64,000 bases of DNA from contig CM036759.1 in assembly GCA_020796225.1 (NCBI GenBank), forward strand, positions 67,122,590-67,186,589, given 5' to 3'. Below are positions 1 to 64,000 of the stretch, piece after piece. The notes beneath the pieces are model-generated. The model searched no databases. It worked only from the letters and a program-made list of their open reading frames with translations, and was not told the origin of the DNA. Source of the DNA: Arion vulgaris (taxonomy: Eukaryota > Mollusca > Gastropoda > Stylommatophora > Arionidae). Within the stretch, counting starts at the first letter, position 1. The number at the start of each line of letters is the position of its first letter. The translations under genes were made by a program, and so were the position numbers.

Positions 1-2990
1 CAGTTGACTCATCATTGTCCGCCTGAGGGGACCCCCATGTACATTACAGAACAGTTGACCCTACTTGTCCGCCTGAAAACTCTCTTCATGAACATTACAG
101 AACAGTTGACTCATCATTGTCCCCTGAAAAACTCTCTTCATGTAAATTCAGAACAGTTGCCCCTCATTGTCCGCCTGAAAGACTCTTCATGAACATTCGA
201 ACAGTTGATCATCATTGTCCGCCTGAGAGACTCTCTTCTGTAACATTACAAAACAGTTGCCCTCATATTGTCCGCCTGAAAACTCTCTTCATTTTAACAT
301 TACAGAACAGTTGACCTCATCATTGTCCCTGAGGGGATTTCTTTTCTTTTAAAACAGAACAGTTAATTTCATCATTGTCGCCTGAAAGCCCTTTTTTCAT
401 TAACATTACAAACAGTTACCCCCCTAGCCCCTAGGCTCTCTTCAAACTTTAAAGAACAGTTGCCCTCATCAGTCCGCCTGAGGGGACCCCCTTCTGAACA
501 TTACAGAACAGGACCCATATTGTCCGCCTGAGTTTTCATGTAAAATTTTTAAGAACAGTTGACCTCATCATTGTCCGCCTGAGAGACTTCTTCATGTAAC
601 ATTACAGAACATTTGACCTCTCATTGTCCGCCTGAGAGCCTCTTCATGTAACATTAAAAACAGTTGACCCCATCATTGTCCGCCTGAGAGATCTTTCAGG
701 GGCATTACAGAACAGTTGACCTATCATTGTCCCCCTGAGAGGATTTTCATTTTAACATTACAGAACAGTTGCCCTCATCAGCCGCCTGAAGACTCTCATG
801 TAACTTTAAAGAACAGTTGCTACATTGTCCCCGGAGACTTTTCATGAAAATACAGAACAGTTGACTTATCATTGTCCCCTGAGACTTCTTCATGTAACAT
901 TAAAACAGTTGACTTCATCATTGTCCGCCTGAGGGGACTCTCTTCATGTAACATTACAGAACTTTGCCTCATCATTGTCCCCTAGGCTCTCTTCATGTAA
1001 CATTACAGAACAGTTGACTTCATCATTTCCGCCGAGAGACTCCTTCATGTAACATTACAAACAGTATTTCACATTGTCCGCCTGAGAGACTTTCATGTGT
1101 AACATTACAGAAAAAAACCCCTACATTGTCCGCTGAGGCTTTTTCATGTGTAAATTACAGAACAGTTGCCCCTATCATTTCCGCCTAGAGACCCTCTTCA
1201 TAAAAACTTTAAGAACAGTTGACCTATCATTGTCCCCCTGAGAGACTTTTTATTAAACATTACAGAACAGTTGCCCTCATATTGCCCGCCTGAGAGACTC
1301 TCTTCATTTTAACATTACAGAACATTGACCCATCATTGTCCGCCTGAAAACTTTTTCCATGTGACATTACAGAACAGTTGCCTCCTTGTCCCCTAGAGAC
1401 TCTCTTTCATGTGTAACATTACAGAACAGTTGCCCCATCATTGTCCCCCTGAAAACTCTCTTCATTTTAACATTACAGAACAGTTGACCATCATTGTCCG
1501 CCGAAAACTTCTTCATGAACATTACAGAACAGTTGACCTTATCATTGTCCGCCTGAGAGACTCTCTTCATGTAACATTACAGAACAGTTGACCTCATCTG
1601 TCCGCCTGAGAGGACTCCCCATTGTAAAACAGAACAGTTGACCTCATCATTGTCCGCCTGAGAGACTCCCCGTGTAACAAAAACAGTTGCCCTCATCATT
1701 GTCGCCTGAAAATTTTCATGTTAACATTACAGAACAGTTGACCTCATCTTGTCCGCCGGGAGACTCTTTTCATGTAACATTACGAACAGTTGACTTCCAT
1801 TGCCCCCTAGGGGACTCTCTTATTTTAAACATTACAGAACGGTTGACCTCATCATTGTCCGCCTGAGGATTTCGTAACATTACAGAACAGTTGCCCCATC
1901 ATTGTCCCCTGAAGACTCTCTTCATGAACATTCAGAACAGTTGCCCCCATCATTGTCCGCCTGAGGACTCTTTTCATGAAATTTACAGAACATTTGGGGA
2001 CTCATCATTGCCCGCCTGAAGGACTCTCTTCATTTTAACATTACAGAACATTGCCCTCATCATTGCCCGCCTGAAGACTTCTTCTTTTAACATTAAAAAC
2101 AGTTGACTTCATCATTGTCCGCCGAAAGATTTCTTCATGTAACATTACAGAAAAAGTTGACTCATCTTTCCCCGGAGAGACTCTCTTCATGTAAACTTTA
2201 AGAACAGTTGACTTATCATTTCCGCCTGGAGACTCTCTTCATGTAACATTACAAAAAGTTGCCCTCATTTGTCCGCATGAGAGACTTTTTCATGTGAACA
2301 TTACAGAACAGTTGACTTATTGCCCGCCTGAAACTCTTTTCAAACATTACAGAACAGTTGCCCTATATTGCCCGCTGAGAACTCCTTCATGTTCATTACA
2401 GAACAGTTGACTCTCATTGTCCGCCTGAGAGACTCTTTCATGTAACATTACAAACAGGCCCTTATCATTGCCCGCCTGAAAGACTCTCTTCATGAAACAT
2501 TCAGAACAGGACTCATCATTGTCCCTGAGAGACTTCTTCTTTTAACATTACAGAACAGTTGGCCTCTTTATTGTCCGCCTAAAGACTTTCAGTAAATTTA
2601 AAGAACAGTTATACATTGTCCGCCTGAAGACTCTCTTTATGTAACATTACAGAACAGTTGCCCTACATTTCCCAAAAGATTTCTCTTTGTGAACATTACA
2701 GAAAGTGCCCCACTTTGCCCGCCTGGGGGCTTTTCTTCATTTTAACATTACAGAACAGTTGCCCTCATCATTGTCCCCTAAAGGGGGACTTTTTATTGTA
2801 ATTTTAAAAAGGCCCTCTGTCCCTGAGATTTCTTTTATTTTACATTACAAACAGGACCCCACATTGCCCCTGAGAGATTTCAGGGTAACTTTAAAGAACA
2901 TTGACTCATATTGTCCGCCTGAGGGGACTTTTTCTTTTTAAAAACAGTTGCCCTCATCATTGTCCGCCGGGGAGACTTTCATGTACATAT
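1..2990. repeat. Degenerate ~55-bp satellite array
   Basis: About fifty copies of a unit near 55 bp, recognisable by the recurring blocks ACATTACAGAACAGTTG, CATTGTCCGCCTGA and GACTCTCTTCATG. Copies differ mainly by many short deletions and a few substitutions, unlike the near-identical copies in most other arrays of this window. No ORF of consequence runs through it. The array starts before the window. I recognise no parent element. The indel pattern could be age or poor consensus quality. Confidence 0.9.
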
Positions 2991-3129
2991 GCTTGCAGAA
3001 CAGTAGCCCCATCACAGACTGCTTAAAGTCCCCCTATCTAAGCCAGTTTCCTCCCCCTTTAGTCGTTTCAATGTTTCCATAAAGATGTTAAAGAGAATGG
3101 CTTTCGATAAAAATTGTTATACGAATTTT

Positions 3130-3312
3130 TGGTTCCCCCACCTCCCCCAGCTCGGGGTTCCCCCACTCCTGCCCACCCTGTGGGTTCCCCCACCCTGCCC
3201 AGCTGGGTGGTTCCCCACCCTGCCCAGCTCGGGGGTTCCCCACTCCTGCCCAGCTCGTGGTTCCCCACTCCTGCCCAGCTCGTGTGGTTCCCACTCCTGC
3301 CCAGCTCGCGTA
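3130..3312. repeat. GC-rich ~25-27-bp minisatellite
   Basis: Seven or so copies of a C-rich unit containing GGTTCCCC and TGCCCAGCTCG. Overlapping ORFs on both strands here (Pro-rich on one, Gly/Trp-rich on the other) follow from the repeat composition and have no family support. Confidence 0.85.
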
Positions 3313-3654
3313 TGGCTCCTCGAGTCTGCTTGTGTACAGCAGCGCCACCCCCGGGCAACGGCTTCGACTAGCTGGTGAAACTACGTAGAGCAAAATTCGA
3401 AGGAAGTCTCCTTTTTACAGTACACAAGGCAGAAAAGGCGGAAGATTGATAATATCAACAACGGCTTCGAAGGCGGGAGCTGGAACAGCCTGGTATCGGG
3501 CCCAGGGCACACCAGAGATCATCATGGTTAAGTGGCCAGAACCAATCAGAAAGCAGTGGCAAACTACTGATTGTATGCTGCCAAGAACTTGATGCAGAAC
3601 ATGAAATTAACTAAAACCCAAAGTCACATTTTAACTGAAATTAACTAAAACTCA
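3313..3654. other. Degenerate retroelement-like sequence
   Basis: No gene. Around 3525-3590 it carries AATCAGAAAGCAGTGGCAAA followed by CTACTGA, a module shared with the SINE-G copy at 9490-9745, so it is probably the remains of a SINE or a LINE 5' region. The rest is unassigned. Confidence 0.4.
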
Positions 3655-4015
3655 AATTAACTAAATGCTACAAAAAGATCCTACGAATACCATGGACAGA
3701 AAAAGAAAGAACACACATGTCTTGAAAGAACTAAATGTTAAAGAGAATTGGCTGATAAACAACATACTATACAGACAAATTACATACTTTGGTTACATCA
3801 AGCGTCACGATGGTCTGGAAAGAACAATACTAAAAGGGAAAGGATCCCAGGACGCAGAGGCAGACCAAGAAGAAGATGGCTACAAGATATTAAAGAAACC
3901 ATGAACATGACCATCGACGAAGTGGGTGAACTGGCAAGAGACAAAGTGAATTTCAGATGTGCCGCAAAGAGAGCAATGTCCTATAAAGGATACGCACCTT
4001 GATGATGATACGAAT
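3655..4015 (+). mobile_element. LINE-alpha 3' end (reverse transcriptase C-terminus)
   Basis: A conceptual translation across two frames reads RIPWTEKR, then ITYFGYIKRHDGLERTILKG, then [11 protein letters not shown] and a DI..TMNMTIDEVG tail. This is the typical C-terminal end of endonuclease/reverse-transcriptase LINE proteins. There is at least one frameshift near 3850, so it is dead and 5' truncated. Other copies of the same tail lie near 11.4, 21.4, 44.6-49.5 and 55.9 kb. It is the most complete unexpanded copy and a good reference for the satellites derived from this tail. Confidence 0.75.
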
Positions 4016-4079
4016 CTGGTCTTGTCCATGTCCATGTGTCCATGTCCACGTGTCCATGTCTACGTTGTCAGCTATCAAG

Positions 4080-4385
4080 TGAGTCTCTGTGCCTCAGATA
4101 TTATCTGCTTGCCTTTCGTTTCAAAGGTACACGGTTCACTCCTTCTTTGACCCATCTGGATATTGTCCCAGAGATCGTTGATCTCAGTGTAGGTGAGATC
4201 GAGTTACTAGTCCTATCGGAGAGGGACGATAAAACGTAAGACCCTTTTTCAAGTTGAACACGTAAGAGAACCATTAGCAGTTCAAAATCCAGGAGAGCAG
4301 ACTGGAAAGTCGCTGTCCAGTTAAATTGATTAGAAAAATAATTTAAAAAAATTAAATATTTTAAACATATTATAATTACCCCCAT
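4080..4385 (+). mobile_element. SINE-B fragment (tRNA-like head plus body)
   Basis: The head near 4085-4145 contains a degenerate A-box region and AAAGGTACACGGTTCACTCC, resembling a Pol III B box. The body follows with GATCTCAGTGTAGGTGAGAT, CGAGTTACTAGTCCTATCGG, GACGATAAAACGTA and GAGCAGACTGGAAAGTCGCT. The same order is found at 26.3, 34.2 (minus), 36.6, 59.2 (minus) and 61.2 kb. The TCAA-rich 3' tail is missing here because the LINE at 4385 begins. Confidence 0.7.
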
Positions 4386-7300
4386 GAGGCCATTACCTTG
4401 CAGTGGTGGTGGGGGAAGACCTACCTCAATGATCCAGAAAGCTATGCCGGCAGGAAAGTTCTGTTCCTGGAAGGGTTACCCATGCCGGACAGGTCCAAGG
4501 TGAGAGGTCAGACTAAATGTGGCCTCCTGGTCCTCCAGGTTGGGGTTGGGCGCAGTGCTAACAACTCTGCCCCATAAAAAAAAGAAAAATGTTACAGAAA
4601 CTTCGAAAGGAAAAAAATGTTCTTGATGTCCAGCGGTCTTGAGACAGAGTACCACTGTCAGCATGAACAGTATGGGTGAAAGCCGCAAGGAAGCCCACGC
4701 TGGGAATTCAAGTCTGCTGGATGTCAAAACTAAACTAAGAATAGGATTCTGGAACGTCAGAACAATGTTCGAGACCACAAAGACATCACAGGTGATAAAG
4801 AGATGCAACACTATAAATTACACTTTCTAGGGTCAGCGAAGTAGATGGACAGGCTTTGGACAGACGACAACTAGAACAGGGAAACCATCTTATACTCAGG
4901 AAGAGACGACTGGAATCATTCAGCAGGAGTTGCACTAATAATAAGGAAAGGATTGAATAAACATCTTTTAGAGTGGCACCCGATTAATGAAAGATTGTTG
5001 AAAGCCCGATTTAATGAGACAAGGAAAAGCTAACTATCATTCAATGCTATGCACCCACTAACGAAGCCGAAGAAGAGGACAAAACACATTTTATAGAAGG
5101 TTACAGGAAATAGTGGACAAGGTTCCAGCTCAGGACGTTTTGTGCATAATGGGAGACCTAAACGCAAAAGTTGGCAACAATAACAGACACAGAGAAGCAA
5201 TAATGGGGAAAGAGGGATGTGGCACTGCAAATGAAAACGGAGAAATGTTGAGCAATTTTTGTCTAGAAAACAGACTGATCATAGGAGGCACATTGTTTCC
5301 ACACGGGACCATCATGAGTACACATGGATATCCCCAAATGGAAGAGATGAAAACCAGATAGACCACTTTATGATCAACAGTAAATGGCGAAAGACATTAC
5401 TTGATGTAAAGGTGAAAAGAGGAGCTGACGTGGCAGCGCCCTACCCCTTGTCGTTGCCATGATCAGGCTCAAACTCAATAAAACATATATACAAGCCAAG
5501 ACAAGAACAGAATACTTTAATGTTAACTTATTAAAAGATAGAGAGATTGCTACAAAATATATAGTGGAACTAAAGAACAGATTTCAAATCCTGTCAGAGC
5601 AGTCAGACACAACACCAACTGAAAGTATCCAAGAAAATGGAATGCGATCAAAGGCACATATAAAATAGTTAGCGTAGTGTACTGGGAACCAGTAAAGGAC
5701 AACATAAAGAGTGGATAAGTGGCCAGACCTTAGAATACATCCAAAAGCGAAAGGAGAAAAAAATCTCATCAATAGCATTAGATCAGAACGTCAAAAGATA
5801 AGGCAAGAAAAGAATATACAGAACTAAACAAAATGGTAAAAGAAGTGCTAGAACAGACAAGAGAAAATTTATGGAAAGACAGCAGAAATAGCAGAAAAGG
5901 CTGCTAAAGTACATGATCTGCACACACTGTACAAGATTACCAAACAATTATGCGGAGGTAAACGACACAACCATAACATGCCAGTCAGAAACAGCCTGGA
6001 CAACTGTTGACAACAGAGCAGGAGCAGGATATGAGATGGACATCCCACTTTGAAGATGTGCTAAACAGACCTGATCCTGAACATCCACCGGATATTTCAC
6101 CGGCCGCACAGGATATTGATATCAACCTCAAATTGCCAGAAAAGCAAGAAATAGTAAAAGCTATTGGATTCCTGAGAAACAACAAAGCACCGGGAAATGA
6201 TGAAATGACAGCAGAGCTTTTCAAGATCGACCCCATCTTAGCTGCAAACATATTAGAGCCACTGTTTGCAGATATCTGGGAGAAAGAAGAATTGCTTAAG
6301 GATTGGACTAGGGGTACTGTAGTGAAAATCCCCAAGAAAGGAGATCTAACAGATTGCAATAACTGGAGAGGAATCATGTTGCTTTCAATCCCAGTAAGAT
6401 ATTCTGCAAAATTGTCATAATGCGAATACAAGAAGCAATAGATAAGTGTCTACGAATGGAGCAAGCAGGATTTAGGAAAGGAAGAGGAACAAATGAACAT
6501 ATATTTACCCTGCGTAACATTTTAGAACAATGTAGCGAGTGGCAAAGGACTATATACATCAACTTCATAGATTTTGAAAAGGCATTCGACAGCATCCACA
6601 GAGACAGCCTATGGAAGATACTAACAATACAGGCGTACCGCAGAAGCTTGTCAACATCATATCCCTCTTCTATAAAGATTTCTTCTGCAACCTAAAGAAT
6701 TCCAACAAAACATTTCCAGTAAAATCTGGTGTAAGACAGGGATGCAATGTCCTCTCTTTTGTTTAGTATTACAATTGACTGGGTGCTAAAAATGCCATAA
6801 AACAACAAGCACCAAGAGGAATAAGATGGACCCCTTTCGATATGCTTGAGGACCCTGGACTTTGCAGATGATATAGCCCCGGTGTCACACAAATATGAAC
6901 ATATACAAGAGAAAAGTACAATACTTTACAGCACGGCAAAGACAGTAGGCCTCAAAACAAACACAGGAAAAACAAAAATTATGACAAACAGTGAAATCCA
7001 ACAACCAGTAATGTTAGAAAATGAAACACTGGAAAGGGTTGAGCAGTTTACATATCTTGGTAGCGTACTGACACTAAATGGTGGCACAGAGGAAGATATA
7101 AAATCACGTCTAAGTAAGGCCAGAACCGCTTTTGCCAGAATGAAACCAGTAAGGAAGACCAAAATCTACAATAGGACCACAAAGCTTAAACTCTATAAAA
7201 GCATTGTTTTGCCAGTTTTGCTCGGAGATCGGAGTGTTGGAGGATGACCAAAGGAGATACTAGCAGGCTGTCAGTTTTCCACCACTCTTTGTCTTCGCAG

Positions 7301-7660
7301 AATCTTGGGAATCTTTTGGCCAGTAAAATATCCAATAACCAACTACTCCAAGATACAAGACAAGAGGCAATGAATGACATACTCAAAAAGAGAAGATTGA
7401 AATGGCTCGGACATGTTATGAGAATGAGACAAGAAATGCCTGCAAGGGAAGCCCTCACTTGGACACCAGAAGGAAAGAGAAAGAAAGGCAGACCACGGAC
7501 AACATAGAGCCGCATGATGGAAGAGGAACTGACACCGCATCTCTGACGTGGGGCTCTGCGCTGAAGGTTGCACGGACAGGAGAGCATGGAAAGTCCTTTC
7601 TGAAGCCCCATGTGTCACTAGGCATGACGGGATTAAGTAAGCAAGTAATAAATTACATCG
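4385..7660 (+). mobile_element. Degenerate APE-RT non-LTR retrotransposon (LINE-beta)
   Basis: Near full-length but broken LINE. The 5' part (4385-4640) has no ORF. The apurinic-type endonuclease domain starts near 4735 with LRIGFWNVRTM, then VLCIMGDLNAKVG (5140) and ISPNGRDENQIDHFMI (5330), which are family motifs of the endonuclease. The RT domain has NNKAPGNDEMTAELFK (6180), KKGDLTDCNNWRGI (6330), FIDFEKAFDSIHR (6560), the FADD catalytic box (LDFADDIAPVSH, 6858), and FTYLGSVLTLNGGTEEDI (7050). The end reads RRLKWLGHVMRM and GKRKKGRPRTT (7400-7500). Several frameshifts and stops divide it, so it cannot encode one protein. RTE-like architecture is my inference; the clade needs a tree. Confidence 0.85.
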
Positions 7661-7840
7661 GGTCCCCCTCACCGGTGCTACGGAGTTCGTGCACTGATGC
7701 TGAGATCTTCGTGTGTAAGAACTCGGAGCACACATGGTTACTCACCGAAGTGCAATGACGAATTGTCCGATCAATTATCAGTTGTAGGAAAACTATCATC
7801 ATGCACTCCGGACATGTCCATAAGTGAGATGGTTCAACCC
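7655..7840 (+). mobile_element. SINE-B 3' part
   Basis: Carries the SINE-B tail module: GGTGCTACGGAGTTCGTGCA, a GAGATCTTCGTGTGTAAG stretch, and ACATGGTTACTCACCGAAGT followed by GCAATGA. It abuts the LINE-beta 3' end and runs into the long TCAA-rich tract. Confidence 0.7.
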
Positions 7841-7844
7841 ACAA

Positions 7845-8665
7845 TAATCATCACCAATTCAATCAATCACATCCAATTCAATCCAATCAATTCAATCAAT
7901 CCACGCACCATCCACCAGCATCAATCACAGTCGCAATCAATCAATAGTCAACCAAAACATCAATCCAAAGCACAATCAATACAATCAAAGTCAATCTATT
8001 GAAAACCAAATTCAATCAAAATCAGTTAATCAATTCAATAACAGTAAACAATTCGACAGTCAATCCACAATCAGTCAATAATGATCCAATCAATCCAACA
8101 GTCCAATCCACCATCCATCAATCGGTTAACAATCATCATCCCCGCATCACACGTCATCGGCAATCAGTCAACGTATCAATCATCATCAATCAGTCATCAA
8201 TTCAATCCAACGGTCAACATTCAAATAGTTTAAGTTAATCAGTCAATCAATAACGCATATCTCAGTAAACTCAATCCCGAATTAATCCATCAGTTCAATC
8301 TCAACGTCAGTCAAAATCCCGTCAAATCACATCACCCGTTACATCATCAATCCGTCAATCAATCAATCAAGTTCAATCAATTTCAACAGCGTCACATCAG
8401 TCAAGTCAATCATCAATCAGTCAATCAATCCAAGTCAATTCAACAGTTCAATCAATCAATCAATCAAACAGGTTTAATCAATCAATCCAACAGTCAATCA
8501 ATCAATCAAATGATCAATCAATCAATCAATCCACCAGTTTTTAAACCAGATCAATCAATCAACACAGTCAATCATCAATCAATCAAACAGTTTTAAGTCA
8601 ATCAATCAAATCAAACAGTCAATCAATCAATCCAATCAATCCAAAATAAGTCACATCATATCAAT
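7845..8665. repeat. Degenerate TCAA tetranucleotide tract
   Basis: About 800 bp of (TCAA)n interrupted by C-, G- and T-containing variants. It follows a SINE-B 3' module directly, and SINE-B copies elsewhere end in short (TCAA)n, so this looks like a tail microsatellite that expanded and then decayed. The Asn/Ser/Gln/Ile-rich ORFs over it are artefacts. Confidence 0.8.
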
Positions 8666-9254
8666 TTAAGTTTTTTAAGTTCATCCACTCTCCTCCACAA
8701 CCCCTCACCAACCAAAAACCCAAACTGAAAAAAAAAAGGAAAAAAAGTTTAACGTACATCCAAATATTCACTTCTTATTATTTCATTATTCCTTCAATTT
8801 AATTAAATTTATTTCAACCTTTTATTTAACCCTATTGACAACAACACAAAATAAATACTTAATTGTTATGAAGTGTCAGGTACCTAGCCGTTTCCTCAAT
8901 TATGCAAACAGGAACAGATAAGATTCGTCTTGCAAAAAAAAACCCCCAACCCCACAGCAAACTTATTAGCTGAAGTACGGCAATATTCACAATTATAGTA
9001 TATATGTAGATGTATATGTAACTGGTCGTCCCACTTCAAGGGGATACTTGTACTAGGCTCACATGTTCTGTAACATATAATTGTTAGTGGCAGATACAAT
9101 GTAATATTGGTTATAACAATTATAAGCTGATGATAATAAAACGTCTACGGGTTATTACTCAATTCAAAATAGTCACAGACAAGCAGCTGTTGTGAAGAAG
9201 CATCGTTTATTTCCATTAGAAAACATCAATTTTGTGCTGGGGACACAAAGTGTT
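8666..9254. other. AT-rich sequence without recognised feature
   Basis: Contains homopolymer A runs and AT-rich stretches. I see no coding potential with family support, no TIR pair and no tRNA-like promoter. Confidence 0.5.
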
Positions 9255-9485
9255 AGTATACTAGTTTTAGTTTAGTAATAGTAGTTTAGTAGTTGCAGTA
9301 GTTTTAGTTTAGTAATAGTAGTTTAGTAGTTGTTGTAATTTTAGTTTAGTAATAGTAGTATAGTAGTTGTAGTTTAATAGTTGTAGTATAGTAGTTGTAG
9401 TAGCTGAAGTGTAGTAGTTGTAGTATAGAGTTGTAAATAGTAGTTGTAGTATAGTAGTTGTAATAGTTTAGTTTAGTAGTAGTGG
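9255..9485. repeat. TAGTAGTTGTAGTATAG-type microsatellite
   Basis: Imperfect repetition of TAGTAGTTGTAG and TAGTTTAGTAATAG words. It ends just before the tRNA-like head of the SINE-G copy. Confidence 0.8.
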
Positions 9486-9489
9486 TACT

Positions 9490-9745
9490 ACTGTGAGCAT
9501 CTGTAGCTAAGGAGTTTGGGGCTCAATCTCAACCCAAGGATACCTTGTTCAAACTCTGCGACGGTCAGTTTGGAAGCAAATTTATTACCGTGAAAGAACG
9601 GTAACAATATACCTCACTATTCAGAAAGCAATGGCAAACTACTGAACGTATAAGTGGTGCCTAGAAAATCGACGACTCATTTACTATGGTTGATGGCCAA
9701 GTCCTGTAAATGATATGCCACGATTTTCATTTTATGTTTTCTTGA
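9490..9745 (+). mobile_element. SINE-G (tRNA-like), plus strand
   Basis: The head contains ATCTGTAGCTAAGGAGTTTG (A-box-like) and CCTTGTTCAAACTCTGCG (B-box-like). The body has CAGAAAGCAATGGCAAACTA and CTAGAAAATCGACGACTC, then ATGGTTGATGGC. The inverted copy at 56889-57144 has the same order and a 9-bp target duplication, which supports the family call and its ends. Confidence 0.65.
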
Positions 9746-10190
9746 TTAAAGACCTACGGTCAAACGTCGATAGTATTTTTCATATTTAATCACTTATTCT
9801 TTTTTTGCTTATGTAATACTGTAATTTACCCTTTCCACGTCCTTATCAATCACCTGTTTACTCAGTATTATCGCAGCCTCCCAACGGTTTTCTCCAGATC
9901 TGATCGGATTTATTTTTCTTTTTCCGATCCAGAAGCAGTTGAGCTTTCAGCTCTTCGGCTCGGTGCCATGGACATCGCAACCCTTCCGTTCGGTGCCACT
10001 AACACATTAAATCTAGAGAATCTGTGGCCTTTCCGCCAGCTTGCGGAATTGAACCCGCACTCACAGAGGGCTTATCACCCGTCGTCCAACACGCTGCAAA
10101 CACGCTGGGGCAGACGGGTATCTGATCTGATCCAGCCTGACCACCTCAGATCTGTAGGTTTCCGCACATCTCCCCTCCTTATTCGACACA
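9746..10190. other. Unassigned repeat-like sequence upstream of the gene
   Basis: Includes GATCTGATCCAGCCTGACCA and other segments that weakly recall 49.8-49.95 kb, so it may belong to an unnamed dispersed repeat. I cannot identify a promoter for the downstream gene in it. The 107-codon ORF at 9968 has no recognisable family. Confidence 0.35.
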
Positions 10191-10595
10191 TCAACTCTGC
10201 CGGGGCCTCAAGCAAGGGAATTTGGAAAAGGGACAGTATCACTTCGACACATCAACTCTCGCCGGGGCCTCGCAAGGGAAGCAACAGTTGAAACAAGGGG
10301 GACCACTTCGACACATCAACCCCGCATGTGTGGTACCGGGGCCTGCAAGGGGAAACAAAGAACAGTACCACTTCGACCTACTGGGCATGTCGTAAGAGTC
10401 GACTGATGTAGGGGCCTAGGGAAGCTACCCTAGTAAATAAAAAGCGTCGCATAAATAAAACGTGATGGCCTACTTGTAGGTGCATAACTGGCACAACGTA
10501 CAATCGGTCTTAGACTCAGATCACATACAGATCACACAGAGTGGTTAACAAGTGGTCGATATGGAACGTTGGAAGAAGAAGAAGAAGAAGACACA
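10190..10595 (+). mobile_element. SINE-A with partly triplicated 5' end
   Basis: The 5' module CGACACATCAAC..GCCGGGGCCT..CAAGGG occurs three times (10190-10345). The SINE-A body follows once: GGCATGTCGTAAGAG, CTAGGGAAGCTACCCTAG (an inverted repeat), GTAAATAAAAAGC, GCATAACTGGCACAACGTAC, CACATACAGATCACACAGAG and GTGGTCGATATGGAACGTT, ending in (AAG)n at about 10573-10590. The body is common to at least six copies in the window. The element ends about 50 bp upstream of exon 1. Confidence 0.75.
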
Positions 10596-10658
10596 TAGAC
10601 TCACTCAATATTCTCATTTTGAAAATTATTTTTGTTGACAGAAACAAGTTAAAGAATC

Positions 10659-10945
10659 ATGTCGTCAAACAGCAGTCTTCATCTCGGCTCTGAAAATGAT
10701 ATGTTCTTCTCTTCATCAAAGAGAGGAATTGGAAAAATACGTCTGTTTATATTTCTATTGATAGCTATCGTCATTGGTTTCATTGTTGGCATTCTGGTTG
10801 GAAAGTTTGCTATCAATGATGAGCAGCAGAACAACGAAGTTGTCGTTTCAGAAGAGTTTCAGCATATTCTCAGTGATGCTGATCCAAGCATTTCTCAACA
10901 AATTATTGATGCCATAGATCCTGCAAGGATAGAAGCTAACTTGAG
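10659..10945 (+). CDS. Exon 1: N-terminus and membrane anchor
   Basis: Starts at ATG 10659 and ends at a GT donor (TTGAG|gtattt), leaving two bases (AG). It encodes a Ser-rich cytosolic N-terminus with basic residues (SKRGIGKIR) and a hydrophobic helix, about residues 28-48 ([20 protein letters not shown]), as expected for a type II protein. The luminal part ends with ARIEANLR. A polypyrimidine/AG acceptor-like site at 10631-10641 suggests that a non-coding 5' exon lies upstream. Only the position and topology, not residue identity, support homology in this exon. The phase joins exactly to exon 2. Confidence 0.8.
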
Positions 10946-13900
10946 GTATTTTATTCATTTTATATACAGGGTGTTCAAGATTAAAGCAGCTCCATTGACA
11001 AATCGAAAGTTGCCAGTTACATATTGCGAGGTGTCTATTTACTATTTAAACTGGTTCTGACTAGCTAGCCCTACGTCACATTTGTTCATCGCCCCTTCCC
11101 GCACTACAATTACATACCGTCACACAACCTTGACCTATACTACGTCATAACTGAACCTTCTCATTTTCATAAATATATGCCAGATTGGCTCCATTTACAG
11201 GCTGCTTTTATCTTGAACACCATGAGTAAGCTCAACTTGAGGTATTTTATTCATTATATATATATATATATTTAAAACTATCTATTTGTGATTTTGAATC
11301 TAAGTGTTAGAGCTGTCCTCTGTATATCATGGACAGAGAAGAGAACAAATAGATATTTATATCTGAACGGAACTCAAAATGAAAGAAAACTCGATGAAGC
11401 TATAAATCATCATCATCATCATCAAATAGCTTGTCATGAGCATAAACTTTGCCATCCTAACAGTCCTTCGCAATTTCTCTCTCTTATAGACCAGATGTTC
11501 CGGATCTGCAACCGTCATTCTCAAATCATCAGTTACATTCCGAATCCATCTATTCCGCTGTCTTCTCTTTCCCGGGATGTCTCCTTCCATAACGGTGTTC
11601 CTAAACTCTTCGTGTCTCTTTATATGTCCAAAATACTTCAATTTTCTCATTCTTATTTGTAGTATCAGCTAGATTTCTTTGATTTTGAGTTCTTTCTGGA
11701 TAGATCTATTTGTTCTATTCTCTGTCCAAGATATACGAAGAACTCTTCTGTAACATTTATATTCAAAAGCACATATATATTTGATACCGTCTTTTTAAAT
11801 GTCCATGCTTCGCACCCATACGTTGCCACTGGAATTATGCATGCTGTTAGTATTCTGATCTTTGTTTTCTTATTAGTTCCATTCTATACTGTTTTTAGTT
11901 GTTTTATTTTTGGTAAAACCATGTTTGTTGCTATAATGAAGACACCTATGACAAGTAATGCAGATATCACACTGGAATCTAAAATGATAAAAATAACAGA
12001 GCAGTTCACCTATTTTGGTAGTAATTTTGATTGCACAGGAAATGTTGAAAAATATATTATGATATTATGATATTGTCAAAGCAACATCAGCTTTTAAAAG
12101 TCTAAATAAAATATGGAACTGCAAGTTATATAGTATTAAAACTAAATTATGAATTTTCAATTCAAATGTTGTATCAATCCTAACATATGCCAGCGAGAGT
12201 TGGAAAATGACTAAAATAGAATATAAGTTGAATGCATTTGAAAATAGATGTCTGCGAAAAATAATGAATATAAATGGAACGAATTCAGGAGAAATGATGA
12301 AATCAGAGAAATGTCTGGTCAACCACTAGTGACAACTGTTATAAGAAAGAGAAGATGGAGATATCAAAAAATATCAAAGCAGGCATTGAAGTGAGATGCA
12401 AATGGTTCAAGAAAGAGACGACGACCTAAGGAGATCATAAAGCAAACGTTGCTGAAAGAGGCAAGAAATATCGGCCTCAGTTCCATGGAGGAGATTGAGC
12501 GAGTTGCCCAGAATAGAACGGTATGAGAAATTGCCCATGTAACGTATAACGGTATGAGAGAAATTATTAATTAATTTGTGGTTCTTTTAATTTTCTTCAT
12601 TTTTAAATAAATTTAATTAAAACATTACTAATCATATCTCAGGTACCTCTCCCAGATACCGCATATAGCAGGGAGACAGGCAGACTTTGATCTTGTGGAG
12701 ATGTTAAAATCAAGGTTCATAGACAACGGACTGCAAGTGCAGATAACGCCATACGACGTACTATTGTCGTATCCTAGCAACGAGACGCCGAATTCAGTCC
12801 GGCTATTGGACGCTAATGGCACGGTTGTTTACGATGCTAAACATGATGAGAGTAACATTTCTCAGTATCAGGATGTGGTGCCACCATTCAATGCCTACTC
12901 CCCATGTCGTCTTGTAGAGGTAAGTCTGTACAATATCAGGATGTGGTGCCTCCATTCAATGCATACTCCCCATGTCGTCTTGTAGAGGTAAGTCTGTACA
13001 ATATCAGGATGTGGTGCCTCCATTCAATGCATACTCCCCATGTCGTCTTGTAGAGGTAAGTCTGCACTGTACAGTGCTTCGACACAGTGTTTAAATTATA
13101 GGTCACAGTACTCCGTTGTTAAGTCCCATTATTCAAATATCAGATCAGACGAAAGGTCATAGTCCATGAACCTCAGGTAACAGTTCACCATATGTTCAAG
13201 TGGGTGGTATTACCCCCAGGGGCGCTGAAGTCTTTAGGCGATAGTGAGTTCAACAATTGGGGAGTGTTCAGTTGATCTAGGGATCGATGGCTCCTTATAG
13301 AAGAAATTATTAATATACATTTAAAAATACATTATTTTCGTGATTTTTCGATTGAATAACTGTGTTCAAGATAATGCCTATATTGACTACTATTTTTTCA
13401 ATACTTTAACAACATAAGTAGTCATGTATCATTCATTGCTATTTACGTTGGAAATATCAAACTGCTTGAACGAGGGAAAATGTTATAATGGGGAGGGGGA
13501 GGTGGCTATGGAGGGAAAGGGGGCGTTACAAAATTTATGTCTCGCAAAGTGGGCGGTATCCCGAAAAAGTTTGGGAACCTATGCAGTACACGAATGTCAG
13601 GTCATAGCAACTCACATTAACTTTTTGTCACAGTTAATGATGCATTAACAGATTAACCATTTTGCCCTTCTCAGCCGATATACGGCTTTAGCGACATTTT
13701 TAAGAAAAAAACAGTGTACAAGAATTACGAGCTCCTGAAAATACAGATTGACAAACACAGGATTCGAACCACTTATCCTTATTTCTTACGACACCCATCG
13801 CCTAGCCTAGCAATACGATCATCCTTACGATCACCCATCGCCTAGCCTAGCAATACGATCATCCTTACGATCAACCATCGCCTAGCCTAGCAATACGATC

Positions 13901-16900
13901 ATCCTTACGATCACCCATCGCCTAGCCTAGCAATCGATCATCCTACGATCACCCATCGCCTAGCCTAGCAATACCATCATCCTTACGATCACCCATCACC
14001 TAGCCTAGCAATACGATCATCCTTACGATCACCCATCGCCTAGCCTAGCAATACGATCATCCTTACGATCACCCATCGCCAGCCAGCAATACGATCATCC
14101 TTACGATCACCCATCGCCTAGCCTAGCAATACCATCATCCTTACGATCACCCATCGCCTAGCCTAGCAATACGATCATCCTTACGATCAACCATCGCCTA
14201 GTCTAGCAATACGATCATCCTTACGATACCCATCGCCTAGCCTAGCAATACGATCATCCTTACGATCACCCATCGCCTAGCCTAGCAATACGATCATCCT
14301 TACGATCACCCATCGCCTAGCCTAGCAATACCATCATCCTTACGATCACCCATCACCTAGCCTAGCAATACGATCATCCTTACGATCACCCATCGCCTAG
14401 CCTAGCAATACGATCATCCTTACGATCAACCATCGCCTAGTCTAGCAATACGATCATCCTTACGATACCCATCGCCTAGCCTAGCAATACGAACATCCTT
14501 ACGATACCCATCGCCTAGCCTAGCAATACGATCATCCTTACGATCACCCATCGCCTAGCCTAGCAATACGATCATTCTTACGATCACCCATCGCCTAGCC
14601 TAACAATACGATCATCCTTACGATCACCCATCGTCTAGCCTAGCAATACGATCATCCTTACGATCACCCATCGCCTAGCCTAGCAATACCATCATCCTTA
14701 CGATCACCCATCGCCTAGCCTAGCAATACGATCATCCTTACGATCAACCATCGCCTAGCCTAGCAATACGATCATCCTTACGATCACCCATCGCCTAGCC
14801 TAGCAATACGATCATCCTTACGATCACCCATCGCCTAGCCTAGCAATACGATCATCCTTACAATCACAAGATGGGTGTGGTAAGAAATAAAGTTAAGTGG
14901 TTCGAATCTTGTGTTTGTCAATTTGTATTTTTCAGAAGTTCTTAATACTTGTACACTGTTTATTTATTGATCATATTCTTGGCTTCCGCTACTTCCTCGG
15001 GGTTCTTGCAAAAGCTCCTTGTTCTCATCTGCTTTTGAAATCAGATACAAAGTCGGTGTATCGACTACTTCATTTAGTATAAATTGCATACCACAACAGA
15101 TGTTATTCTGTGAACTTTTGCAAGGGAGGAGAGACAAACACAAACTCAGACTATGCTCAAAATTGGTAGGACACCCACGTCAGGCAGATTGAAGAACAGA
15201 GAACACACATAATATGACCTCTTAGTCCTGCAGGTTTAGGGGTGGGACAAGAGACTGACAAGATCCTGGTAGATACACTCACGTCGTCAAACAGGTTGAA
15301 GGATGGAGGACACACAAAATATGACCTCTTAGTCCTGCAGGTTTAGGGGTGGGACAAGAGACTCACAAGATCCTGGTAGATACACTCACGTCGTCAAACA
15401 GGTTGAAGGATGGAGGACACACAAAATATGACCTCTTAGTCCTGCAGGTTTAGGGGTGGGACAAGAGACTCACAAGATCCTGGTAGATACACTCACGTCG
15501 TCAAACAGGTTGAAGGATGGAGGACACACAAAATATGACCTCTTAGTTCTCCAGGTTTGGGGGTGGGTCAAGAGACTGACAAGATCCTGGTAGATACACT
15601 CACGTCGTCAAACAGGTTGAAGGATAGAGGACACACAAAATATGACCTCTTAGTCCTGCAGGTTTAGGGGTGGGACAAGAGACTCACAAGATCCTGGTAG
15701 ATACACTCACGTCGTCAAACAGGTTGAAGGATAGAGGACACACAAAATATGACCTCTTAGTTCTCCAGGTTTGGGGGTGGGACAAGAGACTGACAACCCT
15801 TCTATAAAAATATATATTCTGTTACGGAAAGGAAAACAAGAGATACCTTTGTAGCATCGGGTAAACAAAGTCAGGCAGATCAGACAACTGGTTGCTTGAA
15901 GGAGGGAGATCAAACCCGAAGCGAAATCTCCATAAGAATGGCGGAGAGAGTTGAAAGATTGTGTGGTAAACAACTAGTAGCTAGGCGTCAGAACGGCAAT
16001 GAGAAATAACACGTTGGAAAAATAACACGTTTGAGAAATAACACGTTAGAGAAATAACACGTTGGAGAAATAACACGTTGGAGAAATAACATAGAGGATA
16101 AATAACACGTTGGAGAAATAACATAGAGGAGAAATAACACGTTGGAGAAATAACATAGAGGAGAAATAACACGTTGGAGAAATAACACAGAGGAGAAATA
16201 ACACGTTGGAGAAATAACATAGAGGAGAAATAACACGTTGGAGAAATAACATAGAGTAGAAATAACACGTTGGAGAAATAATACAAAAGCGAAGTAACAC
16301 AGGTGACAGATAACACAGGTGACAGATAACACAGGTGAGAAATAACACAGGTGAGAAATAACACAGGTGAGAAATAACAAAGATGAGAAATAACACAGGT
16401 GAGAAATAACACAGGTGAGAAATAACACAGGTAAGAAATAACACGGAAGCGAAATAACACAGGTGGTAAATAAGACAGGTGAGAAATAATGCAGATGAGA
16501 AATAAGAGACGTTAAAAATAAAATAGGTGAGAAATAACACAGGTGAGAAATAAGACAGGTGAGAAATAACACAGGTGAGAAATAAGACAGAAGCAAAGTA
16601 ACACATGTGGCAAATAACACAAGAGAAATAACACACGTGAGAAATAACACACGTGAAAAATAAGAAATGTGACAAATAACACAGGTGAGAACTAACACAG
16701 ATGAGAAATAACACAGGTGAGAACTAACACAGGTGAAAATAACAAAATGAGAAATAACATATGTGAGAACTAACACAGGTGAGAAATAACACAGGTGAGA
16801 AATAACACAGGTGAGAACTAACACAGATGAGAAATAATCCAGGTGAGAAATAACACAGGTGAGAACTAACACAGGTGAGAATTAATACAGGTGAGAATTA

Positions 16901-19900
16901 ACACAGGTGAGAATTAACACAGGGTGAGAAATAACACAGGTGAGAAATAACACAGATGAGAAATAATCCAGGTGTAACTAACTGGTTGTCACTTATACTA
17001 TTCTCAGGGAGACCTAGCTGCAATAAATGGAAATGTTTGTGAATTTTATATGTCACTGGGACAAGAAGAAGATATAGAAAGATAGATCAGAAAAATGGAC
17101 AAAAGAAGATAGATCAGAAAACATGGGACACGAAGAAGATAGATCAGAAAACATGGGACAAGAAGAAGATAGATCAGAAAACATGGGACAAGAAGAAGAT
17201 AGATCAGAAAACATGGGACAAGAAGAAGATAGATCAGAAAACATGGGACAAGAAGAAGATAGATCAGAAAACATGGGACAAGAAGAAGATAGATCAGAAA
17301 ACATGAGACAAGAAGAAGATAGATCAGAAAACATGAGACAAGAAGAAGATAGATCAGAACTGAGAAAAATAGACGAAACTGGAAAAGAAGAAGATAGATC
17401 AGAAAACATGGGACAAGAAGAAGATAGATCAGAAAACATGGGACAAGAAGAAGATAGATCAGAAAACATGGGACAAGAAGAAGATAGATCAGAAAACATG
17501 GGACAAGAAGAAGATAGATCAGAAAACATGGGACAAGAAGAAGATAGATCAGAAAACATGAGACAAGAAGAAGATAGATCAGAAAACATGAGACAAGAAG
17601 AAGATAGATCAGAAAACATGAGACACGAAGAAGATAGATCAGAAAACATGAGACAAGAAGAAGATAGATCAGAAAACATAAGACACGAAGAAGATAGATC
17701 AGAAAACATGAGACAAGAAGAAGATAGATCAGAAAACATGAGACAAGAAGAAGATAGATCAGAAAACATGGGACAAGAAGAAGATAGATCAGAAAACATG
17801 AGACAAGAAGAAGATAGATCAGAAAACATGGGACAAGAAGAAGATAGATCAGAAAACATGGGACAAGAAGAAGATAGATCAGAAAACATGGGACAAGAAG
17901 AAGATAGATCAGAAAACATGGGACAAGAAGAAGATAGATCAGAAAACATGGGACAAGAAGAAGATAGATCAGAAAACATGGGACAAGAAGAAGATAGATC
18001 AGAAAACATGGGACAAGAAGAAGATAGATCAGAAAACATGAGACAAGAAGAAGATAGATCAGAAAACATGAGACAAGAAGAAGATAGATCAGAAAACATG
18101 GGACAAGAAGAAGATAGATCAGAAAACATGGGACAAGAAGAAGATAGATCAGAAAACATGGGACAAGAAGAAGATAGATCAGAAAACATGGGACAAGAAG
18201 AAGATAGATCAGAAAACATGGGACAAGAAGAAGATAGATCAGAAAACATGAGACAAGAAGAAGATAGATCAGAAAACATGAGACAAGAAGAAGATAGATC
18301 AGAAAACATGAGACAAGGAAGAGATAGATCAGAAAACATGAGACACGAAGAAGATAGATCAGAAAACATGAGACAAGAAGAAGATAGATCAGAAAACATG
18401 GGACAAGAAGAAGATAGATCAGAAAACATGGGACAAGAAGAAGATAGATCAGAAAACATGGGACAAGAAGAAGATAGATCAGAAAACATGGGACAAGAAG
18501 AAGATAGATCAGAAAACATGGGACAAGAAGAAGATAGATCAGAAAACATGAGACAAGAAGAAGATAGATCAGAAAACATGAGACAAGAAGAAGATAGATC
18601 AGAAAACATGAGACACGAAGAAGATAGATCAGAAAACATGAGACAAGAAGAAGATAGATCAGAAAACATAAGACACGAAGAAGATAGATCAGAAAACATG
18701 AGACAAGAAGAAGATAGATCAGAAAACATGAGACAAGAAGAAGATAGATCAGAAAACATGGGACAAGAAGAAGATAGATCAGAAAACATGAGACAAGAAG
18801 AAGATATAGAAAGATAGATCAGAAAACATGGGACAAGAAGAAGATAGATCAGAAAACATGGGACAAGAAGAAGATAGATCAGAAAACATGGGACAAGAAG
18901 AAGATAGATCAGAAAACATGGGACAAGAAGAAGATAGATCAGAAAACATGGGACAAGAAGAAGATAGATCAGAAAACATGGGACAAGAAGAAGATAGATC
19001 AGAAAACATGGGACAAGAAGAAGATAGATCAGAAAACATGAGACACGAAGAAGATAGATCAGAAAACATGAGACAAGAAGAAGATAGATCAGAAAACATG
19101 AGACAAGAAGAAGATAGATCAGAAAACATGAGACACGAAGAAGATAGATCAGAAAACATGAGAGACAGAAGAAGATAGATCAGAAAACATGGGACAAGAA
19201 GAAGATAGATCAGAAAACATAAGACAAGAAGAAGATAGATTAGAAAACATGGGACAAGAAGAAGATAGATCAGAAAACATGGGACAAGAAGAAGATAGAT
19301 CAGAAAACATGGGACAAGAAGAAGATAGATCAGAAAACATGAGACAAGAAGAAGATAGATCAGAAAACATGAGACAAGAAGAAGATAGATCAGAAAACAT
19401 GAGACAAGAAGAAGATAGATCAGAAAACATGAGACACGAAGAAGATAGATCAGAAAACATGGGACAAGAAGAAGATAGATCAGAAAACATGGGACAAGAA
19501 GAAGATAGATCAGAAAACATGAGACAAGAAGAAGATAGATCAGAAAACATGGGACAAGAAGAAGATAGATCAGAAAACATGTGACAAGAAGAAGATAGAT
19601 CAGAAAACATGAGACAAGAAGAAGATACAGATAGATCACAAAAATGCGGGCCTCTGCTCTGGCGTAGAGGTTAGATGCCAGCATTTCGTTCCAACTGTAC
19701 TGGCCGCTCCTTCGTGGAGCCATCGGGATTATTACGAGATTCCTGATCTCAGTGTAGGTGAGATCGAGTTACTAGTCATATCTCAGTGTAGGTGAGATCT
19801 AGTTACTAGTCCTATCTCAGTGTAGGTGAGATCTAGTTACTAGTCCTATCTCAGTGTAGGTGAGATCTAATTACTAGTCCTATCTCAGTGCAGATGAGAT

Positions 19901-22218
19901 CATTACTAGTCCTATCTCAGTGTAGGTGAGATCGAGTTACTAGTCCTATCTCAGTGTAGGTGAGATCTAGTTACTAGTCCTATCTCAGTGTAGGTGAGAT
20001 CTAGTTACTAGTCCTATCTCAGTGTAGGTGAGATCGAGTTACTAGTCCTATCTCAGTGTAGGTGAGACGGTTACTAGTCCTATCTCAGTGTAGGTGAGAT
20101 CAGTTACTAGTCCTATCTCAATGTAGGTGAGATCAGTTACTAGTCTATCCATGTGGTGAGTGAGTTACTAGTCCATCTCAGTGTAGAGATCGTTACTAGT
20201 CCTATCTCAGTGAGGTGAGATCAGTTACTAGTCCTATCTCAGTGTAGGTGAGATCGAGTTACTAGTCCTATCTCAGTATAGGTGAGATCGAGTTACTAGT
20301 CCTATCTCAGTGTAGGTGAGATCAGTTACAGTCCTATCTCATGTAGGTGAGATCAGTTCAGTCACATGGTGAGATCGAGTTACTAGTCTATTCAGTGTAG
20401 GTGAGATCGAGTTACTAGTCCTATCTCAGTGTAGGTGAGATCTAGTTACTAGTCCTATCTCAGTGTAGGTGAGATCTAGTTACTAGTCCTATCTCAGTGT
20501 AGGTGAGATCTAGTTACTAGTCCTATCTCAGTGTAGGTGAGATCGAGTTACTAGTCCTATCTCAGTATAGGTGAGATGGAGTTACTAGTCCTATCTCAGT
20601 GTAGGTGAGATCTAGTTACTAGTCCTATCTCAGTGTAGGTGAGATCGAGTTACTAGTCATATCTAAGTGTTGGTGAGATCGAGTTACTAGTCCTATCTCA
20701 GTGTAGGTGAGATCTAGTTACTAGTCCTATCTCAGTGTAGGTGAGATCTAGTTACTAGTCCTATCTCAGTGTAGGTGAGATCGAGTTACTAGTCCTATCT
20801 CAGTATAGGTGAGATCGAGTTACTAGTCCTATCTCAGTGTAGGTGAGATCTAGTTACTAGTCCTATCTCAGTGTAGGTGAGATCGAGTTACTAGTCATAT
20901 CTAAGTGTTGGTGAGATCGAGTTACTAGTCCTATCTCAGTGTAGGTGAGATCGAGTTACTAGTCCTATCTCAGTGTAGGTGAGATCGAGTTACTAGTCCT
21001 ATCTCAGTGTAGGTGAGATCGAGTTACTAGTCCTATCTCAGTATAGGTGAGATCGAGTTACTAGTCCTATCTCAGTGTAGGTGAGATCTAGTTACTAGTC
21101 CTATCTCAGTGTAGGTGAGATCGAGTTACTAGTCATATCTAAGTGTTGGTGAGATCGAGTTACTAGTCCTATCTCAGTGTAGGTGAGATCGAGTTACTAG
21201 TCCTATCTCAGTGTAGGTGAGATCGAGTTACTAGTCCTATCTCAGTGTAGGTGAGATCGAGTTACTAGTCATATCTCAGTGTAGGTGAGATCGAGTTACT
21301 AGTCCTTTCGGAGATGGACGATAAAACATAGTTCATGTGTGCCAGTTGAGCACATAAAAGAATCCTTGGCAGTCCACAATAGAGAAGAGCAAGCTGGAAA
21401 GACTCTGCAAGTGTAAACTTATTCATCATCAAATAGCTTGTCCTGAGCAGAACTTTGCCACCCCAACAGTCCTCCGGAATTTCTCTCTCTCTCATAGGCC
21501 AGATGTCCTGACTCTGCAGCCGTCATGTTCAAACCATCAGTTACATCCTGAATCCATCTTCTCCGTGGTCTTCCTCTTCTTCTCTTTGCCGGTATGCCTC
21601 CTTCCATGATGGTCTTCTTCAGCACTTCATGTCTTTTTATATGTCCAAAATATCTCAATAAAAAATACATTCCCAACAAAATAATTTACCATATTCTACA
21701 CTATATCAGGGACTTTCGGTGTTAACGAGTTCGTGCTCTGCTGATGAGATCTTTCTGTGCAAGAAAAAGATCAGAGCACACATGGTTACTTACCGAAATG
21801 CAATGATAGTGGTACTATCAATCACTCAATCAATCAATCAATCAATCAATTAATCCGATCTTAAGACAGCAATAAAATTATGTTAAAGTCGAATTGTCAA
21901 AACATAAAGTGACTTAGTTTTACAAAAGGCGGAAAAAGCTACAGCAATGTTTCTACAAAAAGGTCTTCATCATATAACTGACACAGTTGAAGTGTACTAA
22001 AATTACTTACATTATTACAGGGTCCCCTGGTGTATGCTGGATATGGTAGAGTTGAAGATTATATCTGGTTGAAACAGAACAACATTACTGTGACTGGAAA
22101 CATTGTTATTGTGAAGTATGGTCGCATTTTCAGAGGAGACAAAGTGAGTCACAAATATGAATTCTCTTTTTTGTTGTCTGTTTCGGAAACTTGTCCAGTT
22201 CCCAGTTAAATCATCAGT

Positions 22219-22268
<50 letters not shown>

Positions 22269-22962
22269 GATCAAATAGCTTGTCTGTGTAGAACTTGGTC
22301 ACCTTAAGTGTATGTTTTGTAGAAGTTACATTTGATGTTGGTGTGTGAAAATGACGTAAAAACCAAGTACAGTAGTTTTACAAAAACAATAACAATACAC
22401 ATCAACGTTTCGATCAAATGACCTTTATCGAGCTTATGTGTGAATTCACAACCAATGATCTCCTATGTAGTGTAAGGAAAACAAAGAATAGTACCACTGC
22501 GATCTACAAGGCATGTCGTAAGAGGCTGCTGATGTATAACCTAGGGAAGCTACCATAGTAAATAAAAAGTATCGCAGAAATCGGATGTGCTGGCTTACTT
22601 GTAGGCGCATAACTGACACAACGTAACTCGCTCTTAGGCTCAAATTACATACAAATCACACAGAGGCTTTAACAAGTGGTCGATATGGAGCGTTAGAAGA
22701 AGAAGAAGAAGAAGAAGAAGAAAAGAAGAAGAAGAAGAAGAGAAGAAGAAGAAGAAAAAGAGAAGAAGAAGAAGAAGAAGAGAAGAAGAAGAAGAAGAAG
22801 AAGAGAAGAAGAAGAAGAAGAGAAGAAGAAGAAGAAGAAGAAGAAAGAAGAAGAAGAAGAAGAAGAAGAAGAAGAAGAAGAAGAAGAAGAAGAAGAAGAA
22901 GAAGAAGAAGAAGAAGAAGAAGAAGAAGAAGAAGAAGAAGAAGAAGAAGAGAGAAGAAGAAG

Positions 22963-22994
<32 letters not shown>

Positions 22995-23082
22995 GAAGAA
23001 GAAGAAGAAGTAGAAGAAGAAGAAGAAGAAAAGAAGAAGAAGAAGAAGAAGAAGAAGAAGAAGAAGAAGAAGAAGAAGAAAG

Positions 23083-23113
<31 letters not shown>

Positions 23114-26100
23114 GAAGAAGAAGAAGAAGAAGAAGAGAAGAAGAAGAAGAAGAAGAAGAAGAAGAAGAAGAAGAAGAAGAAGAAGAAGAAGAAGAAGAAG
23201 AAGAAGAAGAAGGAAGAGAAGAAGAAGAAGAAGAAGAAGAAGAAGAAGAAGAAGAAGAAGAAGAAGAAGAAGAAGAAGAAGAAGAAAAGAAGAAGAAGAA
23301 GAAGAAGAAGAAGAAGAAGAAAGAAGAAGAAGAAGAAGAAGAAGAAGAAGATAGAAGAAGAAGAAGAAGAAGAAGAAGAAGAAGAAGAAGAAGAAGAAGA
23401 AGAAGAAGAAGAAGAAGAAGAAGAAGAAGAAGAAGAAAGAAGAAGAAGAAGAAGAAGAAGAAAAAGAAGACTACCAATGACATTACAGAAACGAATGTTC
23501 CAGTGTTTTATTGGAGCCAAATACTTATATATGGCAGCGTATCATGGACAATGAACAATCTAACAATAAGATGCCACAGAGATGTGGTAATACAGAAGAG
23601 GAATGTTGATAATTCCATAGCGAAACACGTACAAACAAAATACTATAGTTTGACAAAATACAGAAACAGTAATGACAATTCCATGGACAGCGAAGAAAAC
23701 AAATGTAGATGTTTTAAATCAGGCCTGCACACAAAGAAACCTTATCAAAAGTATCAGAATCAGACAATCAAGGTTCTTCGGGCATATATGTGAAGAGGAG
23801 GCTTAGAATATTTGGAGACAACAGGTAAAATTCAGGGAGGGAGAGATCGTGGAAGACAGGGGGAGAAGATTTTAGATGGTCTGACAACGTGGTTCGACAA
23901 AAGATCATGTCAGAACCGATTAACTGCACCAAGGAAGTAGTGTTGTGTAGAGACATAGTCGTCTACGCCGGCAGGTATGGCCCTTTGATTGATAGATTGT
24001 GTAGCCATTTCTGTTAAGACTGATATACCCCGTCTTCTGGTGAATCCTCTCTCTCACTCTCTCCGATCACCGCCCAGACCGATGTACCAGACCTCCCCAT
24101 AAATTCTATTCATGTGGAAATCTGATTCATGCAGCCTTAGCATTGGTGTGTTTTACGTCACATCTTCAGCATCATTTGGAACTATTGTGCTTATCCTTCG
24201 GCGATGTGTCCGATTGCAGCCAGCGTTTACTCAGTTCGCTCTCCATTCTGTAGCCATCTAGTGTTTTTTATAGTGTGGGGTAGCTAGCCCCACGTCCAGC
24301 CTCCTTATTCTCCTCTTACGACATGCATGACAGTTAACAGTGTTTCTGTTCTTTACACCCCAGTTTGCGCCCCGGTAAACAGTCGGACATCTGGTGATCT
24401 AAACAAGGATTAACTTCATTGTACCAAGTTTCCACATATAGCATGCCGTCTGTCGAGATCATTGTACCAGGTTTTCACATATAGCATGCCGTCTGTCGAG
24501 ATCATTGTACTAGGTTTCTACATATAGCATGCCGTCTGTCGAGATCATTGTACTAGGTTTCTACATATAGCATGCCGTCTGTCGAGATCATTGTACCAGG
24601 TTTCCACATATAGCATGCCGTCTGTCGAGATCATTGTGCCAGGTTTCCACATATAGCATGCCGTCTGTCCAGATCATTGTACTAGGTTTCCACATATAGC
24701 ATGCCGTCTGCCCAGATCATTGTACCAGGTTTTCACATATAGCATGCCGTCTGTCCAGATCATTGTACTAGGTTTCCACATATAGCATGCCGTCTGCCCA
24801 GATCATTGTACCAGGTTTCCACATATAGCATGCCGTCTGTCCAGATCATTGTACCAGGTTTTCACATATAGCATGCCGTCTGTCGAGATCATTGTACCAG
24901 GTTTTCACATATAGCATGCCGTCTGTCCAGATCATTGTACTAGGTTTCCACATATAGCATGCCGTCTGCCCAGATCATTGTACCAAGTTTCCACATATAG
25001 CATGCCGTCTGTCCAGATCATTGTACTAGGTTTCCACATATAGCATGCCGTCTGCCCAGATCATTGTACCAAGTTTCCACATATAGCATGCCGTCTGTCC
25101 AGATCATTGTACTAGGTTTCCACATATAGCATGCCGTCTGTCCAGATCATTGTACCAGGTTTTCACATATAGCATGCCGTCTGTCCAGAGCATTGTACCA
25201 GGTTTCCACATATAGCATGCCGTCTGTCCAGATCATTGTACTAGGTTTCCACATATAGCATGCCGTCTGCTGCGAGCGTTGCACAAAGCATGAACTCCGT
25301 AACTCCGGCAATAATCCTAGGATCTCATGTAACAATTGCTCAGTGTCTCGGTCAGACTCGAACCCACAACCATCAGTTCGCCAGGCAAACGACTTAACCA
25401 CTTTGCCACAGGGACTCCAAAACACAGGTGAAAAATAACATATGACAAATAACATAGAAGCGACATAACACATGGGACACATAACACATAACACAGGGGA
25501 CACATACCACAGGGGACACATAACACATAACACAGGGGACACATAACACAGGTGACACATAACACAGGGGACACATAACACAGGGGACACATACCACAGG
25601 GGACACATAACACATAACACAGGGGACACATAACACATGGGACACATAACACATAACACAGGGGACACATAACACAGGTACGAAAAGACACAGGTGAAAG
25701 ATAACGAAAAAGAGAAATAACACAGGTGAGAAAAAACACATATGAAAAATAGCAAATGTGACAAATAACACAAGTGAGAAACAACACAGGTGAGAAACAA
25801 CACAGGTGAGAAACAACATAGGTGAGAAATAACACAGGTGAGAAACAACACAGGTGAGAAATAACATAGGTGAGAAATAACACAGGTGAAAAACAACACA
25901 GGTGAGAAACAACATAGGTGAGAAATAACACAGGTGAGAAATAACATAGGTGAGAAATAACACAGGTGAGAAACAACACAGGTGAGAAACAACACAGGTG
26001 AGAAACAACACAGGTGAGAAATAACACAGGTGAGAAATAATACAGATGAGAAATAATCCAGGTGTAACTAACTAACGATCTCTTACACTACTCTCAGGTA

Positions 26101-29100
26101 GATCTAGCTGCAATAAATGGGGCTATAGGCATCATTATCTACTCTGATCCCGCGGACTTTACTGGGAACTTTATGGGTGATTCCAGGGTCTATCCAGAGA
26201 CCTGGTGGATGCCTCCATCCGGAGCTCAAAGAGGAACTATATATATTCCTAACGGAGATCCACTTAGTCCTGGGTATCCAGCTAACGGTGAGTTTGATCA
26301 AATTCTATGTAGAGTTGAGGTAAGGTGTCCGTCTCACTCTTCAAAGGTACTCGGCACCCTCCCAGAGTGGAGAGGATCGAGATATTTTTCTAGAGATCCC
26401 TGATCTCATTGTAGATGAAATCAAGTTCCTAGTCTTATCGGGAAGGGACGATACAATGTTAGTCTTGTGTTTAAGTTATGCGATTTAAAAAACCTATGGC
26501 AGCGAAAATATATATACAAAATGGGGTCAAAAAGGCTCATGAGGTCATAGTGGTAACATGAGCCAGGGTTAGCGAGGGGGCGCGCTAACCAAGACCCTGA
26601 CCCTAACCTCCACGCGGTGACCCTGGAAACAGACTATGGTTCTGGTCTGGCTAAGAGGGCAGGGATCGGGGAGAGAAAACTACTGGTAGGGGTAGCAGTG
26701 CAAGTACGGAAACACGATAAAGATACATACAAAGAAAATGCACAAATCTCCTGACCGATGTCCAACAAGATATTGCCCAAGTCCCTGAACGCAAAGAAAC
26801 AGCAACGAAACGTCTCAGACATGGATGAGAGGTGCATCCAGTGACCAAACGTATGCCCACGTAGGGGGAAGCTCGAAGCCCTGAGGAGGGGGCAAACATT
26901 GCCAGCCCGTCGGCAGAATAAATAAGACAGGACCGTAACGAATAAAAGTCTACCCTCGTGTTGGTGCGGAGAAGATTGCAGCTGACCCCGCATTGGTAGC
27001 CAGTGCAGATACATGTACTGGGCAAGGTTTGCCGAGCGCAAAAGAACAAGTTGCGTTTAGTGCATAACGAAACTACCCGCCCTGGGAAAACCGTGCAAGG
27101 TACTGTGCAATTAAAATTAACATCCCCGGAAGAACTGAGGTTGGTGATGCCTAACGGAACTGCCAGCCTTGGGGCAACCGGGCAAGGTTCGATTGCAGTC
27201 GTAACTAACATCCCCGGAATAACTGGGGCGGGTGATGGCGGCGAGCGCAAAATCCTCAGTTACGCTGATAGTGCCGACTGAAACGACCCTCTACATTGTT
27301 TGTACTCGGCCCCATGCCAGTGCTCGAGGTTAATTGCAAATTGCCACGTACCGATACGCGTCTAGAAAAGGCTGAGAATGTTCCTTCCCGGATCAAGCTC
27401 AAAAATGTACGTAAAGCAAGGCCGACAATGTACGGATCAAACAGGAAGTTCGGGTCTGAACATTGGCGAAGGCCGATACTTTACAAGGTGTCTTATACGA
27501 GTAAGACGCCGTCCGAGGATAAGCTTACAAGCCCCGAGAAATATTTCTCAGTCAGAACAGGCATAAACAGCGTAACTCACTGTCCCGGCGTAGATCACAA
27601 AGCCCAAAAATACGGCAAAGCTGATCGTACCCTAGGGAAAGCTCACCCTAGTAAATCAAAAGCCGGCTGAAAACGAACACCCCACCGAAGGATAAGCAAC
27701 TGAGCTCAAATAGGTGCTGAAGGCTGGTGCACGTACATTACGTTCGGATGTCTGGCTGTTTATATATCACAATGAGAATGATTAAAACAGGCCTAGAACG
27801 ATCGAAGAAGAAGAATATATACAAAATAGGCTGCAAAACCGCTGCCCGTGCAAAAATCAAACTATAAACTGAAACTGAACATACAATTTCTCCAAAAATG
27901 TTCCTCTTCTAAATTGCACGGATGATCCTCGCCGATGCTACGGAGTTTGTGCTAGTCAAACTAGAAGATAAAATCCTTCCAAATACATCTACTTTCTCCT
28001 ATCTTGGAAGGGCTATCAGCAGCGAAGGAGGCGCTTGATATGACATTAAAAACAGAGTAAGGCACGAAACTCATTCATGAGTCATCAGACAGTCTGGAAG
28101 TTTGCCCAATACAGTATCAGAACCAAGATTAATATATCTACACCAGCTGTGTGCCTCCAGCTGTGTGCCTCCAGCTGTGTGCCTCCAGCTGTGTGCCTCC
28201 AGCTGTGTGCTAATAACTTTACTATACGGATCATAATGTTGGAGAAGAACAAAACAAGATACGAGGGAAGTCAATAAGTAAGCCACAAAGTTATGAGATG
28301 GTGGTAAATATAGTTGGTGTTTTCTAAAAGTATCATTAGGTGACAGCAACATCCAACTTTATATTCCCGTTCGCCAGGTGGCGCTATGTATCTCATGCGC
28401 ATGCCAGCATAAACAAAATGGCGACTGTACTTACGGAGAGTACAACCAAAGAGCAACGTGCTGTTGTGCGTTTATTGTGTGCAAAAGGACTGCTTGCAAA
28501 GGACATTCATAAAGAAATACTTCCTGTTTATGCTGACAAATGTTTGTCCCGTAAAACGTGCATAGTTGGTAGACAAATTTTCTCAAGGACGCTCTAAAAT
28601 TGTTGATGAAATCCGATCTGGTCGTCCTGTTGAGATTGCAACAGAAGCATCAGTGCAGCTGGTGGAGGAGATGATTAGAGGTGACAGACGAGTAACGATA
28701 GACTCTGTAGCATCTGCAATAGGGTGCTCACATGGTTCAGCATACAGCATAATGCATGATCGATTGAAATTTAAGAAAGTGTGCTCAAGGTGGGTACCCA
28801 GACAATTGAAAGAGGAACACAAAATGAACCGATTTGGCCTGTCCTTGCATCATCTCTGTCGATACGAAGATGAAGGAGAAGAGATGCTGAACAGGATTGT
28901 TACTGGAACGAATCATGGGTGCATCACTACCAGTCCGAATCAAAGAGTGCTTCAATGCAGTGAAAACATCCTTCTTCGCCTTGTGTCCAAAAATTCAAGG
29001 TTACGCAATCAGCAGGGAAGGTTATGCTGACGGTGTTCTGGGATTGTCAGGAGTGCTTTTAACCAATTTCATGAAGAAAGGTGACAATATGAATTCCGAA

Positions 29101-32100
29101 TCATACTGTGAAGTTCTATCGATGCTTCATGGTGCAATTCGAAAAAAACGTCAGGGTTGCTCACTAGAGGAGTGTTGCTTCTTCATGGCAATGCCAGACC
29201 ACATACGGCTCGATTAACTCAGGAGAAAATTAACCAACTAAGGTGGGAAGTTCTGGAACATCCACCTTACAGTCCTGACTTAGACCCTAGCGATTTCCAC
29301 CTCTTTGGTCCACTGAAAACCCACCTTGGCAGGAGACATTTCGTGAATGACGCCGAAGTTGAATGTGAAGTGAAAACGTGGTTTAGAAAACAGAGCCCGC
29401 AGTTCTATGCAGCCGGTTTGGGAGGATTGATAAAACGATGGGATAAGTGCATCAATGTTGGTGGAAATTATGTTGAGAAATAAAGGAACAATGTATGTAT
29501 AAAAATAAACTGGTTTCGAGTTGTTATCATGTTTAGTTATTTTCTACAGCCATTTGTGGCTTACTTATTGACTCGCAGTCGTATATAGAAAACTCTCCAC
29601 CTTTCATACAGCTTGTCTGCGAACAAATATTACGTGTATTCTAAACAAATACTATCTCTAACCAAGAACTGCTTGTACAGTGTCAACAAGAACTGGTTAC
29701 ACAATGTCAACAAGAGAATATGAGCATCATTATACAAATACTATCTCTAACCAAGAACTACTTACACAGTGTCAACAAGAACTGCTTACACAGTGTCAAC
29801 AAGAGAATATGAACATCATCATACAAATACTATCTCTAACCAAGAACTGCTTACACAGTGTCAACAAGAGAATATGAGCACCATCATACAAATACTATCT
29901 CTAACCAAGAACTGCTTACACAGTGTCAACAAGAGAATATTAACATCATCATACAAATACTATCTCTAGCCAAGAACTGCTTACACAGTGTCAACAAGAG
30001 AATATTAACATCATCATACAAATACTATCTCTAACCAAGAACTGCTTACACAGTGTCAACAAGAGAATATGAACATCATCATACAAATACTATCTCTAAC
30101 CAAGAACTGCTTACACAGTGTCAACAAGAGAATATGAACATCATCATACAAATACTATCTCTAACCAAGAACTGGTTACACAGTGTCAACAAGAACTGCT
30201 TACACAGTGTCAACAAAAGAATATGAACATCATCATACAAATACTATCTCTAACCACGAACTGGTTACACAGTGTCAACAAGAGAATATTAACATCATCA
30301 TACAAATACTATCTCTAACCAAGAACTGGTTACACAGTGTCAACAAGAGAATATTAACATCATCATACAAATATTATCTCTAACCAAGAACTGCTTATAC
30401 AGTGTCAACAAGAGAATATGAACATCATCATACAAATACTATCTCTAACCAAGAACTGCTTACACAGTGTCAACAAGAGAATATGAACATCATCATACAA
30501 ATACTATCTCTAACCAAGAACTGGTTACACAGTGTCAACAAGAACTGCTTACACAGTGTCAACAAGAGAATATGAGCAACATCATACAAATACTATCTCT
30601 AACCAAGAACTGCTTGTACAGTGTCAACAAGAACTGGTTACACAATGTCAACAAGAGAATATGAGCATCATTATAACAAATACTATCTCTAACCAAGAAC
30701 TGGTTACACAGTGTCAACAAGAGAATATGAGCATCATTATACAAATACTATCTCTAACCAAGAACTGCTTACACAGTGTCAACAAGAACTGGTTACACAA
30801 TGTCAACAAGAGAATATGAGCATCATTATACAAATACTATCTCTAACCAAGAACTGCTTACACAGTGTCAACAAGAACTGGTTACACAATGTCAACAAGA
30901 GAATATGAGCATCATTATACAAATACTATCTCTAACCAAGAACTGCTTACACAGTGTCAACAAGAACTGCTTACACAGTGTCAACAAGAGAATATGAACA
31001 TCATCATGCAAATAATATCTCTAACCAAGAACTGGTTACACAATGTCAACAAGAGAATATGAGCAACACTATCTCTAACCAAGAACTGGTTACACAGTGT
31101 CAACAAGAACTGGTTACACAGTGTCAACAAGAACTGGTTACACAATGTCAACAAGAGAATGTGAGCATCATCATGCAAATAATATCACTAACCCAGAACT
31201 GCTTACACAGTGTCAACAATTACTGCTTACACAGTGTCAACAAGAACTGGTTACTTAGTGTCAACAAGAGAATATGAGTACCATCATCTAACCAAGAACT
31301 GGTTACTTAGTGTCAACAAGAGAATATGAACATCATTATCTAAAAGAGACGATGGAAATGGATCGGACATGTGATACGCATGGAGACTAACTCTTTCCAG
31401 AAAACTGCACCATGATTGTCATCAGATGGTAACCGAAAACTGCACCATGATTGTCACCAGATGGTAACCGAAAACTGCACCATGATTGTCACCAGATGGT
31501 AACCGAAAACTGCACCATGATTGTCACCAGATGGTAACCGAAAACCGCACCATGATTGTCACCAGATGGTAACCGAAAACTGCACCATGATTGTCACCAG
31601 ATGGTAACCGAAAACTGCACCATGATTGTCACCAGCTGGTAACCGAAAACTGCACCATGATTGTCACCAGCTGGTAACCGAAAACTGCACCATGATTGTC
31701 ACCAGCTGGTAACCGAAAACTGCACCATGATTGTCATCAGATGGTAACCGAAAACTGCACCATGATTGTCACCAGATGGTAACCGAAAACTGCACCATGA
31801 TTGTCACCAGATGGTAACCGAAAACTGCACCATGATTGTCACCAGATGGTAACCGAAAACTGCACCATGATTGTCACCAGATGGTAACCGAAAACTGCAC
31901 CATGATTGTCACCAGATGGTAACCGAAAACTGCACCATGATTGTCACCAGATGGTAACCGAAAACTGCACCATGATTGTCATCAGATGGTAACCGAAAAC
32001 TGCACCATGATTGTCACCAGATGGTAACAAAACCCGTTGTCCAGTGGTAGAAACTGCACCATGATTGTCACCAGATGGTAACCGAAAACGTGGAAGATTC

Positions 32101-35100
32101 AAAACGACCTGGAGGGAAGCGTAGAACAAAAACTGAAAGACAAGAATCATAGTTGGAACACAATACAGAGGATAGCCAAGAATAGAGAAGAATGGTGGTC
32201 ATTTTGTTGCTGTCCTAAATGATAGAAGGCAGAGAGAGAGAGAGAGAGAGAGAAAGAGTGAGAGAGTGAGCGTCCTTTGTTATGTTTGTACACAATTTCA
32301 ATTAATGTTTTAACTAGATATGTACATATTCTCCTGTCTGCTGTAACTAAGTGTGTACATAATTTAACTTTGTCAAAGTTATGGTGGCCGCACACCTTGA
32401 GCAGAGACTACTTGCCATTTTGTTCGATCGACTGGTACTGTCAGTGGTAGATTACGGACTCGGAATTCTTACGATATCAAGATCACAATGTGAACGACTC
32501 GAACGGGTTCAGAATGAAAGTATGCGTATAGTCCTGGGCTGCACTAGAGATACCCCCATTGTGAAGATGAGATGTATGTTGGCCTTCTGTCACTACGCTC
32601 CCGTCATGCAATCGCCCAAACCAAGGCATATATGCGGTTACTGCGGATAAGAGACATCCACTACACAAGAACACTAATGATGTTAAGGGTACGAGAATCA
32701 AGCGTGGCATGTCGTGGATGGCCCATGCTGAGAGAACAATTGGCCAGGTGACTATGGTTGCGACTCTACCAAAAGGGGAAGAATGGATCCCAACAGATGG
32801 TAGCATGACCAACTATTTCAACGCTATCATTAATCTTGGAAGAGAATGTAGAGATTGGGCAACATGAAGGCTGATCTCACAGTTAAGCAGCTGATAGAAG
32901 ATAATGCAAGGGATGATGATGTTGTTGTATATACTGATGGGTCGGTTCAACGTGGTGAGAAGTCCGGCTGGGGTTTCTTGGCTAATGTGCATGTTAGGTT
33001 GTTGCAGAGCAAGTGGGGCATACAGGACAACTACTTCTAGTATGAGGATGGAGGTTGAGGCCGTTACTGCTGCCCTCCATTGGATTTCTGGGACTTCATT
33101 TACTGGGGCAGTTGTTGAGTCTGACTCTTAGTCGATGCTTCACAAGATCAAGAAGGGCAGGTTTCGGTATGAGTGGATGTCGTCTTTAGTAGTTTCTAAC
33201 CTCCAGTGGCTTACCTGGATATACTGTCCTGGGCATGCGGATGTTTACGGTAATGAGAGAGCGGACAGGCTTGCATCAACAGCATCGATTGTTGGGAGTT
33301 GAAGATGGATAAGGGGATATTCTTCGGTCTCTTCGCGACTGTCTGTTGGATGAGGACACTAAAATCGATGTTGAATCGATCAACCGTTTTTGTTCAGTTT
33401 GAAGTTACCGTTGTCTCAATCGAACTGGATGCCTGAAGGCAGAGTGAGAGGATGTTTAATCAGCGAGCCACAGGAACCATCAGTATGCATACTCTTCGAT
33501 ATCTGTTGTGGGAGACTGAACACTATGGGTCTGCCGAGTGCAATGACGTCAGTTTAGTAACCAATAACCAATAACCAATAATTTAACTTTGGCTGCGTTA
33601 AACGTTACATAATATTCTTACAACCTCCGTTAAATGTGTACATAATCGAATTACAACTTCCGTTAAATGTACATAATCAAATTACAACCTCCGTTAAATG
33701 TATACTAATCAAATTACAACTCGTTAAATGTGTACATACTCTTTCTTTGTGAGTTCAGTGAAATATGTACACACTGTCGCACTACCGAAGAGTGTACATA
33801 CTATCTTGACGACTTTAGTTAGATGTGTACATAATCTGAGCCTTGGCTGTAACTACCTGTCATCCCATCATCAGATTACGGCTATCGTTTTACTGAAGAG
33901 AGTGCGGACCCATTACCCAAGATTCCTTGCCACCCCATCGGCTACGGAGCAGCTTTGAACATACTCAAGTAAGTTGCATTTTTACTTGTTGTAAACTTTG
34001 TTAAACTGTTCTATGCTGATTGATTGATTGAGTGATTGATTGATTGATAGCAACATCATCATTGCACTTCGGTGAGTAACCACATGTGCTTCAATCTCTT
34101 TCTTACACAGGAAGATCTCAGCAGCAGCGCATGAGCTCCGTAGCACCGGCGAGGGTCCCAGATGTAATTTTGAAGACGACAAAAATATTTATGTAGAATA
34201 AAAAAATATTTTCTAATGAATTTTGCCCTGGCAGCGGCTTTCCAGCCTGCTCTTCGTGATTTTGAACTGCCAAGGGTTCTTTTACGTGCTCAAATTGAAC
34301 ATGGGACCTGCGTTTTATCGTCCGTATCCACAGGACTAGGAACTCGACCTCACCTACACTGAGATTCCTGATCTTGTTATCGACTATGTGAATGGACATC
34401 CCTCCGATGGACAGCTGATAGCAAAATAATGCATGGACGTCACAAGGAAACACGGAAAAGAACTATGGAGAGTTGAATGATTGAGACCTGGCGTAGGAAA
34501 CAAATGGTAGAAACACGATAAGAACAAGGAGTTTTTTGGTAAGAACCTCATGGGGAAGCAGCGGAAGCCAATGAATATATGATCAATAAATAAACAGTGT
34601 ACAAGTATTAGGAGCTTACGACAAAACAAATCACCAAACACAGGATTCCAACCACTTACTCTTATATCTTACGGCGCCCATTGTCTAGTCTAGCAGTAGG
34701 AGCGTTCTTAGGCGCCATTGTCTAGTCTAGCAATATGAGCGTTCTTACGGCGCCCATTGTCTAGTCTAGCAGTAGGAGCGTTCTTACGGCGCCCATTGTC
34801 TAGTCTAGCAGTAGGAGCGTTCTTACGGCCACCATTGTCTAGTCTAGCATTATGGAGCGTTCTTACGGCCACCATTGTCTAGTCTAGCATTATGAGCGTT
34901 CTTACGGCGCCCATTGTCTAGTCTAGCAGTAGGAGCGTTCTTACGGCCACCATTGTCTAGTCTAGCAGTAGGAGCGTTCTTACGGCCACCATTGTCTAGT
35001 CTAGCAGTAGGAGCGTTCTTCGAACACAACCAGCGAGCCATTAAAAAATGGCTTCACTGAGAGTGTCTTTCACAAACGCTTCGTTTTAGCTAGACACAGA

Positions 35101-36990
35101 ATAATCAGGTAAGGTTCGATCGAACACAAACACATGTGATAAAATTATTAGAAAGGAGATTGAAAGGTAACAATGAGATTCTATTGTGAAGAATATATGG
35201 GAAAAATCGTACTCGAAGAAGAGACAATTAGTAAATGAAAACCTTTTTATACCGTCTTGTATATTAGGGTAATACGGTGTTGTGCCTGTATTCATTGACC
35301 ATCGGTACACGATGGGTGGTGTGGACAACATCACGCCTGTCGCCTTGACTTCTATGTGCGGCATCACGCCGGTCGCCTTGACTTCCATGTACGGCATCAC
35401 GCCGGTCGCCTTGACTTCCATGTACGGCATCACGCCGGTCGCCTTGACTTCCATGTACGGCATCATGCCGGTCGCCTTGACTTCTATGTACGGCATCATG
35501 CCGGTCGCCTTGACTTCCATGTACGGCATCATGCCGGTCGCCTTGACTTCCATGTACGGCATCACGCCGGTCGCCTTGACTTCCCTGTACGTTTCTGGTA
35601 CCAGATTGAGGCTGGGCTGATCTGAAAGCCGTAACGGTCGGAAAATAATTACACGCCTGTTGTGGACTTGAACTCGACCTTGCCCTAGAAGCGAGTTTAC
35701 TAACAACTACGCTATTGAGGATCGAGCGAGCTTACTAACAACTACGCTATTGAGGATCGAGCGAGTTTACTAACAACTACGCTATTGAGGATCGAGCGAG
35801 CTTACTAACAACTACGCTATTGAGGATCGAGCGAGCTTACTAACAACTACGCTATTGAGGATCGAGCGAGTTTACTAACAACTACGCTATTGAGGATCGA
35901 GCGAGTTTACTAACAACTACGATATTGAGGATCGATAAGGACATATACCACTTTTCTTCATGTTTTTATTGTTTATTTAGGCATCTGGGTGGAACTGAAG
36001 TTCCAACTCCGTCAGATCTGAGTGGTGGTCTTAACATTACATACAGAACTGGGCCAGCATTTTTGGAAACTGGAATGTAAGTATATTTTTGAAATATTTA
36101 ATCTAGTTTTTTTCAAGCTATTATTATTTTAACTATTTATGAAAACTTAACTGGTCAGTGATTAGTGCGCTAGTATAATGTATGAGAGGTTTCGGTTCGA
36201 TTCCTCAGTGATTAGTGCGCTAGTATAATGTATGAGAGGTTTCTGTTCGATTCCTCAGTGATTAGTGCGCTAGTATAATGTATGAGAGGTTTCTGTTCGA
36301 TTCCTCAGTGATTAGTGCGCTAGTGTAATGTATGAGAGGTTTCTGTTCGATTCCTCAGTGATTAGTGCGCTAGTATAATGTATGAGAGGTTTCTGTTCGA
36401 TTCCTCAGTGATTAGTGCACTAGTGTAATGTATACAAGGTTTCTGTTCGATTCCTCAGGAGATTTTTTGAGTATAAGGTAGAATTTGGGGTCTCTGTCGC
36501 CAAGCGGTCAAGCGGTTTGCTAGTCCTGTTGGGTCTATGCCATTTTAAGAGACAAAAATGGTCCACTACTTTGGGGAGTCTATGTGGCATAGAGGATAAG
36601 TGCTCGCCTTTTGTTACAAAGGTACTCGGTTCGCTTAATCGTGAAGATATCGGGATATTTTCAGAGATCCTTGATCTCAGTGTAGGTGAGATCAAGTTCC
36701 TAGTCAGATCGAAGACGGACGATACAACTTACATCCCGTGTTCAAGTAGAGCACGCATAAGAACCCAACTCTAAATCTAGAAGAATAAGGCTGGAACGTC
36801 GCTGCCCATGTAAAATTCATTATTAAACTTTAACAAATAAAATTTCTATAAATATTTTTACCATCTAAATTAAATCGGGGACTATCTCCGGTGCTACGGA
36901 GTTCGTGCACTGCCACTGAGATCTTCCTTTGTAAGAAAGAGATGGAGCTCGCATGGTTGCTGACCGAAGTGCAATGATGATGGTTCTATA

Positions 36991-37033
<43 letters not shown>

Positions 37034-40000
37034 CGTGCTGGTAGGATTGAGGATATGACTACTGTGTAGAGCGGACGAGCAAAGGACCAGGGTGACGTTC
37101 TGAATTATTTCAGAAAAGGTGGAGACTGCAGTAAAACTTGGAAAATAGCTAAACACGTTAACACAAAGTATTACAGTTTTACAAAATACATAAACAGTGA
37201 CGATAAACAGCAACGTTTCGACCAAAAGGCCTTTATCACAAATAATACAACAAGAATGACGAATTTCGAGGAACACTACAATGGACGATTACATGTTGAA
37301 ACATAAACCTATCTAATGAAAATCTGGGAATAAAAACGAACAACGAAATGAGTGGACACAAAAAACCGAAAGTGGAAAAGAACAATAAACAATATAGTGG
37401 ATAAATGACACATATAGGGAGCAAACACACATATAGATAACAAGGCACGAGATAAGACAGTACTAAGAGCATAGGAATGTAATGCGTTGAGTCCAGAGGT
37501 CGAAAGTGCCATAGAATGAGATAAAACGGTTCTCAGGCGATCGACTGCGATCATCGGAGGAACATGATCGGATGGCTGTGACCTGGACATCGTCAACTCC
37601 TGAATGGCCAGTATCGTTGAAATGGGTGCCACAGGAGTCACAGAGCATTGGCGAATATCGCGTAAGTGTTTGGCGAATCGGTCACTGAGTCTCTTACCGG
37701 TTTCGCCAATATAGGACTTGTTGCATCGTTTGCAGGTGATGGCATAGATGATATTGAGGGACTCACACGTGAAACTGTCTTGAATGGCATACGTAGCTTT
37801 TGGAAAGAGACAGTGCGGGTCTGTATTACATATGCACATGTGTAACATCGTCGACGTCCGCACTGGATGGTGCCAAGTGACTCTGGATATTAGGCTTGAG
37901 GCGACTGTGTACCAACAAATCCTGAGGCTTCTGTCCCGTCTGTAAGCCACCAAAGGATAGTGTTGGAAGACTGGACGTGTCTCAGGATCAGACTGAAGAA
38001 TAGGGAGATGATGGAATAAGACCTTTTCACCAGGGAACTATGAGGGTGGAAAGTTAAGATGAGTTTAACCCTGTCAGAATTGGGGTTCTAGCATGTGAGA
38101 GAGGGCCTCCTGGCGAGCAATTAGCTGTACCCGATGCATGGCAGATGTAAGCACATTCTCCGGGTATAAGCGCTGGCGGAAGAAATCCAGCATCTCGTGA
38201 GCTTTATCAAGAAAATCGTCGTCCTCACTACAGAGGCGACGAAGGCGTAAGAGTTGAGAGAAGGTAAAGAGTCACGACAGGCCTGGGGATGGGAAGAGGT
38301 ATACAGAAGAAAGCTATGTGTATCAGTAGGCTTGTAGTATACTGATGTAGTGATAGTGGATAGGCTGATGGTGATAGTGATGTCAAGAAAATTGACACAG
38401 GAGGTAGAGATGTTAGAGGTGAACCGAATAGCAGGATTGAAGGCATTGATGAAGGTGATGAAGCGTGACAAATCGGCTTCAGACATATCGGTAACTCCAA
38501 TACAATCATCGATGTATCTATGATACACGGACGGAAGAAGGCCATCATAGGTGTTCCATACTAAGTGTTCGAGATGACCCATGAATAGACAAGCATAGCT
38601 GGGTCCCATTTTAGTACCCATGGCGACCCACTAATCTGTTCGAAGAACTGGTCATTGAACTGAAAGGAGTTGAGAGTGAGAACTAGTTCTGCAAGACGAA
38701 GGAGAGTCGAGGTGGAGACAAGAGGGTTAGTTCTCCTGTCGAGAAAAACTGGAGAGCTTGGAGTCCGTCAGAATGAGGTATAGAGGTATACAGTGAACAG
38801 ACATCAAGGAGGAAGAGACGATAAGTCCTGCCAGGCAACAACTTAATAGAAGAAAAACAGACAAAGTGTGGTTAGTGTCTTTCAAGAATGAAGGTAGTGT
38901 GGTGACTATAGGATTGAAGATACTATCAAGGAATTCGGAGATATGTTCCGTAGGACAAGAGCAAGCAGAAACAATAGGCCTACCAGGATTGTGAAGTTTA
39001 TGAATTTTTGGGAGCATATAGAATGCGGGTTTGCCCAAACAACTGTCGATGATACATAGTGATGATGCGCCGGTAGGAAGGTCTTTTGAGGCAATGAGGT
39101 TCTTGATGACTGTACGGACCTTACTATTGTTGGATAGTGTGGCATCAGAAGGAATATTATTGTAGAATAGGGTGTTACGGAGTTGGTTGTGGCCTTCCTG
39201 TAGGTATAGTTCTTTACTCCATACGACTATGGCACCACCTTTGTCAGCAGGTTTGATAACAATGTCATCACGTCGACGGAGGTGTGATAGAGCACGAAAC
39301 TCGGACGGTGACATGTTAGAACGCCCTAGGCGTTTAGGGTGGAGAAGTCCAATGTCGTATGTAGTATTCTTGATGTAGAGATCAAGAGCGTTAGAGGCAC
39401 CAGGTTTAGGAGTCCCAAACATGCTTGCGAGTGGAACAACCAACTCCGTAACACCCTATTCTACAATAATATTCCTTCTGATGCCACACTATCCAACAAT
39501 AGTAAGGTCCGTACAGTCATCAAGAACCTCATTGCCTCAAAAGACCTTCCTACCAGCGCATCATCACTATGTATCATCGACAGTTGTTTGGGCAAACCCG
39601 CATTCTATATGCTCCCAAAATTCATAAACTTCACAATCCCGGTAGGCCTATTGTTTCTGCTTGCTCTTGTCCTACGGAACATATCTCCGAATTTCTTGAT
39701 AGTATCTTCAATCCTATAGTCACCACACCACCTTCATTCTTGAAAGACACTAACCACACTTTGTCTGTTTTTTCTTCTATTAAGTTGTTGCCTGGCAGGA
39801 CTTATCGTCTCTTCCTCCCTGATGTCTGTTCACTGTATACCTCTATACCTCATTCTGACGACTCCAAGCTCTCCAGTTTTTCTCGACAGGAGAACTAACC
39901 CTCTTGTCTCCACCTCGACTCTCCTTCGTCTTGCAGAACTAGTTCTCACTCTCAACTCCTTCAGTTCAATGACCAGTTCTTCGAACAGATTAGTGGGGTC

Positions 40001-43000
40001 GCCATGGGTACTAAAATGGGACCCAGCTATGCTTGTCTATTCATGGTCATCTCGAACACTTAGTATGGAACACCTATGATGGCCTTCTTCCGTCCGTGTA
40101 TCATAGATACATCGATGATTGTATTGGAGTTACCGATATGTCTGAAGCCGATTTGTCACGCTTCATCACCTTCATCAATGCCTTCAATCCTGCTATTCGG
40201 TTCACCTCTCACATCTCTACCTCCGTGTCAATTTTCTTGACATCACTATCACCATCAGCCTATCCACTATCACTACATCAGTATACTACAAGCCTACTGA
40301 TACACATAGCGTTCTTCTGTATACCTCTTCCCATCCCCAGGCCTGTCGTGACTCTTTACCTTCTCCCAACTCTACGCCTTCGTCGCCTCTGTAGTGAGGA
40401 CGACGATTTTCTTGATAAAGCTCACGAGATGCTGGATTTCTTCCGCCAGCGCTTATACCCGGAGAATGTGCTTACATCTGCCATGCATCGGGTACAGCTA
40501 ATTGCTCGCCAGGAGGCCCTCTCTCACATGCATAGAACCCCCCAATTCTGACAGGGTTAAACTCATCTTAACTTTCCACCCTCATAGTTCCCTGGTGAAA
40601 AGGTCTTATTCCATCATCTCCCTATTCTTCAGTCTGATCCTGAGACACGTCCAGTCTTCCAACACTATCCTTGGTGGCTTACAGACGGGACAGAAGCCTC
40701 AAGGATTTGTTGGTACACCGTCGCCTCAAGCCTAATATCCAGAGTCACTTTGGCACCATCCAGTGCGGACGTCGACGATGTTACACATGTGCATATGTAA
40801 TACAGACCCGCACTGTCTCTTTCCAAAAGCTACGTATGCCATTCAAGACAGTTTCACGTGTGAGTCCCGTAATATCATCTATGCCATCACCTGCAAACGA
40901 TGCAACAAGTCCTATATTGGCGAAACCGGTAAGAGACTCAGTGACCGATTCGCCCAACACTTACGCGATATTCGCCAATGCCCGACTCTGTGGCTACCAT
41001 TTCAACGATACTGGCCATTCAAGAGTTGACGATGTCCAGGTCACAGCCATCCGATCATGTTCCTCCGATGATCGCAGTCGATTCGCCCTGGAGAACCGTT
41101 TTATCTCATTCTATGGCACTTTGCGACCTCTTGGACTCAACGCATTACATTCCTATGCTTCTTAGTACTGTCTTATCTCGTGCCTTGTTATCTATATGTG
41201 TGTTTGCTCCATATATGTGTCATTTATCCACTATATTGTTTATTGTTTCTCTTCTTTTCCACTTTCGGTTTTTGTGTCCACTCATTTCGTTGTTCGTTTT
41301 ATTCCCAGATTTTCATTAGATAGGTTTATGTTTCCACATGTAATCGTCCATTTGTAGTGTTCCTCGAAATTCGTCATTCTTGTTGTATTATTTGCTTGAT
41401 AAAGGCCTTTTGGTCGAAACGTTGCTGTTTATCGTCACTGTTTATGTATTTTGTAAAACTGTAATACTTTGTGTTAACGTGTTTAGCTATTGAATTATTT
41501 CAGTAAGAGATTGCGTGGAAACGATTCAAGTAATGGTGGTAAATCTGCAACCCTAACCAGACTGCAAGAATGTAAAATCAAATGTGACGCAGTTAGACAA
41601 GTGACGCAGTTAGACAAGTGACGCAGTTAGACAAGTGACGCAGTTAGACAAGTGACGCAGTTAGACAAGTGACGCAGTTAGACAAGTGACGCAGTTAGAC
41701 AAGTGACGCAGTTAGACAAGAGACGCAGTTAGACAAGAGACGCAGTTAGACAAGAGACGCAGTTAGACAAGTGACGCAGTTAGACAAGAGACGCAGTTAG
41801 ACAAGTGACGCAGTTAGACAAGAGACGCAGTTAGACAAGAGACGCAGTTAGACAAGAGACGCAGTTAGACAAGTGACGCAGTTAGACAAGTGACGCAGTT
41901 AGACAAGTGAGGCAGTTAGACAAGATCGCTTTACTGTCTTTCATAATAGAAAAGAAGTAAAACTGCCCACAAGTACATGTATACCTTGCCCATACTGTAC
42001 AGGAACATTCCAAGCCCGCATCGGGCTCACTAGTCATCTACGCACACACAGACAAACATAACGCAACTACATTTACTTGGATGAAAATTGTGTGGTCATC
42101 ATCACCCGTGATGGACGAGCATCATCACCCGTGATGGACGAGCATCATCACCCGTGATGGACGAGCATCATCACCCGTGATGGACGAGCATCATCACCCG
42201 TGATGGACGAGCATCATCACCCGTGATGGACGAGCATCATCACCCATGATGGAGGAGCATCATCACCCGAGATGGACGAGCATCATCACCCATGATGGAG
42301 GAGCATCATCACCCGAGATGGACGAGCATCATCACCACTGGTAGTCAAAGAAGAATAGTAAACCAGCATAGAACTGGTGTAATGAGTTGAAAGCTATCCT
42401 CGGTGTACTAGTAAACCAACATAGAACTAGTGTAATGAGTTGAAAGCTATTCTCGGTGTACTAGTAAACCAGCATAGAACTGGTGTAATGAGTTGAAAGC
42501 TATCCTCGGTGTACTAGTAAACCAACATAGAACTGATGTAATGCGTTGAAAGTTATCCTGCGTGTACTAGTGAACTCATTTAAACGCACCACCATTCAAT
42601 GGATACCATCACACTTCAATATAAGCGGAAATGAACAAGCTGACAAGCTAGTGAAAGAAGGCGGGCGACTATCACAGACTGATCAGGAGATCAGCTATGA
42701 GGCAAGAACAACCATCGGTTGACATTACAAAGAAAAGTGGTCGAAAGACCACCCACAACACAGCAGCAGAGATGGGTACTATTGTCCATACCGAAACGAA
42801 CAAGCTACTATATTCCGCCTCGAACTGGCCATAACAGGCTTCGGGCCTACATGTTCAACAAATTTAAAATTGGCACAACTAACCTGTACCACTGCGAAAA
42901 GGCGGACATGACAGCAGAGCACATACTGCAAGACTGCCAGTTGTTAGCAGGCACGAGAAGCGAAACCTGGCCCGTTAATTAACAGAGAGCTTCGTGAAAA

Positions 43001-46000
43001 GCTGTACGGAGAGTTGTGAAAGCTGCTACAGAGAGATGTGAGAAGCTGTACAGAGAGATGTGAGAAGCTGTACAGAGAGATGTGAGAAGCTGTACAAAAG
43101 ATGTGAGAAGCTGTACAGAGAGATGTGAGAAGATGTACAGAGAGATGTGAGAAGCTGTACAGAGAGATGTGAGAAGCTGTACAGAGAGATGTGAGAAGAT
43201 GTACAGAGAGATGTGAGCAACTGTACAGAGAGATGTGAGAAGCTGTACAGAGAGATGTGAGAAGCTGTACAGAGAGATGTGAGAAGATGTACAGAGAGAT
43301 GTGAGAAGCTGTACAGAGAGATGTGAGAAACTGTACAGAGAGATGTGAGAAGCTGTACAGAGAGATGTGAGAAGCTGTACAGAGAGATGTGAGAAGCTGT
43401 ACAGAGAGATGTGAGAAGCTGTACAGAAAATGTGAGAAGATGTACAGAGAGATGTGAGAAGCTGTACAGAGAGATGTGAGAAACTGTACAGAGAGATGTG
43501 AGAAGATGTACAGAGAGATGTGAGAAGCTGTACAGAGAGATGTGAGAAGATGTACAGAGAGATGTGAGAAGCTGTACAGAGAGATGTGAGAAACTGTACA
43601 GAGAGATGTGAGAAGCTGTACAGAGAGAGGGAGAGCTGTACAGAGAGATGGAGAAGATGTACAGAGAGATGAGAAGCTGTACAGAGATGTGAGAAGCTGT
43701 ACAGAAAATGTGGAAGATGTACAGAGAGATGTGAGAAGCTGTACAGAGAGATGTGAGAAACTGTACAGAGAGATGTGAGAAGCTGTACAGAGAGATGTGA
43801 GAAGATGTACAGAGAGATGTGAGAAACTGTACAGAGAGATGTGAGAAACTGTACAGAGAGATGTGAGAAGCTGTACAGAGAGATGTGAGAAGATGTACAG
43901 AGAGATGTGAGAAGATGTACAGAGAGATGTGAGAAGATGTACAGAGAGATGTGAGAAGCTGTACAGAGAGATGGAGAAACTGTACAGAGATGTGAGAGCT
44001 GTACAGAGAGATGTGAGAAGCTGTAAAGAGAGATGTGAGAAGCTGTACAGAGAGATGTGAGAAGATGTACAGAGAGATGTGAGAAGCTGTACAGAGAGAT
44101 GTGAGAAACTGTACAGAGAGATGTGAGAAGCTGTACAGAGAGATGTGAGAAGATGTACAGAGAGATGTGAGAAACTGTACAGAGAGATGTGAGAAACTGT
44201 ACAGAGAGATGTGAGAAGCTGTACAGAAAATGTGAGAAGATGTACAGAGAGATGTGAGAAGATGTACAGAGAGATGTGAGAAGCTGTACAGAGAGATGTG
44301 AGAAGAGGTACGGAGAGACGGAGTCCCTAAAAACAACAGTACAATTCATGATAAAATTTGGTTCATCGGTCTAGGTGGGGATCGACAGAGAGAGAGAAAC
44401 TGGTGTCGCTAGTTGCCACACGCTGAGAGACATACTAAGGAGGAGGAGATCGAAGCACTTATGGACTAATTAGTTGAATGTGCAGTGATGATGATCCGGC
44501 GACTAAACTAGAACTGGTGTCGTTAGTCGCCACACGCTGAGGAGATCGGAGTACTTATAAACTAATTGGTTCGATGCGCAGTGATAATGATCTGACAACT
44601 AAACTAAAACCTCGTGCTCCGCATATGTCATGGACAGAGAAGAGAACAAATATATATATATATATATATCCAGAAATAACTCAACATCACAGAAGACTGG
44701 TTACTGTTACAAATAAGAATGAGAAAACCGGTTACTGTTACAAATAAGAATAAGAAAACTGGTTAATGTTATAAATAAGAATAAGAAAACTGGTTAATGT
44801 TACATGTTACAAATAAGAATAAGAAAACTGGTTAATGTTACATGTTACAAATAAGAATGAGAAAACTGGTTAATGTTACAAATAAGAATGAGAAAACTGG
44901 TTAATGTTATAAATAAGAATAAGAAAACTGGTTAATGTTACAAATAAGAATAAGAAAACTGGTTAATGTTACAAATAAGAATAAGAAAACTGGTTAATGT
45001 TACAAATAAGAATAAGAAAACTGGTTAATATTACAAATAAGAAAACTAGTTAATGTTACAAATAAGAATAAGAAAACTGTAGTATTTTGGACATTGAAAA
45101 AGACACGAAGGATTGGATAAAACCATTATGAAAGGAGACATACCTGCGGATAGGAAAGGAGACATACCTGCAGATAGGAAAGGAGACATACCTGCAGATA
45201 GGAAAGGAGACATACCTGCAGATAGGAAAGGAGACATACCTACAGATAGGAAAGGAGACATACCTGCAGATAGGAAAGGAGACATACCTGCAGATAGGAA
45301 AAGAGACATACCTGCAGATAGGAAAGGAGACATAGCTGCAGATAGGAAAGGAGACATACTCAGATAGGAAAGAGACATACCTGCAGATAGGAAAAGAGAC
45401 ATACCTGCAGATAGGAAAAGAGACATACCTGCAGATAGGAAAAGAGACATACCTGCAGATAGGAAAAGAGACATACCTGCAGATAGGAAAGGAGACATAT
45501 CTGCAGATAGGAAAGGAGACATACCTGCAGATAGGAAAAGAGACATACCTGCAGATAGGAAAGGAGACATACCTGCAGATAGGAAAAGAGACATACCTGC
45601 AGATAGGAAAAGAGACATACCTGCAGATAGGAAAAGAGACATACCTGCAGATGGGAAAAAGAGACATACCTGCAGATAGGAAAAGAGACATACCTGCAGA
45701 TAGGAAAAGAGACATACCTGCAGATAGGAAAAGAGACATACCTGCAGATAGGAAAAGAGACATACCTGCAGATAGGAAAAGAGACATACCTGCAGATAGG
45801 AAAAGAGACATACCTGCAGATAGGAAAAGAGACATACCTGCAGATAGGAAAAGAGACATACCTGCAGATAGGAAAAGAGACATACCTGCAGATAGGAAAA
45901 GAGACATACCTGCAGATAGGAAAAGAGACATACCTGCAGATAGGAAAAGAGACATACCTGCAGATAGGAAAGGAGACATAGCTGCAGATAGGAAAGGAGA

Positions 46001-49000
46001 CATACCTCCATATAGGAAAAGAGACATACCTGCAGATAGGAAAAGAGACATACCTGCAGATAGGAAAAGAGACATACCTGCAGATAGGAAAAGAGACATA
46101 CCTGCAGATAGGAAAAGAGACATACCTGCAGATAGGAAAAGAGACATACCTGCAGATAGGAAAGAGACATACCTGCAGATAGGAAAAGAACATACCTGCA
46201 GATAGGAAAGAGACATACCTGCAGATAGGAAAAGAGAATACACTGCAGATGGGAAAAGACATACCTGCAGATAGGAAAAGAGACATACCTGCAGATAGGA
46301 AAAGAGACATACCTGCAGATAGGAAAAGAGACATACCTGCAGATAGGAAAAGAGACATACCTGCAGATAGGAAAAGAGACATACCTGCAGATAGGAAAAG
46401 AGACATACCTGCAGATAGGAAAAGAGACATACCTGCAGATATGAAAAGAGACATACCTGCAGATAGGAAAGGAGACATACCTGCAGATAGGAAAAGAGAC
46501 ATACCTGCAGATAGAAAAAAGAGACATACCTGCAGATAGGAAAAGAGACATACCTGCAGATAGGAAAAGAGACATACCTGCAGATAGGAAAAGAGACATC
46601 CCTGCAGATAGGAAAAGAGACATACCTGCAGATAGGAAAGGAGACATACCTGCAGATAGGAAAAGAGACATACCTGCAGATAGGAAGGAGACATACCTGC
46701 AGATAGGAAAAAAGACATACCTGCAGATAGGAAAAGAGACATACCTGCAGATAGGAAAAGAGACATACCTGCAGATAGGAAAGAGACATACCTGCAGATA
46801 GGAAAGAGACATACCTGCAGATGGGAAAAGGGGAGACATACCTGCAGATAGGAAAAGAGACATACCTGCAGATGGGAAAAAGAGACATACCTGCAGATAG
46901 GAAAAGAGACATACCTGCAGATAGGAAAAGAGACATCCCTGCAGATAGGAAAAGAGACATACCTGCAGATAGGAAAGGAGACATACCTGCAGATAGGAAA
47001 GGAGACATACCTGCAGATAGGAAAGGAGACATACCTGCAGATAGGAAAAGAGACATACCTGCAGATAGTAAAGAGACATACCTGCAGATAGGAAAAGAGA
47101 CATACCTGCAGATAGGAAAAGAGACATACCTGCAGATAGGAAAAGAGACATACCTGCAGATAGGAAAAGAGACATACCTGCAGATAGGAAAGGAGATATA
47201 CCTGCAGATAGGAAAAGAGACATACCTGCAGATCGGAAAAGAGACATACCTGCAGATAGGAAAAGAGACATACCTGCAGATAGGAAAAGAGACATACCTG
47301 CAGATAGAAAAAAGAGACATACCTGCAGATAGGAAAAGAGACATACCTGCAGATAGGAAAAGAGACATACCTGCAGATAGGAAAAGAGACATACCTGCAG
47401 ATAGGAAAAGAGGGACCCATGTGTTGCCGGGACTTGCAAGGGAGCAAGAATAGTAATACTGCAACCTACAAGGCATGTCGTAAGAGGCGACTGATGTAGG
47501 GGACTAGGAAGCACCCTAGCAAATAAAAATCATCGCTGAAATCGTATGTGCTGTCTTACTTGTAGGCGCATAACTGGCACAACGTACAATCGCTCTTAGA
47601 CTCGGACCACATACAAATCACAAAGAATGGCTAACATGTGCACGATATGGAGCGTTCGAAAAGAAAAGAAGAAGAAGGAAAAGAGGAAGACCACATAAAA
47701 GATGGATTCAGGATGTAACTAATGATTTGAACATGGCGGTGTCAGAGGCGGAACATGATTTGAACATGGCGGTGTCAGAGGCGGAACATGATTTGAACAT
47801 GGCGGTGTCAGAGGCGGAACATGATTTGAACATGGCGGTGTCAGAGGCGGAACATGATTTGAACATGTCAGTGTCAGAGGCGGAACATCTCTGACATATG
47901 AGAGATATTTCCAATGATTGTTGCTATGGTGACAATGTTCTGCTGAGAACGAGCTGTTGTTATGGTGACAATGTTCTGCTCAGAACGAGCTGTTGTTATG
48001 GTGACAATGTTCTGCTCAGAACGAGCTGTTGCTATGGTGACAATGTTCTGCTCAGAACGAGCTGTTGTTATGGTGACGATGTTCTGCTCAGAACGAGCTG
48101 TTGTTATGGTGACAATGTTCTGCAGAGAACGAGCTGTTGTTATGGTGACAATGTTCTGCTCAGAACGAGCTGTTGTTATGGTGACAATGTTCTCCTCAGA
48201 ACGAGCTGTTGCTATGGTGACAATGTTCTGCAGAGAACGAGCTGTTGTTATGGTGACAATGTTCTGCTCAGAACGAGCTGTTGTTATGGTGACAATGTTC
48301 TGCTCAGAACGAGCTGTTGTTATGGTGACAATGTTCTGCACAGAACGAGCTGTGGTTATGGTGACAATGTTCTGCTCAGAACGAGCTGTTGTTATGGTGA
48401 CAATGTTCTGCTCAGAACGAGCTGTTGCTATGGTGACAATGTTCTGCAGAGACGCAGCTGTTGTTATGGTGACAATGTTCTGCTCAGAACGAGCTGTTGT
48501 TATGGTGACAATGTTCTGCTCAGAACGAGCTGTTGTTATGGTGACAATGTTCTGCACAGAACAAGCTGTTGCTATGGTGACAATGTTCTGCTCAGAACAA
48601 GCTGTTGTTATGGTGACAGTGTTCTGCTCAGAACGAGCTGTTGTTATGGTGACAATGTTCTGCAGAGAACGAGCTGTTGTTATGGTGACAATGTTCTGCT
48701 CAGAACGAACTGTTGTTATGGTGACAATGTTCTGCTCAGAACGAGCTGTTGTTATGGTGACAATGTTCTGCTCAGAACGAGCTGTTGTTATGGTGACAAT
48801 GTTCTGCTCAGAACGAGCTGTTGTTATGGTGACAATGTTCTGCTCAGAACGAGCTGTTGTTATGGTGACAATGTTCTGCTCAGAACGAGCTGTTGTTATG
48901 GTGACAATGTTCTGCAGAGAACGAGCTGTTGTTATGGTGACAATGTTCTGCCCCAGAACGAACTGTTGTTATGGTGACAATGTTCTGCTCAGAACGAGCT

Positions 49001-52000
49001 GTTGTTATGGTGACAATGTTCTGCAGAGAACGAGCTGTTGTTATGGTGACAATGTTCTGCTCAGAACGAGCTGTTGTTATGGTGACAATGTTCTGCAGAG
49101 AACGAGCTGTTGTTATGGTGACAATGTTCTGCTCAGAACGAGCTGTTGTTATGGTGACAATGTTCTGCTCAGAACGAGCTGTTGTTATGGTGACAATGTT
49201 CTGCAGAGAACGAGCTGTTGTTATGGTGACAATGTTCTGCAGTGAACGAGCTGTTGCTATGGTGACAATGTTCTGCTCAGAACGAGCTGTTGTTATGGTG
49301 ACAATGTTCTGCTCAGAACGAGCTGTTGCTATGGTGACAATGTTCTGCTCAGAACGAGCTGTTGTTATGGTGACAATGTTCTGCTCAGAACGAGCTGTTG
49401 TTATGGTGACGATGTTCTGCTCAGAACGAGCTGTTGTTATGGTGACAATGTTCTGCTCAGAACGAGCTGTTGTTATGGTGACAATGTTCTGCTCAGAACG
49501 AGCTGTTTGATGAACAATGGTGAAACACGTAATAACAAGGTACTGGAGTTTGACAATATACAAAAACAATGACAATACAAAGCAACGTTTCCACCAACAA
49601 GGACTTTATCAAGTAAACGATACAACATGAGTGACGAATTTCACAGCACACTACATATAGACTACGATAGAGATATTTCAACTTTCATAAAATGTTATTA
49701 CGTGTTGGGCATTTTACATAGTTTTACTGCAGTTCCCCACCCTCCCTATATGTTTGATGAAATGCGTTTAGAAGCTTTAGTATAAAGCGAATGCGATGTA
49801 CGAAAATTTATAAATCTGAGGCGGTCAGACCAGACCAGATCAGATCTGGAGAAAACTGAAGATCGACTCGAGGTATCCTGACCACAGATCACACTTGAGG
49901 ATCGAAACTTCAAGTACAGCTGAGGTTGGTGAAGGCTATCCTGCATGGCGAGGGACACTCATATAACGGTAAGCAGGCATTCACGCAACAATCAATTAGG
50001 ATCACCACCCAATGTGCCATGGCTGCGCCCGAGTGCATAGCGGGCAGAAAAAAAAGCCGGTTATGAATGAAATTGTTTCTAGTTGTTGTATTATCAGTGA
50101 TATATTTCTCAATGTTGCTGTAGTTGTTGTATTATCAGTGATACATTTCTCAATGTTGCTATAATTGTTGTATTATCAGTGATACATTTCTCAATGTTAC
50201 TATAGTTGTTGTATTATCAGTGATACATTTCTCAATGTTGCTATTATTGTTGTATTATCAGTGATACATTTCTCAATGTTGCTATAGTTGTTGTATTATC
50301 AGTGATACATTTCTCAATGTTGCTATAGTTGTTGTATTATCAGTGATACATTTCTCAATGTTATTATTGTTGTTGTATTATCAGTGATACATTTCTCAAT
50401 GTTGCTATTGTTGTATTATCAGTAATACATTTCTCAATGTTGCTATTGTTGTTGTATTATCAGTGATACATTTCACAATGTTGCTATAGTTGTTGTATTA
50501 TCAGTGATACATTTCTCAATGTTGCTATTGTTGTATTATCAGTGATACATTTCTCAATGTTGCTATTATTGTTGTATTATCAGTGATACATTTCTCAATG
50601 TTGCTATTGTTGTTGTATTATCAGTGATACATTTCTCAATGTTGCTATTGTTGTTGTATTATCAGTGATACATTTCTCAATGTTGCTATTGTTGTTGTAT
50701 TATCAGTGATACATTTCTCAATGTTGCTATTGTTGTTGTATTATCAGTGATACATTTCTCAATGTTGCTATTGTTGTTGTATTATCAGTAATATATATCA
50801 CAATGTTGCTGTTCTAGGAAAATTCAGTTGAACGTAACAACAAAAATGAAAGAGCAAGGTGGAGAACGTTTTCGGCATCATCAAAGGTTTCGTTGACCCG
50901 GTGCTCTAGATGACTAGAGTAAGTTGATAAAGATTTACCATTATCATTGTCATTATTCATCATTATATCACCATCACCATCATAACATCATCTTCACCAC
51001 ATCTTTAACGTTCTATCATCCATCATTGTTGTTGTCTACAACCATCATCACTTTTACCTCCAGCATCATTCTCATCATCATTATCATCACCCCATTCCAG
51101 CATCATCATCCTCGCCATCATTGTCGCTGACCTGATCATCACATCACAAACATTACTATACCTCGTTTATTCCTTATGTGAGTGATCGAATTTACGATCA
51201 TTGCAACGTTTCTAACCAGTTCCCCTTTTCTTCTTCTTCTTCTTCTTCTCTCGTAAGCCCGCTTTTAAATTTCCCAGACGGAAAGTCGACACCGGGTTTG
51301 CGCCCCGGACTGATCTTTGCTCGACCTATATTACCGTTGTTATGATGTCCTCAAGCATATGCACAGCCTGCTTGACTTCAGAGGACTTGAAGATTAGATC
51401 CTTCAAGGGAGATCGTTGCAGGAGACCTGTTGTCCCTCTAACTCTGTCTCGGACAGAGTTAGTTATTGTGAAGGCAGAACGGATGACTTCTCTATCGGCT
51501 TCCCTGCCGGAACTCGTTCCATACGCATCGTAAGATAATCACTCTTTAATTATCTTTGTTGTGCCATCTAGGTGTCTGAATTATTGCAATATTACATTTT
51601 ACTGACATATGTTATGTTATGTGATCGACGTCATGGCACATTGGGCACTCCCATTCGTGCTCTTCCTCCGCTGCAGCAACCACCCTAAAGTCCATTTGCT
51701 CAACGTATTCATGAGAAGTTGATTAGTATACCTTCTCTCTCTCTACCACGACGACGTCACTGTCTGGCATGTCCAAACTTAACTACTAATTCTTGCATTC
51801 GTTCCAGTGTCTGAGTCCCGCCCATATCACATAAATGAGAGCGTGCCGCATTGATGACATCGACTCTGTCAATACCTCTGTCCGCTTGAGTCTGGGCATT
51901 GTTTGCAAGACAGTCAACTCGCTCGTTACCATGCACACCAGCATGTCTATGTGTGTACAGTCAAATCATTTTCTTGTGAAGTGATATCCGAATGCAATCC

Positions 52001-55000
52001 ATCCATTCCACACGCAGACTTCAGATTAAACTTTGAAGCATATTCGTCAGACAGTTAGTTATAGGATGTCACCTAGCTACCTAAGTGTGCCAACATTCAT
52101 GTAAACTGTGCACCTAAGTAGCAACATTCATGTCACCTGTGCTACCTAAGTGTGCCAACATTCATGTCACATGTGCTACCTAATGTGCCAACATTCATGT
52201 AAACTGTGTACCAAATGTGCCAACATTCATACAAAGTGTCTTAAGTTTTTGTTATAATCTCGTCAGTTTCAGTATCATTGTTAGTTTCAGCTTGGAATAT
52301 CTACATTGCACTCCGGACATGCCCATAGATGCTCTTTCTGTGTAAGAAAGAGATTGCAGCACATATAGTTGTTCACCGAAGTGCAAGGATAACTATCCTA
52401 TCAACCAATCCCTAAAAAAGTGACATTAATGTCTTACAATATTATTTAAGTACATTGTCTTGTCAACATGTGCCATGAAGCGTCGTGGGTAGTTTCAGTC
52501 TTCTGTCCGGTGTCAGGTGTGTTGCAGCTGTAGATGTTAGTCTTTGATGTTGCAGGATATTTGTGATATTATCTATCCATCATATTCTTGGTGCTCTTGG
52601 GGCTCTTGGTGCTCTTGGTGCTCTTGGGGCTCTGCGTCTAGGTTGCCGGTTGTTATAGACGCGAGATGGTAGAGGATCTAGTTTCCTTCTCGGAAACGTG
52701 GTGAGTTACCAATTTAAATACAAATAAGATTCAGACCTTTGTCAACGGATGTCTTTGGTGGATTCTCAGACTGAGATGGTATGATAGAGTTACAAACACA
52801 GACCTGTGGATAACAACCGGACAGGAACCCATGATGACCCAGGTTAAGATGAGAAAATGGCGATTGGTTGGGTGTCCCTACGGAAGACACAGTCGAGTGT
52901 TACTAGACAAGTACTTGAGTGGAACCAGCAAGGAACATGAAAAGAGGACGTCCTAAACAGACCTGGAGATCAAGTCTTCTTGAGGAACTGAAGAGTGCTC
53001 GACTATCCTGGGAGAGCATAAAGAGAACAACCAGAGACCGGTAAAAGTGGCGAACAACTGTTGAGACCCTATGCTCCACGAGGAGCGGAGAGAAATAAGT
53101 CAGTAAGTAATAAAAGAGACACATTGTGTGATACCAACGACATTTCTCCAGCTATTCCGTCTCGTAACATTGACAGCTTTTCTTAAACAGTTCATTTAAC
53201 ATGTGGTGATCGTTCTGTCTTGGATTTTAGTTAGAGACCATGTTTGACATTGATAACAGAGTTGGTAGAGCACAGACAACAGACGTGGGACTTAGAACGA
53301 TATACTGCAGTCTCAGAGCACATCTCCATAAAATGTATCTCAGGGACTTGGCTGCCTGTACTTGTGGAGCACCAAAGCAGTCCCCAGAGAACATCCTGCA
53401 AGACTGCCCCAGCCTGAGCAATGTGAGAATGGAAATTTGGCCAACTGAAGCATCCCTACAAAACAAACTATGAGGAACCGGTGAAGACCTCAAGCGTACC
53501 GCCCTGTTTAGGACACATAGAGGAGTAGTCGCATAGCAGATGTTGATCGCAGAAGAAGAAGAGAGTAAAAACATGCAATTTATCAGTCGTCGTTTGACTG
53601 CCATGTCTATATTGAAGTACATTTGTAAGAGATCTGTATCATAAAAGTAACACTCTCATTCTCTGTGTGTGTCTGTTAGATCGTTACGTACTGTTTGGCA
53701 ACCACCGAGACGCCTGGATCTACGGAGCCATCGATCCATCTAGTGGCACAGCTGTCATGATGGAAGTAGCAAGGGTTATGGGTGATCTAGTTAAACGTGG
53801 TGAGTATAACTGTATTTACTTTATAGCGGGATTTAAGTCCATCACTGTTGCTGATTTGTTTATTATACGATAGGGAGTCGAGTGTTCTTTGTGGTGATGT
53901 GGTCAATCCGTGTGCCTTGTGTTCCCAAGGTCGTGGATTCAAACCGACCCCCATCCCACATTAGCTTACCTTATCGTGGTTGGATTTTTGTGTGTCTTTA
54001 CAACCCTTCAGGCTATGTCGGCGGGTATCTAACTCCTGGCAGGGCTAACCAAGCCAAAACCTTCAGGCTATGTCGGCGGGTATCTAACTCCTGGCAGGGC
54101 TACAAGCAAAACCTTCAGGCTATGTCGGCGGGTATCTAACTCCTGGCAGGGCTAACCAAGCCAAACAGACTGAAGGTGTAAGGCCTGACCAAATGCCGGA
54201 GCAGAATGGGCCTCATAAGGTGACAGCGCAGAACCCACAAGGAGTGATAAATGCTCTGTCTGCAACAAACCCATCTCCCAACTATGGGACAAATAGCAGT
54301 CATCCTCTCTCTCTCTCCCTTGAGGAGGACATCCTTTTCCTTGTCTTGTCTTCTACTTCTATAACATATTTTTCTGAAAGTATATTGATTAAGCTTATAG
54401 TGTCCAGAGAGCACACCCTGCATAAAAGCCTGGGTGGTGAGCCATGCGACAGAAAGCTAAAGTTACCTAGAGTAGGACGACTCCAGACAAACCCGGGAAA
54501 GCAGATCTCGTCAGCAGGGAACTGCAACTGTCAAGAAAACAAACTAAAAAAAAAGATGTCATCAGAAACGGAATGTGTCAGAAATTATTGGCGGAGAGGA
54601 ATCGACACAGACGAATGACTCAATGGCAATGGCCGATCCAGGGCAGCGATATTCGGTTCACTCTTGCATTTTCTTCCCAAGGTTCACTAGGAATGTTGCC
54701 CGGAGCTATGGAGTTAGTTGTTTGAGCAATACTCTTTGCATACTTTAAAAAAAAAAATCGTTCGCTCTCTATGAACTCAGGCGTAGTCATGCCGTCTAAC
54801 AGGGCGTCCCGAATGATTTTTGCGTGAAGGCTTATCTACAAACTGCGATACAACGTAAGAAACACTATGTACCGGGTCAAGACTGAAGAGAAATAAACGA
54901 AAATAATACAGTAATGTTATATTTTTTAAAAGGATACCAGATGTCTCTCATTGTACGCATGAAATCACAAGACAGTGTTTACTTGAAAAAGAAATTACAA

Positions 55001-58000
55001 ACACTGTGGGTTTACTGAATACATAAAGACAAAAACAATGTCTGTTTTTAATATATGATAAATAAATTTATTTTCTTCAGAAATGAAAAGAACCTTGCTT
55101 TACATTAAAGTAATGACCAAAAAAAAAATGTGTCATAATGAAATGAGAAATATAAGTGTTTTTTTAGAAATGAAAATGTTTTTTAAAAATGAAATTGCAA
55201 AAATTTGTGTTTTTTCTGAAAGGAATGACACACCTCGACACCTCCCCAAAAAGAAACGTGTTTCTTCTCACAAAATAACAACATTTTTGTATCTGTAAGA
55301 AATAACATGAAAATAAAAAAAACAGTTTGTATCTGTAAGAAATAACATGAAAATAACAAAAACAGTTTGTATCTGGAAGAAATGACATGAAAATAACAGT
55401 GGTTTATTTAACAAGAATTTACACATGACCAACTTTCATTTCAGGTGTATGGCGACCACGCAGAACGATTGTCTTTTGTTCTTGGGGTGCTGAAGAATAT
55501 GGGCTTGTTGGATCGACAGAATGGGTTGAGGTATGTAATCTGCATTCTTTCTTGTCTAATGTTATTTCATTGCTATTGTTTTTTTATTTGTTTGGGGAGT
55601 CTGCACATTGTAGTGGTAATAGTATCAATTCTCATCACTTCGCTCGTGTGATGTCGGCGCTCAAGGGAGCAAAGAATAGTATCACTGCCACCTACAAGGC
55701 ATTTCGTAAGAGACGACTGATGTAGGACCTAGAGAAGCTGTCTAATAAATAAAAGCATCGCAGAAATCGGATGTGCTGTTCTACTTGTAGGCGCATAACT
55801 GACACAACATACAATCGCTCTTAGGCTCAAGTCACATACCAATCACACAGAGTAGGGTCGGTATGGAACATTCGAAGAAGAAGAATCAAATAGCTTGTGC
55901 TGGGCAGAACTCTGCCACCCTAACAGTCCTTTGGAATCTCTCTTCCTAATAAGCCAGATGTCCCGTCTCTACAGCTGTCATGCTCGAATCATCAGTTACA
56001 TCTTGAATCCATCTTTCTTCTTCCTGGTCTCACGGGCGTCACTAGGGTGCGGGGGTGCGGGCCACCGGTGACACCATCAAGGGGTGACACCAAAATAAAA
56101 AATTGCAAATTTGACAAAGCAGACATAGCTCTGTCTAGTCTGGTTTCATAACCGTTCATTGTTAAATACATGCAGGCACGGGGTGCCACCATGGAGACCA
56201 CTTTCTATGATGATCTATCCGGAGTAGAGCTTTTAAAAGAAATACCAAGGCTGAGAAGACACCTGAAGGCAGCAGATATTGATATCCACAAAGCCAAAGA
56301 CTGGTCAATGTTGATATTTTAAAATTCATAGTTGACTGGGATTTCCTTGAATCTCTCCCAATACTCTCACTAAGCCTACAACTATTTCTTACGATCTGTG
56401 TGTCTGTGGCTTCATGTGAGAGGAGCTTTTCAAAACTGAAACTTATAAAGAACTATTTGCGATCAACCATGGGACAGTCAAGACTTTCTGATCTGGCTAT
56501 ATTATCAATTGAAAGTGATATGGTGAAAGATATTGATTTTGATGATGTGATTGGCAGGTTTGCAGCTTTGAAGACCAGGAAAGGAAACTTTTAAATAACA
56601 AAAATTTAACTTTGTCCGAGTTTGTCGAAGTTCTTTATTTATGTTTTACCTGAAGTATTGAAGTTATATTGTTCAATTTGTTTTCTTTCTTATGTCCTTA
56701 TTAACTTTTTGACTTATTTTACAAACATTACTATATGCGCTTATATATGGTACAAGAGAGGTGACACCAAGAGTTTACCGCACTGTGTGACACCAACCCC
56801 AGTGACGCCACTGCCTGGTCTTCCTCTTCTCCTATTTGCCGGGATACCTATTTTCATAATATTTGTCTCCAACCCTTCTTGTCTCTTTGACAAAATGAAA
56901 GTCTTGGCATATATTTTATATGACTTTGCCATCAACCACAGTAAACGAGTCGTCGATTTTCTAGCCACCACTTATAAGTTCTCTAGTCTACTATTGCTTT
57001 ATGAACGGTGATGTTCGTAACTCTTGTTTTACTCTTCCTTCCACAGGAACGAATTTGTTTCCCAAAATTTCCGCCGCTGTGTTTGAACCAGGTGCGCTTG
57101 TGTTGTGATCGAGCTCACTAGCGCTTAAGCTACAGACGCCCATGTGTCTCTTTATATGTTCCAAATAGTGTTTTTTATATGTCCCAAATAGTGTCTCTTT
57201 ATATGTCCCAAATAGTTCCATTTCCTCATTCTTATTTGTAACATCAGATAGTTTTATTTGATTTTGAGATCTTTGGTTTGAAGTACTTACGACACAAGAT
57301 CTCTACGTCCCCCCCAAAAACACAAACTTCTATAAAGAAGAGAAGAAGAAGAAGAAGAAGGTGAGTACATCACCGATGTACTATCTTCAATTCCAGTTGT
57401 ATCAATTCCAGTTGTATCAATTCCTTGTTCTGTTAAGTTGAAAATGTGTACTCGGATTGAACTGCGGAAAGTTTGAAAGCTTAATTGCTACTACGTAAGA
57501 GTTTTGTCGTCGGTACTTTCAGTTACCTGGAAGGGAATGCGTGCATATAGATCATCATCATGAGTGTATGGATGTTGAAGGTATATCATTTTTGTGGTGT
57601 GCAGAGGAAGTTCGTACCTGAGAACGGGTGACCGAATGACAATCAATCAATCAATCATTCAAAGGTCAAGCAAGCAATGATTATGAATTCAAGTAGGGAA
57701 GAAAGAGGTCAAGAAAGTAGTAGGCAAACAAGTAGAGAGTAGACAAACAAGAAATTAGTAGGCAATCAAGAAAATTAGTAGGCAAACAAGAAATTAGTAG
57801 GCAAACAAGTAGAGAGTAGACAAACAAGAAATTAGTGAGCAAGCAAGAAATTAGTAGGCAAACAAGTAATTAGTAGGCAAACAAGAAATTAGTAGGCAAA
57901 CAAGTAATTAGTAGGCAAACAATAAATTAGTGAGGAAGCAAGAAATTAGTAGGCAAACAAGTAATTAGTAGACAAACAAATAATTAGTAGGCAAACAATA

Positions 58001-61000
58001 AAATAGTAGGCAAACAAATAATTAGTAGGCAAACTAGTAATAGCGATAGAAAAGAAATGAGTACACTACAGCTAAGACCATCAAACTTGAACTTTGAACT
58101 AGTTTCGCTTGAATTCCTAAAATAATGTGTACAAAATTAATGTTATTACAAGGTCGATGCTAGTGACGTTGATAATGCGTTACTCTAGTGACTGCGGGCC
58201 GGGAAAAATTGTTTGTGTCTTGAGGCCACATTTTCAGTGTGCGCGCCGTAGTTAATAGGACGTTGATAATGCGTTGCTCTAGTGACAGCGCCGTAGTTAA
58301 AATGACTTTGACTTATTCCTCTTCGGTCCTCGTGGAGAATAGGGCCTCAACAGTTGTTGGCCACTTTTCCAGATCTCTGGTTGTTTTTTTAGTCTCCGCG
58401 GAAAGTCGTGCACCTTTCAGTTCCTCAAGAATACTCCATCTCCAGGTCTGTTTAGTACGTCCTCTTTTCCGTTTTCGTGGTTTCACTCAAATTCGGTCTA
58501 GCGACACTCGGCTGTGTGTTTCATAGGGTATGCCCGACTCATCGCCATTTTCTCCTCCAGGGTCATCACGGGTTCATATCCGGTTCTTATCCACAGGTCT
58601 GTGTTTGCACCTCTATCATACCATCTCAGTCTGAGAATAGGTCAAAGACATCCTGCACCTCTATCATACCATCTCAGTCTGAGAATAGGTCAAAGACATC
58701 CTGCACCTCTATCATACCATCTCAGTCTGAGAATAGGTCAAAGACATCCTGCACCTCTATCATACCATCTCAGTCTGAGAATAGGTCAAAGACATCCACT
58801 GACAAAGGTCTAAACCTTATTTGTATTTAACTTGGTGACTCACCACGTTTCCGAGCCATGCAGCAACACAGATTTCACATTTGAGATGATTATCCTGAGC
58901 TTTGATTGAGTGGAGATGGTAGTTAAATAATATTGATTGATTGGTTGATTGATTGCTATGACCTTCATCAATGCACTTCGGTGATTAACCATGTGTGCAT
59001 CGATATCTTTCTTACACAGCAAGATCTCAGCTGCAGTGCACGAACTCCGTAGCAACGGCGAGGGTCCCCAATATAATTTTGAAGATTGTAAATATTATTT
59101 ATAGGAATTTTATTTCAATATTTTTCTAATGAATTTTGCCCAGGCAGCGTCTTACCAGTCTGCTCTTTTCGATTTGGAACTGTCAAGTGTTCTTTTACGT
59201 GCTCAAATCGAACACGGAAATTACTTTCATCGTCCATCTCCGATAGGACTAAGAACTCGATCTCACCGACACTGAGATCATGGATTTCTTGAAAAAGTGC
59301 CGATGGCTCTACAAAGTAGCGAACCGGCTGCCTCTGGCATGAAAGGTGATCATGTAATCACTACGCTACAGAGACACCACTAAATAAGTGAAATAATTGA
59401 ATTGTAAAATAAGATTCCATTGTCCAAGAGTAAAATTGTGTTATTTCAGCAATACGTGTCCACTCTACGAGAAAGAGCTGTTGCATATATTAATGTTGAT
59501 CTCGCTATCGAAGGTAAACAACATGTGATTGTTCATCAATGTTTACAACTTCATTCTGTGTATTCATTTCTGCTTCTTCTTCTTCTTCTTCTTCTGCATG
59601 GTAGTTGTTGTTGTTACAGTTTGCTTATTCGTCGCCCGAGAGGTTACAGGCCCAAATTTGGGGTCTAAAGAATAGAACCACTATTACCTTCAAGCACGTC
59701 GTAAGATGCGACTAAGGAGGTTTGGCTGAAATCGGATGAGGTATCCTAAACGCGTAGAAGTCTATGCGTTTAGGGCCTTCCAAACCAATGTGCAACGTAT
59801 ACACGTTCTTGGTAAAGATCAAACATATCACAAAGAGTGATTAAAATTGATGGTAAAGAACGAAAGCAAAGAAGAAGAAGAAGTAGAAGACTTATTGGAG
59901 AATTTGATTCTGTTTTTCCTCTGTTCTTACTTTCTTCTGTTTCTTTCGTCGAAAGCTTCATATCGACCATTTGTTAAACTAATCTTTGTAATTTGTTAAA
60001 CCAATCTTTGTAATTTGTTAAACTAATCTTTGTAATTTGTTAAACTAATCTTTGTGATTTGTTAAACTAATCTTTGTGATTTGTTAAACTAATCTTTGTG
60101 ATTTGTTAAACCAATCTTTGTAATTTGTTATACTAATCTTTGTAATTTGTTAAACAACTTTGTGATTTGTTAAACCAATCTTTGTAATTTGTTAAACCAC
60201 TCTTTGTAATTTGTTAAACTAATCTTTGTGATTTGTTAAACCAATCTTTGTAATTTGTTAAACCAATCTTTGTAATTTGTTAAACTAATCTTTGTAATTT
60301 GTTAAACTAATCTTTGTAATTTGTTAAACTAATCTTTGTAATTTGTTAAACTAATCTTTGTAATTTGTTAAACTAATCTTTGTAATTTGTTAAACTAATC
60401 TTTGTAATTTGTTAAACCACTCTTTGTAATTTGTTAAACTAATCTTTGTAATTTGTTAAACTAATCTTTGTAATTTGTTAAACTAATCTTTGTAATTTGT
60501 TAAACTAATCTTTGTAATTTGTTAAACTAATCTTTGTAATTTGTTAAACTAATCTTTGTGATTTGTTAAACTAATCTTTGTAATTTGTTAAACTAATCTT
60601 TGTGATTTGTTAAACTAATCTTTGTAATTTGTTAAACCACTCTTTGTAATTTGTTAAACTAATCTTTGTAATTTGTTAAACTAATCTTTGTAATTTGTTA
60701 AACTAATCTTTGTAATTTGTTAAACCACTCTTTGTGATTTGTATGTGAACTCGTTCGTGTGTTGATGGGGCCCACAAGGGAAGCAAAGAATAGTACCACT
60801 GCCACCTACAAGGCATGTCGTAAGAGGCGACTGATGTTGGACCTAGGGATGACATAAAGTGGTTAACAAGTGGTCGATATGGAGCGTTCAAAGAAGAAGA
60901 AGAGGAAAGATGAAGAAGTGTGTGATCTGAGTCTAAGAGCGATTGTACGATGTGCCAGTTATGCTCCTACAAGTAGACCAGCACAATCGATATCTCGACG

Positions 61001-62808: not shown

Positions 62809-62814
62809 GTAAGG

Positions 62815-63182
62815 TTTCCATGTTATTGTTTTGTTTGCGCCCCTGCGTTGATGTTATTGTTTTGTTTGCGCCCCTGTGTTGATGTTATTGTTTTGTTTGC
62901 GCACCTGTGTTGATGTTATTGTTTTGTTTGCGCCCCTGTGTTGATGTTATTGTTTTGTTTGCGCCCATGTGTTGATGTTATTGTTTTGTTTGCGCCCCTG
63001 TGTTGATGTTATTGTTTTGTTTGCGCCCCTGTGTTGATGTTATTGTTTTGTTTGCGCCCCTGTGTTGATGTTATTGTTTTGTTTGCGCCCATGTGTTGAT
63101 GTTATTGTTTTGTTTGCGCCCATGTGTTGATGTTATTGTTTTGTTTGCGCCCTGTGTTGATGTTAATACTTTGTTTGCGCCC
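62815..63182 (+). repeat. 31-bp satellite, 12 copies, at the exon 11 donor
   Basis: GTTGATGTTATTGTTTTGTT plus TGCGCCCCTGT. The first unit begins about 10 bp after the donor (GTAAGGTTTCC|ATGTTATTG). T-rich, with GTTTGCG in each unit. It runs into SINE-A. Confidence 0.93.
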
Positions 63183-63432
63183 TGTGACGTCGGGGCTCGC
63201 AAGGATCGTAAGAAGGATAACACTGCCACCTTCAAGCATGTCGAAGAGACGACTGAGGTAGAGGCTTAGGAAGAAACCTAGTAAAAAAAAGCTTCGCAGA
63301 AATCGAATGTGTGTCTATTTGTAGGCACATAACTGGTACAACGTAGAAACGCTCTTAGGCTCAGATCACATACAGATGACAAATAGTGGTTCTATAAGTG
63401 GTTGATATAGAGCGTAGGAAGAAGAAGAATAC
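63183..63432 (+). mobile_element. SINE-A
   Basis: GTGACGTCGGGGCTCGCAAG, CCACCTTCAAGCATGTCGAA, TGTAGGCACATAACTGGTAC, CACATACAGATGACAAATAG and GGTTGATATAGAGCGTAGGA, ending in GAAGAAGAAGAATA. Confidence 0.82.
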
Positions 63433-63439
63433 AAAGCAT

Positions 63440-63840
63440 AGATAGGATAAAAGATGGAGCGACGGCATCAAGATTATGCCAATTTTAGAGTGATTAATTA
63501 CTCACTAACATCAGCATAAGAAAGAAAGTTGGCACAAAACCGTGCTGAATTACATAGATAAACAAAGAATGAAGTGGTTTGGCCACTTAATAAGAATGCA
63601 TCAAACTCCACAGTATACAGAGTCTTCTAAAACAGAACATCAGGAAAGAAGGCAAGAGGAAGACCAAGGAAAAGATGGTTAGATGGCGTAGCAGAATCAT
63701 GTGAAAGAGAAAAGATAACAATCACACAAGTCCGAACAGCCAAGACAAACAGAAAACCACGACACTCGGCAAACAACCCGGTAGCAGTGTGACAACAACC
63801 CGGTACAGTGTGACAACAACCCGGTAGCAGTGTGACGACA
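63440..63840 (+). mobile_element. LINE C-terminal remnant
   Basis: Broken frames: KEMKWFGHLIRMHQTPQYTE (approximate, one stop), RGRPRKRWLDGVAESCERE, then KITITQVRTAKTNRKPRHSA. It is the end of another LINE protein. Three copies of a 21-22-bp unit (AACAACCCGGTAGCAGTGTG AC) at 63773-63836 start from its last codons. Confidence 0.6.
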
Positions 63841-64000
63841 AAGAAGAAAAATTACACTTTCCGTCATTTCTTTCCGCTCCATTGGAAGACGGGGGACGGG
63901 GGTTGGGGGGCATATTGTTTCAACAGTTGTTCTTTCCCCGTCCCATGGAGAACATATTGTTCCCAACAGTTGTCCTTGTCTCCTCCAGGGGAGAACATAT
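63841..64000. repeat. Start of a further tandem array at the window edge
   Basis: GGAGAACATATTGTT and AACAGTTGT(C/T)CTT recur (63900-63964 region) with a period near 50-55 bp, cut by the window end. AACAGTTG and TTGTC words recall the array at position 1, but the similarity is too weak to call them one family. Confidence 0.5.

Follow-up and report, generated by a model that had tools for sequence, protein, structure and literature searches.

One decayed LINE copy carries four tandem arrays, very probably seeded in place at short border repeats

Human minisatellites derived from transposable elements amount, in the account given in PMC3389668, to 7,276 arrays, or 23% of minisatellites. One route accepted there, though a minority one (300 arrays), is duplication between flanking repeats of 5 to 20 bp; according to the same account, established mechanisms leave all but 6% of element-derived tandem repeats unexplained, and most arrays with no known mechanism have two units. 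Several arrays within one element are not new, as the soybean element Gmr9/GmOgre is described with five distinct minisatellites in its 3' region (PMC3305785). The report on Lathyrus sativus satellites (PMC7004042) describes short arrays inside LTR retrotransposons that lengthen. In our literature search for several arrays within one non-LTR element, a study of sugar beet was matched.

We conclude that the locus studied here, in a window of 64,000 nucleotides (the whole stretch of DNA analyzed), is a new and very clear example of arrays formed within single element copies, a kind already known. It resembles the human element-derived minisatellites, as they are presented in PMC3389668, in the birth of arrays in single element copies and their growth by local duplication, and differs from that set in that four arrays occur in one copy of 371 nt, with up to 95 units, in a window of which 39% is minisatellite. 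The soybean case, as outlined in PMC3305785, concerns an LTR-element family with interleaved arrays carried by the family, whereas the arrays here occur, within the window, in only one LINE copy and at separate points. The Lathyrus sativus arrays, by the description in PMC7004042, belong to LTR elements that have their own short arrays, and their expansion is mainly in primary constrictions. The Haber and Louis model of minisatellite origin, as described in PMC3389668, places the seed between short direct repeats; the 31- and 24-bp seeds of our locus fit this description, unlike the 33-bp seed, whose borders share only 2 bp.

The preliminary description of the locus had reported four arrays with units of 31, 24, 33, and 36 bp, in that order, in the 0.5-kb tail of one LINE copy, each unit made from the LINE segment at its point. 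The arrays and their order are real by TRF and by alignment of the collapsed sequence, and the units each fill one slot and map to the LINE. The tail itself needs redefinition: its ancestral length at this locus is about 0.37 kb, and it is the end of a coding region rather than an untranslated tail. While the four arrays stand, a SINE-like insert and a TA run (approximately 44651 to 44670), which is a further expansion at microsatellite scale, had been overlooked. The components of the locus are as follows.

44614..49513, plus strand: 5'-truncated LINE copy (end of a coding region, stop, and short TGA run), lengthened by the arrays and by an insert, its left end being approximate; from the collapsed alignment, tblastn match, and BLAST pieces

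44691..45079, plus strand: 31-bp array, 12.3 copies (TRF); unit from the LINE segment at that point

45130..47412, plus strand: 24-bp array, 95.3 copies (TRF), with 27 distinct units among 95

47413..47685, plus strand: SINE-like insert of family S47, 273 bp, between the 24- and 33-bp arrays; includes the 3' copy of the target-site duplication AGGAAAAGAG

47722..47888, plus strand: 33-bp array, 5.1 copies (TRF)

47919..49507, plus strand: 36-bp array, 44.1 copies (TRF)

If every array is cut back to a single unit and the insert is removed, the locus measures 371 nt; a LINE remnant of about 370 bases has become nearly 5,000 bases long through in-place copying of four short segments. The insert has AGGAAAAGAG on both sides; the 24-bp array supplies the 5' copy as its final partial unit. 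Elsewhere in the window, the family of the insert is represented by six further copies and by fragments. Dispersed copies and a target-site duplication, as for a SINE, are both present. In the search for an RNA polymerase III-type head, ARAGORN found no tRNA in the window and Rfam gave no match at the insert.

A protein search with the copy at 11.4 kb returned two matches, both on short contigs, one of them a 137-residue relative on a public contig (P0001). The joined locus, with stops kept in, gives one tblastn match to P0001 (residues 30 to 120, 47%, E value of 1e-24), which spans the 31-, 24-, and 33-bp slots; no array was seen in P0001 by eye. The aligned stretch may be the C-terminus of a LINE polymerase; no Pfam domain was found in P0001. 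The alignable parts of the LINE copies begin at differing points, so that 5' truncation varies. Past the stop, TGA repeats follow in the copies at 11.4 and 21.4 kb, and a short TGA run in the studied copy; the third copy ends in TTTGATTC. Three pieces that resemble peptidase exons by eye contained no Pfam domain.

Other copies of the LINE, by which we mean copies inside the window, provide the comparison for each slot. The copies at 11.4 and 21.4 kb are unexpanded, as had been described; a third copy, at 55.9 to 57.3 kb and with an array of its own, had escaped notice.

11405..11760, minus strand: unexpanded copy of the same LINE stretch (BLAST, collapsed alignment)

21415..21660, minus strand: unexpanded copy, more truncated, stopping short of the 31-bp slot (BLAST, collapsed alignment)

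55882..57290, minus strand: third copy, split by SINE2, a SINE, and by an insert whose ends are hAT-like; all four slots single (BLAST, collapsed alignment)

57144..57216, minus strand: 24-bp array, 3.1 copies, in the third copy but at another point of the LINE, abutting the 5' end of SINE2 (TRF)

The collapsed locus aligns with these three copies at identities of 73.5% (11405 to 11760, 347 columns), 74.4% (21415 to 21660, 242 columns), and 71.9% (joined pieces of 55882 to 57290, 299 columns); the three differ from each other by 17 to 23%. Read by eye, the SINE in the third copy is flanked on either side by AAAGAGACA and the hAT-like-ended insert by AGACCAGG. Short LINE fragments, e.g., 11280 to 11407 and 22255 to 22303, were left out of the comparison. 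Every array unit is covered, by 23 to 33 columns per unit, in each copy that reaches its slot. The 31-bp slot is single in both of the alignable copies in the window that reach it, and the 24-, 33-, and 36-bp slots are single in all three. Compared with the other LINE copies, the unit consensi score 41 (31 bp), 29 (24 bp), 35 (33 bp), and 42 (36 bp), values attained by 0, 3, 0, and 0 of 300 shuffles, respectively. All four units therefore map to the LINE, the 24-bp unit more weakly than the other three, and 13 control units chosen from the other arrays of the window score at most 22 on either strand. Among 22 matches of the region from 44300 to 50080, none showed the four units as arrays elsewhere in the window. 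As the corresponding slot is array-free in every alignable copy (two or three per slot), we infer from the copies in the window that amplification in the studied copy came after its insertion. The earlier proposal of repeated local tandem amplification within a single retroelement copy is supported to that extent.

The borders of the seeds carry short direct repeats, clear at two seeds. Once the arrays are collapsed, the 31-bp seed is seen to lie between AGAAGACTG and AGAAAACTG (P = 0.010) and the 24-bp seed between GAAAGGAG and GAAAAGAG (P = 0.041). The 36-bp seed has TGTT on both sides, an identity of 4 bp that is not significant singly (P = 0.148), and the 33-bp seed has a border identity of only 2 bp, likewise not significant singly (P = 0.798). 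For the four seeds together, the summed score is 17, compared to a null mean of 9.4 (P = 0.003). In the 24-bp array, units one to seven have the left-border form GAAAGGAG, and after them the right-border form GAAAAGAG is the more frequent one; the second unit of the 31-bp array is a hybrid of both borders. This distribution and the hybrid unit are predicted if the first duplication was joined at the border repeat, and the short border repeats are fitting for slippage. Variants are unevenly spread along the 24-bp array. In the two arrays for which units were counted and compared by lag, distinct units number 27 of 95 (24 bp) and 16 of 44 (36 bp), and neither a clear block periodicity nor higher-order structure was found, as the mean distance between units hardly depends on lag. 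Across the window, TRF copy numbers fall within 0.15 of a whole number for 22 of 41 minisatellites, versus 12.3 expected if uniform, which is only suggestive as a measure of border repeats. By eye, the alignment of a 48-bp array at 58606 to 58797 showed no border repeat. That the periods of three of the four arrays (24, 33, and 36) are multiples of three is attributed to chance, since only 10 of the 41 minisatellites in the window have such periods.

We consider it very probable that the four arrays were seeded in place, by duplication at border repeats and subsequent growth, at four points of one decayed LINE copy. A 5'-truncated copy of a non-LTR retrotransposon would have inserted at the locus and then decayed; afterwards, segments of 24 to 36 bp would have been duplicated once at each of four separate points, the likeliest mechanism being replication slippage, or copying primed by microhomology, between the short direct repeats at their borders. 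Further slippage or unequal exchange would then have enlarged each seed duplication into an array. The right edge of the 24-bp segment also received the SINE, either before or after the array grew.

The preliminary description regarded four arrays in one tail as striking and implied that LINE copies as such can seed several satellite families. Tandem repeats (59 merged loci) cover 43% of the window. Minisatellites, defined by a period of at least 10 and at least 2.8 copies, number 41 and total 25,251 bp (39%), about one per kilobase of a collapsed window of approximately 40 kb. Under random placement, four or more arrays fall within about 500 collapsed bp in 32% of trials (1,610 of 5,000). The four LINE arrays fit within 700 collapsed bp if the SINE is counted; with the SINE removed, the four array starts lie within 223 bp, a clustering matched by 5.4% of random placements. 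The tail is thus less exceptional than it appears. Nor is it supported that LINE copies as such seed several families, as two of the four alignable LINE tails in the window are array-free, one has a single array of 3 copies, and only one has four. Array formation in place extends to SINE copies and to a further repeated sequence: a 34-bp array at 19741 to 21306 can be compared with four unexpanded relatives and the 48-bp array with one, and a 22-bp array at 59969 to 60742 lies inside a reversed S47 copy. Of the array flanks, 52 of 82 have no other match in the window. Because the same amplification is seen window-wide, the LINE is the substrate and not the cause, and LINE tails are not special as array sites. 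The region from 41.6 to 50.8 kb holds nine arrays in 2.2 collapsed kb (scan P = 0.03), five of them outside the LINE, which hints that the region is unstable to a degree that uniform slippage would not give. A literature search on minisatellite-rich genomes found nothing.

Among the findings, the part that may be new is the association of arrays with SINE junctions. An array edge lies within 20 bp upstream of 7 of 13 SINE 5' ends and within that distance on the 3' side of none of the 13 3' ends (three families); the chance per end is 0.022 and the binomial P value of 3.7e-9 is naive, as it assumes independent ends although arrays cluster, and the test is post hoc, from one window, with family ends set by eye and BLAST. 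This count supersedes a first one of nine copies, five with an array within 16 bp; it leaves out headless SINE3 pieces (approximately 26.3, 34.3, and 61.2 kb) and S47 fragments at 59.7 and 59.9 to 60.7 kb.

SINE 5' ends with an array, distance in bp: 47413, 0; 57143, 0; 9493, 5; 60751, 8; 4080, 14; 19647, 19

SINE 5' end at 63176: 11 bp of the SINE head shared with the array, distance taken as 0

SINE 5' ends with no near array, distance in bp: 10322, 834; 55640, 241; 36572, 66; 59378, 590

5'-truncated SINE copies with no near array, distance in bp: 22484, 1177; 61089, 1136

The SINE at 10322 has, by eye, a weak three-fold repeat of its head. With a cutoff of 12 bp, an array edge is found at 5 of 13 5' ends; with 40 bp, at 7 of 13 5' ends and 1 of 13 3' ends, the nearest on the 3' side being 36 bp away. 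Since the SINE families were met through such loci, the three discovery copies (47413, 57143, and 19647) were left out, which gives 4 of 10 5' ends (P = 4.3e-5), and 3 of 8 (P = 5e-4) when a nested pair is also removed. At both 47413 and 57143, target LINE sequence makes up the arrayed unit. The array at 47413 stops on the 5' copy of the duplicated site, AGGAAAAGAG, and the array at 57143 on the corresponding 5' copy, AAAGAGACA plus one base. At approximately 60749, the unit is target SINE sequence and a partial unit overlaps a less certain duplicated site. Literature searches linking arrays to SINE junctions found nothing relevant.

This pattern raises the possibility that some arrays were seeded by insertion. 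Repair of the 5' junction of a SINE would re-copy the target flank via a short border repeat, and the resulting tandem duplication, ending in the 5' target-site duplication, would later grow. The excess of arrays at 5' over 3' ends argues for this, as do the loci at 47413 and 57143 and, with less certainty, that at approximately 60749. Such seeding would account for some arrays elsewhere and, at the studied locus, for the 24-bp array alone; the other three LINE arrays touch no SINE 5' end. Furthermore, 6 of the 13 SINE copies have no array within 20 bp, no duplicated site was recognized at 9493 or 63176, and the reservations on the count (post hoc, one window, ends that are not independent) apply here also. 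At 63176, the array unit may include SINE sequence, given the overlap with the SINE head. We hold seeding by insertion to be unlikely, and the general form of the idea, in which SINE insertion would create minisatellites that grow on the 5' side only and consist of target DNA and not of the element, to be slightly less likely again. The same adjacency could arise if SINEs prefer the borders of existing arrays, and the purine-rich array DNA could suit the nicking enzyme; however, insertion into an array would usually leave array on both sides, and the 3' sides at 47413 and 57143 are single LINE sequence, so such a target choice seems to us improbable. Chance in an array-rich region may also account for the adjacency.

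Two further explanations bear on all four arrays. Fixed minisatellites within other retrotransposons, such as those described for GmOgre (PMC3305785), provide a precedent for arrays that were present in the source element and copied along with the LINE. The single slots in all two or three alignable copies in the window, together with the lack of an array by eye in P0001, make such inheritance unlikely, and we regard it as the least credible of the explanations. The array lengths rest on one assembly, and an assembly artifact could in principle have produced them; the many distinct units, and the uneven spread of variants in the 24-bp array, are unlike a simple error of duplicated reads, and we consider an artifact highly improbable. 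Seeding in place at border repeats, followed by growth, is the reading that we retain for the four arrays.

The birth of minisatellites is cleanly recorded at this locus: as the unexpanded form of the element is known, the place of the seed, its borders, and its growth can be read four times within 371 nt. With only 6% of the human cases explained in the account of PMC3389668, the way in which element-derived arrays start is still in question. Slippage seeds could be tested statistically in a genome in which several copies of known repeats contain arrays, and such a genome could also show whether SINE insertion junctions are among the missing starting events. If SINE seeding is true, mobile elements would be a directional source of minisatellites built of target DNA.

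The window also contains further tandem arrays, retroelement pieces, an insert and candidate exons, which are distributed as follows.

5977-7614: another retroelement, reverse transcriptase pieces (PF00078)
10653-26400: open pieces, putative exons of a glutamate carboxypeptidase-type gene (by eye)
11280-11407 (+): fragment of the same LINE as the studied copy
13702-14968: 40-bp array of 27 copies between inverted arms
16000-16974 and 25463-26064: arrays of related 16/32-bp units
22695-23470: AGA run of 776 bp, at the 3' end of a SINE of the S47 family
37309-41165: Penelope-like pieces in both orientations (by eye)
56050-56816: insert with hAT-like ends within the third LINE copy (by eye)

The arms that flank the 40-bp array match over 62 nt at 92% and over 40 nt at 85%, and the whole is like a foldback element with tandem repeats inside. 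At 34585-35020, a flank related to that of this array accompanies a 39-bp array derived from the same segment. The AGA run looks as if it were an expanded GAA tail of its SINE, a member of the family (S47) to which the SINE-like insert in the studied LINE copy belongs.

The minus-strand copy at 11.4 kb has the plus-strand LINE fragment directly next to its 3' end, and the two form an inverted pair. The insert in the third copy is associated with an 8-bp duplication (AGACCAGG, by eye). Elsewhere, among the pieces that resemble Penelope-like elements by eye, one has a GIY-YIG domain, and PF00078 matches the other retroelement twice, once under the curated cut-off.

By eye, the open pieces resemble exons of a gene of the glutamate carboxypeptidase type; three of them gave no Pfam match. 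The Rfam match to the drz-agam-1 ribozyme at 26583-26663 is subthreshold (29.3 bits versus a gathering score of 37; E value, 0.083).

The two arrays of 16/32-bp units have a right flank in common (56 bp, 82%). Thus, as judged from this shared sequence, one array may have been copied from the other, or a single dispersed element may host both.
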